Of a stretch of 64,000 nucleotides of DNA, positions 1 to 64,000 are shown piece by piece. Within the stretch, counting starts at the first letter, position 1; every line of letters starts with the position of its first letter. Source of the stretch: Cephalothrix simula (Eukaryota > Nemertea > Palaeonemertea > Archinemertea > Cephalotrichidae); the NCBI GenBank assembly GCA_035591015.1, contig JAXIUW010011119.1, forward strand, positions 29,574 to 93,573, read 5' to 3'. The notes below the pieces were generated by a model, which had not been told where the DNA came from, made no database searches, and saw only the letters and a program-made list of their open reading frames with translations. The position numbers and the translations under genes are program-made.

Positions 1-2
1 TA

Positions 3-95
3 GTAACTGGGGTGATTGACCTAGACTATGTCAAAGAAATTCAGCACAGAATACCAATGCTGCACGGCCACCGTGGGCTTTACGAAGCCTCTTGA
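3..95 (+). CDS. 3' end of an unidentified gene, cut by the window edge
   Basis: An open frame enters from the left edge and runs 30 codons to a TGA at 93-95. It ends in GHRGLYEAS and overlaps the 3' end of the LptF/LptG-type gene on the other strand by 16 bp. Convergent overlap of this kind is common in compact genomes, so it may be the true C-terminus of a neighbouring gene. The piece is too short to assign to a family, and a chance open frame is possible. Confidence 0.3.
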   Translation, partial: VTGVIDLDYVKEIQHRIPMLHGHRGLYEAS

Positions 96-1225
96 GTCTT
101 AAAGGATAGCAGCCGCCTCAATTGGTCGGTAATGCTACCAATTGTTGAGTTCAAAAACCACATCCGGAACGCTCCATAAATAGTAATCAAGCCCGGTGCT
201 AACATTAAGTAATAACCTTCAAGACGACCGTCTTTAATCAAGTTACCGATGCCGATATGAATACTAAAGTAGCCGGCAATCAGAAATAGTGCCCGTAAAT
301 AGCTAGATGCCTTGCCACTTCGCCGATCGATGATGGCCATCGGCACCGATGCCAAGGCCAAGGCTAGGCAGGCCCAAGGATTAATCAGGCGTCCATAAAA
401 CTCTAACTCGGCATAGGAATGAATGCTGGTGCCAGCATCAGTGCTGTCAAGACGTTGTTTAAGCTCTGTGTAGCTATCGCCGATTAGAGCGTATTTTTCA
501 GCTGGGCCAAATGAGTAAATCTCTAATTTATATTGCAGGTTTTTGAAGTTGGTGGCTCTTAGCGATGGGGGAGCAAGGGTAGCCGTGTATATAGTTCCGT
601 TGTAGAGCTCAAAGAAGAGCATGTTATCTTCGCTAGATAAACCAATTTGAGCATATTCAGCGGTTATTATTTCTTCTCCGGCGGCTAGATTGCGGTCGCT
701 AATAAACAGGCCTTTAAGGCGCTTATTGTCTTTGTCATACTCACGCATATAAATAATTTTTCCGTCAAAATAGTCATTTACTTTGCCGGGGCGCACGCTT
801 TCTGAAAAATAGCCCTCGGCGATGCCAGCCTGCTTGTGCTGAAACAAGGCCATGCCCATCGGGGCCAGCGACATATGCAAATAGAGGCTAATTAAGCTAA
901 CTGCAAAACCAAAGCACAATGGAGCCAAGGCATATTTCCAAAGACTCATCCCAGAGCTACGCAGTGCTACCAATTCGCCATCTAATGACTGCCTGACCAC
1001 CACCATAAATACGGTTAAGACCGTTGCAATCGGCAAAACAATGCTCATGATTCTGGGCAGAATGTAAGCGATTAGCAATGCTAAATCAATTACACTAACG
1101 TTCCTAGATATAAATAAATCGGTTAGCCTGATAATTTCTTGTAGTACGACCAGCACCGTACTCACCACAACGCATGCGGCAAAGGGAAAGATTTGCTCTG
1201 CAAAGACTAGCCTGAAGATGACCAT
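80..1225 (-). CDS. LptF/LptG family lipopolysaccharide export permease
   Basis: This 381-residue protein has the YjgP/YjgQ layout: three N-terminal membrane helices (about residues 10-32, 48-75, 95-120), a long periplasmic domain (about 130-275) and three C-terminal helices. The family's RQSLDGELVALRSSGMS cytoplasmic loop, known to contact the LptB ATPase, is clear. In the family two such permeases with LptB form the inner-membrane extractor that moves LPS to the LptC-A-D bridge. Only one permease gene is visible here, so I cannot say whether it is F or G; the periplasmic part looks slightly more LptF-like. It overlaps the upstream oxidoreductase gene by 19 bp and is the last gene of the lolD-bamA operon. 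Confidence 0.85.
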   Translation of the reverse strand: MVIFRLVFAEQIFPFAACVVVSTVLVVLQEIIRLTDLFISRNVSVIDLALLIAYILPRIMSIVLPIATVLTVFMVVVRQSLDGELVALRSSGMSLWKYALAPLCFGFAVSLISLYLHMSLAPMGMALFQHKQAGIAEGYFSESVRPGKVNDYFDGKIIYMREYDKDNKRLKGLFISDRNLAAGEEIITAEYAQIGLSSEDNMLFFELYNGTIYTATLAPPSLRATNFKNLQYKLEIYSFGPAEKYALIGDSYTELKQRLDSTDAGTSIHSYAELEFYGRLINPWACLALALASVPMAIIDRRSGKASSYLRALFLIAGYFSIHIGIGNLIKDGRLEGYYLMLAPGLITIYGAFRMWFLNSTIGSITDQLRRLLSFKTQEAS

Positions 1226-2139
1226 AGCTTGGTATTAGCGTGGATGTCTGCGACTATAGATTCTACCAACTGAATAGTTTTAAGCGACCCATGTCCAGAA
1301 GCCTGAGGCTCTACGCCATTTTGGACAGATTCTATAAAAGATTGCAATTCTTTAGTTAGGGCATCATGCTTTTCAACTTTGGCTTCTTCAAGAACGGTCT
1401 CTTGATTAATGCGCCGCTTAGAGGCTGAAGGCTTAACAAAGTCAAGCAAATAGTAAACATCTCCGCTATAAATCTTCATTGTGCGCTGCTTCTTAGTAGC
1501 TAGGCGATTAGCATGTAATTGAGCAATGCTGCCATTCTCAAAAAATAGCTGGACATGAGCATAGTCAATCATGCCAGTTTGAATGATTCTACCCACGGCA
1601 TTTACGGTTTTTAACTTGGTGGGAATAAGTTGAAAAACTAAGTCTATATCGTGAATCATCAAGTCTATCACCACATCTGAATCTATGGGACGCTCATGAA
1701 AAGGCGCCATGCGATCGCACTCTATAAACTGTGGATTGTATATTTCTGACTGAAAAGCTCTAAATGCTGGGTTAAAGCGTTCTATGAAGCCGACCTGTAT
1801 TAGCACATTTTTTTGTTTGGCTAACTCTACTAACTTCACAGCCTTGCGCCAATCATCGGTAATCGGTTTTTCAATAAGGCAGTGCTTTTGGGCTTCAATG
1901 CACTCTGAACCCATGCGGTAATGGGTTGAGGTAGGTGTGGCAATGCTTACGGCATCTACGTTATCAAGTAGCTCTCTGAAGCTAGAGAAGGCCTCTACAC
2001 CCAGCTCATCAGCTACCTGTTGCATACGATCTTGGTCTGGATCATAAATGCCAACAAGTTCACAACTGGGTATTTTTTTGTATTTTGTAGCATGATGTCT
2101 ACCCAAATTGCCAACACCAATTACGCCAACCCTAATCAT
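1207..2139 (-). CDS. Gfo/Idh/MocA family oxidoreductase
   Basis: The protein begins with the Rossmann motif VGVIGVGNLGRHHA and carries the family's EKPI motif (about residue 95) and the C-terminal dehydrogenase fold with HDIDLVF. Family members oxidise or reduce sugars with NAD(P). A gene of this family sits beside lpxA/lpxB in many deltaproteobacterial lipid A clusters, where its substrate is thought to be a UDP-sugar or is unknown. I chose the ATG at 2139, which gives a normal N-terminus 11 bp after fabZ. An upstream in-frame start at 2184 would overlap fabZ by 34 bp and add 15 residues foreign to the family. Its role here is inferred only from the envelope neighbours. Confidence 0.8.
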   Translation of the reverse strand: MIRVGVIGVGNLGRHHATKYKKIPSCELVGIYDPDQDRMQQVADELGVEAFSSFRELLDNVDAVSIATPTSTHYRMGSECIEAQKHCLIEKPITDDWRKAVKLVELAKQKNVLIQVGFIERFNPAFRAFQSEIYNPQFIECDRMAPFHERPIDSDVVIDLMIHDIDLVFQLIPTKLKTVNAVGRIIQTGMIDYAHVQLFFENGSIAQLHANRLATKKQRTMKIYSGDVYYLLDFVKPSASKRRINQETVLEEAKVEKHDALTKELQSFIESVQNGVEPQASGHGSLKTIQLVESIVADIHANTKLWSSSG

Positions 2140-2150
2140 AAGCAATTTTG

Positions 2151-2567
2151 CTAGGTGATAAATATTTTGATGGTTGCCTTGCAAACTAGCTTATCATCTA
2201 CGCTGCACTCGCCATCAAAAATGAATAATCCGGCCCTGTAACGCTTGGCATGAGCTTCAATAATCAACTGATCACCCGGGGTAACCCATGACTTAAAAAC
2301 GGCGTTATCTACGCTAGTTAAAGCGGCATTTTCTTTGCTGTCTAGCCTGTGTTGCAATAATATGCCCCCAACTTGGGCCATGGCCTCAACCATCAGTACG
2401 CCCGGAAACACCGCACGAAACGGAAAATGCCCTTCTAAAACTTGTTCATTGGCCGTGATGTTTTTTAAGCCCTTGGCATAGTTATCATTAAGCTCTAGCA
2501 TCCGGTCAACATACAAAAATGGGTAGCGGTGATGTAAATATTTTTTAATTTCGTTGAGGTCCATCAT
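2151..2567 (-). CDS. fabZ: 3-hydroxyacyl-ACP dehydratase FabZ
   Basis: This 138-residue hot-dog-fold enzyme dehydrates 3-hydroxyacyl-ACP in fatty-acid elongation. The diagnostic HRYPFLYVDR motif is at residues 13-22, the catalytic histidine is His47 in LEGHFPF, and the catalytic glutamate is Glu61 in VEAMAQ. Length is normal. The usual GHFPxxPVxPG reads GHFPFRAVFPG, a mild divergence. In many proteobacteria fabZ sits between lpxD and lpxA, drawing on the same hydroxyacyl-ACP pool for lipid A. Here both lpx genes are absent and fabZ lies directly between skp and the Gfo/Idh gene. Confidence 0.95.
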   Translation of the reverse strand: MMDLNEIKKYLHHRYPFLYVDRMLELNDNYAKGLKNITANEQVLEGHFPFRAVFPGVLMVEAMAQVGGILLQHRLDSKENAALTSVDNAVFKSWVTPGDQLIIEAHAKRYRAGLFIFDGECSVDDKLVCKATIKIFIT

Positions 2568-2603
2568 GATGGCATCTTAATTTAGTGAATAATTAGTGAA
2601 TAA

Positions 2604-3170
2604 TTATTGAGAGTCTGCGCTTTCGCCAATCTTATCATAGCGAGAGACTAGCTCTGCGGTAATATCTACGGTTTTAATGCTTGAGTACAACAAAGCCTGC
2701 GTTAGAGATTTTTCAAGTACAAAGTCAAAGCCTTGCTCACCAGCAAAGCCTGCTAGTATTGATTTAATCTCTCCATAAATAGATTCTGTGGCCTTTACAT
2801 TAGCCCGTTGTAGCTCTAGTTCTGCATCACGGAGCTCAATTCGCAATTGATTACGGCGTGCTTCAAGCTCTTGTTCTTTTTGTTGACGAGCCTCTGGGGT
2901 CAGCAGAATATTATTGCGTAGTTCAACGGTGTCTTTTTCTAGTTGGTCACTGGCAGTTTTGAACTCTTTTTCTTTTTGATTCTTAGTTATCTCTAGTATG
3001 CGCTGCATTCGCTTGCCAGCACTAGATTCCATGATGACAGCCTGAAAATCTATCACCCCAATTTTAAGCTCTTTCTGCTGAGCCATCACTCCGCTAGGCA
3101 TCATCAATAGAATGCCTAGAATTGCTAGTATTGTTGCTAGTGCTGTGCCTTTAATTAATTGAAAAGTCAT
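2604..3170 (-). CDS. skp: Skp/OmpH family periplasmic chaperone
   Basis: The predicted protein has a signal peptide (hydrophobic stretch ending PSGVMA, cleavage before QQ) and then the OmpH start KIGVIDFQAVIMES. A long charged, coiled-coil middle forms the tentacles of the trimeric chaperone (about residues 50-135). Skp holds unfolded outer-membrane proteins on their way to BamA, whose gene lies immediately upstream in the operon. I chose the ATG at 3170 because GGAG lies about 6 bp before it. The longer frame begins with a GTG inside that ribosome-binding site and is less likely. Confidence 0.9.
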   Translation of the reverse strand: MTFQLIKGTALATILAILGILLMMPSGVMAQQKELKIGVIDFQAVIMESSAGKRMQRILEITKNQKEKEFKTASDQLEKDTVELRNNILLTPEARQQKEQELEARRNQLRIELRDAELELQRANVKATESIYGEIKSILAGFAGEQGFDFVLEKSLTQALLYSSIKTVDITAELVSRYDKIGESADSQ

Positions 3171-3187
3171 CTTTATCTCCACAAGGG

Positions 3188-5641
3188 TTAAAACAGTGAA
3201 CTAATTGTAAAGTCAAAACGGTCTGGTGATTGTCCGGGCTCGTCTCGTAGTTTTCGTGCATATTCAAAGCGCAACACACCCAAGGGGGTGATTAAGCGCA
3301 GGCCAATAACTGCTGAATGTTTAAGATCAAAAAAGCCGGTCTTTTTAACTCCTAACAAAGAGTATTGACTGCTCTCAGAGTTTACATTGCCAGCATCATA
3401 TCCTAACACTCCACGCACATTATTTCCTGCAATAGGAATTAAAACTTCTAGTGTCAGTAGGCGTTTTGATGTACCACCGCTTCTGATTTGGCCGATTTCT
3501 TCTGCATCTAAGCCTATTTTACGACTATCTATTTTACCGTAAACTACATTGCCCTGTGAGTCATAAATAATGTTTCCATTATAGCCAGTAAGCGGCACCG
3601 AGATGCTGTTTTGAGACGTAGCCAGAATCCCGCCGGGGCCACCAATGATGTTGTCTTCGTAGCCACGCACACTATTTGAGCCGCCCAAGCGATAGCGTTT
3701 TTCAAGCGGAATCCTATTATTGCCCACTTTTTCAATTAAGCTAAAGTTTAGATGCCCCATAAAGATTATGTTAAGGGATTTATTAAGCGTTACAAAATGA
3801 CGATAATCAAAGGCATACTCACGGAATTCGGTGTCGCCACGCATCACAATTCCGCCATACTGCGTAAAGTTGAATGACAAACGATAACCCGAGCTAGGAA
3901 ACGTAGGATGATCAACCGTGTCATAATTAAGGCCTAAAGATGCCGAATGCAGATTAAGAGGCTCATTGATTGGAACATCTGGTTTGCGCAATTCAAAGCG
4001 GACACCCCATGACAGGCTAAGGTCATCGTATATTGTATAGCCAAAGGATTGATTAATTAAAAACACGTTAAAAGTGCTGGCAGCACTTTCTGTGTAATCA
4101 GTGCGGACATCATAAGATAATTGAGACTGCGAGCTAACCGGAAAGCCAAACAAATAGGGGTCAAGAAAAGATAATGAGTATGTTTGGGTTATTTCTCGCT
4201 GGGCAAGTTTAACATCAAGCCGTCCGGTTTGCCCTAATCCAAATAAATTACTCTTAGAGAGCGTACCGGCTATTAAAAACCCAGATACACTGCCATAACC
4301 AAACTGGCCGCTAACAGAGCCGGTTTGAGCTTCTTCAACATCAAAAATAAGGTCTATGGCACTAGATTGTTCGTTGCGGTCTGTATCTAGTCTAATTCCT
4401 CTCTCAAAGTAGCCCAGCCGCTCTAGATTGATTAACGAACGCCGCAAATCTGAATTATTAGAGAGCTGTTGCTCATAGATTTTCATCTCACGGCGCAGAA
4501 CGTAGTCACGAGTATTGCGATTGCCATGAAACTCAATTCTGCCGTAATACACTAAATTGCCCTTCGTTACCTGATAGACGACCTTAACACGGCGGGTTTC
4601 ACGGTTAATATCAGCATTGGCAATAGTATAGGCAAAGGCATATCCACGATCTTGATAATATTGGGCAAGACTTAATCGGTCAGAATTCTCGGCTAATGGA
4701 TTATAGGGGTCATCTTTTTTAAGCGTGATTAGCTGGAGCAGATTGTCTCTATCTTTAGTATCGGCTTCGGTCAATGTGGTTGATTCAACTTGGTAGGGCA
4801 AGCCTTCTTGAACATAAATCTTTACATAAGCCTTAGAATAAAAAGTTCCGGTAACTATTTTAACCTCAACACGCATGAACACATCTATATAGCCCTTGCT
4901 AAAATACTGTGCGCGAATGACGCCTAAATCACTATTGATAAGTTGATAATTATATGAGCCCGATGGCCCTAGCCAGCTAAAACAGTCTACACCCGATGAA
5001 TTAAGCTCTCTAATTAAAGCCAATTCATGAAAAACTGTAGCACCGATAATCTGAATATCGGTAAGATACAATTTGACCGTTTCTTTGAATATAAAAGTGA
5101 CCTGCACTGCGCTATTGCTCACTTTTACCACACGCACATTGACCGTAGTGCCAGCATAACCACTTTGTTCGTATTTTATGCGGAGGGCTTCTTTATTTCT
5201 TTCAATCAACGGTATTGAATATGGAGAGCCGTTGTTTATAGTTAAAACTTGCAGTAAGTCTTTGTTGTCAACTTTCTTATTGCCCTCTAGCCGCACGTCA
5301 ACAATGGTCATACGTTGGGTAAGCTGAAAAATTAAAACAGCTTCACCGGGCTTCACAATCTCAATTTTGGCTTCTGCTTCTGAAAAGTAGCCCGTATCGT
5401 AAATGCGCTTGATGTCTTGAGTAACCTTATCAGGCATTAGTCGGCTGCCCACCCTTGACTGTATGGCTGTGCGCACTGCAGCCTGCTCACCAGTTGCGCC
5501 TTCTATTTTAACCGAGACGATTAGCGGTGATGAATCTTGACCCAGTACTGCTGATGATGCCAACAATCCGGCAAATACCATCAATATTGAGGCTATTTTC
5601 GCTATTCTGAGATAGTTTTTTGTTCGTTTTGGGCTAGCCAT
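3188..5641 (-). CDS. bamA: outer membrane protein assembly factor BamA
   Basis: This 817-residue Omp85 protein inserts beta-barrel proteins into the outer membrane. An N-terminal signal peptide (helix ending SSAVLGQ) is followed by about five POTRA domains to residue ~430 and a C-terminal barrel. The family's VRGF loop appears as SNSVRGYEDN, and the chain ends in phenylalanine (TISSLF), as expected for a barrel recognised by the Bam machine. The gene overlaps lolD by 8 bp and is followed by its client chaperone skp, a conserved pairing. The length is normal and nothing appears broken. Confidence 0.96.
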   Translation of the reverse strand: MASPKRTKNYLRIAKIASILMVFAGLLASSAVLGQDSSPLIVSVKIEGATGEQAAVRTAIQSRVGSRLMPDKVTQDIKRIYDTGYFSEAEAKIEIVKPGEAVLIFQLTQRMTIVDVRLEGNKKVDNKDLLQVLTINNGSPYSIPLIERNKEALRIKYEQSGYAGTTVNVRVVKVSNSAVQVTFIFKETVKLYLTDIQIIGATVFHELALIRELNSSGVDCFSWLGPSGSYNYQLINSDLGVIRAQYFSKGYIDVFMRVEVKIVTGTFYSKAYVKIYVQEGLPYQVESTTLTEADTKDRDNLLQLITLKKDDPYNPLAENSDRLSLAQYYQDRGYAFAYTIANADINRETRRVKVVYQVTKGNLVYYGRIEFHGNRNTRDYVLRREMKIYEQQLSNNSDLRRSLINLERLGYFERGIRLDTDRNEQSSAIDLIFDVEEAQTGSVSGQFGYGSVSGFLIAGTLSKSNLFGLGQTGRLDVKLAQREITQTYSLSFLDPYLFGFPVSSQSQLSYDVRTDYTESAASTFNVFLINQSFGYTIYDDLSLSWGVRFELRKPDVPINEPLNLHSASLGLNYDTVDHPTFPSSGYRLSFNFTQYGGIVMRGDTEFREYAFDYRHFVTLNKSLNIIFMGHLNFSLIEKVGNNRIPLEKRYRLGGSNSVRGYEDNIIGGPGGILATSQNSISVPLTGYNGNIIYDSQGNVVYGKIDSRKIGLDAEEIGQIRSGGTSKRLLTLEVLIPIAGNNVRGVLGYDAGNVNSESSQYSLLGVKKTGFFDLKHSAVIGLRLITPLGVLRFEYARKLRDEPGQSPDRFDFTISSLF

Positions 5642-6320
5642 TTACTGCTTTAAGGACTCCTTGGCTTAGAGACAAATGCCTATCAGTCCACCAAGATATA
5701 TTTTTATCATGACTTACGATGATAACCGTTAGCTTATATTCATCATTCAGTCGTTTTAGCAAATCACAAATTGCAGAGCTGTTATTATCATCAAGATTGC
5801 CCGTGGGTTCATCAGCTAGTAGAACTTGCGGATTATTGGCTATGGCTCTCGCTAATGCCAAACGCTGTTGCTCTCCACCAGACAGCGTGGCTGGAAATTG
5901 ATTTTTTCGGTGACTAAGATTTACTGCATCAAGCAATTTAAGTGCTTTATCTTCACAATCATAACGGCGATTAGCTTTGATCCACATGGGCATCATCACA
6001 TTTTCTAATGCGCTGAAATCAGACAATAAATGATGGAATTGAAACATAAAGCCAATCACTTTACGGCGATAATGAACCTTAGACTCTTCATTAAGTAGAG
6101 CTAAATCTAATCCGTCTATTATCGCACAACCGCTGTCAAAGTTATCTAGTGAGCCCAAGATATGTAGCAAGGTGCTTTTGCCAGAGCCTGAAGCGCCAGT
6201 TATCAACACCATTTGACCTTTGGATACACTAAGATTAACCCCACGTAATACATCAATGCTGCCCCCATAGCCATCGGAAAAAGATTTTTTAAGCTCGGCT
6301 AATCTAATTAGTTCGCTCAT
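5634..6320 (-). CDS. lolD: lipoprotein-releasing ABC transporter ATPase LolD-like
   Basis: This is a 228-residue ABC ATPase of the MacB/LolD clade. Walker A GASGSGKST is at residues 42-50, the signature LSGGEQQR at about 148, and Walker B VLLADEPTGNLD at about 167-178, followed by an HD-containing switch region (IIVSHDKN). LolD powers LolC/E, which loads outer-membrane lipoproteins onto LolA. The position directly upstream of bamA is the usual one for lolD in deltaproteobacteria-like genomes, but the permease gene lolC/E that normally precedes it is absent. The upstream 251 bp hold no gene, so the permease must be encoded elsewhere. Confidence 0.85.
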   Translation of the reverse strand: MSELIRLAELKKSFSDGYGGSIDVLRGVNLSVSKGQMVLITGASGSGKSTLLHILGSLDNFDSGCAIIDGLDLALLNEESKVHYRRKVIGFMFQFHHLLSDFSALENVMMPMWIKANRRYDCEDKALKLLDAVNLSHRKNQFPATLSGGEQQRLALARAIANNPQVLLADEPTGNLDDNNSSAICDLLKRLNDEYKLTVIIVSHDKNISWWTDRHLSLSQGVLKAVNG

Positions 6321-6481
6321 AGAATGTTCGGTAGAATTAGATTTACCATAAAAGTTTCATTGTTTGAAATCATAGCATTTAGAGATTCGATGGTTCAATT
6401 TGTTGCTGACAATAGCTAATCAATACGGTTAGAAACTTCGCCAAAAGTTTAAGTTCACAAGAATATATTCAATAATATATC

Positions 6482-6568
6482 AAGGCATAGATTAAGACAT
6501 AGATTAAGGCATAGCCCTATAAGTATTTATTGGCATAATTTACTGGCATAGCATCAGCATTAATAATG
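6482..6568. repeat. short degenerate tandem array, 12-13 bp unit
   Basis: About seven head-to-tail copies of a unit like AAGGCATAGATT fill the spacer between the pseudo-ABC gene and lolD. The first three copies are spaced exactly 12 bp apart and later ones 12-13 bp with more changes. No reading frame crosses it. It is one of several such arrays in spacers of this window. Confidence 0.7.
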
Positions 6569-6571
6569 AGG

Positions 6572-7147
6572 CTAATCTAGGCTGATTATTCTGTCAAAGG
6601 CACTTTGGTCAGCACTGGGCTTAATGAATATTAATTTGCTTTGATCTGTCCGATTATTAACACTAAAAATGACTTTTTCTACCACAGAATCATAGTCTTC
6701 GTGTTGGTCAAATATGCGTAGATTAGCATCTGATAAAAGCAGTTTGAATACAATAAACCTATAGCGCAACTTATTTGGGCAGTGTATAAGTGGCCTTTTG
6801 CGGCTACGGAGATCAATTTCTAAGTTATCAAGTAAAATTTCAACTGGTCGGCGCTTATCAAGCATTATATAGCGAGGCACCCCACGTTGCCCCATAAAAT
6901 CTAATATGCTTATGTTCCAGTCTTGCTTACTACAAAGTGCCGTGTCAGATTGAGTCGCTAAAGATTGAGGCTCAATCAGTCGCCCCTTGCTAGGGTCTCT
7001 GGCACCGCTTAATAATTCAATTAGCAACTTACGCTCTAAATCATCTTGGACGATAATGCCTAGGTTTTTGCGTCCTGCAATAGTAAAGTTGAGGGGGCCT
7101 AGAGTTGTTCCGGCCGCAGTTATTTGTATATCTTCTAAGGTAAGCAT
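6572..7147 (-). CDS. degenerate ABC-type ATPase-like protein lacking nucleotide-binding motifs
   Basis: Read from the ATG at 7147 (MLTLEDIQI), the 191-residue protein follows the outline of a small ABC ATPase. It has a beta-strand start, a loop where Walker A should be (GRKNLGIIVQDDLERKLL), a helix followed by LLSGARDPSKGRL, and a late stretch LLLSDANLRIFDQHEDYD aligning with the signature-to-Walker-B region. It closes with FDRIISLD, like ADRIIVLD. The P-loop GxxGxGK[ST], the LSGGQ signature and the switch histidine are all missing. The frame is intact, so this is probably a pseudo-ATPase rather than simple decay. An upstream in-frame start at 7339 would run over the divergent gene at 7229 and is unlikely. 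Confidence 0.55.
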   Translation of the reverse strand: MLTLEDIQITAAGTTLGPLNFTIAGRKNLGIIVQDDLERKLLIELLSGARDPSKGRLIEPQSLATQSDTALCSKQDWNISILDFMGQRGVPRYIMLDKRRPVEILLDNLEIDLRSRKRPLIHCPNKLRYRFIVFKLLLSDANLRIFDQHEDYDSVVEKVIFSVNNRTDQSKLIFIKPSADQSAFDRIISLD

Positions 7148-7228
7148 GACACATAATTGCTCAAGGCGATAATTTTCCTTAAATGCTTCTCTGATATAGT
7201 ATAGCAGAATATAGCTGAGACCAATTGT

Positions 7229-7948
7229 ATGCTTGGAGGCTCCCGCACAATTTTTAAGCAAGAAACCGCTATTGGCGAAGTTTGGGTAACCGAATATCGT
7301 GGTCGGCGTCAATTGCACATTGATAATTCTGTAGTGCAAGGTGCTATGGAGCTTAAAGATATCAATAAATTAGTGGTGATTTATACCCGATGTATGGCCA
7401 ACTTTGTTCATATTTTACCTAGTGCCAACAACATACTGCATTTAGGGCTAGGTGCTGGCTCTGTGGTGCGCTATATAAACCATTATTTACCACATATTAA
7501 GCAAACCGTAGTTGAGATAGAGCCAACCATTGTAGATGTTTGCCGTGATTTCTTTCATTTGCCTCAATCACAGAATATCTGCGTAGTTACGGCTGATGCG
7601 GGTTCATACATAGAAGAAGACCATGCACCCTACGATGTCATACTAATTGACGCCTTCACTGGTGGTGGTATTGCTGACTTTGTGCTTGCCGATAATTTTG
7701 GGTTGCGGCTTCGGCAAAGACTAAGTGATAAAGGCATGGCGGTAATCAATGTTTGGTCTAATCCGCCTACAACCTACCGCATTTTGGTTGATAACATGCT
7801 GCGTAATTTTCCTTATTTATACTATGAAAAGGCGCAAACCTTGGGTAATAGAGTGTTATTTCCCTGCATAGAAAAACCTCACTACATCTATGACAGTCTG
7901 ATTGAAATTATTCCTCGGCAAAATTCCTTCTTTCAAAAGCAGCTTTAA
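7229..7948 (+). CDS. spermidine synthase-like (PABS domain) protein
   Basis: This 239-residue protein has the aminopropyltransferase fold: a short beta N-domain, then a Rossmann methyltransferase-like core. Visible motifs are LHLGLGAGSVVRY (SAM-type loop), VVEIEPTIVDVCRDFF (acidic residue at the end of strand 2) and APYDVILIDAFTGGG, the region that in SpeE carries the active aspartates. The IDAFTGGG form is typical of spermidine synthase-like proteins whose activity is not always known. Its tail-to-tail neighbour is a fused arginine decarboxylase-agmatinase that would supply putrescine, which supports a polyamine role, though transcription is convergent and so not a shared operon. Confidence 0.7.
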   Translation: MLGGSRTIFKQETAIGEVWVTEYRGRRQLHIDNSVVQGAMELKDINKLVVIYTRCMANFVHILPSANNILHLGLGAGSVVRYINHYLPHIKQTVVEIEPTIVDVCRDFFHLPQSQNICVVTADAGSYIEEDHAPYDVILIDAFTGGGIADFVLADNFGLRLRQRLSDKGMAVINVWSNPPTTYRILVDNMLRNFPYLYYEKAQTLGNRVLFPCIEKPHYIYDSLIEIIPRQNSFFQKQL

Positions 7949-8027
7949 CATAGACGCACATCTTGCCTAAGAACAGAGCTTGCTCGTAGCCAAGTCAGGC
8001 CAAATTAGTTAGCTTTGTGCCAAGCAT

Positions 8028-8075
8028 CATGGTAGACGACATGGTCAACAACATAGTCAACAAAATAGTTGCAAG
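8028..8075. repeat. four-copy 12-bp tandem array
   Basis: Four consecutive 12-bp units (CATGGTAGACGA, CATGGTCAACAA, CATAGTCAACAA, AATAGTTGCAAG) lie between the convergent spermidine synthase-like and speA-speB genes. Copies two and three differ at one base. A run of 12 bp has no frame constraint here, because stops occur in the frames checked. Confidence 0.7.
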
Positions 8076-8096
8076 CAAAACCATCGCAAAAAGAAA

Positions 8097-11012
8097 CTAT
8101 AATGGGCGACTGGCCGAGAGATAGCCAATCAGCTTATAGACTAACCTAGCTGCCAGAAAATGATTGGCATGAAAGCCGGCTTGAGGCAGTAACTCATTGA
8201 CATCAAAGCCAAGTACCCGACGGCCATGAGTTATTTTGGCCAGCAGATTAAGTAAATCGTACCAACCCAAGCCCCCCGGTTCTGGCGTGCCGGTGGCCAT
8301 CATTATAGAGGGGTCTAGTCCATCAACATCAATGGTAATGTAAATGGTATCAGGTAGTTTATTCAGTAGATTATCTATCCAGCTCGCATCATTATTGAGC
8401 CGATGCGCCCAGTAGAAGTTTTCTTCAAGATGATTATTCCGAATAAAATCTATCTCTTCCGGCGACAATGAGCGAATGCCTACCGCATGTACGGGCACAT
8501 CTAAATCAAAAATGCGGCGCATTACGCAGGCATGATTGTAAATAGAGCCTTCGTAGTCATGGCGCAGGTCGGCATGGGCATCAATCTGAATAATTCCAAA
8601 GTTAGAATAATGCTTAACCAAAGCCTCAACTATGGGCAAAGTGATACTATGTTCGCCGCCAAGCCCAACAACGTGCTTTTTGGTTGCAACATGAGGCTCT
8701 ACCGCATGCTTAATTAGGTTTAGGTCAGCACGTTGATTAGTGTAGTCAAATTTAAGCAAGGGCATGGTAATAATGCCGTATTCATCAATTAGAGCATCTT
8801 GCTGCTCATCGTAGCGTTCTAGCTGGCATGATGCCTCTAAAATTGCTTGAGGAGCATGTTCGGTGCCCTTCTTCCAGCTAGTGGTAGCTTCGTAGGGTAG
8901 AGGGCAAATAACTACACGCGCCTCGTCATAATTGGTTTGCTGCAAGTCATCAGCACCAAAATGCAAATGCTGCGCTGAATTAGCCGCCACCGCATCGGCT
9001 TTAGGACTAACCTGCTCAGGCCGTAAATACGGCGTTTGAGCAAGCATAGACAAGCTCAATCTAATTGCTTTAGCATTAGGGGCATGACCGAGCTGGAGTG
9101 CGGCATTATGTAAATCTGCATCAATGTTGGCAAAGCCCATTGCGCTAAGTATGTCTGCACAACTTTGCGCCGAACGATTGAGCTTGGTACTAAATTCAGC
9201 TTTGGCATTAATAGCTACATCAATGCGTGGAGTGTCTCCAAGCAGATTATGCTGCTCACCAAGAACTTCTTGATAGGCTCCAATCATAAAGATACCCAAA
9301 TAATAATCTTCAGTTTGATCAGCCTCATGTAGCCAAATATATGGCTGAACTCCGTCTTCTAGCACATACTTTAGTAGGCGACCGTCAGAATCGCAGGTTA
9401 AATCATGAATGCGGGCGAGAACATCAGGGCGTTGATTAAGCCATTGCAAGGGTACTACGGGGAATTCTTGCCCAATAGCCCAGCTATCAGGCACGCTTTT
9501 GAATAAAGAAAAATTGCCACGATAACTCTGCGGATAAGACCGCCGTAGGCTGTCAAGCTCGGCTCTGATTTTAACCAATGTAGCTAGATCTAGTGTTCCT
9601 AAACGAAATTGCTGCGCACAATTAGCCCGTAGTCGCTCCAAGCTCGGCTCGTCAATATTAGGCTTTGTTGACTTAAGATCTGCCGTCTTAGAACCATCAT
9701 TGTTAGAACCATTATTATCGGGATTATCGGCTCGGAGCTTAATCTTTAATGCCTCAAGTTCTGAAAACAATGCACTGCGCACAGCGACATGTGTGGCATC
9801 ATCCGTAGGGTTAGAGGCTGGTTGAGCTTTTTCAGTACCGTCAAGAACTATGGCTTGAATAAGTCCATTATGAGCATCCTCGGCCTCAAAAATGCTACTA
9901 AGGCCATTATTGATATTAGTGTCTTTGCCAGAAAGATTTAAGCGTTGAGCATTAAAAATAAAAACTCCATGCTGTGCACTACACGCCCGCCCCGATTCAG
10001 TGATTAAGCAGGGGTGCTTAACATTATGCTCTGCCAGCACGTTAACTAGATTACTAACTATGGCTTGTGCATATTCTTCAACAGAATATTCGCAGCTAAA
10101 GCCCTCTCCGCTATTGGTTCCGTTATAGTCAACGCCCAGACCACCACCAAGGTCTAGATACTCAATTTGAAAGCCCAGCTGGCTTAATTCAACGCAGTAG
10201 CGTCCCATTTCTTTGGCGATTAGGGCGATGGTTTCTAGGTAAGGTAGCTGGCTGCCTGCATGTAAATGCAAGAGCTTGAGACATTCCATACGCCCAGTTT
10301 TTTTCAAAGATTGGCAAAGCTGCCAAAGCTCAATAGTGGTTAGGCCAAACTTTGCATTATCACCGCTAGAATCTTCCCAGCGGCCATGGCTAGGCTCTAA
10401 TAAGCGTAACCTAACCCCCAAAGGTAAGGGCTGTTTTTGGCTAAAATGCAGATAGAGGATGAACTCATGCAGATTATTGATTACCGGGTAAATCAGTTTG
10501 CCAATTTTGCTCCATTCGGCAATTAGCTCAAAACATTCATAATCTTTGTAGCCATTAACGATGATAGCTTGGGCTTCATGAAAGCTAAGAGCAGCAAGTA
10601 ACTCACTTTTTGAGCCAACCTCTAAGGCTATGGGTTGCTGAGATAGGCTGAACACCTTGCTGATAAAAGATTTTGATGGATTAACCTTTAGCGGTAGGGC
10701 ATATAGATAGTCTTGCTGATAATTGGCAGCAGTCATGGCTGCGCTAAAGGCGTTCTGTATTCGGCGCAAAACAGCCTCAATAATATGCGGAAAATGCAGA
10801 ATAAATGGCGGATAAATGCCCTGCTTACGCAAGCTCTGCACAATTTCAGGCAGGCTGACTTTGGCTGTATTATCAGGTAGATAATGGATGGCTAAGTCTC
10901 CTGCATCCGTTACAGAAAAAAATCCTTCAGACCACTTGCTGACTCCATAAAGAGACTGCCCAGCATGGCTAGACCATGGCTGAATATTTTTTTTAAGATT
11001 GGTCTTGAGCAT
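8097..11012 (-). CDS. fused arginine decarboxylase (SpeA) - agmatinase (SpeB)
   Basis: The 971-residue protein joins two consecutive enzymes of putrescine synthesis. Residues 1 to about 660 are a biosynthetic arginine decarboxylase: LYGVSKWSEGFFSV at the start, the PLP-lysine motif LPLKVNPSK, EVGSKSEL, LHLHAGSQ and the DLGGGLGVDYNG glycine loop. From about residue 700 an agmatinase follows with a complete binuclear manganese site: GGEHS (785-789), DAHADLR (Asp811, His813, Asp815) and DVDGLD (Asp895, Asp897, Asp900). Arginine would become agmatine and then putrescine on one polypeptide. A low-complexity Asn/Ser/Asp stretch lies inside the decarboxylase half. No frameshift is seen between the halves, so the fusion looks genuine. 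Confidence 0.9.
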   Translation of the reverse strand: MLKTNLKKNIQPWSSHAGQSLYGVSKWSEGFFSVTDAGDLAIHYLPDNTAKVSLPEIVQSLRKQGIYPPFILHFPHIIEAVLRRIQNAFSAAMTAANYQQDYLYALPLKVNPSKSFISKVFSLSQQPIALEVGSKSELLAALSFHEAQAIIVNGYKDYECFELIAEWSKIGKLIYPVINNLHEFILYLHFSQKQPLPLGVRLRLLEPSHGRWEDSSGDNAKFGLTTIELWQLCQSLKKTGRMECLKLLHLHAGSQLPYLETIALIAKEMGRYCVELSQLGFQIEYLDLGGGLGVDYNGTNSGEGFSCEYSVEEYAQAIVSNLVNVLAEHNVKHPCLITESGRACSAQHGVFIFNAQRLNLSGKDTNINNGLSSIFEAEDAHNGLIQAIVLDGTEKAQPASNPTDDATHVAVRSALFSELEALKIKLRADNPDNNGSNNDGSKTADLKSTKPNIDEPSLERLRANCAQQFRLGTLDLATLVKIRAELDSLRRSYPQSYRGNFSLFKSVPDSWAIGQEFPVVPLQWLNQRPDVLARIHDLTCDSDGRLLKYVLEDGVQPYIWLHEADQTEDYYLGIFMIGAYQEVLGEQHNLLGDTPRIDVAINAKAEFSTKLNRSAQSCADILSAMGFANIDADLHNAALQLGHAPNAKAIRLSLSMLAQTPYLRPEQVSPKADAVAANSAQHLHFGADDLQQTNYDEARVVICPLPYEATTSWKKGTEHAPQAILEASCQLERYDEQQDALIDEYGIITMPLLKFDYTNQRADLNLIKHAVEPHVATKKHVVGLGGEHSITLPIVEALVKHYSNFGIIQIDAHADLRHDYEGSIYNHACVMRRIFDLDVPVHAVGIRSLSPEEIDFIRNNHLEENFYWAHRLNNDASWIDNLLNKLPDTIYITIDVDGLDPSIMMATGTPEPGGLGWYDLLNLLAKITHGRRVLGFDVNELLPQAGFHANHFLAARLVYKLIGYLSASRPL

Positions 11013-11892
11013 CGGTTGAAATTTGTATTTAGATAATTTAGATATTCGTATTTAGGTTATTGTCAATCAAGTTTAATTATTTCTGATTGTTTCTGATTGT
11101 TTTTAATTATTATTAAAGCAGTAAACTAGCGCAGATTTACAGCAATAGTTATCGCCACCAAGACAGCTAAATTATATTGATGGCCTAGTTGGCAAATTAT
11201 TCATTATGCTTTGCAGAACACATCTTCAGCATAATACTATAGATTACGCTAACTACGCTCATCAAAACTATATCTATGCCATTATGCGCATAAGCTATTA
11301 ATCCATGAGGCATTAATTCATGGTCATTGACCCATGAGTCATTAATCTATGAGTAATTATATTCACGAGAATATGCCCACGAGGGCTATCACCTTATGCC
11401 GTCAAACTCTACTTATGATAAGTCTATGGTTTAGTCTTATATTTTGTTGAGCATCATCGTACTTCAAGCCTGATAAGGGGCAGTTTTTCACTATTGATGG
11501 CAAATACCGCCGGTTCTGGTTCTTCAAGATGACTTTAGGCAGCAACTTATTTTTGCACCAACTATGCTTGCGGTAGTGTTGCTGATGCAGAACTATTTTG
11601 ATAATGGTTATAGCCGGTAAGGTTTGTTCTAAGAACACCGTCAACGCTATCCATAAAATATAGCCAACTTATGATTGCGGAGATGATAGCATAGGTGCTG
11701 GCATATCCTAGATGTTTGATTTTAGATTGATATTTAGCATTTAAGCCTTTGAGCGACTTTAGGCCGTTGGGAGCTTAGGCGGCTTAGTGTACAATAACTG
11801 CGGAATATATGCCTTTGATTATAAGAGGCGCATAATTGGTGCTGAACCAAGTTTGGTGCCATAACTAGCGTTGGTTGGCGCACTATACAAAG
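11013..11892. other. 880-bp spacer without a convincing gene
   Basis: This divergent spacer between speA-speB and ldcA should hold promoters for both. It is AT-rich. The only open frame of note (80 codons, minus, 11402-11644) has no family resemblance and no ribosome-binding site. The middle holds a degenerate tandem array (listed separately). I see no RNA gene. Confidence 0.5.
11289..11393. repeat. degenerate ~15-bp tandem array
   Basis: About seven units of 14-16 bp resembling CATGAGNCATTAATC follow one another, for example CATAAGCTATTAATC, CATGAGGCATTAATT and CATGAGTCATTAATC. Later copies drift to CACGAGAATATGCC. They lie in the spacer between speA-speB and ldcA. Confidence 0.65.
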
Positions 11893-12849
11893 ATGACTCA
11901 CTCTAGCCTTTCTAAGTCTACTGTCTCACCAGCTCTTTCTGCGCCGAGCTTACTAAAACCGGCAGATAAGGTGGCTCTGTTTGCGCCAGCTTCGCATCTT
12001 GGTGAAGATGGCCATATTCGCTATGCTAGAGCGGTGCAAACTCTGCATGATTGGGGGCTGGAGGTAGTCAATCATGATGCGCAGCAACTAAAGTATTTTT
12101 CTTTAGCAGGCACAGATGCCCAGCGTGCCAAGGCTTTTGTAGATTTATATTCTAATCCAGAAATAAAGGCACTTTTTTCTACTAGAGGTGGCTATGGTTG
12201 CTTTAGGATGCTCAAGCATGTTGACCATCGCCAACTTAAAACAGCGGGATTAAAGTGGTGTACAGGATTTAGCGACTGTACGGTTTTGCTAGCTTACTTG
12301 CTCCAAGAGCTGGGATTAAAGGCAATTCATGGACAGTGCTTGGCACCGTCACTAAAGGCTGACCAGCATTATCAGCTTGGGATGGATGCACTCTATGCAG
12401 CACTTTTTAAGGGCAAATACCCTAGCTTTGAGCTTACTTGCCTAACCAAAGCCATTGCCACAGAAGACTGCTTGCCCTTGATTGGAGGCAACTTGACCAT
12501 GCTGTGTAGCCTAATTGGTACTAAGTGGCAGCTTAATTACTCTGCGCCACACTATCTATTTCTTGAGGATTATAACGAGCCAGAATATCGTCTTGACCGA
12601 CTTTTCTATCAATGGCAGGCTAGCGGCAGCCTTAACCATGTTAAGGCCATTTTGCTAGGAAGTTTTGAGGGTTGTAGTATGGCCAAAAACTTTAGTGGCC
12701 TCTGGGGAGAAAGCCTGCTCAACAGCAATATTCCCGTTTACAGCGGTATGTTGGCCGGTCATGCCCACCCTAATTATCCGTTATTGCTGGGGCATAATTA
12801 CGGCCTCAAACACCTTGCTTCAGGCAAGGCACTGCTAACATCAGCTTGA
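11893..12849 (+). CDS. ldcA: LD-carboxypeptidase (peptidase family S66)
   Basis: LD-carboxypeptidase trims the terminal D-alanine of tetrapeptides during peptidoglycan recycling. The protein has the S66 pattern: DKVALFAPASHL at the N-terminus, FSTRGGYGCFRML, the nucleophile serine in TGFSDCTVL, the glutamate in LFLEDYNEPEYRLDRL and the histidine in GHNYGLKHLASGKALL. Length is about 318 residues, normal for the family. I chose the ATG at 11893. A TTG start 18 bp upstream is also open and neither has a strong ribosome-binding site. It lies just upstream of a thioesterase gene on the same strand. Confidence 0.88.
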   Translation: MTHSSLSKSTVSPALSAPSLLKPADKVALFAPASHLGEDGHIRYARAVQTLHDWGLEVVNHDAQQLKYFSLAGTDAQRAKAFVDLYSNPEIKALFSTRGGYGCFRMLKHVDHRQLKTAGLKWCTGFSDCTVLLAYLLQELGLKAIHGQCLAPSLKADQHYQLGMDALYAALFKGKYPSFELTCLTKAIATEDCLPLIGGNLTMLCSLIGTKWQLNYSAPHYLFLEDYNEPEYRLDRLFYQWQASGSLNHVKAILLGSFEGCSMAKNFSGLWGESLLNSNIPVYSGMLAGHAHPNYPLLLGHNYGLKHLASGKALLTSA

Positions 12850-12880
12850 CTATATAATTGATATTATAAGGCAAAACACT

Positions 12881-13330
12881 ATGCTCTGTTACTATTCTTA
12901 CCATGGTCAAGTGCGTGACTCAGACCTTGACCAATTCGCCGTTGTTAATAACTCTGTATATTCTAGGTACTTAGAGCATGGGCGACATCTTTTGCTAGGA
13001 GCGGTGGGCCTTCATCCAGCGCAGTCTAACCAGAATAATGAGTCTTGGGTGCTATCTAAGATTCTGATTGATTTCTGCGCTTCATTGACTTCTGGCGATG
13101 AGTATCGCGTTGATAGCGGGTTGGCAGAAATTAAAAAAGTTCGCCTAGTATTCACTCAACAAATATACTGCTTTGACAAACTCATTGTTAAAGCATGGGC
13201 TGAGGCCGCTCTCTTAAATGGAGCAGGCAAGCCTATTCCTCTGCCCATAACAATAACCAAAAAACTAGAACAATATCGCTGCACAGTGCCTAATCCATTT
13301 AGTCGGCACCGGGTGCAAGGCACTAGTTAA
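12881..13330 (+). CDS. 4HBT-type acyl-CoA thioesterase (YbgC-like)
   Basis: This 149-residue hot-dog protein has the 4HBT signature QVRDSDLDQFAVVNNSVYSRYLEHGR: the catalytic aspartate, then VVNNSVY, then the Glu-His pair. Family members hydrolyse acyl-CoA thioesters; YbgC types are linked to the envelope. It follows ldcA by 31 bp, probably in one transcript, and its last four bases overlap the end of convergent lon. The substrate cannot be read from the sequence. Confidence 0.8.
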   Translation: MLCYYSYHGQVRDSDLDQFAVVNNSVYSRYLEHGRHLLLGAVGLHPAQSNQNNESWVLSKILIDFCASLTSGDEYRVDSGLAEIKKVRLVFTQQIYCFDKLIVKAWAEAALLNGAGKPIPLPITITKKLEQYRCTVPNPFSRHRVQGTS

Positions 13331-15723
13331 TAAGAGCTCCCTGATGCAGAAATAGCCTCAAGTCCGTTGTTTTTTAGGCTATCAATGGGTATCAACGGTC
13401 GCTCTAAGACCTGTGACAGTACCTCGTCAAAGTAATCCAGCAGCTTTATGTCTAAGGTTTTCTCTAGCTCAGACGGCAACTCGGTTAAACTGTGCTGGTT
13501 AGCCTTTGGAATTATCGCCGTAGTGATTCGTCCACGCTTGGCCGCTAAAAGTTTTTCTTTGAGGCCACCAATGGGCAATATTTTGCCTTGTAGGGTTATC
13601 TCACCGGTCATGGCAATGTCTCTGCGCACTGGTATTTGAGTGAAGGCGCTCACAATAGAGGTGGCAATGGCAATTCCCGCCGATGGTCCATCTTTTTTGA
13701 TAGCTCCTTCAGGAAAGTGTACGTGTGCATCATGGATAACAAATTGCGCTGGAGTTATGCCGAATTGTAGGCTATGCGAACGCACATAGCTCATAGCTGC
13801 CCGCACTGATTCACGCATGGTTTCGCCGAGCTGTCCGGTGATAATCACCCTGCCAGTGCCGGGCATCAGTGAAACTTCAATAAATAATAATTCGCCGCCC
13901 ATTGGCGTCCATGACATACCCGTGGTTACTCCGATGGTATTGTTTGATAAGGCCGTATCATGCCGATAGGGTGGCACTCCCAAAAATTTGGCCAAACCAG
14001 CCTTGGTTACTGAAACCTTGGATTGCGAGGGATTCTTAACCATCTTCACTGCGACTTTGCGACATATTCTGCCAATTTCACGTTCAAGATTCCGCACCCC
14101 AGATTCTCTAGTGTAGTTTTGAATGATAACTTGCAGAGTACGCTTAGGAATAGTGATGTTATCTGCCGATAAACCATTTTCAGTGGTCTGCTTTTTGATG
14201 AGATGGCGGATGGCGATATTCTCTTTTTCGTGCTCGGTATAACCCGGAACTTGAATAACCTCCATCCGATCGCGCAACGCTGATGGAATGCCCTCGGTAT
14301 AGTTAGCCGTACACAAAAACAAAACATTAGAGAGGTCATATTCAACCTCTAGGTAGTGATCCATAAAGGTATCATTCTGTTCGGGGTCTAAAACCTCTAG
14401 CAATCCTGCTGCCGGATCACCAAATTGGCTGCTGGTTATTTTGTCAACTTCATCTAATAAAATTAATGGGTTCTGACTTTTAGCCTTTTTAATAGCCTGA
14501 ATAATCTTGCCGGGAAATGCTCCTACATAAGTGCGGCGATGCCCGCGGATTTCGGCTTCATCACGAATTCCGCCCAAACTAATGCGCTCAAATTTTCTGC
14601 CCAACGCCTTAGCAATTGAACGTGCCAACGATGTTTTTCCAACACCCGGAGGCCCCATCAAACACAAAATTGGCCCCTTGGTTTTGCCCATCTTTCCGGC
14701 TACAGCCAAGTATTCAATAATGCGTTCTTTTACGGTTTCAAGGCCATAATGGTCTTGGTCAAGAATTTTTTCGGCATTTCTAAAATCTAAATTATCCTTA
14801 GTATACTGCCCCCATGGCATTCCGAGCAGGGTATCAAGATAATTGCGTGATACATTTGCCTCAGCACTCATCGGCGACATGAGCTTGAGTTTTTTAAGCT
14901 CTTTATTAGCGACTTCAAGGGCTTCGCTACTTAGGGCCAGCTTTTTAATTTTGTTTTCATATTCAGATATTTCAGCCTTGCTGTCTTCACCAAGGTTAAG
15001 CTCTTTATGAATGGCCTTTAGTTGCTCATTAAGGTAATACTCTTTTTGAGTTTTTCCGATTTGACCTTGAACACGCTCACGTAGCTTTCTTTCTAGTCGT
15101 TTAATTTCAATGTCTTCCATCATGAGCTCAAAAACTTTTTCTAAGCGCATACGCGGATGCTCTATCTCTAGCAGTTCTTGCTTTTTATGAACCTCAATTC
15201 CCAAAAGAGGCGCTAGTTTGTCAGCTAGAAGATCAGGCGGTGTGTTGTGCAATGACAATTGTTCAATGCCCTCGGTATTTTTGCGGATGTCTTTGAAGTA
15301 GTGATTACTCTCAGTTTGCACTGTTTTTGCCAAAGCAATCCATTCTAAATCAATCTCGTAGTCAGCCTCAATCAGCTCTACGGTCGCAGAGTAGCATCGT
15401 TCACTAATTTCAGAATTGACAATTCTCGCTCTTTGCTGGGCACCAAATATGGCTTTAATTGTGCCATTTGGGAGGCGAATTACTTGCTCAATCGTTCCAA
15501 TAACTCCAACATCAAATAAGTCTTTGCGCTGCGGAAGCTCTTTTTTGTGATCACGCTGAGTAACTGCAAAAATCTTCCGATCAGTAGCCAAGGCGACATC
15601 AAGAGCCTCAACAGAGTACTTGCGACCTATGAAAAATGGTGCTGACATTTGCGGAAACACAACCGTATCGCGAATTGGCAGTAGCGGGTAAGTCAGATGT
15701 TCTTTAGATTTGTTCTTAGGCAT
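13327..15723 (-). CDS. lon: ATP-dependent protease Lon
   Basis: This 798-residue LonA protease degrades misfolded and regulatory proteins in the cytoplasm. The N-terminal substrate domain begins YPLLPIRDTVVFPQM. The AAA+ P-loop GPPGVGKTS is at residues 357-365, Walker B is ILLDEVDK, and the catalytic dyad is Ser681 (KKDGPSAGIA) with Lys722 (GGLKEK). All key residues are present and the length is normal. It stands alone, convergent with the ldcA-thioesterase pair. Confidence 0.97.
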   Translation of the reverse strand: MPKNKSKEHLTYPLLPIRDTVVFPQMSAPFFIGRKYSVEALDVALATDRKIFAVTQRDHKKELPQRKDLFDVGVIGTIEQVIRLPNGTIKAIFGAQQRARIVNSEISERCYSATVELIEADYEIDLEWIALAKTVQTESNHYFKDIRKNTEGIEQLSLHNTPPDLLADKLAPLLGIEVHKKQELLEIEHPRMRLEKVFELMMEDIEIKRLERKLRERVQGQIGKTQKEYYLNEQLKAIHKELNLGEDSKAEISEYENKIKKLALSSEALEVANKELKKLKLMSPMSAEANVSRNYLDTLLGMPWGQYTKDNLDFRNAEKILDQDHYGLETVKERIIEYLAVAGKMGKTKGPILCLMGPPGVGKTSLARSIAKALGRKFERISLGGIRDEAEIRGHRRTYVGAFPGKIIQAIKKAKSQNPLILLDEVDKITSSQFGDPAAGLLEVLDPEQNDTFMDHYLEVEYDLSNVLFLCTANYTEGIPSALRDRMEVIQVPGYTEHEKENIAIRHLIKKQTTENGLSADNITIPKRTLQVIIQNYTRESGVRNLEREIGRICRKVAVKMVKNPSQSKVSVTKAGLAKFLGVPPYRHDTALSNNTIGVTTGMSWTPMGGELLFIEVSLMPGTGRVIITGQLGETMRESVRAAMSYVRSHSLQFGITPAQFVIHDAHVHFPEGAIKKDGPSAGIAIATSIVSAFTQIPVRRDIAMTGEITLQGKILPIGGLKEKLLAAKRGRITTAIIPKANQHSLTELPSELEKTLDIKLLDYFDEVLSQVLERPLIPIDSLKNNGLEAISASGSSY

Positions 15724-16270
15724 AGCAGAGAATATTAAAGTTGCATTATTAAAGTTATATTGTAAAAGTTATGGAAGAATTAAACAAAAACCACTTGCAT
15801 AACGCTTCTAAAGAAAATTATAGATGAACCATCGGTAATAAGGCTATTATTATTTGCGATTTGTTTTGTGTAGCGTTTTTTGTTGTGGGTGTAGTGAACA
15901 GGCTTAATCATTTTACGGGCAATACTGGCAAAGGTGCTTTGAAGGCTATCATGAACGTAAAAATGCAATATCTAAGACATAGAAACGATTATTTTGTGCC
16001 TCTTGTAGCATTCGCTAGCGTTTAGACTATTAAAAAACTTACTTTTTGTCAATCAGACGTGTACAGATTAAACCTTTTGACGAACAGTTTTCAGACCGAT
16101 ACTTATATTTTTTGAGCATATATTTTTTAACATGATTTTTGAGACTCTGTATTTAACCCATGCTAGAAAATCATCAATTGTGTTAGCATAGGTAAATGTT
16201 TGTTGCGTAGCGTTCTTTTAACAGTATTAAAAGTTTGCTATGCCTTACAATAAACATGTTTTTATAGAAT
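15724..16270. other. 547-bp divergent spacer between lon and the HD-GYP gene
   Basis: This AT-rich spacer must contain promoters for both neighbours. A 62-codon minus frame at 15780-15968 shows no family resemblance and I do not call it. Around 16105-16146 three units of 13-15 bp (ATATTTTTTGAGCAT, ATATTTTTTAACAT, GATTTTTGAGAC) form a small tandem array. I see no RNA gene. Confidence 0.5.
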
Positions 16271-18331
16271 ATGCAGACCGCCGCCAACAGTAATATCAAG
16301 CATACAACACGATCAAAACAATCGTTGCGTGTGACGATTCTTGTGCCTCAATCATGGGTACGTGTAATTGGTGACATCACGGAAAGCCTGCCGAACTGTG
16401 CGGTAGTTCCCTACGAAGAAATTACAACAAATCTAATTCTACGAATTAAGAAAGAGCGCATTATCGCCGTTATAGAGCCACGCTTTGGTCAGGGCGAAAT
16501 TATGCTTCGTGATCTATTCAACAGTGTTCAAGAGCTAGATAAAATGCAAGCTCACCTGCTACTGATGGCCGGTGATGACCGAGGACTGATGCCTGCTTCT
16601 CCATCACGCAAGGTTTTTGTGCTGCCCCGAAACACTCCAGAGGATTTAATTAAGTTCACCATCACTAGGATGATTGAAGATATTAAATTCAGTATGCGTT
16701 ATCGGCACATGCTGCTCGGCGAAGCACGGCGCCAAATGAACATAGAAACCCTAAACGAGATTGGTGCAGCGCTATCTAAGGTTGACAGCATTGCTGACTT
16801 GCTAGATTTAATTGTTAAAAAATCACGTGACATGACCTTTGCCGATGCAGGCTCTTTGTACATGATTGAAACCAACCCCGAGCTTGCCGAAGATAGTGAA
16901 AATTACTTCGCTGATAAGTGGATGCGCTTTGAGGTGGCACAGAATGACTCACGTCAGGTGCCCTTTAAGTCTTTTCAGGTTGATATTAGCAAAACCTCTA
17001 TCTATGGCTATGCGGCCATAATGGGTGAAACGCTTAATTTTGAAGACGTTTACAAGTTGCCGACCGATGCCCCTTTTCAATGGGGTGGGCGCAATTTTGA
17101 TAAACTTATTGGTTATCGTACCCGGTCTATGCTCACGGTACCCATGCGCATTGGTCATGAAGAAACCATTGGTGTGATACAGCTTATTAACAAAAAGATC
17201 TCTAGTAATATTGAGCTAGACTCATTGCCCAGCTTTGACCGTTATGTGAAGTCATTTAATGAAGATGACATCCATATTGTAGAATCTTTATCTTCGCAGG
17301 CAGCCATTGCCATTCAAAACCGACGCTTATTGTCATCAATACAGGCTTTGTTTGATGGCTTTGTCAATGCTAGCGTAACCGCTATTGAGGCCAGAGACAT
17401 AACCACTTCAGGGCACTCGCAAAGAGTTGCCTCATTATCGGTGGGATTAGCAGAAAGTTTAGCTAAATCAGAAAGTCAGGCAACTCCTTTGGTGTTTACT
17501 CCAAAGGTTATCCAAGAGATACGCTATGCGGCTTTGTTGCATGATTTTGGCAAAATCGGTGTTCGTGAAGAAGTGTTGTTAAAGGCTAAAAAACTTTATC
17601 CTGAGCAGTTTCACTCTTTAACATCACGCTATAAAATGATTAGGCAGGGCATAGAAACCAAGTACCTGCATGAAACGCTTGATGCGCTGCGTAGTCGGTC
17701 TCAATCGGGTCAGCCGCTTGATCTGAGAGAAATAGAGAGTATCAGCAAGCCGTTAGAAGAAAAAATGGCTGAACAAATCAATGCGATTGATGACCTTTTA
17801 GAGCAAATCATAGAGCTTAATGAGCCAACGGTTCAAGATTATGATGTAGTAGCCAAGGTTAAAGAATTGTCTGCGATGAACTTTGAAAACCATTTAGGTG
17901 AGCTTATTCCGTTTCTTAAAGACCATGAAATAGAGGCGTTGTCAATTAGGCGTGGCTCTTTAACTAAGCAAGATCGGCTTGATATAGAATCGCATGTTAC
18001 GCATACTTATCATTTTCTAAAGCGCATTCCGTGGACAGATGAGTTGAAGAATGTACCCAGAATTGCACATGCTCATCATGAAAAACTAGACGGTTCTGGC
18101 TATCCATTAGGCATAAGTGCTCCGGAGATTTCTGTTCAGTCGCGGATTTTAACTATCTCTGATATCTACGATGCACTAACTGCCAATGACAGACCCTATA
18201 AAAAATCTATTAGCCCAGAGCTAGCACTGAATATACTTAATGAAGAGGCTAATTCTGGCTATATTGACCCCGATTTATTAAAAGTTTTTATTGAAGCTAA
18301 GGTCTATATAAATTGTCATACAGAAGATTAA
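16271..18331 (+). CDS. GAF and HD-GYP domain cyclic-di-GMP phosphodiesterase
   Basis: The 686-residue protein has an N-terminal receiver-like or unassigned domain (1-140), a GAF sensor domain (about 155-335) and a C-terminal HD-GYP domain. The HD motif HDFGKIGVREEVL starts at residue 424 and the HHEKLDGSGYPLG motif at 602. HD-GYP enzymes hydrolyse cyclic-di-GMP to GMP using a metal pair. The spacing of about 178 residues between these motifs is long because of a charged helical insert (about 450-560) rich in Glu and Lys. It is probably cytoplasmic because no membrane helix is evident. No cyclase gene is nearby. Confidence 0.88.
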   Translation: MQTAANSNIKHTTRSKQSLRVTILVPQSWVRVIGDITESLPNCAVVPYEEITTNLILRIKKERIIAVIEPRFGQGEIMLRDLFNSVQELDKMQAHLLLMAGDDRGLMPASPSRKVFVLPRNTPEDLIKFTITRMIEDIKFSMRYRHMLLGEARRQMNIETLNEIGAALSKVDSIADLLDLIVKKSRDMTFADAGSLYMIETNPELAEDSENYFADKWMRFEVAQNDSRQVPFKSFQVDISKTSIYGYAAIMGETLNFEDVYKLPTDAPFQWGGRNFDKLIGYRTRSMLTVPMRIGHEETIGVIQLINKKISSNIELDSLPSFDRYVKSFNEDDIHIVESLSSQAAIAIQNRRLLSSIQALFDGFVNASVTAIEARDITTSGHSQRVASLSVGLAESLAKSESQATPLVFTPKVIQEIRYAALLHDFGKIGVREEVLLKAKKLYPEQFHSLTSRYKMIRQGIETKYLHETLDALRSRSQSGQPLDLREIESISKPLEEKMAEQINAIDDLLEQIIELNEPTVQDYDVVAKVKELSAMNFENHLGELIPFLKDHEIEALSIRRGSLTKQDRLDIESHVTHTYHFLKRIPWTDELKNVPRIAHAHHEKLDGSGYPLGISAPEISVQSRILTISDIYDALTANDRPYKKSISPELALNILNEEANSGYIDPDLLKVFIEAKVYINCHTED

Positions 18332-18392
18332 ATACGATATTTTTCTTGTGTTGCTCAATTAGATATTCTTTAAGATCTTATTGTTTTAGGTC

Positions 18393-18420
18393 TTGACATC
18401 TAGAACCAGCATGTTAAGCT
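18393..18420 (+). promoter_or_regulatory. putative sigma-70 promoter for the ftsA-ftsZ operon
   Basis: A perfect -35 hexamer TTGACA (18393-18398) is followed after 16 bp by TAAGCT with an upstream TG (extended -10 type). It lies 43 bp before the leader ORF and 164 bp before ftsA. The -10 match is weak, so this is a suggestion only. Confidence 0.35.
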
Positions 18421-18462
18421 ATATTTCACATTGACGTGAATTGTCTAGCCAAGGAGGGTTAG

Positions 18463-18597
18463 TTGTCTTATTGCTTTAATTTACTAAAAACATCAATCCA
18501 TACTTTACGTGGGCTAGCTCTTTCTAGTGGCCTCATTGCGCCGTTGTTTGCTGGCTGTTTTAACTTGCCAGTGAGGGGGGCGAATGAATTCTCGTGA
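18463..18597 (+). CDS. 44-codon ORF overlapping the ftsA start, possible small lipoprotein or leader peptide
   Basis: An AAGGAGGG ribosome-binding site, the best in this neighbourhood, lies at 18451-18458, five bases before a TTG codon. The resulting 44-residue peptide has a positively charged N-terminus, a hydrophobic stretch (LALSSGLIAPLFAGC) ending in a lipobox-like cysteine, and a short tail. Its TGA overlaps the first codons of ftsA by 14 bases in another frame. It may be a tiny lipoprotein, or simply a leader whose translation opens the ftsA start. A remnant of ftsQ, which usually precedes ftsA, is less likely because no FtsQ motif is seen. Confidence 0.45.
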   Translation: MSYCFNLLKTSIHTLRGLALSSGLIAPLFAGCFNLPVRGANEFS

Positions 18598-19828
18598 AGG
18601 CTCTCGTTGCATTGTCGGCTTAGATATTGGAACAACCAAGATCTGCGCCATTGCAGCTGAAAAAACGGATAGCGGTGAGCTAAAGGTTATCGGGGTCGGT
18701 CATGCGCCGTCAGATGGTCTAAATAAGGGCGTAATCATAGATATTGAGCGGGCAGTAAACTCAATAAAAAAGGCCGTGTCTGAATGTCAGCTAGTTAGTG
18801 GTATACAGATTACTGAGGTTTTCGCTGGCATAGCTGGCGCCCATATTCAGGGCATTAATAGCGATGGCATGGTTACCGTCCAGAATAATCAGGCTATTTC
18901 TAACGGAGATATTGAGCGAGTAATTGAGTCAGCTCAATCCATTAAAATCTCTAATGATCGCGAGGTTATCCACATTCTGCCACAGGGTTACATTGTTGAC
19001 AATCAAGATGGTGTTCATAATCCTTTGGGCATGATGGGGCTAAGGCTTAAAGTTAATGTGCATATTGTAACTTGCGCAGCCACTTCAGCGCAAAATGTTT
19101 TCAAATGTTGCTCATTAGCCGGTTTAGAAGTGCAGGCCTTGGTTTTAGAACCGTTGGCCTCGGGGCTTTCTGTGCTTAGTGAAGATGAAAAACAGCTTGG
19201 AGTAGTTTTAGTAGATATTGGTGGTGGAACCAGCGATGTGGCTGTTTATTCTGGAGGCAGCATTGTTCATACGGCAGTTCTACCGGTTGGTGGCAACCAT
19301 TTAACTAATGACATCGCCACAGTCTTGAGCACACCTAAAGCAGATGCTGAGCGTCTTAAACACGAGCATGGTGTAGCTAAGGTTAGCATGATTGACGAAG
19401 ACGAGATGATACAACTGCCATCTCTTGGTGGACGTAAAAATAGAACTCTAGAGAAAAAACTTCTTGGTGATGTGCTTGAGCCTCGCGTAGAAGAAATGTT
19501 TCAGCAGATTTCAGCTGAGATTGACCGCTCTAACTATCGCAATGTTATTGCATCTGGAGTTGTTTTAACCGGCGGATGCAGCCTTCTGCCGGGTATTGAA
19601 CGTGTTTCTACAGATATTTTAAGACTGCCTTCACGCATTGGCTATCCTAAAAATGTTGGTGGCCTTGATGATGATATAAAGTCGCCACTATACGCTACGG
19701 GAACAGGCTTGCTACATTATGGAGCTTCTGATGAAGACCTCCACAGCAGTAATTATCATTTTGCAAATGTGGGCATTTTAGCGAAGGTGTCACGGATGGT
19801 AAAAGGCTTTATGCAATATTTTTATTAG
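18584..19828 (+). CDS. ftsA: cell division protein FtsA
   Basis: This 414-residue actin-like ATPase tethers FtsZ to the membrane. Phosphate-1 motif VGLDIGTTKICAI, the 1C-domain region HILPQGYIVDNQDGVHNPLGM, LVDIGGGTSDVAVY (phosphate-2) and VVLTGGCSLLPGI (adenosine motif) are all present. The C-terminal amphipathic helix that binds the membrane is represented by LAKVSRMVKGFMQYFY. A purine-rich GAGGGG lies just before the ATG. The gene is followed directly by ftsZ, but the rest of the division and cell-wall cluster (ftsQ, mur genes) is not in the window. Confidence 0.95.
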   Translation: MNSREGSRCIVGLDIGTTKICAIAAEKTDSGELKVIGVGHAPSDGLNKGVIIDIERAVNSIKKAVSECQLVSGIQITEVFAGIAGAHIQGINSDGMVTVQNNQAISNGDIERVIESAQSIKISNDREVIHILPQGYIVDNQDGVHNPLGMMGLRLKVNVHIVTCAATSAQNVFKCCSLAGLEVQALVLEPLASGLSVLSEDEKQLGVVLVDIGGGTSDVAVYSGGSIVHTAVLPVGGNHLTNDIATVLSTPKADAERLKHEHGVAKVSMIDEDEMIQLPSLGGRKNRTLEKKLLGDVLEPRVEEMFQQISAEIDRSNYRNVIASGVVLTGGCSLLPGIERVSTDILRLPSRIGYPKNVGGLDDDIKSPLYATGTGLLHYGASDEDLHSSNYHFANVGILAKVSRMVKGFMQYFY

Positions 19829-19842
19829 GCAAAGAGGAGTAC

Positions 19843-19893
19843 GTGAGGGTGGTTTGGAACAATAAAATAAAAACTAAATTTTACTATGACTGA
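19843..19893 (+). CDS. 16-codon leader ORF overlapping the ftsZ start
   Basis: After ftsA, AAAGAGGAG (19831-19839) is followed by a GTG at 19843 that opens a 16-codon frame ending TGA at 19891-19893, five bases past the A of the ftsZ ATG (19886). FtsZ itself has only AT-rich sequence before its ATG and no recognisable ribosome-binding site. This suggests coupled translation from the leader. The reading is inferred from spacing and no protein function is implied. Confidence 0.4.
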   Translation: MRVVWNNKIKTKFYYD

Positions 19894-21175
19894 ATTCAAA
19901 GCGATAAAAAAAGTTAACGAAGGCAAGCCTCTTCTTAAAGTAATTGGGGTTGGCGGCGGGGGCAGTAACGCTGTTAATCGTATGCTTACATCTGGTTTAG
20001 AAGGTGTTGAATTTATTGTTGCCAATACAGACTTGCAAGATTTAGCAAAGTCTAATGCTCCGCACAAATTGCAATTAGGTGTTAAATGCGCTGCCGGCCT
20101 TGGTGCCGGTTCTGACCCTGAAAAAGGTCGTGAGGCTGCCGAAGAAGAGAAAGATGCTATTCGTGAATACTTAGCGGGTGCTAACATGGTCTTTGTTACA
20201 GCCGGGATGGGTGGCGGTACAGGAACGGGTGCATCTCCGGTGACTGCCGAAATAGCTCGTGAACTGAAATGCTTAACGGTTGGTGTAGTAACTAAGCCCT
20301 TTAGCTTTGAGGGTAAAGTCAGGATGAATTTCTGCAACAAAGGCATTGAAGAGCTTAAAAAGCACGTTGATACTTTAATAATTATCCCGAATGACAATTT
20401 GAAGGGCTTAATGGGTAAGAACGATGGTATAGAAGAGGCCTATGCCCTGGTTGATGATGTGTTACGCATAGCAGTTCAGGGAATATCAGATGTAATGTTT
20501 AAACCGGGTCATGTGAACCTAGATTTTGCCGACATACAAACGACGATGTCTGGCAAAGGCAGAGCAATTATGACTACAGGAATCGGAACAGGTGATAATC
20601 GCGCCACAGATGCAGCTAAAAATGCTATTTCTAGCCCATTGCTTAAAGATTGCGGAGTAAGCGGTGCGCGCAATGTTTTGGTTAATATAACTGGTCCAAG
20701 AAGCTTAGGACTGCACGAGATAGAGGAAGCAGTCAACCTGATAACTGCTAAAGCTGACGATGAAGTTCATGTTATTTACGGAAACTGCTTTAATGACAGC
20801 ATGGATGATGATAAAGTTGAAATAACTGTTATTGCTACTGGTTTTGATGAAGAAGTCGGTAATACTGACAAACCGCACCTTCTTTCGTTGAATAATCAGA
20901 ACCCACAGCTACAGAGTGCAAAGGATAAAAGCACTAAACCCGATAATGTGGTTAGTATAGACCAGCACCAAGATAAATCATCGTCAAAATCTGGTGAGAT
21001 TGTTTATGAACTTAACAAAGACCACTTGATATTAGAAGATATAGAAACACAACATCAAACCCCAAAAAGTTACGACCCCCCAGCCGGCAAAGGATTAGGC
21101 AACAATGATAAAGTTGGTTCAGAAACCGATGTGCCGACTTTTTTACGGCGCCGTAATTCGCGTAATACTGAATAA
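19886..21175 (+). CDS. ftsZ: cell division GTPase FtsZ
   Basis: This 429-residue tubulin-like protein forms the division ring. The N-terminal VIGVGGGGSNAVNRM and the tubulin signature GGGTGTGASPV are present, as are the T7 synergy loop VDLD-type residues (HVNLDFADIQT). The GTPase core ends near residue 315. A charged, low-complexity linker follows, and the chain closes with the conserved C-terminal peptide DVPTFLRRR, which binds FtsA and other partners. The length is normal. Expression may depend on the leader ORF described above. Confidence 0.97.
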   Translation: MTEFKAIKKVNEGKPLLKVIGVGGGGSNAVNRMLTSGLEGVEFIVANTDLQDLAKSNAPHKLQLGVKCAAGLGAGSDPEKGREAAEEEKDAIREYLAGANMVFVTAGMGGGTGTGASPVTAEIARELKCLTVGVVTKPFSFEGKVRMNFCNKGIEELKKHVDTLIIIPNDNLKGLMGKNDGIEEAYALVDDVLRIAVQGISDVMFKPGHVNLDFADIQTTMSGKGRAIMTTGIGTGDNRATDAAKNAISSPLLKDCGVSGARNVLVNITGPRSLGLHEIEEAVNLITAKADDEVHVIYGNCFNDSMDDDKVEITVIATGFDEEVGNTDKPHLLSLNNQNPQLQSAKDKSTKPDNVVSIDQHQDKSSSKSGEIVYELNKDHLILEDIETQHQTPKSYDPPAGKGLGNNDKVGSETDVPTFLRRRNSRNTE

Positions 21176-21433
21176 TTATCTGAGCTAATTCGTGATTTTC
21201 TTTGTGTTCGTGCGGACGTTATAGTTGAAGATACTATTTTAATTGGGCTGGGTATTGCTGAGGTAAATATTACGTTGATGGTTGATGTTTAGGCTATGGG
21301 GTATGTTTGAGGTATAAGAGTTTTAGTATATGCGTCTTAGACGATTGAATGGCCATCCCGCCTATTTATCATAGGCGCTTAATGCGCTCAGCAAGTATCA
21401 GCATGGTTTTGAGTTTTTTCTACAATTATCCTT

Positions 21434-21460
21434 ACTCTCCTATTCCTTAATAGAGAGAGT
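21434..21460. promoter_or_regulatory. stem-loop after ftsZ
   Basis: ACTCTC plus CTATT pairs with AATAG plus GAGAGT around a CCTT loop, with one bulged A. No T-run follows, so it is not a standard intrinsic terminator. It could be an operator or an RNA processing site. Confidence 0.35.
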
Positions 21461-21900
21461 GCTAAGTTTTCAAGGCACTGATTGAGTTGGCTAAAGCCGT
21501 TGAGTGATTATCGTTGAAATTTTGGTGATGATAATTTTGTCTCTATGTGGTATAAAGCATTAGTCTGCATAGACTGGTGTATTACAGGGATGTTTATTTT
21601 GGACAGATGCGCAAAGTACTGAAGAGTAATATTCGCAAACTGGATGCTCTTAAACAACCCTCAATAAGGATTTATGAAATCCGTTTTGCAATGCAGTTGC
21701 TACAGAGTTATTGTAGCCAGTTAAGTTGAGTTTTTTTAGTTAATTGAGTTGCGTAGCGGTTTGGTTAGGCCAAAAATTAAGCTACAGCGGTGGTGCTTGA
21801 CCCATGAGGGTTATGCCTTTATACCAATATCTTTATAGGTTATTTTAAAAAAATTTATTCTGTGAGCTAATGGTTATTTATTCCGCGGTACGCAACGTTT

Positions 21901-21924
21901 AAGTCTGCTTTTTAGTGCAGACTT
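21901..21924. promoter_or_regulatory. 8-bp inverted repeat before the FHA operon
   Basis: AAGTCTGC and GCAGACTT are perfect complements separated by 8 bases, ending 11 bp before the chosen ATG of the first FHA gene. It could be an operator or a hairpin in the 5' leader. A GTG at 21915 inside this repeat would extend the gene by seven codons. Confidence 0.35.
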
Positions 21925-21935
21925 GTGGTGTATTA

Positions 21936-22799
21936 ATGATTTGGAATTGGAGAAGAATACGTTTTTTTCAATCAGGAGTTGACTTTGTTTGTTTAGGCTT
22001 TTCGGCCGGTGTGTGTGGGGCGTCACTGGCTGTTTTGTCTGATACCCTGTGGAATAATGACGTTATAAAAGCTGGAATACTAGGCCTGGGAATGCTGCCT
22101 TTGCTGTGCAGTGCCAATGATATAGCCTATGGGCATTGGCGCAGGTTTCGTCGTAACTTGTTGTTGTCATTGATCTTAGGCCCGCTAATAGGGGCTGCGG
22201 TGGGCTTTGTGGCTGTTGCTTTGCATGCCGCCATTCCCCTTGGCGATCGTTGGTGGTCATCACCCTACGTACCATTATTAGGAATTTTGGCCGCTTTGAG
22301 TGGCTTTATATCAGGCTTTGTTCATCCATCTTGGAGGCATGGCAAGCGGCGTTCATTACGAACGGGACTATGGGGTGTTTTGGCTGCATGGCCATTGAGC
22401 TACATCATCTCTAGCTACAACAACCTACCGTTAGAGATAGTCGCCTTCGGCATCTGGGGTTCTGTCATAGCTTTGGCATCATTTTGGTCTGAGCGCATAG
22501 TTGCTAGGCGTTGGGTAAGATTACTCAACGGTAAATATCCAGATGTAGTCTACCCCCTAAGCGGTAAACAACTCAGTATTGGGCAACTACCCACTAATGA
22601 CGTCGTACTGCGTGGCTTTTCACAAATATTACCAATACATTGCATTATACAAAGAAATGTTCAGGGCTATCTGATAGAAGATAACTTTCAGGAAGGTCGA
22701 GTAAGAGTGAACTTTCGTAAACCCAAGCAGCATGAGCTACGTAGCGGAGATTTAATTCAAATCGGTGGCGCCCTGCTTCAATACGGGAGCAAGAAATAA
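21936..22799 (+). CDS. membrane protein with C-terminal FHA domain
   Basis: The 287-residue protein has about five or six hydrophobic segments in its first 185 residues (for example FVCLGFSAGVCGASLAVLS and LLLSLILGPLIGAAVGFVAV). A cytoplasmic FHA-like domain follows (about 200-285): GKQLSIGQLPTNDVVLRGF, then HCIIQR, then LRSGDLIQIGGALLQYG. FHA domains bind phosphothreonine peptides, so a Ser/Thr kinase partner is expected, but none is in the window. The stop and the next gene's ATG overlap (TAATG), showing translational coupling to the second FHA protein. The exact function is unknown. Confidence 0.7.
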   Translation: MIWNWRRIRFFQSGVDFVCLGFSAGVCGASLAVLSDTLWNNDVIKAGILGLGMLPLLCSANDIAYGHWRRFRRNLLLSLILGPLIGAAVGFVAVALHAAIPLGDRWWSSPYVPLLGILAALSGFISGFVHPSWRHGKRRSLRTGLWGVLAAWPLSYIISSYNNLPLEIVAFGIWGSVIALASFWSERIVARRWVRLLNGKYPDVVYPLSGKQLSIGQLPTNDVVLRGFSQILPIHCIIQRNVQGYLIEDNFQEGRVRVNFRKPKQHELRSGDLIQIGGALLQYGSKK

Positions 22800-24073
22800 T
22801 GAGAGCTATACTATCTTTATTGGCTGCCTTAGTCGCCGCAGTAGCCTGTATGCTGCTATTCTTAGTGTTAATTGATAAACCATTGCAGGCACAAGAAGAA
22901 ATTCCAGCCAACACTTCAGTAACTGCGCCAGAAAACTTGCCTATTGCTACAGAACAAGGTGGCGCAACTGACATAACTTTAGATGATGTTACCCTAGATG
23001 AAGTCGCTTTAGACAATATCGCCTTAGACAAGATTGTTTTAGACGATATGACTGACAATGTAGCAGCTAATATAGCTACAGGTGGCGGTAGTAGCGTATT
23101 TTCAGCGATAGAGGGCAGTGGCATTTTTTGGCCAGCTTTATTTTTGGGCTTGGCAGTAGTCATTGTCGCTACGGTGCGATTGTTTCATCTATACCGAGGG
23201 CTAAGATTAACTCATACCGGCTTTGAGCTGATTAATCCGGGGACTAGGCGAATTTTTGTGCCCTTACCGAAGACCATTAATAATTCGCCCGCACTTGATG
23301 AGAAGCATTTTAGAATATACTTAAATAATCCAATTATTCTAAAACGGATTTTGATTTCTAAGCGCCGACAGGGCTTACAAATTGAAGATCGTAATTCTAA
23401 TAATGTGTTGGTAGTCAATCGCCGTCGCACTCGCCGAACTATCTTGCGTGACATGACGGTTATTGATATAGGCGGTCTAACGGTTGTCTATCGTGATGCC
23501 GTTGCTCGTGAAAGATCTTCAGCAACCATAATTGCGAATACAACGGCTGATGTGCTGTATAAAGACCCTCGTGGACCAATTCGCAAAGGCCATGGCGTGT
23601 TGACTATAGATGGCAGGCCTCATCGCCGACCATATTACATAACCAAGAATTTAACCTATATTGGTCGCTCTGAAAACAGCGATGTGGTAATTAAAGCAAA
23701 TGGCTCAAGTTATCGTGAAGCGATTATTGAACGGGTAGGCGATCGCTATAAGCTGATTGATGCTAACGGCGGTACTTCTGTACAAGTTAATAATCGCCGT
23801 GTTGACCGCAAAACCTTGCGTAGTGGTGATCAAATTAGAATATGTGACCTTGTATTGAATTTTAGATTGGTTACCGACGCCGCCCAAGAATATGTATGGG
23901 TAGAGCGCAAAGCTAGAAACGGCGTGGTTGATGAAGGCTCTGAGCAACATGATAAAGAGCGCAATGGCAGTGGCACAGAAAACCCATCAGATAAGTATCG
24001 CGGAAGTGGTGGAGGCCATCGTTCTACAAATTACAACCAGCGCACGAAGACAGTTCGCAATGAACGAACATGA
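22799..24073 (+). CDS. secreted or membrane-anchored protein with two FHA-like domains
   Basis: An N-terminal signal or anchor helix (residues 3-27) is followed by an acidic stretch with five LDxxx repeats (about 60-82), encoded by 15-bp DNA repeats. A second membrane helix (about 105-127) and two FHA-like regions come next. The second region is clear (about 260-360): LTYIGRSENSDVVIKANGSS with the Gly-Arg and Ser-x-x-Asn-Asp features, and TLRSGDQIRICDLVLNF. The C-terminal 60 residues are charged and disordered. It is coupled to the first FHA gene and overlaps argB by 14 bases. It probably works with its neighbour in phospho-dependent signalling at the membrane, which is inference. Confidence 0.65.
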   Translation: MRAILSLLAALVAAVACMLLFLVLIDKPLQAQEEIPANTSVTAPENLPIATEQGGATDITLDDVTLDEVALDNIALDKIVLDDMTDNVAANIATGGGSSVFSAIEGSGIFWPALFLGLAVVIVATVRLFHLYRGLRLTHTGFELINPGTRRIFVPLPKTINNSPALDEKHFRIYLNNPIILKRILISKRRQGLQIEDRNSNNVLVVNRRRTRRTILRDMTVIDIGGLTVVYRDAVARERSSATIIANTTADVLYKDPRGPIRKGHGVLTIDGRPHRRPYYITKNLTYIGRSENSDVVIKANGSSYREAIIERVGDRYKLIDANGGTSVQVNNRRVDRKTLRSGDQIRICDLVLNFRLVTDAAQEYVWVERKARNGVVDEGSEQHDKERNGSGTENPSDKYRGSGGGHRSTNYNQRTKTVRNERT

Positions 24074-24899
24074 AAAAAAGCTGATAGTATCAGCACTGTC
24101 TTACATAACTCGTTTTAGAAATAGAATATTAGTGGTTAAGTATGGCGGCTCTGCGTTGCATCATAATGAAGACTTAGCTGCTGAATTTGCTCGTGATATC
24201 GTCTTGTTAAGCCGATTGAACATCAAAATAGTTATTGTTCATGGTGGCGGACCAGATATAACCGAGCATCTTGAAAGACTGGGGATTAAGAGTCAATTCA
24301 AAGATGGCCTGCGTGTAACTACTGCTGAAGGACTGAATGTTAGCGAAATGGTTTTGTCGGGGCGCATTAACAAAAAAATTGTAGCACTACTCAACTCTAA
24401 TGGAGCCATGGCAGTTGGTCTTAGCGGAAAAGACGGTAACATGATTTTGGCTAAAAAACTCAATCAGGGTGCTGATTTAGGTTGGGTTGGTGAAGTTGTA
24501 GGGCTACAAACGGGCTTGCTGCAAGCCTTGATGGATAAGGACTACATACCGGTAATTTCTCCAATTGGTATTGATGAGCATGGGCAAAGCTATAACATAA
24601 ATGCTGATACCGTGGCTACTAACATTGCCGTGGCCTTATCTGCCGAGAAGATTGTCTTTATGACCAATGTTGATGGGGTTCTAAAAAATAATCAACTTGT
24701 CAGCAGTTTAACTACTGAGCAGGCCGAAGAGCTAATTCAAAATGGCGTAGTTAGTGGCGGAATGATTCCTAAGGTGCAGGCATTGCTTAATTGCGTTCGT
24801 CATGGAGTGATGAGTGCAGCTATCGTTAACGGCAATAGCCCGCATGCTATTATTCAAGAACTACTTACCCAAGACGGTATTGGAACTATCATCAGCTAG
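24060..24899 (+). CDS. argB: acetylglutamate kinase
   Basis: ArgB phosphorylates N-acetylglutamate, the second step of arginine synthesis. The family motifs ILVVKYGGSAL, IVIVHGGGPDI, the RVTT loop, MVLSGRINKKIV, NINADTVATNIAVAL and the C-terminal GVVSGGMIPKVQA are all present. I chose the ATG at 24060, which gives 279 residues, the normal size. The open frame continues 44 codons upstream inside the FHA gene, but that part has no homology. No other arginine biosynthesis gene is adjacent. Arginine feeds the SpeA-SpeB enzyme encoded earlier. Confidence 0.93.
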   Translation: MNEHEKKLIVSALSYITRFRNRILVVKYGGSALHHNEDLAAEFARDIVLLSRLNIKIVIVHGGGPDITEHLERLGIKSQFKDGLRVTTAEGLNVSEMVLSGRINKKIVALLNSNGAMAVGLSGKDGNMILAKKLNQGADLGWVGEVVGLQTGLLQALMDKDYIPVISPIGIDEHGQSYNINADTVATNIAVALSAEKIVFMTNVDGVLKNNQLVSSLTTEQAEELIQNGVVSGGMIPKVQALLNCVRHGVMSAAIVNGNSPHAIIQELLTQDGIGTIIS

Positions 24900-24920
24900 A
24901 CAGCTATGATTGTATTCTGG

Positions 24921-25766
24921 CTACGGCTTTTGTAAATGAAGCACTCGGGGGCGTTGGTTGAGGTCATGGTAGCAAGCCAAGACTTCTAAACCCGTAGCGA
25001 TGCCTAATTGATACAGCCTTTCTAATTGCTCGGGGCTAAACTCAACCAGTAATTCACCTTTAGGGCTAAGGCATTGATAAGCAGAATTAAAGAGCTGACG
25101 CATGGCTGCGAGGCCATCTTCTCCACCATCTAATGCTAGCTGTGGTTCATGAAGAGACACAGCAAGATTCTGCAATTCTGCGCTAGCTATGTAGGGTGGA
25201 TTACTAACGATTATATCAAAATTATGCCCCAAGGCACTTAATCCGTCACTCTTTATCAAGTGTACGCAATTGCCATTGTTGATATGTTTTGGATTATTTA
25301 GATTAATCTGCGCATAATATAGAGCCTCAGCGGAAATATCGGTGGCTATCCAGCAAATAGCTTGGGTTTTGCCGAGTACTGCCAGAGGAATGGCACCACT
25401 ACCTACTCCAAACTCAGCTATGCGCTGCTGACGTTGCCCAGACTGCCTTTTCTGAATAGTTTTGATGACCTTGTCAACCAAGAGTTCTGTTTCTGGACGT
25501 GGAATAAGACAACCACGACCAATCTTGCAATCTACATCATAAAAAGCTACTTCACCGCACAAGTAAGCGACAGGAATCTTCTTAGCGCATTGCTCAATCT
25601 TGGTTACAAATTCGCTTGTTTCTGCAGTGCTAAGCATTGCGACATCTGGTAGATATAGCTCATGCTTAGCGCAATTTAGTATGTAAGAAAGTAAAAGTTC
25701 GGCTTGGTGGCGTGGAGCCACTATGCCCTTGGCTAGAAGATAGGTAGTGGCTAACTCTAAGGCCAT
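24921..25766 (-). CDS. prmC: release factor glutamine methyltransferase PrmC
   Basis: PrmC methylates the GGQ glutamine of peptide-chain release factors using SAM. The protein shows the N-terminal helical domain (AELLLSYILNCAKHELYL), a SAM loop EFGVGSGAIPLAVL and the catalytic NPPY tetrapeptide in FDIIVSNPPYIAS. It ends with RPRVLHL, as in the family. I chose the ATG at 25766, five bases after the receiver gene's stop, giving 281 residues. An upstream ATG at 25850 would overlap that gene by 80 bases. It is convergent with argB and probably co-transcribed with the receiver gene. The usual partner prfA is not adjacent. Confidence 0.9.
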   Translation of the reverse strand: MALELATTYLLAKGIVAPRHQAELLLSYILNCAKHELYLPDVAMLSTAETSEFVTKIEQCAKKIPVAYLCGEVAFYDVDCKIGRGCLIPRPETELLVDKVIKTIQKRQSGQRQQRIAEFGVGSGAIPLAVLGKTQAICWIATDISAEALYYAQINLNNPKHINNGNCVHLIKSDGLSALGHNFDIIVSNPPYIASAELQNLAVSLHEPQLALDGGEDGLAAMRQLFNSAYQCLSPKGELLVEFSPEQLERLYQLGIATGLEVLACYHDLNQRPRVLHLQKP

Positions 25767-25770
25767 CCAT

Positions 25771-26202
25771 CTATAAAGAGGGTGCTGCTGCGGAATTATG
25801 AAGTTTGTTGTGTTGCTTAAGTTTGAGTACATCAATGATTTTATTTTCAACCACTTGCATACTAAACGGCTTGACTATATAAGAATTAATACCAATTTGA
25901 GCAGCTTGGAGTATTGAATCGCGATCACCATTAGAGGTAATCATGATTATTGGAACATTCTTAAACCTTTCTGTGGAAGAACGGACGGTATGTACCAGCT
26001 CAATGCCGTCCATATTGGGCATAACCCAATCGGTAACTACTAAATCAATTTCTTCATCAGCAAGTATTCGCAAGCCTTCGTAGCCGTCCTTGCAAGGAAA
26101 AACTCTTCTGAAACCCAGCTTTTTAAGAATATTAGCAATCACCTTGAGCATTGTATGATTATCTTCAATACACAAGGCGTTAAGCTCTGTAAAAGCAATC
26201 AT
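25771..26202 (-). CDS. single-domain response regulator (CheY-like receiver)
   Basis: The 143-residue protein is a lone receiver domain: acidic pair in IEDN (residues 13-14), phosphoacceptor Asp58 in VVTDWVMPNMDG, a Thr/Ser at MITS (89-90) and Lys111 in IVKPFS. No output domain is attached. Such proteins act in chemotaxis or phosphorelays. No kinase gene is nearby, so the input cannot be stated. It sits between rplC and prmC on the same strand. Confidence 0.88.
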   Translation of the reverse strand: MIAFTELNALCIEDNHTMLKVIANILKKLGFRRVFPCKDGYEGLRILADEEIDLVVTDWVMPNMDGIELVHTVRSSTERFKNVPIIMITSNGDRDSILQAAQIGINSYIVKPFSMQVVENKIIDVLKLKQHNKLHNSAAAPSL

Positions 26203-26271
26203 TACTATCGCTTCAAGTATTATAATTCAACCGTTAATAGTAACGCTTCTTGAAACAGTAATGTTCAGCCC

Positions 26272-26901
26272 TTAGCCATTTTGAAGAGACTTACGCACCT
26301 CAACCCAGCCATTGCGATGCCCGGGAACAGCACCTTTGATCAAAATAACATTCTTGTCAGCTAGAATACGATAAATAGATAGGTTACGGAGAGTAACACG
26401 CTTGCCGCCCATACGACCGGGCATCTTTTTACCCGGAAAGACACGCCCCGGATCAGCACTATTGCCGATTGAACCGGTAGTTCGATGAAAGCGTGAACCA
26501 TGTGAGGCTGGCCCACCCTTAAAGCCATGCCGTTTGATAACGCCTTGAAAGCCACGACCTTTAGAATTAGCACTAACATCAATGATATCGCCCTCCGCTA
26601 GCATACTTAGGTCAATAGTCTGCCCCACCGTAAAGCTATCAGACTGTTCAACCTTAAACTCTTTTAGATGGCGAGTTACTCGGTTGTCTTTGAAGTGACC
26701 GGCCTGAGCACGATTGATATTTTTCTTCTTAACAGCGGGACCAAAACCTATCTGAACTGAATTGTAGCCATCATTAGCTTCGGTTTTAATCTGCACCACT
26801 TGTGCAGGTTCAATGCTAATCGCCGTAACTGCTACACGTTCGCCATCTTCTGCGAATACGGCTGTCATTCCTAATTTTTTGCCCGCAATCCCACTTAACA
26901 T
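26272..26901 (-). CDS. rplC: 50S ribosomal protein L3
   Basis: This 209-residue protein matches L3 throughout: IAGKKLGMTAVF at the start, KGRGFQGVIKRHGFKGGPASHG, then GSIGNSADPGRVFPGKKMPGRMG and a C-terminal VPGHRNGWVEV. L3 nucleates 50S assembly near the peptidyl transferase centre. In almost all bacteria rplC lies in the S10 operon (rpsJ-rplC-rplD). Here it stands alone between rpsT and a receiver gene, showing that the ribosomal gene order has been broken. Confidence 0.95.
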   Translation of the reverse strand: MLSGIAGKKLGMTAVFAEDGERVAVTAISIEPAQVVQIKTEANDGYNSVQIGFGPAVKKKNINRAQAGHFKDNRVTRHLKEFKVEQSDSFTVGQTIDLSMLAEGDIIDVSANSKGRGFQGVIKRHGFKGGPASHGSRFHRTTGSIGNSADPGRVFPGKKMPGRMGGKRVTLRNLSIYRILADKNVILIKGAVPGHRNGWVEVRKSLQNG

Positions 26902-26941
26902 TTGTTTACTCCAATAACTGCTTTAATAATAAATGCGCTAT

Positions 26942-26959
26942 TAACTCTAGTAAGAGTTA
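26942..26959. promoter_or_regulatory. 7-bp inverted repeat upstream of rplC
   Basis: TAACTCT and AGAGTTA are perfect complements around AGTA in the rpsT-rplC spacer. No T-run follows on either strand. It may be an operator or mRNA structure controlling rplC. Confidence 0.3.
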
Positions 26960-27020
26960 GCCGATGGCAAACATCTTACATTAGAGTCGGTTAGCTATAA
27001 AAACTAGTTGCGATTAAAAC

Positions 27021-27284
27021 TTAGCTAGCAACCTTACGCAGAGCAATTGTCAACCGTGATTTATGGCGTCGTGCCTTATTGGTATGAATAATGCCCTTGG
27101 TAACAGACTTATCAATAACCTTATATAACCGTCCTAAGTCTTTTTCAGCTGCGGAAGGGTCTGTAGCTAATTTTTGTCTGAAATTCTTGATAGTTCCACG
27201 TAAAATGCTCCTAAGCATACGGTTACGCTTATTGCGTTTTTCATTTTGTCGGGCACGCTTTAGAGCCGATTTATGATTGGCCAT
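27021..27284 (-). CDS. rpsT: 30S ribosomal protein S20
   Basis: From the ATG at 27284 the 87-residue basic protein starts MANHKSALKRARQNEKRNKRN and ends HKSRLTIALRKV, matching S20, which binds 16S rRNA early in assembly. The open frame extends 25 codons further upstream with no homology, so I rejected that start. It lies 119 bp upstream of rplC on the same strand. Confidence 0.95.
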   Translation of the reverse strand: MANHKSALKRARQNEKRNKRNRMLRSILRGTIKNFRQKLATDPSAAEKDLGRLYKVIDKSVTKGIIHTNKARRHKSRLTIALRKVAS

Positions 27285-27839
27285 ACTGTATAAAAATTTA
27301 ATTAGTGCTAAACACCAAAGTACAGCGACCATTCTAACAGTTGCTAGCGTAGCAATCAATACTTTAATGTTATTTATTATGATATTTTACGATTAGATGC
27401 TGAATTGATAGTTGCCAGTATCATAGTTAAATGCCTCAGTGAAATATCTGAGTACATATTTGAAGACAATATCTGAATATAGTATCTTTCTGCAATGTCT
27501 CAATCTGATACCTTAGCGTAATACTCTAGTGTAATATCTCAGTTAAATGATTTAGTTAAATGCCCTAGTTTAATAGCTTAATGCAATATCTTAGCGGAAT
27601 GATTTAATGAAACGCCTTAGGTCGGTATGCTCGTCAGAGTAGCTCTTACCCGTGTTCAACACCACCAGCACTGCTAAAGTTAGGCGATGCAAATCATGAA
27701 GGACTCTAGCTGGGCAAAGCCATAGGATATACCATCAAGGTACTATAAAGATAATATCATGAAATCAGCCCTGGGAATTATCTTCTTAAAGTATCTTCTT
27801 AGAACATTTCTTAAAGAATATTCTCAAAAGCATACCTTC
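27285..27839. other. 555-bp spacer filled with tandem arrays
   Basis: This spacer between rpsT and the RNase HII-YraN gene has no gene. Most of it is a 13-bp tandem array and a second related array, both listed separately. The rpsT promoter should lie within the first 100 bp. Confidence 0.6.
27411..27618. repeat. 16-copy degenerate 13-bp tandem array
   Basis: Sixteen consecutive 13-bp windows keep exact phase with no gaps over 208 bp. Examples are TAGTTAAATGCCT (27424), AAGACAATATCTG (27463), AGTGTAATATCTC (27528), AGTTAAATGATTT (27541), AGTTTAATAGCTT (27567) and AATGCAATATCTT (27580). An approximate consensus is AGTNNAATATCTT. Weaker copies may extend to about 27370 and 27644. Because 13 is not a multiple of three, the array cannot encode a peptide repeat. 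Confidence 0.85.
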
Positions 27840-27854
27840 TTAAAAGGCATTCTC
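27775..27854. repeat. second 12-16 bp tandem array running into a gene end
   Basis: Units GAATTATCTTCTT, AAAGTATCTTCTT, AGAACATTTCTT, AAAGAATATTCTC, AAAAGCATACCTTCTT and AAAAGGCATTCTC follow each other. The TATCTT core is shared with the nearby 13-bp array. The last unit covers the final codons of the RNase HII-YraN gene. Confidence 0.65.
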
Positions 27855-28787
27855 ATAGTGTGTGATGTGCAGCGGTTCTAACTCAATTCTTAGTACATCA
27901 AACCGTGGTTGCAGATGAGTTAGATCTGAGCGGATGCGATAGTTTTCGCCAGCAGTGATTAGTCTTTGACGTTGATTAACAGATACTTCAGCCTTGATTA
28001 GCTGCTCGTTTTTAGTATGAGTTTTAACTTCGGCAATAACCAAATAGTCTTCGTATTGGGCAATTATGTCTATTTGTCCATATCTTGAGCGAACATCATA
28101 ATCTAAAATCCGATAACCTTTTTGGCTGAGGTATTCGCGCGCAATTTCTTCACCTTTTTGGCCTACTTTTAGGTGTTCATGAAGAGCCTTAGGCTTAAAG
28201 TTTCGGCGATGGATAGCACTTTGGCCATAGATTTTAATGCGCCTAACGTGGTCTACGGTGCCATAGCCCTTATGCTGCGCAAAGTTCCAATCTGGATAGC
28301 GCCGGCCGTAGACGCACATGATGCGATCTCTAATAACCTTGGCTAGAATTGAAGCCGCAGCGATTGAGCAACTAATCTTGTCGCCTTTAATAATTGGTCT
28401 AGCACTAACCGGGGCTCGCTGTGGAATACGATTGCCATCAATCAGAGCATAATCGGGATTGATGCGCTGCATAACCTTATTCATGCCCTCAAGCGTTGCC
28501 TGAAGAACATTGTTTTGCTCTAAGTCAGCCACAGAAACAGAATAGGCTGTCCAGCTTAAAGCTGTTTTACAAATTAGCGGAAAAACCGCCTCACGTTGCT
28601 GTGGAGTAAGTTCTTTGGAATCAGCTAGTTTGAAGTTTAGCTGAGCATAGGGTTCAAAGATGGTCGCAGCTACAATAATTGGCCCGGCTAAAGAGCCACG
28701 CCCGGCCTCATCAACGCCAGCGACACGGCACAATCCGTTATGCCATAGTTCGCCTTCAAGTGAAAAATTAGCTCCGTCTTTTTTCAC
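27840..28787 (-). CDS. ribonuclease HII fused to a YraN (UPF0102) nuclease-like domain
   Basis: The 315-residue protein joins two domains. Residues about 18-205 are RNase HII, which removes ribonucleotides from DNA: AGVDEAGRGSLAGP with the first catalytic Asp-Glu, ADSKELT, DYALIDGNR and ASILAKVIRDR. Residues about 207-312 match YraN: GEEIAREYLSQKGYRIL, GQIDIIAQYEDYLVIAEVKTH with the PD-(D/E)xK-like Asp...Glu-x-Lys set. rnhB and yraN are neighbours in many bacteria, so a fusion is plausible, and no stop or frameshift separates them. The gene overlaps rplS by 20 bp. A tandem array touches its 3' end. Confidence 0.9.
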   Translation of the reverse strand: MKKDGANFSLEGELWHNGLCRVAGVDEAGRGSLAGPIIVAATIFEPYAQLNFKLADSKELTPQQREAVFPLICKTALSWTAYSVSVADLEQNNVLQATLEGMNKVMQRINPDYALIDGNRIPQRAPVSARPIIKGDKISCSIAAASILAKVIRDRIMCVYGRRYPDWNFAQHKGYGTVDHVRRIKIYGQSAIHRRNFKPKALHEHLKVGQKGEEIAREYLSQKGYRILDYDVRSRYGQIDIIAQYEDYLVIAEVKTHTKNEQLIKAEVSVNQRQRLITAGENYRIRSDLTHLQPRFDVLRIELEPLHITHYENAF

Positions 28788-29121
28788 GTAAGCGAGCTTT
28801 TTTGCCTTTTAAGTTCCGTAGAAAGTAGAGTTTCGCTCGGCGAACACGACCCTGCCGAATAAACTGAACACTCTCTATATTCGGTGAGTAAATCGGAAAA
28901 ACACGCTCTACACCGCAACCTTGAGTAACCTTGCGAATAGTAATGGTTGAACCAAGCTGTTTGCCGGTTCCATGACGAGCGATAACTACACCCTGAAAAG
29001 CCTGAATACGCTTTTTTTCACCCTCTCTAATCCAGTAATTGAGCTTTACTTCAGCTCCAATTTGAATATTGCTGAGATCATTCTCTGGCAATTGTCCGTC
29101 AATTTCTTCTAAAACGTTCAT
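28768..29121 (-). CDS. rplS: 50S ribosomal protein L19
   Basis: From the ATG at 29121 (GGAG lies upstream) the 117-residue protein matches L19: GAEVKLNYWIREGEKKRIQ, FQGVVIARHG, TITIRKVTQGCGVERVFPIYSP and RRAKLYFLRNLKGKKAR. It is the fourth gene of the conserved rpsP-rimM-trmD-rplS operon. The longer open frame beginning at 29151 adds ten residues without homology. Confidence 0.96.
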   Translation of the reverse strand: MNVLEEIDGQLPENDLSNIQIGAEVKLNYWIREGEKKRIQAFQGVVIARHGTGKQLGSTITIRKVTQGCGVERVFPIYSPNIESVQFIRQGRVRRAKLYFLRNLKGKKARLREKRRS

Positions 29122-29183
29122 TTTTAATGTCTCCACCGCTAAAAACTGCACTGATTATAATCGCATTTGGCGAATAATGTAAA

Positions 29184-29891
29184 CTAAGACTCTAATAAAT
29201 CTGGTCGAATTCGCTTAGTTCGTAACAATGATTGCTCATAACGCCACGCTTTAATAGCACCATGATCGCCTGATAATAGCACATCTGGCACTCTTTGCCC
29301 CCTAAATACTTGCGGACGAGTATATTGTGGATATTCAAGGCGTTGCTCAGCAAAACTTTCTTCAGTCAAAGATGCAGCATTGCCTAGCACATTATCCAGC
29401 AAGCGCACAACGCTTTCAATAATAGCCATAGCCACTACTTCACCACCTTGGCAAATAAAATCGCCTAATGATATTTCCTCATCAGCTAGATTCTCTCTGA
29501 TTCGCTCATCAAAACCCTCATAGCGGCCACACATAAAAATTATTCCTTTGCCAATCTTGGCAAGCTCAACCGCTTTAGATTGGCGCATTGGTTGGCCTTG
29601 AGGACTAAGTAGAATTCTATGCCAACGCTGCGGCTGATCTTGAACAATGCTCTCTACAGCCTCAAACATTGGCTCAGGTCGCAACAACATGCCTGCGCCA
29701 CCACCATAGGGAGGCGCATCTAATTTACGATGCCGCCCCAACCCAAACTGGCGGTAATCAACCACTTCTACTGATAATTGGCCATCACGCACTGCTTGAC
29801 CAACCAGCCCTTCTTCTAAGAAACCATTGAATAAATTAGGTAATAGGCTAATTATCCGAATAGGAATAGTCTTAGTATAAGCAGTAGTCAT
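29184..29891 (-). CDS. trmD: tRNA (guanine-37-N1)-methyltransferase TrmD
   Basis: This 235-residue SPOUT methyltransferase adds m1G37 to tRNAs with a G36, preventing frameshifting. The trefoil-knot motifs are clear: MCGRYEGFDERI, EEISLGDFICQGGEVVAM and the C-terminal PDVLLSGDHGAIKAWR. The DAPPYGGGAGM motif at about residue 57 is intact. Start and length are normal, and the ATG overlaps the stop of rimM by one base. Confidence 0.96.
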   Translation of the reverse strand: MTTAYTKTIPIRIISLLPNLFNGFLEEGLVGQAVRDGQLSVEVVDYRQFGLGRHRKLDAPPYGGGAGMLLRPEPMFEAVESIVQDQPQRWHRILLSPQGQPMRQSKAVELAKIGKGIIFMCGRYEGFDERIRENLADEEISLGDFICQGGEVVAMAIIESVVRLLDNVLGNAASLTEESFAEQRLEYPQYTRPQVFRGQRVPDVLLSGDHGAIKAWRYEQSLLRTKRIRPDLLES

Positions 29892-30463
29892 TATTCAATC
29901 AAGCCTTCTAATAAGTTGATTAGAATAGTTTTTTTGATTACGGAAACCTCTAGAATCACCTCGTCAGTATAGGGTATTAAAATAGATTTTCCCTGAGCAT
30001 CTTCTAGTTCAAGTACATCGTTGGCTCCGGTCGCAATAACGCACTTAACTTGACCTAAATTGAGGCCACAGGTGCTGTAGACCATGCAGCCCACTATTTC
30101 ATGATGATAGTAACCGCCATCATCACTTTCTATAGCGTTCGGATCTATATAGACCGGAGAGCTGCGCCAAACTTCGGCAGCACTACGATCATCTATTCCA
30201 TCAAACCAAATAATGGCTTTTGCGGCATCTTTTTGGTAATTCTTGACTAAATGCTGACGATAACCAACGCCATTGAAAATGTTGTGCTTTATGTAAACGG
30301 TGCTGCCTGTATAGTCAGCATCGCCAACCTCAGGCAAAAAATGCAGGCCTCCCTTTAAGCCGTATGGACGTTGCAAACGCCCAATCAGTAACAGGTCAGT
30401 TAATTCTTGAGGATTAAATTCTTTGGAAGTCAACTTTGCACCCACCAACTCTTTGACTAGCAA
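29891..30463 (-). CDS. rimM: 16S rRNA processing protein RimM
   Basis: RimM helps assemble the 30S head with S19. The N-terminal domain starts LLIGRLQRPYGLKGGLHFLP and the PRC-barrel C-domain carries EIVGCMVYSTCGLNLGQVKCVI and ANDVLELE. At 190 residues it is slightly longer than usual because of about 23 extra N-terminal residues; no later Met offers a better start. It sits between rpsP and trmD, the standard place. Confidence 0.9.
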   Translation of the reverse strand: MLVKELVGAKLTSKEFNPQELTDLLLIGRLQRPYGLKGGLHFLPEVGDADYTGSTVYIKHNIFNGVGYRQHLVKNYQKDAAKAIIWFDGIDDRSAAEVWRSSPVYIDPNAIESDDGGYYHHEIVGCMVYSTCGLNLGQVKCVIATGANDVLELEDAQGKSILIPYTDEVILEVSVIKKTILINLLEGLIE

Positions 30464-30550
30464 TATCTGCGGTAAAAGTTAAATATTCGGGCGGATGACA
30501 TCTTCTAGACACGGCTTTATCGGCGCGTCAATCGGCGAGATGTACCCTTA

Positions 30551-30832
30551 CTAAGCTGATGATTTGTTGCTAGGCTTAGAAGATTGAGGCAAGTTAAGGC
30601 CATGAGCATCGAGCAGCTTGCCTACCCTAGAACTATATTGAGCGCCAACGCTTAGCCAGTATTTAACTCGTTCAATATCAATCTGACTATTTTCAGCGGG
30701 CTGAAAGGGGTTGTAATGGCCTAGTTGCTCTACTAACCGTCCATCTCGAGGTGCACGGCTATCAGCCACTACCACTCGATAAAAAGGGCGTTTCTTGCGC
30801 CCTTGGCGCGATAGCCTTATCTTCAAACTCAC
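30551..30832 (-). CDS. rpsP: 30S ribosomal protein S16
   Basis: The 93-residue protein begins MSLKIRLSRQGRKKRPFYRVVVAD and contains RDGRLVEQLGHYNP and VKYWLSVGAQYS, matching S16. It is the first gene of the rpsP-rimM-trmD-rplS operon, 83 bp after clpP. The tail is short and polar. Confidence 0.96.
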   Translation of the reverse strand: MSLKIRLSRQGRKKRPFYRVVVADSRAPRDGRLVEQLGHYNPFQPAENSQIDIERVKYWLSVGAQYSSRVGKLLDAHGLNLPQSSKPSNKSSA

Positions 30833-30915
30833 TCTTTTACCCCTAATTTTATATTTAACATATATCCTATTTTGATAATCATTTTTTAGTCGCCAACCTT
30901 TCCATAACTAGAAAC

Positions 30916-31527
30916 TTAGTTTTTAGCTGCTACGGCTTCTTCAGCTTCGGCTTTATTGACTAAGCCACGCGGTATATGGTTAATATATTCAACAACTTCT
31001 TCAATCAAACCATACTCTATGGCCTCGGTGGCATTCATCCATTTATCACGTTCTATGTCTTGCTCTATTTCTTTCTGATCACGTGAACAGTATTTGTGAT
31101 AGAGATCAACTACCATACTCCGATCACGCAGTATTTCACGTGCTTGTATTTCCATATCGCTGGCCGTACCACGATAACCCATCAGTAATGGTTGATGAAT
31201 CAAAAACTTAGCATGCGGCAAGGCATAGCGCCGTTCGGCTGCCAAGGGAATGATTGATCCCATAGAGGCAGCCAAACCAAAAACAACGCTGTATACAGGT
31301 GCTTCAATAAAGCGTATTGTGTCATAAATAGCAAAACCAGAATGAAACTCGCCACCCGGAGAATTAACCATCAACACAATCGGAACCGTCTTATTTGCAT
31401 CGTTGAGTACCAACAGCTGTTGCACAACAGCACTGGCCAACTTAGCATCAACTGCTCCGCTGATTAGCACAATTCGTGAATCAAGCAGTTGATTAGCGGT
31501 TGATTTGTTTGAGCTTTCTTCACCCAT
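30916..31527 (-). CDS. clpP: ClpP-type serine protease subunit
   Basis: This 203-residue protein has the ClpP fold and catalytic triad: Ser88 in GLAASMGS, His111 in FLIHQPL and Asp161 in IERDKWMN. The NSPGGEFHSGFAIYDTI loop is present. The usual GQAASMGA reads GLAASMGS, and the region around residues 10-30 is divergent, so this may be a second-type ClpP rather than the main housekeeping subunit. No clpX or clpA is adjacent. It starts only 4 bp after rplL, where most bacteria have rpoB. Confidence 0.85.
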   Translation of the reverse strand: MGEESSNKSTANQLLDSRIVLISGAVDAKLASAVVQQLLVLNDANKTVPIVLMVNSPGGEFHSGFAIYDTIRFIEAPVYSVVFGLAASMGSIIPLAAERRYALPHAKFLIHQPLLMGYRGTASDMEIQAREILRDRSMVVDLYHKYCSRDQKEIEQDIERDKWMNATEAIEYGLIEEVVEYINHIPRGLVNKAEAEEAVAAKN

Positions 31528-31531
31528 AAGG

Positions 31532-31918
31532 CTACTTGATTTCTACGCTCGCCCCGGTTTCTGCTAACTTTTTCTGTAATTCTTCAGCCTCTCCTTTGCT
31601 GATGCCTTCTTTAACCGGATTAGGAGCACCTTCTACAAACTCTTTGGCTTCTTTCAAGCCCAATCCAGTAATAGCACGAATCTCTTTGATGACATTTATC
31701 TTTTTGTCACCAGCACTGGTTAGAATAACTGAGAATTCTGTTTGTTCTTCTGTAGCAGCACCGCCTCCACCAGCATCGGCAGCAACGGCCGCTGGAGCAG
31801 CCATAGCCGCAGCACTCACTCCAAATTTTTCTTCAAGTTCTTTAACCAATTCAGATAGTTCTAATACTGATATATTAGAAATATACTCAATAACTTGTTC
31901 TTTAGTAATGTCCGCCAT
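31532..31918 (-). CDS. rplL: 50S ribosomal protein L7/L12
   Basis: The 128-residue acidic protein has the N-terminal dimerisation helix ([21 protein letters not shown]), an Ala-rich hinge and the C-terminal domain [20 protein letters not shown] with [15 protein letters not shown] and [10 protein letters not shown]7/L12 forms the stalk that recruits translation GTPases. It follows rplJ as usual, but clpP rather than rpoBC comes next. Confidence 0.97.
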
Positions 31919-31950
31919 CTTTTCTCCTTTTTCAAGACGTGGTTTGGGTA

Positions 31951-32478
31951 TTATTCAGCCTTTTTGCCGCTTACTGCACTTAAAACGCGTACAAAAGAGG
32001 CCGGCACTTCATTTAATGTTCTGACAAATCTGCTTGCCGGAGCAGTCATCAATCCTAGCAACTGCGCCAATAAGACTTCGTATGACGGTAGTTTGCTAAA
32101 TTGGTCAAGCTGTTCAGCATTGAAGACAGAACCTTCTTCGTTACGCACCAAAACGGCACCAACAACTTTCAGTTTTTTGTTCTTGTCAGCATACTCAATT
32201 ACTGCTTTAGAAGCATTGAGTAGGTCTTGGCTATAGATAAAAGCTCTATTTTCAACTAAGTTATCTTTTAATCCTGCAAAGGGAGTGTTATCAATAGCCA
32301 AAGATGCAATTCTATTTTTGAGCACCTTCATTTTGCTATCTTGCTCGCGCAGAGTGTTGCGCAAGGTGCCGATTTCTTCTACGGTCATTCCCTTAAAGTC
32401 TACCAAAATGCCTGCCTGGTGTTTGGCGAAAATGGCATTCATGTCTGCAATATAGGTAGCTTTGTGAGCCTTATTCAT
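31951..32478 (-). CDS. rplJ: 50S ribosomal protein L10
   Basis: L10 anchors the L7/L12 stalk to 23S rRNA. The protein contains [47 protein letters not shown] and the C-terminal helix that binds L7/L12. I chose the ATG at 32478 because GGAG precedes it by 6 bp. The longer frame starts with a TTG inside that site. A probable autoregulatory leader lies upstream. Confidence 0.95.
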
Positions 32479-33213
32479 ATATTTCTCCAGCAAATGCTGC
32501 CCAGCTAAAAAGCCGTTAATTATCTGTTGAAGGGGATGCTCTACCTTTGGTACTGCCTCAGCTTACAAGGCAGCCTGATGAAGTGCGGCATCCTACACGG
32601 GGCGGGCTGTATAGCCAGTGATTAAGCCGCATAGGGCCCCCGTGGTCTTCAATACCAACGCTCAAATATACCGGCTATAAACCCAAGTATTGAGCGCATA
32701 AACTTTTGGTGCACATCTGCACCACAACCAGTACTCTAGCGCAAATATTTCTGTTACGCAAATACTAAGTTAAAAAAAGTAACACATTAGTTAAACAAAG
32801 TAAACTTAGTAAAAAGCATGATTCTTGTAATGTGGCAATCTTCTGCATGCTAAGCTGCGCTAGAAAGAAACACATACTAAGAAGCAATGAGACGCCTAGC
32901 TCTGCTCCATTGCAAAATGTTTTGCCTGATTGTTAAATGCTTCGGCTAGGATTGGTCGTGCATGGTGCTTAACACGCTTGGTATGCGCTGATATTTTAAG
33001 GATATAGATACTACAGCCGGCAAGTTTTTTTTGGAGAGGTGATGCTCTTACCTTTAGCTATTGGAGGATACTGTCAGCTATCACCAGCTAATATTGTACG
33101 GAAAAGCCTGAACTCGCCGTCTGCCTAACTAGAAAGATGCCAAAGGGAAGAGCCCGATAGACTTGTCAGCCAAACCGAATAGAGGCATCAAACGATGGGT
33201 AGCTTTGCGCTAC
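32479..33213. other. 735-bp spacer between rplA and rplJ
   Basis: The part next to rplJ holds the L10-type leader (listed separately). The remaining 550 bp carry no gene. Around 32765-32825 there are about three units of 20 bp resembling TTAGTTAAACAAAGTAAAC. The gap is longer than usual for these two neighbours and suggests a separate rplJ promoter. Confidence 0.5.
32580..32650 (-). ncRNA. probable L10 leader (autoregulatory mRNA structure)
   Basis: In the sense direction AAGACCACGGGG is followed by GCGGCTTAATCACTGG and closes with CCCCGTGTAGGA. The 7-bp stem CACGGGG/CCCCGTG (32638-32644 with 32596-32602) and the internal TTAATC are features of the rplJ leader family, where L10-L12 binding represses its own translation. 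It lies about 100-160 bp before the rplJ start. The call rests on recall of the consensus, not a covariance search. Confidence 0.5.
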
Positions 33214-33897
33214 CTAGAAACCACTAAGGCGATAGCCAGCACCCATAGTAGAGTTAACCGTAACCGAGTGCATGTAGTTACCCTTCATTGACTGCGGTCG
33301 CAACGAACGCACGGTACTAATAAAAGTGCTGATGTTCTCTGCCAACTTCTCTTCTGAGAATGACACCCTGCCTACCGGAGCATGAACAACACCAGCCTTA
33401 TCAATTTTGAATTCAACCATGCCGGCCTTGATTTTGGCCACAGTTGATTTAACGTCAAAGGTTACCGTTCCCACCTTAGGATTAGGCATTAGACCTCGTG
33501 GCCCAAGAATACGACCAACTTTGCCGACTTCACTCATCATATCGGGTGTAGCCACTATGCGATCAAAATCAAGCCAACCTGATTTAATTTTTTCAATAAG
33601 TTCTTCGCCACCACTAAAGTCTGCGCCGGCCTCTTTACCTTCAAGCACTTTATCGGCCTTAGCCAATACTAAAATACGCATCGTCTTGCCCGTTCCGTGG
33701 GGCAGAGAGCAGGTGCCACGCACCATTTGATCAGCCTTGCGAGGGTCTACTCCAAGATTAATAGCTACATCAACGCTTTCATCAAACTTCAAAGCTCGTT
33801 GGCTTTTAATTTTGCTTAAAGCATCATTCAAAGAAAATGACACTTCATTACCGATTAATTTATTTAATTCTTGCTTACGCTTGGTTTGCTTGGCCAT
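33214..33897 (-). CDS. rplA: 50S ribosomal protein L1
   Basis: The 227-residue protein matches L1: FDESVDVAINLGVDPRKADQMVRGTCSLPHGTGK, VGRILGPRGLMPNPKVGTVT and a C-terminal VTVNSTMGAGYRL. L1 forms the mobile E-site stalk and can repress its own operon. It follows rplK as expected, but 214 bp separate them, more than is typical. Confidence 0.97.
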   Translation of the reverse strand: MAKQTKRKQELNKLIGNEVSFSLNDALSKIKSQRALKFDESVDVAINLGVDPRKADQMVRGTCSLPHGTGKTMRILVLAKADKVLEGKEAGADFSGGEELIEKIKSGWLDFDRIVATPDMMSEVGKVGRILGPRGLMPNPKVGTVTFDVKSTVAKIKAGMVEFKIDKAGVVHAPVGRVSFSEEKLAENISTFISTVRSLRPQSMKGNYMHSVTVNSTMGAGYRLSGF

Positions 33898-34026
33898 TGC
33901 TGTTTTATGTTTTTGTGTGCCTTGTTTTTATTAAATTTTTTATATTCTCGTATAGTGGGCTACTGCATGCCTTTATTGTAGCTAAGATGTAAACCCCATT
34001 CAATACAGATTTTTACAGCCCATAAG

Positions 34027-34063
34027 CTACCACATTGAACAAACTTGTGCGGTAGTTTTTTTT
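34027..34063 (+). terminator. hairpin with T8 tract, pointing against the ribosomal genes
   Basis: CTACCACA and TGTGCGGTAG form a bulged stem followed on the plus strand by eight T residues. On the minus strand, where all nearby genes lie, the same DNA gives an A-run followed by a hairpin. It could stop antisense transcription or act as an mRNA structure between rplK and rplA. Confidence 0.4.
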
Positions 34064-34111
34064 AGGCTTTAATGTTAATAGTTTAGTTATTGCGCTAACT
34101 ATTAAAGAACG

Positions 34112-34537
34112 CTATTCAACTACCCGAACGCCCATACTACGTGCTGTGCCGGCAATAATCTTTACTGCAGAATCTAAGTTGTGGCAGTTAAGATCTGGCA
34201 TTTTAACTTTAGCAATCTCTTCTAATTGCTTGGTATTTATTTCAGCGATAATATTTTTATTAGGTTCGCCAGAACCCTTATCTAGTTTAAGCTCTTTCTT
34301 AATCAATACGGCTGCTGGAGGCGTTTTGGTAATAAATGAGAATGAACGATCTTGGTACACGGTTATCACCACCGGGATGATTAAATCGTCCTTATCCTGA
34401 GTTTTAGCATTAAAACTTTTGCAAAACTCCATAATATTAACGCCCCACTGCCCCAGTGCTGGGCCGACCGGAGGGGCTGGATTAGCTTTTCCGGCGGGGA
34501 TTTGAAGCTTTATATACCCCATAACCTTTTTGGCCAT
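34112..34537 (-). CDS. rplK: 50S ribosomal protein L11
   Basis: The 141-residue protein matches L11: [35 protein letters not shown] and SMGVRVVE at the end. L11 binds the GTPase-associated centre of 23S rRNA. It sits between nusG and rplA in the standard order. Confidence 0.97.
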
Positions 34538-34641
34538 ATTGCTCTATGTGATGTGATTTATAGTGTGATTATATACATTTGTTAATGCAATTTATATCGT
34601 CTTTGATCAGCTATTTACAACTTACCGGTCGCCAATCATTT

Positions 34642-35214
34642 TTATTCATCAGTAATTGGTTTGACCTTGTCAAAATCTAACTCTACCGGCGTTGAACGCC
34701 CTAAGATGCTAATCATTGTGCGTAACTTGCCTTTTTCAGTATTAACTTCTTCAATTTTTCCGTTAAAGCCCGAAAACGGTCCACCAATAATAAGTACTTT
34801 CTGGCCGGGTTCAAATTCTTCTTTCATCACAGAATGATGCAAGCCTTTGTCAACATGCTCTCTGATTGAGTTTAATTCACTATCATCAAGCGGGTGTGGC
34901 TTGCGCTCAGAGTTGCCTAAAAAGCCGGCTACACGAGGTATGCTACTGATAACATTCCACAAGTCGTTTTCTAGCTTCATGTTGACGAAAATGTATCCCG
35001 GATAGTAGATAACATGAACCTTGCTTTTTTTACCCTTTTTGACCTGCTCTACGTCTTCACCGGGTACAAAGATCTCTTGGACAAGATCTTCCATGTGATT
35101 CATTTTTACCATCTCTTTAATCGCAGCTTCGGCACGTCTTTCGTATCCAGAATAGGTCTGTAGCACGTACCAGCGAAAATCGTTGGCTTCATCCTGTTGA
35201 TGTTCAGCACTCAT
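34642..35214 (-). CDS. nusG: transcription termination/antitermination factor NusG
   Basis: NusG binds RNA polymerase and links it to Rho or the ribosome. The 190-residue protein has the NGN domain (RWYVLQTYSGYERRAEAAIKE, PGYIFVNMKL, VAGFLG) and the KOW motif FEPGQKVLIIGGPFSGFNGKIEEVN. Its ATG overlaps the secE stop by 4 bases. Confidence 0.96.
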   Translation of the reverse strand: MSAEHQQDEANDFRWYVLQTYSGYERRAEAAIKEMVKMNHMEDLVQEIFVPGEDVEQVKKGKKSKVHVIYYPGYIFVNMKLENDLWNVISSIPRVAGFLGNSERKPHPLDDSELNSIREHVDKGLHHSVMKEEFEPGQKVLIIGGPFSGFNGKIEEVNTEKGKLRTMISILGRSTPVELDFDKVKPITDE

Positions 35215-35411
35215 GTAAGGTTTTGAATAATATATTGAACGCCCTGCGCCAAACCTAGATCAAGCAAGCCTAGATAAATCGCAGCGACTAAAGAGATTAT
35301 ACATACATACAGCGTAAACTTGCCTGTAGTAGGGCGATCTGGCCAGCTAATGCGTGAGAATTCTGACTTTACTTCTACAAAAAATAGTTTAATTCGTACA
35401 AAAACGTTCAT
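35211..35411 (-). CDS. secE: preprotein translocase subunit SecE
   Basis: From the ATG at 35411 the 66-residue protein has the conserved amphipathic part FFVEVKSEFSRISWPDRP and one membrane helix (LYVCIISLVAAIYLGLLDLGL), typical of single-span SecE. It stabilises SecY in the inner membrane. The longer open frame starting at 35471 lacks homology at its start. Confidence 0.93.
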   Translation of the reverse strand: MNVFVRIKLFFVEVKSEFSRISWPDRPTTGKFTLYVCIISLVAAIYLGLLDLGLAQGVQYIIQNLT

Positions 35412-35497
35412 GTTAACAATGCTTAAAGCCCTTAGATGCATACAGCCCGCAATAGTAGCACACTCTGCCAACTTATTACAGATAAAAATACTAAATG

Positions 35498-35570
35498 CAG
35501 GTCAGGAGGGACTCGAACCCCCAACAACCGGTTTTGGAGACCGGGACTCTACCAATTGAGCTACTGACCT
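35498..35570 (-). tRNA. tRNA-Trp (CCA anticodon)
   Basis: The 73-nt sense strand begins AGGTCAGTAGCTCAATTGG. It has a 7-bp acceptor stem (AGGTCAG/CTGACCT), an anticodon loop CTCCAAA giving CCA, a T-arm GGTTCGAGTCC and discriminator G. The 3' CCA is not encoded. Its place before secE is the ancestral one. Confidence 0.95.
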
Positions 35571-35581
35571 CCATCAATCAA

Positions 35582-35728
35582 CTATTTTTCTTCATGCACA
35601 GTATGCTTGCGTTCAAAGCGGCAATACTTGCGTTTCTTGATTTTATTGGGATTCTTACGCTTATTGCGAAAAGAAAGATAATTAATGCGTCGGCAATCAG
35701 AGCACCGTAAATGAATCACATCAGCCAT
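35582..35728 (-). CDS. rpmG: 50S ribosomal protein L33
   Basis: This 48-residue protein, too short for many gene callers, starts MADVIHLRCSDCRRINYLSF and ends KYCRFERKHTVHEEK. The CxxC near the N-terminus, the KRKYC segment and the size match L33. It lies between tRNA-Thr and tRNA-Trp, where tuf is often found in other genomes; rpmG next to secE is common. Confidence 0.9.
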   Translation of the reverse strand: MADVIHLRCSDCRRINYLSFRNKRKNPNKIKKRKYCRFERKHTVHEEK

Positions 35729-35760
35729 AAAGTTTCCGTTTCTTTTTATCAATAAATGTC

Positions 35761-35785
35761 AGCCCGGAAGCAGATTTGAACTGCC

Positions 35786-35816
<31 letters not shown>

Positions 35817-35833
35817 TACTGAGCTATCCGGGC
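35761..35833 (-). tRNA. tRNA-Thr (GGT anticodon)
   Basis: The sense strand starts GCCCGGATAGCTCAGTAGG and has a 7-bp acceptor stem (GCCCGGA/TCCGGGC), an anticodon loop TTGGTAA and T-arm CAGTTCAAATCTG. CCA is not encoded. It lies only 3 bp from tRNA-Tyr. Confidence 0.95.
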
Positions 35834-35836
35834 ACA

Positions 35837-35918
35837 TGGGGAGGGGAGGATTCGAACCTCCGAAGGCGGAGCCGTCAGATTTACAGTCTGATCCCTTTGA
35901 CCGCTCGGGAACCTCCCC
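35837..35918 (-). tRNA. tRNA-Tyr (GTA anticodon)
   Basis: This 82-nt class II tRNA starts GGGGAGGTTCCCGAGCGG. It has an anticodon loop CTGTAAA giving GTA, a long variable arm (CGGCTCCGCCTTCG) and a 7-bp acceptor stem with discriminator A. CCA is not encoded. It is the first gene of the tRNA-rpmG-secE-nusG run. Confidence 0.95.
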
Positions 35919-36185
35919 AACAACTCAATCTAGCACGTCCAATCCGAACAATGCAACATCTTTAGCCCTTGCTGAGAGCTTACCACGGTAGATTTAAGCC
36001 CGACTTGTATTATGTAGCAAAAAATATCTTAAATTAAAACTATGCCACGACTATGGGTAGGGCTATTCAACTGGTTGGATTGGATTCAAGACTCAGGGTC
36101 AGACTTAGACTTTTTCAATATCAGTCTTAGTTTTCAGCTCTGGTCTCAGCCTCAGCCTTTCTAGCCTCAGCAATCGCAGCCTTAG

Positions 36186-38009
36186 TTATGGCCGTAGCTT
36201 TGGCCTAGCCTCAGCCATCTTTAACCATTTTTGGCGGGTTTCTTCAGGCCAGTCATTCCATGGCTTGAAGTATTTTTCAAGTTTAGTCCATTCGCCTTTT
36301 ACAAGAAACGAAACCATGGCTTTATTGCCACTCGGTTCACTATGAACCCATTTGGCATCTCCAATCTCAATCTTTTTCTGTTCTAATAGCATCCTAAATA
36401 GTTGATGTTCGTAGCTGTTGGTAAGCAAACGGAGACGCCTTTCATCACTCCACTGAATAAGCTCCTCACGAAGCTCTGGGTTAACAAAGAGTAACTTATT
36501 GCGTTGCAAATACTGGCTATTAAGCTGAGGAAGTTGTGCATCGGGGCAGTCGCCCCAAACCCAAGTTTTACTAATCAGCTTTGCCTCCATATCTGGATGC
36601 AGTGTAGCTTGTTCAACAAAGGCATATTCAATAGTTTTAGGCACTTCTTTCAAAGCTGACAGGTTAACATTTGCTAAATTAGCCATGCTTAGGTCTGTAT
36701 CGCTTAGGCTTGCGTTACTTAGGTATGCACCGATTAGGTGTGCATATCTTAGGTCTGCCTTGCTTAGGTATGCCTCGCTTAGGTTTGCACTTCTTAGGTC
36801 TGCACCGATTAGGTGTGCATGTCTTAGGTCTGCCTTGCTTAGGTATGCACCGCTTAGGTCTGCCTTGCTTAGGTCTGCATAGCTTAGGCCTGCATTAAAT
36901 AGTCTTGCATGGCTTAGTTTTGCACCGCTTAGTTTTGCATCGCTTAGGTCTGCCTCGCTTAGGCCTGCATCGATTAGGTGTGCATGTCTTAGGTCTGCCT
37001 TGCTTAGGTCTGCACCGCTTAGGTCTGCTTTTCTTAGGATTGCACTGACTAGGTTTGCGTTGTTTAGTTTTGCGCCGCTTAGGTATGCCTCGCTTAGGTC
37101 TGCCTCGCTTAGGTCTGCACCGCTTAGGTATGCCTCGCTTAGGTCTGCCTCGCTTAGGTCTGCACCGCTTAGGTTTGCACTTCTTAGGTCTGCACCGCTT
37201 AGGTATGCCTTGCTTAGGTCTGCACCGCTTAGGTTTGCTTCACTTAGATTAGTGCCTTGTAAGTGAGCGTTTGTTAGAAGCACTCGCCAATTTTCTCGTG
37301 CATTCTTTTCAATATCTTTAAGGTCGGTTTTTTTCTTGAAATCACGCAATTGCCTAAAGGCTGTTTCTATGATTGTATTGCGCAGAGCAAGGTCATTGGT
37401 GATAGATTGCTTTTGTTTAGTTTCTTCTTCGCCAGAAGCAGTTTCAGTTGGCTTAGGAGGTTGGCGCAGTCTAGAGCAAAACAATCCTATAATTCTAATA
37501 TAATAGCCTTTTGGGTCAAGCTCGGCTAAATTGCGGAGCATGGCTATGCCTAAATCCTTTTTAAGGTAGTTATCACCAAGCAGAAATTCGGCAGCTATTT
37601 TGAAATTCTCATCTTTCTGAGCACGGTCGGCTATTTCGGTTTGTTTGTCGGATATCTTGCTTCGCCAAATAACCAGCACAGCAGCTACTATACCCCCTAA
37701 GGTTAGCCCCACATTGCGTATTGCTTCAAGTTTCTTAGTGAAGTAAGACGGATTGAAGGCTAACAGCACAAAGCAGGCAATCACAAAAAGTATGGAACAC
37801 ACCACTATCGTGTTCAATACCCACAAAGGTAATTCCTGTTTTAGCTTCTTATTAGCGACTCGTAATCGCCGGACTAGTGGCCGTGTTTGCTTCTTAAAGT
37901 CTAACCATACCCGCTGGAGTAGTCGTTTTGCCCGCCACGTAACGACCCGCAACCGCCTAAGTAATAATTTTCGCTTCTTATCATCTGGCATAGAGACACC
38001 CGCAAGCAT
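36186..38009 (-). CDS. membrane protein with about 42 pentapeptide repeats
   Basis: The 607-residue protein has a strongly basic N-terminus (residues 10-55), two membrane helices (about 64-86 and 98-116) and a helical region. About 42 consecutive A(D/N)LSx pentapeptides follow (about 246-455), then a 150-residue C-terminal domain with many Trp and charged residues. Pentapeptide repeats fold into a right-handed four-sided helix and in some proteins mimic DNA or mediate contacts. The function here is unknown. The encoding 15-bp units are nearly identical in the DNA (for example CTTAGGTCTGCACCG on the plus strand), which suggests recent expansion. It borders the prophage. Confidence 0.85.
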   Translation of the reverse strand: MLAGVSMPDDKKRKLLLRRLRVVTWRAKRLLQRVWLDFKKQTRPLVRRLRVANKKLKQELPLWVLNTIVVCSILFVIACFVLLAFNPSYFTKKLEAIRNVGLTLGGIVAAVLVIWRSKISDKQTEIADRAQKDENFKIAAEFLLGDNYLKKDLGIAMLRNLAELDPKGYYIRIIGLFCSRLRQPPKPTETASGEEETKQKQSITNDLALRNTIIETAFRQLRDFKKKTDLKDIEKNARENWRVLLTNAHLQGTNLSEANLSGADLSKAYLSGADLRSANLSGADLSEADLSEAYLSGADLSEADLSEAYLSGAKLNNANLVSAILRKADLSGADLSKADLRHAHLIDAGLSEADLSDAKLSGAKLSHARLFNAGLSYADLSKADLSGAYLSKADLRHAHLIGADLRSANLSEAYLSKADLRYAHLIGAYLSNASLSDTDLSMANLANVNLSALKEVPKTIEYAFVEQATLHPDMEAKLISKTWVWGDCPDAQLPQLNSQYLQRNKLLFVNPELREELIQWSDERRLRLLTNSYEHQLFRMLLEQKKIEIGDAKWVHSEPSGNKAMVSFLVKGEWTKLEKYFKPWNDWPEETRQKWLKMAEARPKLRP

Positions 38010-38197
38010 GGTTTAGAGCTGGTGAGGCTTCAGTCATCCCTCTAGTTGGGCTGCCATGTGCCAAAACTGAAGAGGGAAACTCGCAGATTTTAGCTAGTTT
38101 GCGCTACAAGTTCAACTTAAAAAAGGTTTTATAACTTGGTCGTAGAACAGTTGCCGAGCCTTGTTGATGTCAACAGCCTTTTTTGTGTCGGGTACGG

Positions 38198-38656
38198 TTA
38201 GTATATTGGGTAGAATACGGCAGGCAAGCGATACAGATAGGCCGTGCCATATAACACAAAGCCATAAACTAAGCCCCGCATGGTGATAGTGGCCATAACC
38301 GCATTGGCCTTAGAATGTACTGCTGACTCATGGTGAGCACTTAACGCCAAGAAATTAGTTAGAATATCTGGGTTAATTGGGTAAGGCTTATAGTCGTAAA
38401 ACCGACTATCTTTTGCTGCCCAACCTAGATAACCAAAGGGTGTTCTACTAGTAACCATAAAATGTTCTTGTGTTAATTGCTGAAATATTTGATGTTGATT
38501 GCCGCTCAATTTTGGGGCGATATTTATGCAGGGCGTTACAAAGTCCCAAAACAGTTCGCCATAGCCAGTTTCGCTATGACGTTGAGCATTATAGGTAATT
38601 TGCCTTAGTGGTGATGTGAGTTCTGACAGAACCAAAAGCCTTGCGCAGAGTTTCAT
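38198..38656 (-). pseudogene. fused remnant: terminase C-terminus plus truncated portal protein
   Basis: This 152-codon frame is a splice of two decayed phage genes. The first part (QITYNAQRHSETGYGELFW) matches the C-terminal end of P2 gpP-type terminases. The later part (TPFGYLGW, then YKPYPINPDILTNFLALSAHHESAVHSKANAV) matches the N-terminal region of the P2 gpQ/PBSX portal family. A portal is normally about 340 residues, so most of it is missing after 38198. The order P then Q, both leftward, is that of P2. Confidence 0.7.
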
Positions 38657-38998
38657 CGGCTGGCAGTAGTAAGGCTCTATTTTCTAGCAACGAGCGTAGA
38701 TGCGTGACCTTCTGCATTTTTTGCTGATGCTGTAGGTGATAGGGTCTATGTAGCAGCTAACCATTTGCCGCAACAGGCATAATAGGCTGCCCATGCCCGT
38801 GGCCTCAATGGCGATGCGCTCTACTGGGTATTCTGTGCATAACTCGGCAATCCCGCTTAACTAACTATGAATATTGGCCTTATCCATCATCAAATGCTTG
38901 AACAGCTTAACAAGTTCGCTCATTTCTAGCGCAACAATGGCGGCTTGGTCATGATTAAGAGCCGGGTCATAACCAAGGTACACCAGCTTGGCAGGCAT
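38657..38998 (-). pseudogene. terminase large subunit nuclease-domain remnant
   Basis: The minus strand reads LVYLGYDPALNHDQAAIVALE, then an in-frame TAG after NIHS, then ELCTEYPVERIAIEATGMGSLL. This is the nuclease domain pattern of P2 gpP-like terminases (GYDPAL and the Asp/Glu-ATG motif). A frameshift follows, and the frame ALLLPADETLRKAFGSV continues it. The ATPase domain that should precede this part is absent. The gene cannot make a functional packaging motor. Confidence 0.7.
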
Positions 38999-39003
38999 AA
39001 AAA

Positions 39004-39201
39004 TCAGGCTTGGGGGCGGTCTTCCATATTAATGCCCTCTATCTCATTGGCTAGGCGAGACACTTCTTTAATCTTGGGTGTCAAACACCAGCGATTCAGT
39101 GTGAGAGTAGGCACTCCAAGCTCGGTGCTAATGTCTTTTTTATTCCAGCCGTTTGAGGCTAATTTTTGGGCGTGAGCTTTGATTTCATCAGAGTAGCTCA
39201 T
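39004..39201 (-). pseudogene. terminase N-terminal helix-turn-helix remnant
   Basis: The 65-codon frame reads SDEIKAHAQKLASNGWNKKDISTELGVPTLTLNRWC, like the N-terminal winged-helix of P2 gpP terminases. It ends at a TGA, and the next terminase piece is out of frame and lacks about 300 residues between them. It could be read as a free small HTH protein, but the order with the downstream pieces favours a decayed terminase. Confidence 0.6.
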
Positions 39202-39504
39202 ACTCTGATTTTCGCTTAATCAAAAAATGACTCAAGTTCTTTCTGTGCATATATGTACACATATAGTCACATCTGCACATATATAGCCGTATCTGTCCGT
39301 ATCTCTACAAATAACGGTTTGGTGCATTTCTTTCTGTGGGTGAAAATAGAAACAGAAGCGAGAACGACTAAACTCTATTTTATAGTTATTAAACCTTAGT
39401 TAAAAATTTGTTCTTCTGGCGATACCGTTGATGGCTGCTATGTTAAACCATAAACACTTAAGGCTATCGCTAAAAGTTACAATCTCGCTAGATATGTAGC
39501 CAAA
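39202..39504. other. 303-bp divergent spacer of the prophage
   Basis: The spacer separates leftward terminase remnants from the rightward lysis-tail genes. Near 39240-39310 it contains repeated CATATA/GCACAT and CCGTATCT units that form partial palindromes (for example GTGCATATATGTACAC), possibly an operator region. No gene is seen. Capsid genes (P2 O, N, M, L) expected downstream are missing. Confidence 0.5.
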
Positions 39505-39924
39505 TTAATATTGAACATCGGGGCGGTAATAATTATAGCAGTGTAGTTGCTCTAAAAGCAAGAGAAGGCCAAGACAGCACAACATTTTATCTTGAATGGA
39601 AAGAATTAAAGGGCAAAACACCCTACCTAGCAGGTATAGCCTTCATTAACTACCTGTACTGCTTTGGCACCGGAAGCGTGGACTTTATTGATGGAACAAC
39701 AACTATGAAGCTAGCTTGTACAGAACAGCAAAATGAGCAACTTGCTGGCCAGAATGGTTAGAGCCGACCTATGTTTACTTACTAACCATGCAACCCGTCC
39801 TAGCTATTGACAGGTTTAAGCTAGCCGCTGAGGGTACCGCACCACAGATTGATGCCCCGTATCGCCATCGTGGTTTAGAACAGCTTAATCAACTAGCTCA
39901 GGGCAATAACGTGTATTTGATATG
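39505..39924 (+). pseudogene. frameshifted phage gene of unknown function
   Basis: An open stretch (SSVVALKAREGQDSTTFYLEW up to NEQLAGQNG) ends at a TAG near 39760. The adjacent frame then continues with PTYVYLLTMQPVLAIDRF and ends LNQLAQGNNVYLI at a TGA overlapping the next gene's ATG. The two parts look like one protein broken by a frameshift. I do not recognise the family. Confidence 0.45.
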
Positions 39925-40329
39925 ACTGTTAAGAAGTCAGAGATTAAGTTTAGGCCACTAGAAGCCCAAATTGAATGGATAGCAAAACGGGAAGATGAAA
40001 AACTCTTGCTGTTCAGAGCACGTCTTAGCGGCAAGTGTACAGTCTACGGAATACAAAAACCTTGGCAATGGAGTGCGGCTTTAATTGGGCAGTGGGTATC
40101 CAGCAAGCGAGATGGCTCAATGGGAGCGGTGCAAATAGAAGAAAATCAAGACGTGCGTAGCGTAGTCGTTGAGGTGAGTTATACAGATGATTACTGGCTA
40201 AAAAAGTCTCAAACCAAAACAAACTACCACTTTGGCGATTGTTATTGGGAGCCAGCGGAAGCGCAAGGCACACAAATGATACAGGTTGAATTAGACCAAA
40301 TCTTAGGGAGAATTAATGATGATAAGTAA
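39922..40329 (+). CDS. hypothetical phage protein before the lysis genes
   Basis: This 135-residue protein is not recognised. It is rich in Trp, Lys and Glu, has no membrane helix, and reads as a compact beta-rich domain (LLFRARLSGKCTVYG, then SVVVEVSYTDDYW). Its ATG overlaps the stop of the preceding broken frame (ATGA), and its 3' end overlaps the transglycosylase start by 14 bp. It therefore belongs to the late phage operon, perhaps as a head-tail or lysis accessory protein. Confidence 0.5.
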   Translation: MTVKKSEIKFRPLEAQIEWIAKREDEKLLLFRARLSGKCTVYGIQKPWQWSAALIGQWVSSKRDGSMGAVQIEENQDVRSVVVEVSYTDDYWLKKSQTKTNYHFGDCYWEPAEAQGTQMIQVELDQILGRINDDK

Positions 40330-41044
40330 CTTATTTTTGATTTTGGGCGTAGGCGTAGTTGCCTGCGTGCTGGTGGTGGGGCTGCTATACGTATTTTTGC
40401 GCTACCTAGATAATTTAGTCTTTCCAAACGTAGATTTTTCGAGGGGACTAAACGGCGGCAACATGGCTATAGCCATATTCTTAGCAGCTCTTTCAGCGGC
40501 CTTTGTATTAGGGCTATTTCTTTATGCTGGGCGAGCCATTGGTGCTGAAGCAAGCTATGACGAATATTTTAGGCATTCAACCAAGTTAGTTTGGGGCTAT
40601 GAGCCCTGCCATGCTACGGGCAGAGTTTGTGATTGGAGAATATTCAAGGCGCAAGGCATCACAGAATCTAATCTTAAGCCAAATGTGTGTTCACATGTCG
40701 GAGCTTGCGGAGTAATGCAGTTTATGCCCGGAACAGCTAAACATGTAGGCCTAGCCAATCGCTTTGAGGCGAAGCAGTCTATTTATCATGGCATTAAGTA
40801 CGACCATTATTTGTGGAAGGAATGGACTGCACCACGCCCCTTAGGCGATAGATTGTCATTAGCCTTAGCCTCTTATAATGCTGGGCTGGGGCATGTTTTA
40901 GCGGCACAAAAGCGGGCTGAAGGGGCGGCGTTATTCTCTGAAATTGCACCTTATTTATGGGCAGAGCCTCGTGAATACGTAAAGCGCATTAAACGCTGGC
41001 ATAAAAGGCTGGCCCCACGTGAGGCTTGGCAGGGAGGGCTGTAG
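40316..41044 (+). CDS. phage lytic transglycosylase (SLT domain) with membrane anchor
   Basis: The 242-residue protein has two N-terminal hydrophobic helices (about 3-27 and 42-67) and a goose-type SLT domain (about 90-235). The catalytic glutamate lies in QGITESNLKP, followed by CGVMQFMPGTAKHVG and LALASYNAGLGHVLAAQKR, the three family motifs. It would cleave peptidoglycan glycan strands for host lysis and particle release. The start GTG of the holin-like gene overlaps its stop by one base. Confidence 0.8.
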   Translation: MMISNLFLILGVGVVACVLVVGLLYVFLRYLDNLVFPNVDFSRGLNGGNMAIAIFLAALSAAFVLGLFLYAGRAIGAEASYDEYFRHSTKLVWGYEPCHATGRVCDWRIFKAQGITESNLKPNVCSHVGACGVMQFMPGTAKHVGLANRFEAKQSIYHGIKYDHYLWKEWTAPRPLGDRLSLALASYNAGLGHVLAAQKRAEGAALFSEIAPYLWAEPREYVKRIKRWHKRLAPREAWQGGL

Positions 41045-41271
41045 TGAGCTGGTTATCAAGCATCATTAACAGCATATCAGGCTTAATTGCCCTTGGTGCT
41101 TATCACTACGAAATTATGGCTATTGCTGCAGTGGTGGGCTTTCCGGTATCTATTTGGGCGGTATTCCGCTATCGGCATACTCCACCATGGGTGCGCATAA
41201 GCATAATCTCAATGTTTTTCATTTTATTGGTAGGACTAATTTTACTAGAGGTATTAAGAGATGGACGTTGA
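41044..41271 (+). CDS. holin-like small membrane protein
   Basis: From the GTG at 41044, with GGGAGG seven bases upstream, the 75-residue protein has two hydrophobic helices (YEIMAIAAVVGFPVSIWAV and ISIISMFFILLVGLILLEVL), a short basic loop and a charged tail. The size, topology and position next to a lytic transglycosylase suggest a holin that permeabilises the inner membrane. No family motif confirms it. Confidence 0.55.
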   Translation: MSWLSSIINSISGLIALGAYHYEIMAIAAVVGFPVSIWAVFRYRHTPPWVRISIISMFFILLVGLILLEVLRDGR

Positions 41272-41491
41272 AACAACAATTAGTATTTGGGCCAATATAG
41301 CCGGTATTTTAGGTGTAATAGGTGCGCTATACCTGCTGGGACGCAAGCTAGAGAAGCGCTTAGACAAAATTGACGCAATTGAAAGACGTTTAGAAAGAAT
41401 TGAAGAAGTAATTAGAAAGTTAGGCATTCATCCATTTAGCCTACAAAACAAACCTGAACCGAGATTAAAAAATGGGACTAGGACAAGTTAA
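41261..41491 (+). CDS. small membrane/coiled-coil phage protein
   Basis: The 76-residue protein has one N-terminal membrane helix (IWANIAGILGVIGALYLLG) and then a charged heptad-like helix (LEKRLDKIDAIERRLERIEEVI). Such proteins often lie in lysis cassettes as spanin-like or holin-regulating partners, but nothing here is diagnostic. It overlaps the holin-like gene by 11 bp and the sheath gene by 20 bp. Confidence 0.45.
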   Translation: MDVETTISIWANIAGILGVIGALYLLGRKLEKRLDKIDAIERRLERIEEVIRKLGIHPFSLQNKPEPRLKNGTRTS

Positions 41492-42563
41492 AGTAACCAA
41501 TACGGTAATACCGCCAATTCAGCCAAACGCCTCCGAGGGGCGGGTGCTGTTTTGTGATGTGGTAGATGGCAAGGCTATTAGCCAAAGCATCACTGCAGAA
41601 AATTTAGCGCTGCTTAAGTTATCAGCAGCAACTCAAAAACTAATTGAGGCAACCATCGCTCAGGCCGGTAACGCCTTTCAAGGCTATTACAGTGCCGTAG
41701 TTAAAGATGACACCAAGACTGTAGAACAACTTTTGCGTCAAGCCATCTTACAAAGTGATTATAAGCCAGAGCTCGTTATTTGGTGCCCTGAAATTACTAC
41801 TGGCGCAGAGCTAAATCAGCTTGGGCAGGTGGCGACCACCGCAGAACGCCAAAATGAAATTTTTATTGTTGGTGGTTGGGCTGGAGCTCTTGATAAAAAG
41901 GCTAAAACTGGTGAAGACTGGAGCGCATACAAGGCTCGGCTCAAAAAAATCACCCAAAACATCAATCAGCCACGGGTGTTTATAGTGCCTAATATATGGC
42001 ACGGGACCAGCGAGTTAGGCTTATTTGTAGGTCAATTGCAAAAGATTGGCGGTGAAAACATAGCCTATTCACCCATGCGAGTGCTATCAGGCTCGGTTAA
42101 GGTGAGGGGCAATTTGCCTAAAGATATTAATGGAGCACCACTGACCCTAGGGCTGTTAGAAGAGCTAGACGCAGCCAAATTATCTGTAGTGCAGTGGTAT
42201 AACGGCTATGAAGGTTACTATTTCGCAGACCTTAACTTGCTAGGGCAGGGCGAGGGAACAGTAAAAACCATTGAATATCGCCGTTGTTTAGACAAAGCCA
42301 TTCGGCTGGTGTTCCGCAGCGCAGTCAAGGCCATTGCTAACCCTATTGCGAACAATAAGAACACGGCAACTATTTTGGCTAGTGTTTTCAGTGAGCCACT
42401 AGAGTTGATGGTTGTGAATAAAGAGATCCAGCCGATTGCTACAGATGCGGTAGAGGTTCTGTTCACCAGTCAAAATAGCTTACAAATAGGCATAACAATT
42501 GTGCCTTATCTATCAGCTAAGAGTATTTCAGCCAATATTAGTATAGACAGGAGGTCTGCATGA
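41472..42563 (+). CDS. contractile tail sheath protein (DUF2586-type)
   Basis: The 363-residue protein matches the HP1-like tail sheath family recorded as DUF2586. It starts GLGQVKVTNTVIPPIQPNASEG. Middle parts (KPELVIWCPE, then RVFIVPNIWHGT) form the conserved sheath core, and the C-terminal domain (RCLDKAIRLVFRSAVKAIANP) wraps the tube. It would contract to drive the tube through a target envelope. The gene is intact and translationally coupled to the tube gene by an ATGA overlap. Confidence 0.75.
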   Translation: MGLGQVKVTNTVIPPIQPNASEGRVLFCDVVDGKAISQSITAENLALLKLSAATQKLIEATIAQAGNAFQGYYSAVVKDDTKTVEQLLRQAILQSDYKPELVIWCPEITTGAELNQLGQVATTAERQNEIFIVGGWAGALDKKAKTGEDWSAYKARLKKITQNINQPRVFIVPNIWHGTSELGLFVGQLQKIGGENIAYSPMRVLSGSVKVRGNLPKDINGAPLTLGLLEELDAAKLSVVQWYNGYEGYYFADLNLLGQGEGTVKTIEYRRCLDKAIRLVFRSAVKAIANPIANNKNTATILASVFSEPLELMVVNKEIQPIATDAVEVLFTSQNSLQIGITIVPYLSAKSISANISIDRRSA

Positions 42564-42997
42564 GTAATTTTCAAAGAATAGGTGGTCGCGATGTTGAGGC
42601 GTGGGTAGGCACTAATAAAATAGTGTTTGACAGCATCAGCCTAAATGTTGAGTTAGGCCTAAAATCAGTTACCGAGGGCGGCTTGCCGGCGGGTTATGTT
42701 AAAGGACAGCCTTCTGCTGACGGTGAATTAAAGCTATCAGTTCAGCAATTCAACCTGATTGATCAGATATTTGAAGGCGGTAAGTCTTGGGAAGATTTAG
42801 ACCCACTAACGCTCAATTTTAGGGGTTCTGCTGGCCAAGAAAATATTGATGTAGTTGTTTACGGGGCAAAATTAACGCCTCCAAACCTAGAGGCAGACAC
42901 CAGTAGTGATGACCGCCTTAGCTGCACCATGAAGTTTATCGTCACTGGCAAAAAATTTGTTGAGATAAACGGGCGACCGTTACTTAGCTATAATTAA
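42560..42997 (+). CDS. tail tube protein (DUF2597-type)
   Basis: This 145-residue protein follows the sheath gene as tube proteins do. The start SNFQRIGGRDVEAWVGTNKI and the core LKLSVQQFNLIDQIFEGGKSWEDLDPLTLNF match the DUF2597 tube family of HP1-like phages. It would form the rigid inner tube of stacked rings. No damage is seen. Confidence 0.7.
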   Translation: MSNFQRIGGRDVEAWVGTNKIVFDSISLNVELGLKSVTEGGLPAGYVKGQPSADGELKLSVQQFNLIDQIFEGGKSWEDLDPLTLNFRGSAGQENIDVVVYGAKLTPPNLEADTSSDDRLSCTMKFIVTGKKFVEINGRPLLSYN

Positions 42998-43020
42998 ATA
43001 GTATTAACAGAGGATTAACG

Positions 43021-43299
43021 ATGGAAAATATTATTCGCCTAGAAGTAGAGGGCTACGATAAAGAGTTTAATTTCAAGGTTACACCTCAAGCCTACAGCGC
43101 ATTAAAGGCTGGGCTACGTGATAATTTAAGCGTGGCGGGAACTAAATTTTTAATGGACTGCATCAATGACAAGAAACGACTTAAAGACTTGATTGATGAA
43201 AACAGCCCCAACTGCGATATGACGCTAGAGAATCTATTGCTGAATACTCTTGTTGAGCAGTTAGGGGCAACACGCAAGGTGGTCGTAAAAAAGTCTTAA
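43021..43299 (+). CDS. tail assembly chaperone, short (zero-frame) form
   Basis: The 92-residue acidic protein (GYDKEFNFKVTPQAYSALK, then DMTLENLLLNTLVEQ) lies between tube and tape measure, the standard place of the tail assembly chaperone, gene E in P2 and gene G in lambda. It ends at a TAA directly after an A AAA AAG slippery heptamer (43287-43293). A second product is expected by -1 frameshifting, described next. The chaperone keeps the tape measure protein soluble before tail assembly. Confidence 0.75.
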   Translation: MENIIRLEVEGYDKEFNFKVTPQAYSALKAGLRDNLSVAGTKFLMDCINDKKRLKDLIDENSPNCDMTLENLLLNTLVEQLGATRKVVVKKS

Positions 43300-43475
43300 A
43301 TTGTAACTTTGATGATTACGACCATTTAATAGCCCTAGCTGGGTATTGGCAACCTATGCAAGATCCCCATAGCACAGAGGCCATGACCAATGCCCAGCAT
43401 CTTGATGAACTGTATTGGAAGAACATGCAAACAGCAATAGCTAACGGCATAGCCTTAGCCCTAAAAAGTAAATGA
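43287..43475 (+). CDS. -1 frameshift extension of the tail assembly chaperone
   Basis: The heptamer A AAA AAG at 43287-43293 is in the correct zero-frame phase (GTA AAA AAG). Slipping back one base bypasses the TAA at 43297 and opens 60 more codons, ending TGA at 43473-43475, 16 bp before the tape measure start. The added part is acidic and Trp-rich (DDYDHLIALAGYWQPMQ). The fused product would be 151 residues, as in P2 E+E' and lambda GT. The mechanism is known; its use here is inference. Confidence 0.75.
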   Translation, partial: KKVLNCNFDDYDHLIALAGYWQPMQDPHSTEAMTNAQHLDELYWKNMQTAIANGIALALKSK

Positions 43476-43490
43476 TATGGATAGCATAGC

Positions 43491-45413
43491 ATGGACAACA
43501 TAGAACGTCTGCGGGTGATACTTAGCGTTACCGATAAACTTTCGCCAGCCCTTATAAATGTAGATGAAAATTTAAGGCGCCTTAAATATCAGGTGCAGCA
43601 GCATGGCCAGCAGATACAGGCTTCTTTTATGGGCTTGAAAGACACTGGCATAAACATACAGCAGCTAATAGAGCCAGCTATTGAGGCAGAGGCAGCAGGA
43701 CTTAAGTTTCAGGCGACAATGGGTGGCACCGCCCAAGATGCCGAACGCTTCAAAGAGTCGGTTCATCACGTTAATAAGGCCACCTTAGGCACTTATGCAG
43801 AAACCGCAAAGGTTTACCAAACGGTAGCCAAACAGACCAAGATTAGCGGAACGGCACTAGAGAATGTGACCACAAAGGTCATGATGATCTCTGAACTGCA
43901 TTCGTTAGACCATAACGAGCTCACTAACGCAATGACCGTGCTTGATGATAACTTTGCTGGAGGGTTTGATAAGGCAGCAGATGTAGTAGCCTTCTTAGCC
44001 AGAAAGGGGCGCGGCATAGGCGGAGGCATGCTGGAAACAGTTAAAGAGTATTCAGCTGAGCTAAAAACCGCCGGCGTTAAGAGCATGGAAGAGATTGCAA
44101 CCTTAGTCGGTGCTGGCCTTCAGACATGGAACACAGAGAAGGCCGGAGATGCCCTTAAAGAAGGTGTCATAAGTTTGTTTGACATGGGCAAAGAGCAGGT
44201 TTCAGCATTAAAAAGTATAGGGTTAGATGATCTTCAAGCGCAATTAGTTGAAGGAAGCCTTAGTCGTGCTGAGGCCATGCATAAGATAGGTAAGGCCATA
44301 GCTAAGACCGAGAATACAAGTATTCAAGACAGTGCTTTGAAAAATATTTTTGGTACTCCCGGCGAAGATCTAGGGCGCAAAGAAATGCTAACCGTACTGC
44401 AAGCCATTGGCGATAAAGCAGACATCGGAGGTGCCTATGACAAACTTGCGGCAACCTATCAGCAAAATCCTCTGGCCTCACTAGAAAAATATCAAGGGTC
44501 GCTTAAACAGCTACATAGTACACTAAGCAGCTTGTTTTTGCCGGCCTTGGCTACATTGATGGATAAAATCACTCCATTGGTAGAAGCAATTGTAATCTGG
44601 ACGAAAGAAAACCCTACATTTTCAAAATGGATAATGGGTAGTGCACTAGCTGTGACAGGGTTAACGGAAGCGATTACCAAGTTAAGCAATGTAGTCCGTG
44701 TGGCCAAAATTGCCATGGCCGCTTTAACCATTGGCGGTCTTACGCCTTTGGGGTGGGCGGCTAGAGCTACGGGAAGCTCCGTACTGTGGTTGGTTAAGGG
44801 CTTGTCACTATTACCGGGAGCAATCCTTGGAGGATTCGGTAAGTTTGCCATCTTGCTCAAGGGAGTAGGAGCAATCATAGCTGCCATAGTCGGGCTACCG
44901 GGGATTTTAGTTGTTGCGGTTGGGGCTGCTATAGCTGCTGTGGGTATTCTGATTTGGAAAAACTGGGAAGCAGTTAAAGGTTTTTTTATTATGCTCGGTA
45001 AATTTATGGTTAAGTTATCGCCATTTTACTGGATATGGGTATATAAAGACAAAATAATAAACTGGATATCTACTGCCATAGACCAATTATTAGGTTTACT
45101 AAGCGTACTTACCGATGCGCTAGCCTCTATAGTGCCAGACTGGGTGCTTGATTTTTTTGGTGCAGAAACAAAGATCGCGGTTAATCACTTGGCGTCAGAG
45201 CAAAACCCAGCCTTAAAACCTACTACAGTTGCAGTTGACAATTCAGCCTCTAACCTAGTCTCTAGGCAGGTTAAGCCAGTAGCTATTGACTCTAACATAC
45301 TGCTAAATTTCAACCGCAAAGAGCCACCTCAGCAGAATGTTACCATTAACGTAAAAACTCAAAAGTTTGACAGAAATAGCTTTGAGCGTGAACTACGCCT
45401 TGCTGCGCCATGA
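43491..45413 (+). CDS. tail tape measure protein
   Basis: The 640-residue protein has the expected make-up: an N-terminal helical coiled-coil region (RLRVILSVTDKLSPALINVDENLRRL), a central TP901/P2-type tape-measure core (VKEYSAELKTAGVKSMEEIATLVGAGLQTW), several hydrophobic segments between about 380 and 520, and a C-terminal tail. It spans the inside of the tube and sets tail length. At 640 residues the tail should be of medium size. It follows the chaperone directly. Confidence 0.85.
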   Translation: MDNIERLRVILSVTDKLSPALINVDENLRRLKYQVQQHGQQIQASFMGLKDTGINIQQLIEPAIEAEAAGLKFQATMGGTAQDAERFKESVHHVNKATLGTYAETAKVYQTVAKQTKISGTALENVTTKVMMISELHSLDHNELTNAMTVLDDNFAGGFDKAADVVAFLARKGRGIGGGMLETVKEYSAELKTAGVKSMEEIATLVGAGLQTWNTEKAGDALKEGVISLFDMGKEQVSALKSIGLDDLQAQLVEGSLSRAEAMHKIGKAIAKTENTSIQDSALKNIFGTPGEDLGRKEMLTVLQAIGDKADIGGAYDKLAATYQQNPLASLEKYQGSLKQLHSTLSSLFLPALATLMDKITPLVEAIVIWTKENPTFSKWIMGSALAVTGLTEAITKLSNVVRVAKIAMAALTIGGLTPLGWAARATGSSVLWLVKGLSLLPGAILGGFGKFAILLKGVGAIIAAIVGLPGILVVAVGAAIAAVGILIWKNWEAVKGFFIMLGKFMVKLSPFYWIWVYKDKIINWISTAIDQLLGLLSVLTDALASIVPDWVLDFFGAETKIAVNHLASEQNPALKPTTVAVDNSASNLVSRQVKPVAIDSNILLNFNRKEPPQQNVTINVKTQKFDRNSFERELRLAAP

Positions 45414-45733
45414 AACTCCGTGATTTGAGACTTAGCAACAGAAACTTGGTACTAGACGCTGGCGGCGAATTGGCAGTGATTGAAGATGCTGCGGTGATTG
45501 CCCAAGACCTGCGCCATGCCATTATGCAGTCAAGAGTGGCCTTAAACGCTGTTGGTGAAGGCAACGCAGACTACATGATTAACCAGCTACGCCGCATTAT
45601 TGTGAGTGATGGGCGCATAAAGCCAGAAAGTATTAATTTTGCTTACGGCAATATTACCGCCCAAACCGTGAATGGAGAGAAGATCAACATTCAGGGAGTA
45701 GATATATGGATGGAGTCATCAATAAATTTTTAG
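45410..45733 (+). CDS. gpW/gp25-like baseplate wedge protein
   Basis: This 107-residue protein has the gp25-like pattern (LDAGGELAVIEDAAVIAQDLRHAI, later INQLRRIIVSDGRIKPESINFAYG), seen in baseplate wedge proteins that nucleate the sheath. Its ATG overlaps the tape measure stop by 4 bases. About 100 bp follow before baseplate J; they contain a short open stretch (SNAVRYGLCPKKINLDDY) that may be a decayed small gene. Confidence 0.6.
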   Translation: MKLRDLRLSNRNLVLDAGGELAVIEDAAVIAQDLRHAIMQSRVALNAVGEGNADYMINQLRRIIVSDGRIKPESINFAYGNITAQTVNGEKINIQGVDIWMESSINF

Positions 45734-45835
45734 CTGAAATAATCTAACCGTACTCGCACCGCAGAGCAATGCTGTGCGCTATGGACTCTGCCCCAAGAAG
45801 ATAAACCTAGATGACTACGAAACAGACTTAGAGCA

Positions 45836-47056
45836 ATGGACTACACGCACATCCTCAATAATATATACCAACGCCGTACAGATGGCGAGCTAATAGCTGA
45901 TATTGATAGAGAAATTGCTAAGCTGGCAGCTGAGTGGACTGCAGATAGAGAACGCCAAAATTTGCCCACAGATAATAACCCCTATCAGTTGTTTAACAAT
46001 AGCCCGCAAGGTAGCCTGCGCAGACTGCTTAACTCGGCACTAATCACACCGTTCAAAGAGCTAGAGCGGCTGGTTGTAGAGAATATTTTGCCATCTATGT
46101 TCATTACTACGGCAATTGGCAATGCGCTTGACCTTCATGCTAAAAACCAAAATGTGAGCCGCCATACAGCTAGCAAAACCAAAGGGCGTATTACCGTTGA
46201 AAACCTAACTATTAACCCGCTTACAGTAAGCGCAGGCAAAAAAATATTCTCAGAGCCCATTGAGGGGCAGCGACTAAACTTAATTATTACTGAAACCAAA
46301 ACCATACCTGCATCAAAAGCAGAGTTTATGGCGGTTGAGGCTGAAGCAACAGGCAAAAAATACAACCTAGCCCCCAATCAATTCACAGCATCAGACCTAC
46401 CTAGGGCTAGTTTTAGGGTTAATAATCAGGTGGGCTGGATTTTGGCGGCCGGGCAAGATAATGAAAGTGATGATGACTTTAGAGCTCGCTTGCTCAAAAG
46501 CTACAATGTGCGTGCCTTTGCACCACGCTGGGAAGACTACCGCTACCTTTTGGCACAGCAACTCAGAATAAGCCCTAATAACATCATTTTTGAGTTAAAG
46601 AAAGACCAAGCAGCCACTGCCACAGCCCACGTATGGCGTGATGTGAACCCGTTTTCAGATGCAGAAATCACTGATGGCAATTCAGCGATTAAGCAAAACG
46701 GCCTGCTGGGGCTAAGCGATAATCTGACTATTCAGAAGATCGCCACCAAAAAAGTCGCCCTAAAAGTTAGTGTATGGTTTGCTCCAGAAACAGACGAAAC
46801 TCGTAGCAACGGTATCATTCAAGAGTGTAAATCTTTGCTAGGAGCTATGTTTAGGCTTAATCACGGCTATACAGATGCCCCACGCTTTGCGCCCTATGGC
46901 GAGGTTGCCAGAAGCGTCATTGAGCATCATATCCACAAAAACTTTGCTGAGGTGAGCCGAGTATTAGTATCTCAGCATGACGGAAACAAATTTAATGATA
47001 TTCAGTTGGGGCTAGAGTTACCCCAGCTAGAACTAGAGGTCACTAAGGGAACATGA
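45836..47056 (+). CDS. baseplate J-like protein
   Basis: The 406-residue protein shows the baseplate J domain: a helical N-terminus with LDLHAKNQNVSRHTASKTKGRITV, a beta region (TVSAGKKIFSEPIEGQRLNL), then the signature DNESDDDFRARLLKSYNVRAFAPRWEDYRYLLAQ. J proteins make the ring of the baseplate wedges in contractile tails. It overlaps gpI by 4 bases. Confidence 0.85.
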   Translation: MDYTHILNNIYQRRTDGELIADIDREIAKLAAEWTADRERQNLPTDNNPYQLFNNSPQGSLRRLLNSALITPFKELERLVVENILPSMFITTAIGNALDLHAKNQNVSRHTASKTKGRITVENLTINPLTVSAGKKIFSEPIEGQRLNLIITETKTIPASKAEFMAVEAEATGKKYNLAPNQFTASDLPRASFRVNNQVGWILAAGQDNESDDDFRARLLKSYNVRAFAPRWEDYRYLLAQQLRISPNNIIFELKKDQAATATAHVWRDVNPFSDAEITDGNSAIKQNGLLGLSDNLTIQKIATKKVALKVSVWFAPETDETRSNGIIQECKSLLGAMFRLNHGYTDAPRFAPYGEVARSVIEHHIHKNFAEVSRVLVSQHDGNKFNDIQLGLELPQLELEVTKGT

Positions 47057-47601
47057 ACCAACATACCTTTTTAGATGCAAACATACGTGGCGAAGCACTG
47101 CCACCATGGTTTAATGGCAGCCTTGCCCAAGCCTTCACAACCATTAGCACTACTGTTTTGGGCAGGTGGCACAAAGGTCTTTGTGAACTAGTTTATAAGC
47201 AGAGCTTAGTAGATGAGTGCCATGCGGCACTGTTAGAACTATACGGGCTAGATAGAGACTTGCCACGGCTTAAAGATGAGCCCGACCACTTGTATAGATT
47301 TAGGCTTATTCAACGGCGCAGTGGCGTTATTAACGGCTCTACCACCAAGGGGCTTAAAACCTACCTAAAAAGAATGACCGGCGCCCCGGTTAAGGTTAAT
47401 GAACGCATGGATGGCAAAGATTGGGATGAAGTGCATATAGAGCTTAACGCCAGCAATATAGAGCAATTAAATCTGCCGCAAATTGAGCAGCTAGTTAGCT
47501 TATATGGTCGGGCTATGCGGCGTTATACTTTTACAATTTTCTCTGTTAACCACGGCGATATTCAGGCAAAACAAAAATTTATTATTGATATAGGAGGCTA
47601 G
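47053..47601 (+). CDS. tail protein I-like (baseplate wedge)
   Basis: The 182-residue protein follows J and precedes the fibre gene, the order of P2 I. It has CHAALLELYGLDRDLPRLKDEPDHLYRFRLIQRR, a pattern of gpI and related proteins that join fibres to the baseplate. It ends at a TAG stop, showing that TAG acts as a normal stop in this element. Confidence 0.7.
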   Translation: MNQHTFLDANIRGEALPPWFNGSLAQAFTTISTTVLGRWHKGLCELVYKQSLVDECHAALLELYGLDRDLPRLKDEPDHLYRFRLIQRRSGVINGSTTKGLKTYLKRMTGAPVKVNERMDGKDWDEVHIELNASNIEQLNLPQIEQLVSLYGRAMRRYTFTIFSVNHGDIQAKQKFIIDIGG

Positions 47602-47602
47602 T

Positions 47603-48952
47603 ATGAGCACTTGGACATCTGTCACCAAACAAGGATTAAAGTTAATGGCTGAAGCCGGAGTTTATGACTACCCCTTCAGTATCAATAGAGTGCTAATATT
47701 TGGCATTAAATCGGGGGCGTCAACAGAAAAAACAACTATCCTTAATGCTATTGAATCGCAAGCAACGCACCCTGACCAAATGGTCTTTGACAGTGAATGG
47801 AGCGATACAAACCTCTTAACTCGCTATTTAATTGATGATGAAGGCGAAGTCTACGCAGGTCTAAACCCACAAAATGATGTTGTTTATTCTTTTAGACTTG
47901 ATGACAAGGCCGGCTCTTTCAATTTTGATGTTGTAATCTACGGCTTTAAGGCCAATAAAACTACTGAGCCAGAGCTCTATAAACTCTATGGTGAGGGCAT
48001 TGTGCCGGTTATTGCCTGTTATACGGCCAAAATCAACAAGGTGCCCGCTGGTGACTTTATGCACTCAGCAGTCTTAGTGCGCAGGCTTATTAATGAAAAC
48101 GCAACCACTATCAACGTTACCCTACCTGCTAAGACTTGGCAGCTAGACTTTAACAAAGAAATCAGAAAACTAGAGCGAGAAAAAGAAGATAAATCCCAAA
48201 AAGCCCAAGCCGGTGGCTATGCCAGTTTAGATGCAAATGGCTACGTTCCTAGCAGCCAATACAACCCTAGTAAGATTGAGTTCCGTGAACGCCGTGGCCA
48301 ACCCTTGGGCTATGCTGGGCTAAACAGCTCTGGAGAGTTAGAGCAAAACATAGATGCCAGCAAGATAACTTCTGGCTTACTTGCACCTGAGCGTATTCCC
48401 AACCTAAACGCCAGCAAGATAACCTCTGGCTTACTTGCACCTGAGCGGGGCGGTGTGCCCACTGGTTCAATTTTTTGGTTTGCCAAGAAAGACACACCAA
48501 ATGGGTTCTTATATTGCAATGGTGCCGATATTAGTAAAACAACCTACAGTGCTTTGTATGCGGTGATTGGTAATGAATTTGGTAACGCTTATAACAATGA
48601 CAAGTTTAGATTGCCCGACCTGCGTGAAAGATTCATTCGTGGCTATGGCGAAAGTACCAGCTATGCCAGCAGGTTTGGGGCTTATCAAAATAGTGCTCTA
48701 CAAGCCCACAGACACTACATTGCTAGGAGTGGGGAGAGGGTAACCAGCAGCTTTAATCCTTTAAGCAGATACAACTATCTATGGAATTACTATAACCAAA
48801 ACGGGACAAGCACATATACTAATGATTACGCTCTTCACGGTCAAGGCTTGGTGCCAGATGTCGGAGGAACTAGTATGGGACATGCAGCAAATTTTGCGCC
48901 TACTGAGACTCGCCCCAAGAATATTACACTCTTGCCCTGCATTAAGTACTAA
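47603..48952 (+). CDS. tail fibre protein with collar domain
   Basis: The 449-residue protein starts with a fibre N-domain (TSVTKQGLKLMAEAGVYDYPFSINRVLIFG, like the DUF3751-type attachment domain). A shaft follows with two exact-phase repeats of ASKITSGLLAPER, and a phage tail-collar domain (GSIFWFAKKDTPNGFLYCNGADISKTTYSALYAVIG, then FRLPDLRERFIRGYGE). The tip after residue 370 is Asn/Tyr/Ser-rich, the part that usually sets receptor specificity. It probably decides which cells a particle binds. Confidence 0.8.
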   Translation: MSTWTSVTKQGLKLMAEAGVYDYPFSINRVLIFGIKSGASTEKTTILNAIESQATHPDQMVFDSEWSDTNLLTRYLIDDEGEVYAGLNPQNDVVYSFRLDDKAGSFNFDVVIYGFKANKTTEPELYKLYGEGIVPVIACYTAKINKVPAGDFMHSAVLVRRLINENATTINVTLPAKTWQLDFNKEIRKLEREKEDKSQKAQAGGYASLDANGYVPSSQYNPSKIEFRERRGQPLGYAGLNSSGELEQNIDASKITSGLLAPERIPNLNASKITSGLLAPERGGVPTGSIFWFAKKDTPNGFLYCNGADISKTTYSALYAVIGNEFGNAYNNDKFRLPDLRERFIRGYGESTSYASRFGAYQNSALQAHRHYIARSGERVTSSFNPLSRYNYLWNYYNQNGTSTYTNDYALHGQGLVPDVGGTSMGHAANFAPTETRPKNITLLPCIKY

Positions 48953-48970
48953 TAACTAAGATAGCTGACC

Positions 48971-49684
48971 ATGAACATCTACCACTACGACCATCAAACC
49001 GGCGAATACCGAGGCACTGAACTTGCTCAAGAAAGCCCACTTGAACCCGGTGTATTCCTCATCCCAGCCCATGCTACAGACCAAGCCCCACCCCAAGCCG
49101 AATCGGGTCAGGTAGCAATTTGGCAAAATAGTGCTTGGGAGTTGGTTACAGACAACCGCAATACAGAATACTGGCTGCCTGATGGTGAAAAGAAAACCAT
49201 TGAAAAACTTGGTGAAAGCATACCCAAGGCTAGTAGCTCTACCCCTCCTCAAACCTATGAAGAATGGAACGCAAAGAAGAATGCCTTTGTAATAAACCTT
49301 GCCCAAGCCAAAGCAGGGCATTTGAGCATGGTTAATAGTCTAGCCGAACGAACTCGCCAAGAGTTCTTGACCCATGGCACCGGCCAAGCCTTAACCTACA
49401 TTGAAAAAAAGAGCCAAGCTCAAGCCTTCAAAAAGGCGAGCTTCCCTAGCGATAAAGAAGCTGACTACCCCCTAGTGGCTGCTGAAGCTTTGGCCATGGA
49501 ACTAACTATGCAACAGGCTTCTGAGAACATTCTAAAAGCCGCCGCCAGCTGGGACAGCGCAGCCGCTAAGATTGAAACCATTCGCAGAACCGCCCATAAA
49601 GCAATTAAAGACGCAACAACCTTTAAGGCTATTAAAAAGGCTTATCAAACTGCCGAGCAAGAGCTGTCTAAACAGACTACATAG
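48971..49684 (+). CDS. tail fibre assembly-like protein
   Basis: This 237-residue protein lies directly after the fibre gene. It has a short N-terminal domain (YDHQTGEYRGTELAQESPLEPGVFLIPAHAT) typical of fibre assembly chaperones and DUF4376-like tail proteins, then a helical part with PPQTYEEWNAKKNAFV. It may help trimerise the fibre or be part of it. The Ala/Lys-rich C-terminal half (about 110-235) is predicted helical. Confidence 0.55.
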   Translation: MNIYHYDHQTGEYRGTELAQESPLEPGVFLIPAHATDQAPPQAESGQVAIWQNSAWELVTDNRNTEYWLPDGEKKTIEKLGESIPKASSSTPPQTYEEWNAKKNAFVINLAQAKAGHLSMVNSLAERTRQEFLTHGTGQALTYIEKKSQAQAFKKASFPSDKEADYPLVAAEALAMELTMQQASENILKAAASWDSAAAKIETIRRTAHKAIKDATTFKAIKKAYQTAEQELSKQTT

Positions 49685-49691
49685 GTGAATT

Positions 49692-50591
49692 ATGGCTGAA
49701 TGGAATAAGCTCATAAACATAGGTGGCCTAAATACAATCGGTTCTTTATTAAGTACGGCGAATGACCTGTTAAGTCCTATTGATGGCGCACTGAAAGTAG
49801 CCGAAACCTTTTCAGATGAAGAGCCATCAACCACGGCAACTGCATTTAAGGCTGCTGTAGAGCAGGTTAAAAAGCAGGCCGAGGGGCTCAGCGAGGGTGA
49901 AGTGCATAGCATTTTGGTGCATCCCCTAAATGTTGGTAGAAGCGGCTCAGAGCAGCTTATTCCTACGCTGACCTATGCTGAGGCTACTCAAGTACTTAAT
50001 GCCAGCCTCCGAGACCAAGGTGATCTAAATCGGCCGACCTATACAGGTCAAGTTGACTGTATTGCCTTTTTGATTGCCGCCAACTCAGTAGAAGAACTAC
50101 TGCAGTTGCTCAGTGCGGCAGAAGGCTTCAACGAGGGTTTAGCAGAGCTTTCACGACGCTTAAAGTTGATGCAAGAGCTAGAGCAGGAACGACTGCAAAC
50201 TCAAGGAAAGTCTACGCCACCAGATTGGCAAAAAATCCCCACCAGTAAGTCTTTTGGTTTAGAAGATGCCAATAAGGCTTGCCAAGAGCAATTAGCTATT
50301 GCTGAAGGCTATGCTAGCGGTACTGAAAAAGCCACTGTGGCATTAGGTAATGCCGTTACGCAAAAACGCAATCAGCTGAACAAGGCCAAAATGGCTACTG
50401 AAAAGTTAGCCAACAGCCTCAAACTGCCCCCAGAGATGCTGGCCATAACGGTTACTAGCGATGTTAAGGGTTTAGCTAATCAACTACAGCAAGCTGATGG
50501 TGCGCCACATGGGGCTTCATTTTGTGTTTTAGATGTAAAGGTTACTCCATCTGCTGGCTTAAACATAGTAAAAGGAGTGTTGGGGCTATGA
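49692..50591 (+). CDS. hypothetical phage tail protein
   Basis: The 299-residue protein is not recognised. It is soluble and mainly helical, with a glycine/serine start (INIGGLNTIGSLLSTANDLLS) and a long helical region (about 150-255). The last residues overlap the next gene by 4 bases (ATGA), so it is translated with the hub genes. Its place between fibre and hub genes suggests a baseplate or DNA-circularisation-like protein. Confidence 0.5.
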   Translation: MAEWNKLINIGGLNTIGSLLSTANDLLSPIDGALKVAETFSDEEPSTTATAFKAAVEQVKKQAEGLSEGEVHSILVHPLNVGRSGSEQLIPTLTYAEATQVLNASLRDQGDLNRPTYTGQVDCIAFLIAANSVEELLQLLSAAEGFNEGLAELSRRLKLMQELEQERLQTQGKSTPPDWQKIPTSKSFGLEDANKACQEQLAIAEGYASGTEKATVALGNAVTQKRNQLNKAKMATEKLANSLKLPPEMLAITVTSDVKGLANQLQQADGAPHGASFCVLDVKVTPSAGLNIVKGVLGL

Positions 50592-51058
50592 TGCTGCTTG
50601 ATAATAATGAAGTTAAGGGCTACTCACAGCGTATATCAATTAGTTTTCCGCTAGATTCTGAAGATCAATCAGGTAGCCATGACCGTACTGATGCCTTGCA
50701 TTTGGGTTACAAAGCCGCCGAGATAAGGGTCAGCATGCAAATTAAGTTTGATGAGGCACGCCAGCTGGGCGCACTGAAAAAGATTTTTTTTAATGCCTCA
50801 AAAGGCCCGGGGCAGGGCGACCCTCGTAAATGGCTAATCACTCATGCAGGCATTAATCAGCTAGGTATACATACCGTGCAGTTCTGCAGCGCACTAAATG
50901 TGCGAGAGAGCGCAGAACTGCAGCTATGGGAGGTTGATTTTGCGCTAAGAGAATGCGAGGCCGACCGTGATTTAGATAAGTCTGTAAACCAAACAGAGGG
51001 CAATCAAAGCGAACCGCTTACCGTAGCCCGGCAGGATTACATAGAGAGTGGCACATGA
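50588..51058 (+). CDS. hypothetical baseplate protein
   Basis: From the ATG at 50588 the 156-residue protein reads LDNNEVKGYSQRISISFPLDSEDQSG and later WEVDFALRECEADRD. It has a beta-rich N-terminal half and no membrane helix. It is coupled to both neighbours by 4-base overlaps and is probably a small structural piece of the baseplate hub. Family not recognised. Confidence 0.5.
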   Translation: MMLLDNNEVKGYSQRISISFPLDSEDQSGSHDRTDALHLGYKAAEIRVSMQIKFDEARQLGALKKIFFNASKGPGQGDPRKWLITHAGINQLGIHTVQFCSALNVRESAELQLWEVDFALRECEADRDLDKSVNQTEGNQSEPLTVARQDYIESGT

Positions 51059-51768
51059 TTAGTTGGACGCTTGGAGGGCTGCCGGCTAAGGATGTTACCT
51101 ACATCCATCGCCTTAATGGTGCGCCCTATGCAGAGGTTACTCTTAATGCTAAACCGCCTGAAGAAAGTTTAGCATTGGTCTGTAAGGCCGGCGAACTTGA
51201 GGCAGTAACCGTGCTAGAGGGCAACGCTAAGCTAGAACAGGCAGATACCGGCTGGGTAGTCAAACTGTACCATCCGGCGCAAGCACTATATAAACCGCTG
51301 TTTTTGAACATGATCAATGCCAGCTCTAGTGAAATTTTATCTAAAATATCGCAGTTCACCAAGGTTAACATAACTAGTCCGCATAATTACCCAGCCACAC
51401 CGAGATTTAGCGTGGCTTCTGACGCCAAAGATGCACTCCGGGCTATAGGAAGCATCTGGATTAGGTCACGACCGGTGTGGTTGGCTCAAGCTGATGGCTC
51501 GGTGTGGTGGGGGCCGTTGTTAGACTGCCCTCAGCAAAGCAAAACCTTTAAGTGTCCAGCCCAAATAATTCAACAGGCTAACCCTGCTCTTAATGAGGTT
51601 AAAATTGGGCTTGCTCCAGAATTACTTTGTGGTTCGCAAATTAGCAAACAGTTTAGCGGCTCAACAAGCAACTCTGGCTGGCAGTTGGGGCTAATAGCCG
51701 AGGTTCGGCACAGCCTAACCCATACAACTTTACGCATTGAAATACTTAATGATGAGGTTGCACAATGA
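51055..51768 (+). CDS. baseplate hub-like protein (gpD position)
   Basis: This 237-residue protein lies just before the spike gene, where P2-like phages have the hub protein D. Its opening (MISWTLGGLPAKDVTYIHRLNGAPYAEVTLNAKP) and the later beta-rich part are compatible with the hub fold, but it is short for gpD and no diagnostic motif is seen. Coupled to neighbours by 4-base overlaps. Confidence 0.5.
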   Translation: MISWTLGGLPAKDVTYIHRLNGAPYAEVTLNAKPPEESLALVCKAGELEAVTVLEGNAKLEQADTGWVVKLYHPAQALYKPLFLNMINASSSEILSKISQFTKVNITSPHNYPATPRFSVASDAKDALRAIGSIWIRSRPVWLAQADGSVWWGPLLDCPQQSKTFKCPAQIIQQANPALNEVKIGLAPELLCGSQISKQFSGSTSNSGWQLGLIAEVRHSLTHTTLRIEILNDEVAQ

Positions 51769-52703
51769 TTAATGCCTTCATCAATATAATAAAACAGGCT
51801 TTTCCGGGCTTTCCACGACATTACACCACGGCACTAGGCACCATTGTGGCCATTCATGAGGCACCTCGGGCAGAGCAAATTGGTGACCGCTATCGGCCAC
51901 GCATGGCGGTAGATGTGCAGCCCCTAGACCTAGCTGATAAGCCAGAAGGGGCGGTGCTAGAGGGGTTAGAAGTGCCATCATTAGCGGTTGGCAGTGGCGG
52001 CGGTCTGTTCGCCATGCCCCAAGTGGGGCAGCGAGTGCGTATTGCCTATGACTATGGCTCACCCACCCATCCCTACATTGCTCATGTGCTGCCCTACATG
52101 CAAGGCGTGCCGGCATTGCAACCCGGCGAAGTGGTTATAGCCTCAAGCGGTCGGGCTAGCTTAAAACTAACCCAAAGCGGTCAAGTAGAAATCACTGCAC
52201 CAAGCAATGTTAAACTGCGTGCCGATGCCCTTGATGCAGTGGTGGCTAGCACGGTGAGTATTGATGCCTACCGGGCTAACGTGAATATTAGCGGAAAAGT
52301 GAACAGCACGCTGGGCTTGTTAGAACAAGCGATTAATGGCGGCCGTAAACTAACCATTGGTGCTGATGACGTAAAAGCCGTTATCGGCAATTGCTCTGAT
52401 GCGGTTGGCGGTGATAGAAGCTTATTAACTGCAAGCAAAATAGGCATAGTAGCTGGCAAAAAGATAGCCATTAAAAGTGCCGCCAAGGATATCATGCTTG
52501 AGGCCAAGCTGGGCAAGGCATCAGTTACCGCCATGAAGATTAGTATAGGCAGCACTGCGGTAGAGTTGGTTGAACTACTTTATGATCTATTAGGTATACT
52601 AAGCAAAGAAATCCACCCGACTGGTGTTGGCCCCAGTGGCATGCCGCAACAGGCCCCAGACTATATAGCCAAACAAAAATTATTAGATATTATTAAAGAT
52701 TAA
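51765..52703 (+). CDS. baseplate spike protein (gpV/gp5-like OB-fold)
   Basis: The 312-residue protein has an OB-fold with conserved PQVGQRVRIAYDYGSPTHPYIAHVLP (about 85-110). A beta-helix-like region follows (about 125-265) with alternating strands such as SLKLTQSGQVEITAPSNVKLRA and KIGIVAGKKIAIKSAAKD. This is the piercing spike at the tip of a contractile tail. The C-terminal 45 residues are helical. It is intact. Confidence 0.75.
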   Translation: MINAFINIIKQAFPGFPRHYTTALGTIVAIHEAPRAEQIGDRYRPRMAVDVQPLDLADKPEGAVLEGLEVPSLAVGSGGGLFAMPQVGQRVRIAYDYGSPTHPYIAHVLPYMQGVPALQPGEVVIASSGRASLKLTQSGQVEITAPSNVKLRADALDAVVASTVSIDAYRANVNISGKVNSTLGLLEQAINGGRKLTIGADDVKAVIGNCSDAVGGDRSLLTASKIGIVAGKKIAIKSAAKDIMLEAKLGKASVTAMKISIGSTAVELVELLYDLLGILSKEIHPTGVGPSGMPQQAPDYIAKQKLLDIIKD

Positions 52704-52715
52704 GGAGGTATAACT

Positions 52716-52922
52716 ATGGCTCTAAGTGCGCAGGCCTTAGCTGATGATCTAAAACTGGCTTACAACAAAGGGGTAATAAACAAAGGCAATGCTGATGCAG
52801 TTTTGCTAGAGTTTGCCCAAGCTATTGTTAAATGCATTCAGTCTGCAGATGTAAACACCACAGTGGTGGGCACCTGCTCAACCGGGCCCGTTAGTGGTAA
52901 GGGAACGGGCAAGTTATTGTAG
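52716..52922 (+). CDS. small protein after the spike gene
   Basis: The 68-residue protein starts with a helical half (MALSAQALADDLKLAYNKG) and ends in a glycine-rich TTVVGTCSTGPVSGKGTG. A GGAGG sequence precedes the ATG. The last 68 bp are repeated almost exactly at 55850-55917 in the tail of a broken paralogue. It may be a tip or cap protein of the spike, but I do not recognise the family. Confidence 0.5.
   Translation: MALSAQALADDLKLAYNKGVINKGNADAVLLEFAQAIVKCIQSADVNTTVVGTCSTGPVSGKGTGKLL
52842..52909 (+). repeat. direct repeat copy 1, left edge of the cargo operon
   Basis: These 68 bp match 55850-55917 with four mismatches. They code for the glycine-rich C-terminus of the small protein. 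The two copies flank the ABC-three-component operon. Confidence 0.85.
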
Positions 52923-53005
52923 GCTTAAGGGGATGGTGTGCCTTTGAGCTGATGATTATCCAACTAGATACAGCAATCACGAGCTATCTTTTTTATTTGA
53001 ACATA

Positions 53006-54733
53006 TCAAAAGAAAAACCCTAGGATGACATCCTCTGGTTTTTGATCTTTCAACGTTAGTCGCACAAACTCATTAATCTTAAACCCATCTTCAAAATCGT
53101 TTTCGGGAACATTGTCATGATTTAATGCGCAAATGTATTGAAAGTTGTTCTGCAATGCTTTCTTATGCGCATGAGCGAGCGCAAGTGCTATTTGCCGAGC
53201 ATCAACACTATCAAATAATGTGCTGTCATGAAATAGAAAATCTATGCCGTTTCTTTGTTTCATCAACTCAATAAGCACCAAGTCGTAGCAAAATATTTTC
53301 ATCTTACCAACACCAGCACTATCGGCTTTATCAATTTCAACGTCAAGTTTGTAGCCGTCGTCTGTGGTGTTGATAATCAGATTGCCGGGCTTTTTGTACA
53401 AGGCCTGAGAATTTTTGTTGAACAATGCAACCGCCTTTTCCCACTCAGTTCGGTTTTGCTGATAGTCTCGCCGTAACTTTGCCGCTAATTCTATTTTTGA
53501 GACCTTGATATCATCTTTGTGTTTATTCATATCGTGGAGCTCAGAAATTTTACTTATTATGGTCTCAAGCCGCGATTTCTTTTCCATCATACGCCCTTGA
53601 AGAAGAGAAAACTCTTCTAGGGCCCCATGATGTTCTAAGAGCTGCATAAGTTCTGCACGCTCGTCAGATGCTTTTTTGAGAACCTCTTCACTTGAAGATA
53701 ACTCACTATTTAATTGGGCTATTTCGACTTCAAGAAATATCTTCCGGTTACGAATGATTGTCTCATGAAAAGATTTAGCATCTTTAAGGCTTCTTTTTAT
53801 GTGAGCAGCTAATCTTAATCCTGCTTCATCGAATAGTTTTTCTACGGAGAATTCACCCGGATCTTTCTCTTCCGATACTACTTCTTCAAACCTTTTCAGT
53901 TTCCAGTTAAGCGAAATTATCTTATTTGTCAGATCATGTATTTGTACGGTTAATCGATTTGCATTCGCTTCCAGTTCTTTATACTGAGGATGAACATTAA
54001 AAGATTTAATAGCATCAGTTTCTTGCTTAAGCTCGCTTTCTATACGAATCCGTTCGGCTTCCAACTCACCTTCATTTGGAACGATACCAGCCTTAACCGA
54101 AGAACTTAAAGCTTTTATACTTTCTTCCTTCTCTTTAATAACCATCAATTCTGAAACATATAGCCAATTCAGCCCAAGCAGGTATGCATTATTTAGTTGA
54201 AGGTCATATTTTTTTTGATTCCTATAATGCTTAAAAGGGTCTGTATAGGCATTTTCTTCTCGGCGCAAAAAATATGAGACTAAACTTCTGAAAGAGGGCG
54301 CATACCTTTCCTTTGATTCAACACGAATATTAAATAGACACTCGCCTAACAGATTTTTCCAGTCATCATTTTTGTAAAAAAGGGTGCCTTGTGAATCTTT
54401 TTCAGGAGGTATAGGGAGTTTGGAGGTTGAGTTAGTTTCAATTTTAATCACCTTCGCATTTTTAATTGTTCGCGTTGCAGTTATAGTCTCACCACAAATA
54501 TCCAGACGGATAGAGAAAGCCCAGTTCTCTAATTCGTCTATCGGCAATTTAAGTCTGCTTAAATCAGCACCAAAGCAAAAATGAATAACCTTCAGTAATG
54601 TAGTCTTACCAGCACCATTGCAAGTATCTTTGTTGCCAGATTGCACAGTGCGCTCAGCCATAATCACATTTAAGCCCGCATAAAATTTAATGGGCTTAAA
54701 TTGTTTATTATTTGCCCATATTTTATGGATCAA
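53006..54733 (-). CDS. DUF2326-type ABC ATPase of an ABC-three-component system
   Basis: This 575-residue protein has the P-loop NGAGKTTLL at residues 39-47, a long coiled-coil region (about 195-440) and a C-terminal ATPase half with FLFHDSTLFDSVDARQIALALAHA, the DUF2326 pattern. Such SMC/RecN-like ATPases are the core of ABC-three-component (ABC-3C) conflict systems, where they are thought to sense a nucleic-acid or nucleoprotein signal. The DUF2326 match is the main evidence. It overlaps the 75-residue gene by 4 bases and is the last gene of the operon. Confidence 0.8.
   Translation of the reverse strand: MIHKIWANNKQFKPIKFYAGLNVIMAERTVQSGNKDTCNGAGKTTLLKVIHFCFGADLSRLKLPIDELENWAFSIRLDICGETITATRTIKNAKVIKIETNSTSKLPIPPEKDSQGTLFYKNDDWKNLLGECLFNIRVESKERYAPSFRSLVSYFLRREENAYTDPFKHYRNQKKYDLQLNNAYLLGLNWLYVSELMVIKEKEESIKALSSSVKAGIVPNEGELEAERIRIESELKQETDAIKSFNVHPQYKELEANANRLTVQIHDLTNKIISLNWKLKRFEEVVSEEKDPGEFSVEKLFDEAGLRLAAHIKRSLKDAKSFHETIIRNRKIFLEVEIAQLNSELSSSEEVLKKASDERAELMQLLEHHGALEEFSLLQGRMMEKKSRLETIISKISELHDMNKHKDDIKVSKIELAAKLRRDYQQNRTEWEKAVALFNKNSQALYKKPGNLIINTTDDGYKLDVEIDKADSAGVGKMKIFCYDLVLIELMKQRNGIDFLFHDSTLFDSVDARQIALALAHAHKKALQNNFQYICALNHDNVPENDFEDGFKINEFVRLTLKDQKPEDVILGFFF
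53009..53044 (-). terminator. intrinsic terminator formed by the ATPase gene's own end
   Basis: On the minus strand AAAACC and GAGGAT pair with ATCCT and GGTTTT around TGTC, followed by TTTTTCTTTT. The hairpin and U-tract lie within the last codons of the ATPase gene. Confidence 0.5.
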
Positions 54734-54957
54734 ATCTGAACCCTCACTACTTCATTGTTGCGAAAATCTACAATGCCCAGTATGTATAATAAGTCTAGAG
54801 CAAGTGTAAACCGCTCAAAATTTCCAACAGTATCAATCTTTTTGGCTTCATCCCACAGCACAGATAAACTACCGCCTTTTTCAATAAGTCGAAGCAACGC
54901 TGCGCTTACTCCGATAAGAGCTTCATCTTCGCTAAGGTATTTTGATGGCATAATCAT
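54730..54957 (-). CDS. middle component of an ABC-three-component system
   Basis: The 75-residue protein (PSKYLSEDEALIGVSAALLRLIEKGGSL, later LALDLLYILGIVDFRNNEVVRV) has the size, helical content and gene position of ABC-3C middle components, which connect the effector protein to the ATPase. It overlaps both neighbours by 4 bases, so all three are co-translated. The call depends on context more than on motifs. Confidence 0.65.
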   Translation of the reverse strand: MIMPSKYLSEDEALIGVSAALLRLIEKGGSLSVLWDEAKKIDTVGNFERFTLALDLLYILGIVDFRNNEVVRVQI

Positions 54958-55685
54958 TTTTCAAATACATCACATATATGAAAGAGGTACGATAATACAG
55001 CTACGCTGGCTGCTTGCCTCTTGTATTCTGTTTGCCCATCTAGCGCAAAACAAATCATTGATTCAAAAAGTTCATCTCCAGACTCACTTTGCTTTAGATC
55101 AAGATATTTTTTCCTAAACCCAATTTTTAGTCTTTCAGTAAATTCTGGATCAAGTCTAACTTTTTCTTTTATAAATCGCTCTATCTCTTTGCTATGGGAT
55201 AACCCTGAGATGATACGAGAACGAACAGACGCTGATAATCCATTCTTATTAATCTTTTCTTCTATAGGAATTACTCCAAAACTATCACTAGTTGAAGCGT
55301 ATTGACCAGACACCAACGCTTTTGTCATATCATCCAGATCTGTAAAAGTAACTTTAGTATGAGCTAATTGTTTATCACGAAATTCTATATGTTCTTTTTT
55401 TATACGAAGTAAACTCTCTGCGTGGTAATCCTCCGGTTGCTTACCTATTTTTGTATGACAGTTAGGACATAAAAAAATAAGATTATCTATGGAATCTCTT
55501 GCTTCATCAGTCATGTCTGCTTTGTACCGAGCAGAGCCGGTTTTTTTGCCATAAATATGGGCTACTTCGCCGATATTTACAGGATGGGATTTGTTGCCAT
55601 CGCTAGCGAGACTTTTGCGACAATCTGGGAGCGCACATTGGCCAGCACTTTCTTGAGCAAGCAAGAGTTTGGTATTGATATTCAT
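54954..55685 (-). CDS. HNH nuclease effector protein of an ABC-three-component system
   Basis: This 243-residue protein has an N-terminal HNH domain: zinc cysteines Cys17 and Cys22, GEVAHIYG with the candidate catalytic His43, then NLIFLCPNCHTKIG with Asn68, Cys73, Cys76 and His77. The 165-residue C-terminal part is helical (IERFIKEKVRLDPEFTERLKIGFRKKY) and would link to the middle component, as in ABC-3C effectors. The predicted action is cutting DNA once the system is triggered. It is the first gene of the operon. Confidence 0.75.
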   Translation of the reverse strand: MNINTKLLLAQESAGQCALPDCRKSLASDGNKSHPVNIGEVAHIYGKKTGSARYKADMTDEARDSIDNLIFLCPNCHTKIGKQPEDYHAESLLRIKKEHIEFRDKQLAHTKVTFTDLDDMTKALVSGQYASTSDSFGVIPIEEKINKNGLSASVRSRIISGLSHSKEIERFIKEKVRLDPEFTERLKIGFRKKYLDLKQSESGDELFESMICFALDGQTEYKRQAASVAVLSYLFHICDVFEK

Positions 55686-55720
55686 CGTCTATCGCAACAC
55701 GAACAATTCCACCTAAGAAA

Positions 55721-55930
55721 TCATCACAACTTCTGTACGCACAATATACGGCATTGCACATATTACCTCAAGCCTGTCAACAGGCTGGCGATAACCTTAA
55801 GCAGCTTTCTAAGCTATCCAATACTTTAGAGGAGTTATTGTTGCAAGCGTCTGCAGATGTAAACACCACCGTTGTGGGCACTTGCTCAACCGGGCCCGTT
55901 AGTGGTAAGGGAACAGGTGGACTCAGTTAG
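55721..55930 (+). pseudogene. 3' end of a broken paralogue of the small tail protein
   Basis: The plus strand reads YTALHILPQACQQAGDN, then LSKLSNTLEELLLQASADVN, then TTVVGTCSTGPVSGKGTGG to a TAG. The last part matches the small protein at 52716. No start codon fits upstream, where the HNH gene begins on the other strand, so the 5' end is missing. The stop overlaps the end of the DUF6765-like gene. Confidence 0.6.
55850..55917 (+). repeat. direct repeat copy 2, right edge of the cargo operon
   Basis: 68 bp matching 52842-52909 at 64 of 68 positions. It lies inside the broken paralogue described above. Confidence 0.85.
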
Positions 55931-57006
55931 GTAGCGTATATCTTATGTTTAGGCAATAAATCCTTTAACGTATACCAACGATGGTACGCTGCTGCTTGGT
56001 GGAAACGATAACAGTTGCCAATTTCAGCTGGTTCTGTAGATTCGAATGTATCCTTTTCTTTATTCCATTCTTCACCAACATATTTAGTTGGGTGGTTGTC
56101 TATTTCGTTAATAAACTTTTGCCACTGCTCTACTCTCTGTTTTTTGTTTCCTTCAAAAGCGATTATTCTCTCAATTTTATCCTTGGGGAAAGACATTGCT
56201 CCATTAGACTTTTTTTTGCTACTTTCTTTGAGCTTTCCGTATAGTTTTTCTAAGCCATCTAAAAAAGATGCTTTATTATCACGTTTCCCACTATGACCAT
56301 CTTTTTGCCCATATCTGGGTTCTTTGTAGTTAAATTCCCAAGTTAAAAAAGGTTTATCAGGGTACGTCATCACTGCGCCATGCCCTAACCCACTTGATGC
56401 TGTAGAAGCTGTTGCAGACTTCACTGCATCACTAAATTTATTCCAAAAACTACTAACTTCATCTTTATATTTTTCATAGAACTTAGTCTCCTTCTCTTCT
56501 AATTCTTTCCTCAATTCATCATTATCAACATGAATTTTGATACTATTTGACACAATTTCATTTAAACTAGAACAAATACCGGAGAAGCCATAGTGAGAAA
56601 ACGTGTCTAAATACACGTGTGAAGCTATTCCTAACAAATGTAAGTAAAACTCTTTGTCTGACAATTCAATATGGTTGTCGAACATTTCATTTACAATATC
56701 ACTGTCTCTGACACACAGCAGTTTTTCTTCAAGGGTGCTTCCTTTGCCACCGGGGTAGAAATGAAACGGCACCCATACAAGTCGATGCACTTCTTTGTTA
56801 AAGGTACTGTGTATCACTGCACCCTTAAGGTGATGCGCTGTGGAAATGCCGAATAACATTTCCTGTTGCTCGTTCTTTTCACTATTATTGTCAGTCGCAT
56901 CATCTACAAATTGCGCAGAGTTTGCGATAATACCAGCGTCATCCTTTACAAAACCGGCCAACCTTGCAATTGCATAGGTGCTATAAAAGTGCATATCTAT
57001 TTGCAT
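55927..57006 (-). CDS. DUF6765-like protein of unknown function
   Basis: The 359-residue protein begins MQIDMHFYSTYAIARLAGFVKDDA and contains STAHHLKG, later HLLGIASHVYLDTFSHYGFSG. This pattern of conserved histidines and aspartates is seen in the DUF6765 group and in zinc-dependent phospholipase C-like proteins. A metal-dependent hydrolase is plausible. There is no signal peptide. A charged, flexible middle follows (about 170-290). It borders the ABC-3C operon and could be part of the same island. Confidence 0.5.
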   Translation of the reverse strand: MQIDMHFYSTYAIARLAGFVKDDAGIIANSAQFVDDATDNNSEKNEQQEMLFGISTAHHLKGAVIHSTFNKEVHRLVWVPFHFYPGGKGSTLEEKLLCVRDSDIVNEMFDNHIELSDKEFYLHLLGIASHVYLDTFSHYGFSGICSSLNEIVSNSIKIHVDNDELRKELEEKETKFYEKYKDEVSSFWNKFSDAVKSATASTASSGLGHGAVMTYPDKPFLTWEFNYKEPRYGQKDGHSGKRDNKASFLDGLEKLYGKLKESSKKKSNGAMSFPKDKIERIIAFEGNKKQRVEQWQKFINEIDNHPTKYVGEEWNKEKDTFESTEPAEIGNCYRFHQAAAYHRWYTLKDLLPKHKIYAT

Positions 57007-57097
57007 AATAAATCAGTAATAAAAATGTATTTCTCAGCTAGTTTAAACTTACTGCGACGGCTTTCACTCGCTTGACATAAAACAATGTGTTTTCACA

Positions 57098-57406
57098 CTA
57101 AAATAATAAACATAAAATGTCAAGTGTTTTTTTAGGTTTAACTACATATATTAATTTATTAATTGTATCCATAAACTGCGGATAGTGGCGTTGCAGAATA
57201 CGAAACAGATTTACCACATCACGTGATAAGTCATTAATCACCTCTGCTTTAGGTTGCCTTTTACGCCTAAAGAAAATGCCACCCATGCCAATAAAAGGCT
57301 CGGCATACGTTGTGTGCAAAATATTGTCAATAATAGGGGTTATAGTTTTAGATAAAAGCCTTTTACCGCCTACATAAGGAAACTACTGGGTTGTATTGAA
57401 AAGCAT
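57098..57406 (-). pseudogene. remnant of a D12-class adenine-N6 DNA methyltransferase
   Basis: The minus strand reads a short opening, an in-frame TAG, then FPYVGGKRLLSKTI and TYAEPFIGMGGIFFRR with EVINDLSRDVVNLFRILQRH. These are the SAM-binding start and following region of Dam-like phage methyltransferases. The catalytic DPPY part and the rest (about 180 residues) are missing. The gene is broken by the stop and by truncation. Confidence 0.75.
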
Positions 57407-57587
57407 TTTCACGCTTAATTTACTCCAATTAGTTTCTATGGTACAATTTTAATTAAATCAAATCAAATGTATTGACAGCGTTTTGTCGCTGTGGTAATTG
57501 ATAAGGCAAGGCCAAAACAGCCTCTCTTTCTTTATGGTTATAAATTCGGAACAATGCTTGCATTGGTAACGTTTATAGTTTAGTCTG
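57407..57587. other. spacer next to the methyltransferase remnant
   Basis: AT-rich DNA with no recognisable gene. It may contain the lost 5' end of the methyltransferase and a promoter for the small plus-strand ORF. Confidence 0.4.
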
Positions 57588-57794
57588 ATGAAAATGTTAA
57601 AATCTACAACAAGGAATCCCGTGATTAATAAATTTATTTCACTTGGTGGTAAAGAGCTAATTGCTCCTGAGCCACGAACTCCGGTAATTTATACTAATTC
57701 AACTAAACAAAGGAAAGAGGTAGATGATACTCATTGCGCTCCTCGCAGCATCATTCCCCGCTTCAATGGCAAAAAGCCTAAAACAAAGCGATAA
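57588..57794 (+). CDS. possible small basic protein
   Basis: This 68-codon frame makes a basic, Pro/Lys-rich protein (ISLGGKELIAPEPRTPVIY, ending FNGKKPKTKR). No ribosome-binding site or family is recognised. It lies in the accessory island and could be a real cargo gene or a chance frame. Confidence 0.3.
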   Translation: MKMLKSTTRNPVINKFISLGGKELIAPEPRTPVIYTNSTKQRKEVDDTHCAPRSIIPRFNGKKPKTKR

Positions 57795-57859
57795 AGATAA
57801 AAAGTTCTGCTTACAAGACTAAACAAGGGGCAATGTTATAATATTGCGGTTGCTGGACG

Positions 57860-58402
57860 CTACAGAAATATCAGGTAACGGTAGTCTATTTTAAAATGCG
57901 CAGTGAGCACCAAAATGACCTCCACCACAATAGTGCAGACGAGCAACCATGTTAGTACTGCTGCTCCATTCTTTATGCGGTAGCCTTTGATCTTAGCCAC
58001 TTTTATGTTTTCATATGTGCTACGTTGGTGTTCGTAGGCTTCAATCAAGTAAAATTCATAAAGCTGGTAGTTGTATTTGTTTACGGCGTCAACTAGCTTT
58101 GCTGGGTCATTACCGGGGTAGCGAAGCTCCATAGGCATGATGGCTCTACGAAAGTAGTAAAAGCTGACAAAAAAGAAAATAATAACATAGGGAGCAACTA
58201 ATAAAGCTATAATTGGGTTGCCAATCCTAAGAAATACTCCTGCTACAGTAAGGAGTGCCATTGATGTCGTTGTGAATGTTCCAAATAAAGCAGCGGCATT
58301 TCTTTCTAAGTTCTCTACAGCTGATATGCTGTGAACACAGCTCGTCTCGGCCTCGTGCAGGATTTGCTTGGAAATGTATCTCTTGTTCTCTTCTTGGTTC
58401 AT
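57860..58402 (-). CDS. small membrane protein in the accessory island
   Basis: The 180-residue protein has a soluble N-terminus (1-40), two adjacent membrane helices (about 41-60 and 63-84), a charged cytoplasmic stretch (about 88-145) and a third helix (about 150-172). This layout resembles membrane effectors found in several conflict systems, such as SLATT-type proteins, but no sequence motif proves it. A GGAGG lies just before its ATG. It is close to the ABC-3C operon and may be part of the same defence island. Confidence 0.5.
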   Translation of the reverse strand: MNQEENKRYISKQILHEAETSCVHSISAVENLERNAAALFGTFTTTSMALLTVAGVFLRIGNPIIALLVAPYVIIFFFVSFYYFRRAIMPMELRYPGNDPAKLVDAVNKYNYQLYEFYLIEAYEHQRSTYENIKVAKIKGYRIKNGAAVLTWLLVCTIVVEVILVLTAHFKIDYRYLIFL

Positions 58403-58523
58403 AGTTCCTCCTAAAAATGTAGATGTATACTATCACTAAAAACACAAAAGCAACCGTATAAGTCAGCTTATTCTTGTAGTTTTTTGTCGTGGTTCTTTTG
58501 TATAGATTATTCTTTGTGGCTGT

Positions 58524-59324
58524 TCAGGCCGCCCCATGCATATCATGCTGGTCTTCCTGCCTTTCAGCTAGGCAGTTTGCCTCTACCTCTTTTTGGCTCT
58601 TTTCTGCATGCCAATCTAGTATGTAGCACTTGCAAACCTTATTAGGGAGCGAAACACTAGACCCCTGAGTAATGCGACTATTTTTTGCAATAACCGTTGC
58701 GTGCTCCAGTGCGTCAGCGGAGAGTGTAATTGTTTTATATGCCTTAAAGCGCCTTGATTGCTTTAGCCTGTTAAAGGTTTCTGGCTGAACGGCTATGCCA
58801 TTAGCCCTAAATAAATCACATGTAAATGAAGGGTTAAAAGCAAACTCGCCACTATTCCTGCTAAGATTTGGTATTCTATAGGCATGGTAGAGACGGTTTA
58901 GGCTGTCTATAAACATGGCTACATCTTGAGGTTCGCCATTCACGGTGGCCATCTTCTTCAGCACTTCATGCTCAGCATGCTCATAAGTCTTTTCCCAAAG
59001 GGCGTCATCTAACGGATTACTAATTGCTGTAAACCCAGCTATGGCCAGCAAATAATTAGCCCGCACCCGCCGTGAGGCATTTTGTAGGTAGGCATTACCA
59101 ATTAGGTGCTCATACTCTCTAAAAAGGCTTTTCAGCATTGCTGGCCGATCAGTTAAAATTTGATGGCGTAGATTAGGCAAGTTTTGCTGTGATTGTAGCT
59201 GATGAATAGCAGCCAAAGTTTCATCAGATTGCTCATGCAGGCTAAAGTGTACGCTAAGCATGCGCTCTACCACGGGCTGGTCTTCCCACGGTTCATGATT
59301 AGTTGTGTGTACTAAGCCGCCCAA
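58524..59324 (-). pseudogene. C-terminal part of the split phage primase-helicase
   Basis: This 266-codon frame is in the same reading frame as the primase-helicase gene, 16 codons downstream of its TAG stop. It begins with GGLVHTTNHEPWEDQPVVERML, which continues the superfamily 3 helicase core (sensor and arginine region). The chain after about residue 100 is helical. Without the first part it would not be a helicase. Restart at the ATG at 59324 could make a separate product. Confidence 0.65.
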
Positions 59325-59372
59325 AAAGTGTTTAACTACCGTCTCATTACCCTGCGTTTTTTTGGCATGAAC

Positions 59373-61220
59373 CTACAATCCACCACCATCAAAAAGGGTT
59401 TTATAATTAAGTTCGGTTGACTGTTTGTCGTAGGCATCAACCTCGGTCATCACAAAGGGCAGGTTAGAATATTTGCTGGCCTCACGCAGTTCGCCCTTTT
59501 TTGTGTTGGCTGATGTAGCAGCAACACCCTCAAAGTTCTTCATACCCAAGGCATGGTTAAGTAGCCTGATTAAAGTTGATTTACCCGACTGTGGCATGCC
59601 CGTAACCGATAGAATCGGAAAATAACCATACTTCTCTAAAAATTGATTCCTAAACAAAGTCGCTACGTAGTAGCCCAACACTAACGCCGCATTGCCTTGA
59701 GGGTAGGCTTTGAATAGCTGCTCTATAAACTGCTGTATGTTTAGGGAGGCATCTGCTGTGGGTGGTGTCCAAATCCGTTCTTCTTGAGGGGTTAGCTTGG
59801 CTAAGCCAATGGTATTATAACTTTTGCCCTTAAAAATGGCTTTAGGCAATCTAAAGGTGTAATCACTTTCAACGCCTACTGCTGTACTATCGGGCAGGTA
59901 GGCATGGTCTGGAAAATAATAAACATCAGTTTCGGCATCATAGCCCTTAAAATCTAAAAACCTAGCTTTACGTAGACTACTCTTCCGTTGTTGAGATAGC
60001 TTTAATTTGTGGATTAAACCAAAAAGGTCACTAGATGAACCGTAAAAATAACAACTGCTGGCTGAATAATTAGTAATAAGAGAGCGCACCCTTTGTACAT
60101 TAGAAACATCGCCACCATCAATGCGCAGGCGATAGGGCTGGCCGTTTTTAACCGTTAAATACACGGCACTTTCGCTGCCTACTCCATTAGGAATTATCTC
60201 AAGATAGTCTAGTTCTATTTCAGCATTAATCAGCAACTTTGCGCTAATCTCATCACCATAATTAACTTTGTAGGTTTCGCCATTAAATACAAAATATCTA
60301 CTTTGGCAACCATCTGCATAAAGTTTTGTAAATGCCTCTAGCTGGCCAGCTTGCTCAGCCATCGCTAATTGACCACGCCACAGGCAACGCTTTAGCGTGG
60401 TTTTAAGGCGGCTTTCAGTAAAGTCGCCAAACATCAAGGCATCATTCCAGTCTTGGCCACGGGCGCACAGTGCAAACTTTATTTTTAGCTGGCGTTCTCT
60501 ACCGTGTTCTTTGAACCATCTGCTCCATGCCTCACGCCCCTTGCGCCCACCTTGGTCATGGTCTAGCGCAATAACTAGGCTTATATGGCTAGGTAAGGTT
60601 GCTAGCCAGTCAGTTGGAATGTGGGTGGCTGAAAGTGATGCTGCTGCCTTTTTACCAATAGATTGTAGGGCAAGGGCATCTAAAATACCCTCAGTTACCC
60701 ATAACTCGTCGTTATGCTCAATAACTTGCCCCGGAGGCGTCCACGCCTTGCCTCTAAACCTTGCGCCAGATTTACCCTCACCAGCTTGGGGGTTAATTAG
60801 GCAGTGGTAAACGGTTTGGTCATCAATAAAAAACGCCACACTTACCCGTGTAGACCGTTTATCATCATTAAAAATGCTGATTATCTTGGTCTGCCATAAA
60901 TCTTTCGCCTCGGCGCAGTCAATCAAGCCACGTGAACGCAAGTAATTTTGCGCAGTTACTTCTATAGATTTTGTTTTAGAGTTTTTGCGTAGAGATGTTA
61001 GGTGTTCTTTAAGGTGTGGAAACGCATTTAGCGTCTTCGTTTTTTGGCCGCAATCTTTTAGGCGTGGGCAAATGATGGCAAAGGGGTTATCTGGCGGAGT
61101 GTAAGCCTCTTTTTTGTGGCAAATAGGGCATATGCCGTAGCGTAGGCTGTCGCCAATGGCTTTGAAGCCTTGCTGCTCAATTAAAAACTTGCGGATTGCT
61201 TGATGAAGAGTGTCACCCAT
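59373..61220 (-). pseudogene. phage primase-helicase (D5-like), interrupted by an amber codon
   Basis: The 615-codon frame carries a primase zinc finger (CPICHKKEA, then CPRLKDCG, about residues 29-55), a TOPRIM domain (WVTEGILDAL and ALDHDQGGRKG, about 175-260), and the start of a superfamily 3 helicase with Walker A GMPQSGKSTLIRLL and PFVMTEVDAYD. It ends at an in-frame TAG right after LFDGGGL, and the same frame continues for 282 more codons. The intact protein would be about 898 residues. A mutation of a CAG codon is one likely cause. The stop probably abolishes replication. Confidence 0.75.
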
Positions 61221-61458
61221 GCCAACGTTGCTCCCACTCTAAGCCTTTTTGCCCTTGCCGGTGATTGAATATTCTGCGTACAAAGTAGCTCCGAACAATG
61301 CTGACTAGGGTAAAAATCATGGCGATCTGCGTCATCGCCCTAGGGCTAGCATCAATATCGTACAACGGATACAGTAGCAGTTGCAGCACAAAGGCCACCA
61401 CACAGCCCACCAATACATTAACCACGCTTTCTAATAATGATGCCTTACGGGTTTGCAT
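61213..61458 (-). CDS. small membrane protein of the phage replication operon
   Basis: From the ATG at 61458 (AAAGG upstream) the 81-residue protein has two hydrophobic helices (VNVLVGCVVAFVLQLLLYPL and MTQIAMIFTLVSIVRSY) and a basic tail. It resembles the DUF7220-type membrane proteins that often sit in phage early regions. It overlaps the primase gene by 8 bp. Function unknown. Confidence 0.6.
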   Translation of the reverse strand: MQTRKASLLESVVNVLVGCVVAFVLQLLLYPLYDIDASPRAMTQIAMIFTLVSIVRSYFVRRIFNHRQGQKGLEWEQRWHG

Positions 61459-61654
61459 GCGAATAACCTTTGTTAGAATTGGTGTGGCTAGAATACGCAT
61501 TTACTTCGGCCGGGCAGTTTCTACGCATAATCCATGAAGCGAGAAATTGTTTTATTAGCTCAGCCTTGCGGTCGCTATATATGCGAATAACTTTTTTATG
61601 CGTACGCTTTGGGTTGGCTTTGTAGCCATTAAATGTATTGTTAGGCTCTTTCAT
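61445..61654 (-). CDS. small basic phage protein
   Basis: The 69-residue protein is preceded by a perfect AAGGAGG ribosome-binding site, three bases before its ATG, so it is likely translated. It is basic (KANPKRTHKKVIRIYSDRKAEL) and may bind nucleic acid. Family unknown. It overlaps the downstream membrane gene by 14 bases. Confidence 0.55.
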   Translation of the reverse strand: MKEPNNTFNGYKANPKRTHKKVIRIYSDRKAELIKQFLASWIMRRNCPAEVNAYSSHTNSNKGYSHANP

Positions 61655-61746
61655 GTGCCTCCTTGCAGTTAAGCGGGGATGCGCCCCCTCTCTGCTTCAT
61701 CCCTAAAATAGAAATAAACGCATCCCCTAATATCCATCGCCATCGG

Positions 61747-62238
61747 TTATCTTTTAACTACCCCTTTAAGGGTTTCTACAGTACGCACTAACTGAGTTTC
61801 TAGCTTGCGCTGTTCAGTTGCTGTAACTGCTTCACCACCATCGCTGTCTTTAGCTCTGGCTTTACTGTCAAGGGTAGCCAGTTTGCCCGTTTCAGTAACG
61901 GCATCAGTCCACGAAGCTGGCTTGGCATCTTCTATGGCTTGGCCTTCTAGCCGTTGCACATAGGTTTGCAGAAAATCTAAAATTTCATGGCGAACAACTG
62001 GCGGAACAAAGTGCATCAACCGCAAAAAATCAAGCAAGTTTAGTTGCGCCCAACCGCTTTCATTAGGGTTAAGGCGGCGTGATAGGCCATCATTTTGCAG
62101 GCCAATTGCTTTTAATGGCTCGCTATTACGCAAAACAGGGTGGGTTACCTTTAGCCCAGCCTTAAGCCTGCCTAATGTATGCCGCCATGTGGCCTTGGCC
62201 ATGCCCTCGGGGTTAAGATTAGCCAATTTTTTGTTCAT
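61747..62238 (-). CDS. phage early protein of unknown function
   Basis: The 163-residue protein has a helical core (LKAIGLQNDGLSRRLNPNESGWAQLNLLDFLRLMHFV) that could be a helix-turn-helix of phage CII-type regulators, and a charged C-terminal coiled coil. Its ATG overlaps the preceding gene's stop (4 bases). The regulatory idea is only a hint from the pattern. Confidence 0.45.
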   Translation of the reverse strand: MNKKLANLNPEGMAKATWRHTLGRLKAGLKVTHPVLRNSEPLKAIGLQNDGLSRRLNPNESGWAQLNLLDFLRLMHFVPPVVRHEILDFLQTYVQRLEGQAIEDAKPASWTDAVTETGKLATLDSKARAKDSDGGEAVTATEQRKLETQLVRTVETLKGVVKR

Positions 62239-62609
62239 GCAGCCCTCTTTTCTTTTTTAGTTTTAGTAGATTTCTTTTTTTGGTTTAGCTTTTTCTCCCA
62301 CTTATCAACGGCATTAATAAGGGTGTTGAGGTGCGCCAGCATAAGCCATCGCTCATCTTCACCTATAAAAACCAGTAGGCGCATAAACTCAATAAAGGTT
62401 AGCTTTTCACGATAGTCAAACTTGCGCTTAAGCTCGCTAACAGGCATGCTTGCGATTTTTTGTTTGTTGTTGGCGTAAAGGCCATCTAATTCAGCCAGCA
62501 GGGCTTCTTCTAGCTCTTGCACTAAAAAATCGCCCCAGCTGGCCGCTTCACTAACCATTTTTTCAATAGTTAATCTGTGGATGCGCTTATTTAGAGTAGT
62601 TATATTCAT
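62235..62609 (-). CDS. phage early protein of unknown function
   Basis: The 124-residue protein is helical with a Lys-rich tail (LNQKKKSTKTKKEKRAA). The central part (LKRKFDYREKLTFIEFMRLLVFIG) loosely resembles its downstream neighbour's DFLRLMHFV segment, so both may be related small regulators. It overlaps both neighbours by 4 bases. Confidence 0.45.
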   Translation of the reverse strand: MNITTLNKRIHRLTIEKMVSEAASWGDFLVQELEEALLAELDGLYANNKQKIASMPVSELKRKFDYREKLTFIEFMRLLVFIGEDERWLMLAHLNTLINAVDKWEKKLNQKKKSTKTKKEKRAA

Positions 62610-62899
62610 CCGTACCTCTTAGTTAGGGTTGAAACTGCTCTATGCAGGCTGTATAGCTTGGTCAGCAAGCGCAGCATGTGGTTGTGGGCGGCGGGACGCG
62701 TTAAAACTTCAAACGCATAGTCTGTACACAGCCCAATTTCATAATTAAGCTGCTTAAGATCGCTAGAAACCTTGTGCGGTACCGCCCTAGATGATAAGAT
62801 GCGGAGAGAGTCGGGACAGTCTTGTAAACTGTTAAAACTGTCAGAACTATTAGTATATATATTAGTTGATGAGTTCTGCGTATGCACTTTTTGATGCAC
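62606..62899 (-). CDS. first gene of the phage early operon, hypothetical
   Basis: The 97-residue protein has a Ser/Asn-rich N-terminus and a helical C-terminal half (LKQLNYEIGLCTDYAFEVLTRP). A GGAGG precedes the ATG. It starts the run of five or six overlapping minus-strand genes leading to the primase. Family not recognised. Confidence 0.45.
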   Translation of the reverse strand: MHQKVHTQNSSTNIYTNSSDSFNSLQDCPDSLRILSSRAVPHKVSSDLKQLNYEIGLCTDYAFEVLTRPAAHNHMLRLLTKLYSLHRAVSTLTKRYG

Positions 62900-62959
62900 A
62901 TTGCCTCCTGAATTAAATATCAGGAGTGCCCCCGAACCTAAGGCGCTTAAAATGCTTAA

Positions 62960-63244
62960 AAAGGCACCTCGGGTCCGGGGGCGGTTGTTAACGCAACCAT
63001 CGCCTGCGCAAGAGAATTTGAAAATCGGACTACAGTTCCTTATAGGTGGACTGATGAATCTTATAGTTCAAGGTTTCCTCGTTGGGCATGGAAAGTTCTT
63101 AATGATTCACTTATATACGTGGGGTAACGGATAGAGCTTCAAAATCAGTTTGGAGGGTGGGTTCGTGTAAAATATGAATGTGATTTTACACCCACAGGTA
63201 ATGGCGATGGAATAGTAACGGATGTAAGGTACAAGCCATTTTAA
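62960..63244 (+). pseudogene. broken gene with a conserved C-terminal beta segment
   Basis: The plus strand has a frame (GPGAVVNATIACAREFENRT, then WKVLNDSLIYVG) that meets a TAA at about 63124 and continues in the same frame as QNQFGGWVRVKYECDFTPTG to a TAA. The FGGW...YECDF pattern is common at the C-terminal end of small bacterial proteins of unknown function. The start is uncertain. It may mark the right edge of the prophage. Confidence 0.4.
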
Positions 63245-63256
63245 CGGGAAGCAGCT

Positions 63257-63580
63257 ATGTTTTGGGTAGGTGTATTTTTGATGATTTTGGGGCTGGGTTT
63301 AATGATAATTGCTGGCCAGTGCGTCCAAGATAAAGCCGGCAAAAGGTTTGTGTGGCCGAGTAGATGGAAAGCCTTAGGTGCTATCACAGCTTTTATAGTG
63401 GGTTGTGCTACAGCAATTGCTGGCGGAATACTACTAGATGTATCAACGGCAACCACGACCATTGCTCAATCAGAGGGCTTTATTTGGACGTGGCCAAGTG
63501 CGATGTATCTTGGTATAAGTGCGGTTTTCTTATTGGTAGCTCTTGGTGCTTGGCTCAGCGAAAAGTCTAAACGAGACTAA
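63257..63580 (+). CDS. small three-helix membrane protein
   Basis: The 107-residue protein has three hydrophobic helices (about 2-22, 38-60 and 78-98) with short polar loops. Sequence reading GGGAAG precedes the ATG. No family is recognised. It lies just outside the phage early genes and may be chromosomal or cargo. Confidence 0.5.
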   Translation: MFWVGVFLMILGLGLMIIAGQCVQDKAGKRFVWPSRWKALGAITAFIVGCATAIAGGILLDVSTATTTIAQSEGFIWTWPSAMYLGISAVFLLVALGAWLSEKSKRD

Positions 63581-63599
63581 CTAGCCCTCAGTCTAAGGC

Positions 63600-63935
63600 C
63601 TACGGCAACCTTGAGGCAAGGTAACCTAAGAAGGCGAAGTTAACGCCAAATAACAAGACCACCGACCACATTAACAACATAATCTTAGTATTTAGGTACT
63701 CTTTGACTCCATCAATTTTGGCATCTAAACGTTTTTCAACTGCGTCAATCTTAGCATCAACTGCGTCAATCTCAGCGTGTAACTGTTCTTTAGATGCAGT
63801 AATATCATTACGCAAATGCTCATGCAGGCCTTGCGCCACGTCTTCTAGGCTACTAGCAAGTGCTGAGGCATGGTCTTGAGTAAAGTTACCGGCCTTTAGC
63901 TGCTCTGATATTTTCAAAGTGTTCGTGATGGGCAT
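63600..63935 (-). CDS. coiled-coil protein with C-terminal membrane helix (DUF1640-like)
   Basis: The 111-residue protein has a helical coiled coil with the repeating AEIDAVDAKIDAVEKRLDAK and a C-terminal membrane helix (IMLLMWSVVLLFGVNFAFLGYLA). This matches small DUF1640/CCDC90-type proteins found in bacteria and near prophages. Its role is unknown. It is convergent with the neighbouring membrane protein gene, ending 20 bp away. Confidence 0.6.
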   Translation of the reverse strand: MPITNTLKISEQLKAGNFTQDHASALASSLEDVAQGLHEHLRNDITASKEQLHAEIDAVDAKIDAVEKRLDAKIDGVKEYLNTKIMLLMWSVVLLFGVNFAFLGYLASRLP

Positions 63936-64000
63936 AGTTCAAACTAATAATTAGCAGCCACCAGTATAACGCATTTTCGGCCAAAAAAAGCAGCCTAGGG

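Follow-up and report, generated by a model that had tools for sequence, protein, structure and literature searches.

The window analysed here, a stretch of 64,000 nucleotides of the Cephalothrix simula assembly GCA_035591015.1, contains a contractile tail module followed by a minus-strand operon of three genes, which is flanked by two copies of a small tail gene's end (Table 1). According to the list of open reading frames, the effector and middle component genes, and likewise the middle component and ATPase genes, overlap by 4 bases, and the stop codon of the ATPase gene is 83 bp away from that of the intact last tail gene. The initial annotation had described three minus-strand reading frames with 4-base overlaps, placed directly behind the last tail gene, and had regarded them as one functional unit; coordinates, joints and position are confirmed, and the unit is supported by the overlaps and the gene order, both of which recur in relatives. 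A promoter scan of the region found 16 candidates against 13.4 in shuffled sequences, that is, no excess, and terminator-like sites numbered 5 against 2.8.

Table 1. Features of the tail locus and its cargo (positions within the window).
Feature	Position	Strand	Remarks
Contractile tail module, phi3/K139/C5a type (sheath, tube, tape measure, baseplate J and I, fibre, others)	41472..51768	+	PHROGs, tblastn
Baseplate spike, gpV-like	51765..52703	+	PHROG 4011, 2.2e-28
Last tail gene, intact, 68 aa	52716..52922	+	Carries left repeat copy
Left repeat copy	52841..52909	+	69-nt direct repeat
DUF2326 SMC/Rad50-like ATPase, putative sensor	53006..54733	-	575 aa, TTG start
Middle component, ABC-3C MC6 family	54730..54957	-	75 aa
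Effector, HNH + CTD10	54954..55685	-	243 aa
Second tail-gene end, remnant (own coding-like upstream part, common 3' end)	55754..55930	+	Coding score
Right repeat copy	55849..55917	+	94% identical to left
DUF6765 gene	55927..57006	-	Pfam PF20551, 268.9 bits; stop codon overlaps right-copy end

The trio is a member of the ABC-3C class (Lamassu superfamily). Residues 132-242 of the effector match CTD10 (38.5 bits, Pfam cut-off 28.1), and residues 1 to about 110 form an HNH nuclease domain (25.8 bits, cut-off 21.4) whose computed fold is like that of the HNH domain of Cap5. The middle component matches MC6 (PF20293, 42.8 bits, cut-off 27.2) and, below the cut-offs, MC8 and MC7, while the ATPase matches DUF2326 (PF10088, 119.3 bits, cut-off 28.7); the CTD10 model also matches the coil of the ATPase, at 21.2 bits and below its cut-off. 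The pairing of an HNH protein with a DUF2326 ATPase had been taken as a mark of the ABC-3C class, an assignment that the initial annotation made dependent on profile matches in the 75- and 243-residue proteins; since both proteins, as well as the ATPase, score above cut-off, the assignment stands. No above-cut-off NCBIfam match was obtained for any of the three proteins.

The computed fold of the ATPase resembles YydD, Lamassu LmuB and Rad50, and residues G42, K43, S472, G474, H502 and D503 are invariant in an alignment of 38 rows; by our own reading, these would belong to the Walker A, signature and Walker B motifs. The HNH residues of the effector are conserved at 90% or more, but not invariant, in an alignment of 30 rows, from which the 27-row version omits L011, L056 (which lacks the HNH part) and L099 (the same as L084). 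Both the ATPase and the HNH motifs are intact in the trio of the window, whose predicted function is most likely that of a DNA-sensing nuclease directed against phages or plasmids. Searched by sequence, the PDB returned nothing for the ATPase itself and one chance-level match for its alignment, tblastn against 50,697 GenBank phage records gave no match, and the literature matches listed for DUF2326 were unrelated papers.

The order of sheath, tube, tape measure, baseplate J and I, fibre and spike is homologous to that of Peduoviridae and identifies a P2-like (phi3/K139) tail module. Its proteins match phi3, C5a, K139, BIBS67 and the viral locus L010 by tblastn, except for the tape measure, which was matched by PHROG only; the frames at 49692 and 50591 match tail-linked PHROG families of unknown function and that at 51055 matches none. 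The spike resembles that of Pseudomonas phage BIBS67 (2e-20, 25%; tblastn), and the sheath is found once in the assembly. In place and size, the 68-residue last tail protein corresponds to gp48 of the Vibrio phages yong1 and PV94; these belong to PHROG 5576, whereas the protein of the window matches no PHROG, so the kinship is one of place, size and pattern only. The element had been called headless, and the whole assembly indeed contains no match to the P2-type capsid (PF05125), the phage portal (PF04860) or Terminase_5 (PF06056); the term has to be qualified, because the contig ends at the right edge of the window, so that head genes may have been lost or may lie beyond it, and because Terminase_6C has one match (35.1 bits), on another contig (C563). 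A set of tail genes with neither capsid, portal nor terminase would be that of a tailocin, a headless particle. A relative of the phi3 primase also lies near the tail locus; the second frame of that region (58524-59324) was considered as such a relative and rejected, as it has no blastp match.

Extracellular injection systems are known to carry payload genes beside their tail genes, and the trio adjoins the spike, so that the nuclease might be a payload of the tail particle, or the trio might regulate the particle instead of serving in defence. This idea is highly improbable, given that the trio is encoded on the strand opposite to the tail genes and that none of 80 genomic loci (the best 80 of 427) matches a small tail panel, a test of low sensitivity. 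The panel was assembled from individual proteins of phi3, of the window and of locus L005; L005 supplied the gpU and gpD queries and therefore matches by construction.

The direct repeat was first reported as 68 bp with 64 matches on both sides of the operon, and it is recovered here as 69 bp. Searched as a back-translated, degenerate pattern with up to 3 mismatches, its core occurs at two places in the window (mean of 0.00 in 100 shuffles). The two copies differ at five positions over 23 codons, and all five differences are synonymous, without any amino-acid change; if a broken copy had drifted neutrally, such a pattern would have a probability of 0.0019-0.0033, a test that weakens to no force if all five changes arose in the intact left gene. 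The left copy ends an intact small tail gene, as had been proposed. The right copy, described earlier as the end of a broken paralogue, terminates an open frame of 83 codons (58 residues from the first listed start), which resembles the left gene over the repeat only and differs from it in the last residues. The 32 codons ahead of the right repeat have a coding score of 0.196 (tail pieces: mean 0.278, sd 0.130), a value reached by 67 of 5000 open shuffles, whereas the stretch farther upstream (55691-55753) shows no coding signal.

The copies that flank the operon look like a recombination scar. Of the two origins previously suggested, recombination or local duplication, the five synonymous-only differences and the coding-like codons before the right copy make recombination of one tail locus with a related one more likely than duplication followed by decay. 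Local duplication, in which the tail-gene end was copied at or before the insertion of the operon, with subsequent decay of the right copy, would fit the fact that only these two copies were found in the 8.6-Mb assembly and that they are neighbours; with no replacement among the five differences and an unrelated, coding-like upstream part and different last residues in the right copy, it is nevertheless unlikely. Even less probable is that a small element integrated site-specifically into the 3' end of the gene and supplied a new end for it, in the manner of tRNA-targeting islands. The repeat does lie at a gene 3' end and the left gene is still open, but the copies are not exact, the trio fills the space between them, and a Pfam scan of its three proteins found neither an integrase nor any other recombinase.

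No empty site was found, and nothing closely related to the tail locus came up in the searches. Among 5.8 billion proteins the spike had two matches (34% and 30% identity), whose longest contigs measure 1,125 and 1,257 bases; in viral contigs it had none as a single sequence and one, at 25%, as an alignment. No homologue was found for the 68- and 58-residue end proteins, nor any match in viral contigs for the conserved repeat end as a degenerate DNA pattern.

The suggestion that this spot accepts cargo receives modest support from related phages, whose corresponding slot is occupied by HicAB or by other genes of the minus strand. In phi3-type phages HicAB lies on the minus strand behind the spike, and L010 likewise has minus-strand accessory genes there; this survey left out 15 of 80 tail loci, which had no spike match. 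No PADLOC model matched either cargo gene of L186 or the proteins of 71 and 189 residues in L010, and the 135-residue HicB-like protein of L010 gave weak matches. In the window, the DUF6765 gene, with a GC content of 37.4% (operon 37.6%, tail 45.7%), is a possible second cargo gene; the family was sought in viral contigs and none was found. A bolder proposal, which we regard as quite doubtful, is that cargo docks repeatedly at the 3' end of the last tail gene, that each cargo brings its own copy of this docking sequence, stacked or swapped by homologous recombination, and that headless tail loci act as modular immune carriers. With regard to this proposal, the ABC-3C operon lies behind the left copy and the DUF6765 gene overlaps the right one; each is encoded on the minus strand and has its 3' end towards the repeat. 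If it were true, repeated tail-gene ends would predict cargo in tail loci.

The relatives of the ATPase that were compared comprise the best 80 of 427 genomic loci and 12 of 13 viral loci (L004/L098 was dropped, its list of reading frames being the same as that of L003); the tree retains 91 of 93 rows, L019 and L085 having been removed for stops. A crude HNH motif is present in 61 of 70 genomic and 4 of 5 viral effectors (phmmer matches at 1e-4 among these loci); the nine genomic effectors that lack it are mostly cyanobacterial. The view that carriage of such a trio by a tail element is new is weakened. In L005, whose trio belongs to a separate branch of the family, it also lies behind P2-like tail genes, with gpU (Pfam) and a PHROG 52 tail protein upstream (its first frame, of 561 residues, was rejected as a tape measure, having no PHROG match); in L099 and L100 it follows CI-like repressors, and in L104 the MC6 and ATPase genes precede a portal gene. 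Prophage contigs also carry the trio, at places other than the tail end. Carriage by phages or tails is not unique, and the trio is known in kind, its place behind a tail module being uncommon.

In several lineages, relatives adjoin type I restriction operons or form part of them, an unplanned lead. The closest relative among the best 80 of 427 (L017) sits between hsdS and hsdR, and an Hsd-like gene in the same direction occurs within 300 bp in 12 of 92 loci. The trio of the window could accordingly be a relic of a restriction operon that normally works with HsdM/S/R; this is improbable, considering that its motifs are intact, that no such neighbour was found in 80 of the 92 loci (many of these stretches being incomplete), and that plasmid records annotating the same trio (L011, L012) show, over the stretch examined, no gene annotated as restriction. 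The lead itself may matter more than the tail address; it suggests a back-up that comes into play when restriction fails or when it cuts.

The reading that we prefer, with a probability of roughly 0.7, is that of a horizontally acquired ABC-3C defence operon, a sensor-controlled nuclease carried as a passenger behind a P2-like tail element and brought there by recombination of tail loci. The ATPase would be a sensor of the LmuB/Rad50 type and would recognise an invading phage or plasmid by binding its abnormal DNA (ends or hairpins), with the MC6 protein as its accessory subunit. The HNH protein would be kept inactive through its C-terminal domain until sensing leads to its release or assembly, and would then cut DNA, so that the invader is blocked or the infected cell killed. 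As for its arrival, two related tail loci may have recombined at the conserved 3' end of their small last gene, and the right repeat copy would be the stump of the gene of the replaced locus. The locus is a further example of an immune operon of the Lamassu type in a phage-tail locus without head genes found, and points to the tail end as an exchange slot for immune cargo, apart from the hotspot described for P2-like phages.

That hotspot, according to PMC9122126, is situated close to cos, with gpA and gpQ on either side; it likewise holds small, high-turnover defence cargo, but not at the tail end. The tail ends of phi3-type Peduoviridae also have minus-strand accessory genes directly behind the spike, in their case a toxin-antitoxin pair (HicAB). 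The effector has an HNH domain with a fold like that of CBASS Cap5, and CTD10 where Cap5 has SAVED. In YydB-YydD of Bacillus subtilis (PDB 9a6c), an integrative rather than experimental model, the match within YydB is confined to its residues 333-473, and no paper on the function of this pair was found among the literature matches listed. The ATPase is an SMC-like putative sensor, as is fitting for a counterpart of LmuB of Lamassu type II (LmuACB, DdmABC), yet of the DUF2326 type, with 575 residues against LmuB chains of up to about 655 and a weak sequence score (8.5e-11); a Cap4 nuclease in DdmA takes the place of HNH, and the middle component here is MC6. The PADLOC candidate PDC-M68 (PDC-M68A and PDC-M68B), a name absent from the literature matches listed, gives near full-length matches to the effector (1.3e-75) and the ATPase (2.1e-185), although PADLOC provides no curated cut-off for it and none of its models matches the 75-residue middle component. 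In the MC6/CTD10 branch of ABC-3C only the address is different, here behind a tail module with no head genes found, while all three components, the gene order and the overlaps are alike.

It was proposed in the initial annotation that the three minus-strand genes behind the tail genes form one operon, and the ORF coordinates confirm it, with both gene joints overlapping by 4 bases. The expected domains all score over the Pfam cut-off: HNH and CTD10, the ABC-3C C-terminal domain, in the effector, MC6 in the 75-aa protein and DUF2326 in the ATPase. In NCBIfam the trio has no match over cut-off, and the PADLOC candidate pair PDC-M68A/B matches both large proteins. Residues G42, K43, S472, G474, H502 and D503 are invariant in 38 aligned ATPases, as are H43, N68, H77 and three cysteines in 27 aligned effectors, and the proteins of the window have them all. 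The assignment to the ABC-3C family is firm. In the putative mechanism, the ATPase would sense unusual DNA, the HNH effector would be controlled via CTD10 and MC6, and DNA would be cut; as a passenger, the trio would protect the host, and hence the tail locus too, against other phages or plasmids.

Features of the window and of loci compared with it
Feature	Position	Strand	Remarks
Arginine-decarboxylase-like and agmatinase-like fusion	8097-11012		single 971-aa ORF (by eye)
Pentapeptide-repeat protein, 607 aa	36186-38009		between tRNA-Trp/Thr/Tyr cluster and tail element
Contractile tail module	from 41472, right half of window	+	sheath first, then tube, tape measure, baseplate J and I, fibre
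Further tail-region genes	between fibre and spike	+	
Spike	51765-52703	+	
Last small gene, 68 aa	52716-52922	+	probably the last tail gene
Repeat, left copy	52841-52909		
DUF2326 ATPase	53006-54733	-	
MC6, 75 aa	54730-54957	-	
HNH effector	54954-55685	-	
Repeat, right copy	55849-55917		
DUF6765 gene	55927-57006		intact; sole match in assembly; its stop overlaps that of right tail-gene copy
D12 class adenine methyltransferase fragment	57098-57319		profile positions 22-69 of 253
180-aa protein	57860-58402		apparent membrane helices (by eye); no family match below E 0.7
phi3 primase relative	59373-61220	-	residues 40-634 of 896 only; apparently cut short
Terminase_6C match over cut-off (L199)	C563:67069-67500		other contig of the same assembly (G000)
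Two genes of unknown kind	L186 17185-18966	-	right after spike of phi3-like tail; PADLOC, none for either; Pfam, none for second
Trio beside or inside restriction operon	L017 5962-14980; L023, L024, L029, L030, L043, L065, L075, L076, L077, L083, L101		

Relatives of the ATPase were taken from genome contigs (the best 80 of 427) and from viral contigs (12 examined of 13). An effector relative lies at most 400 bp upstream of the ATPase in 70 of the best 80 of 427 genomic loci and in 5 of the 12 viral ones, with an HNH motif in 61 and 4 of these effectors, respectively; 54 of the same best 80 and 9 of the 12 have a detectable MC6-like ORF. Plasmid records with a relative number 47. In a tree of 91 ATPases, that of the window pairs with L017, recorded as a spirochaete symbiont of the worm Olavius algarvensis (69% identity, support 100). 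The ATPases of L075 and L076, from Methanophagales and Heimdallarchaeota assemblies, are near-identical, and those of L023 and L024, from Desulfovibrionales and Sedimenticola assemblies, very similar, which reflects recent transfer or mixed assemblies. Seven cyanobacterial effectors (L051, L053, L056, L058, L059, L060, L070) are related in their C-terminal part to the effector of the window, and in them an apparently coiled-coil N-terminus (by eye) replaces HNH.

In 12 of 92 loci, spread over several branches of the ATPase tree and including L017, the window's closest relative, the trio has a codirectional neighbour at most 300 bp away that resembles one of the type I restriction genes of L017 (HsdM, HsdS or HsdR); in five of the 12 this neighbour and the trio overlap by 4 bases. 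The order hsdM-hsdS-trio-hsdR occurs in L017, L029, L075, L076 and L101, and Pfam confirms all three proteins in L017 and HsdR in L029.

Ten tail-module proteins match phages phi3, K139, C5a or BIBS67, or the related contig L010, in tblastn (identity about 25–41%); no match was found there for the tape measure, for the gene at 51055 (237 aa) or for the 68-aa gene. P2-type capsid, phage portal and Terminase_5 have no match across the whole 8.6-Mb assembly, in which the sheath occurs once. The tail element is likely headless, rather than proven to be so, because the contig stops at the right edge of the window. From the Terminase_6C match on C563, a separate prophage is likely present in the assembly.

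Carriage of the trio in a headless tail element had looked new; phage carriage in itself has precedents. In L005, a P2-like gpU (106.7 bits in Pfam) and a tail protein of PHROG 52 lie upstream, followed by a Phd/YefM antitoxin, HNH, MC6 (55.2 bits) and the ATPase; L099 and L100 have the trio immediately after CI-like repressors, and their ATPases are identical to those of two Bombella genomes; in L104, a portal gene comes after MC6 and the ATPase. The novelty is limited to the trio's address. L005 falls in a different supported group of the ATPase tree, and on at least two occasions the trio has reached the vicinity of a P2-like tail end. A small tail panel of low sensitivity matched none of the 80 genomic loci (best 80 of 427), and therefore the trio's usual place appears to be elsewhere.

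As to how the operon came to lie between the repeat copies, recombination and local duplication had both been suggested. The copies have 23 codons in common, with five synonymous differences and zero amino-acid differences, a pattern with a chance of 0.0019–0.0033 under free drift, by transition bias, in a test that stands on five sites. Such synonymous-only differences favour recombination; a local duplication of the tail-gene end would also fit, if all changes lie in the intact left gene. The simplest account, favoured and not proven, is a recombination event between two related tail loci, at the conserved end of the small tail gene. The left gene would have arrived together with a new module and its cargo, and the right copy would be what is left of the old gene, followed by DUF6765. 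The 32 codons ahead of the right copy matched no homologue and score like tail-gene codons; among open shuffles 67 of 5000 reach that score, as does 1 of the 19 wrong-frame tail pieces that stay open. The GC content of the tail, 45.7%, exceeds that of the operon (37.6%), of DUF6765 (37.4%) and of 57007-57860 (34.9%); the right copy, between operon and DUF6765, has 54.9%.

The 68-aa gene resembles in place, size and pattern a 65-aa protein (PHROG 5576) found immediately after the spike in the Vibrio phages yong1 and PV94, to which searches with the 68-aa protein gave no link; judged by eye, proteins of this kind follow the spike in at least 10 of the 65 viral tail loci in which a spike was recognised. 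K139, yong1, PV94, C5a, PY3 and ESSI-2 have no annotated gene from the last tail gene to the record end, some 150–200 bp, and ACA1 has a 56-aa gene, then an integrase. The defence hotspot of P2-like phages is placed between gpA and gpQ, not at the tail end, in PMC9122126. A minus-strand pair like that of L186 is absent behind the spike in L174, L177 and L182 (by eye). Immediately after the spike, phi3 and BIBS67 carry a HicAB pair on the minus strand, and L010 carries HicB- and toxin-family proteins, also on the minus strand; it is plausible that the trio is cargo at the tail end, which is not unique.
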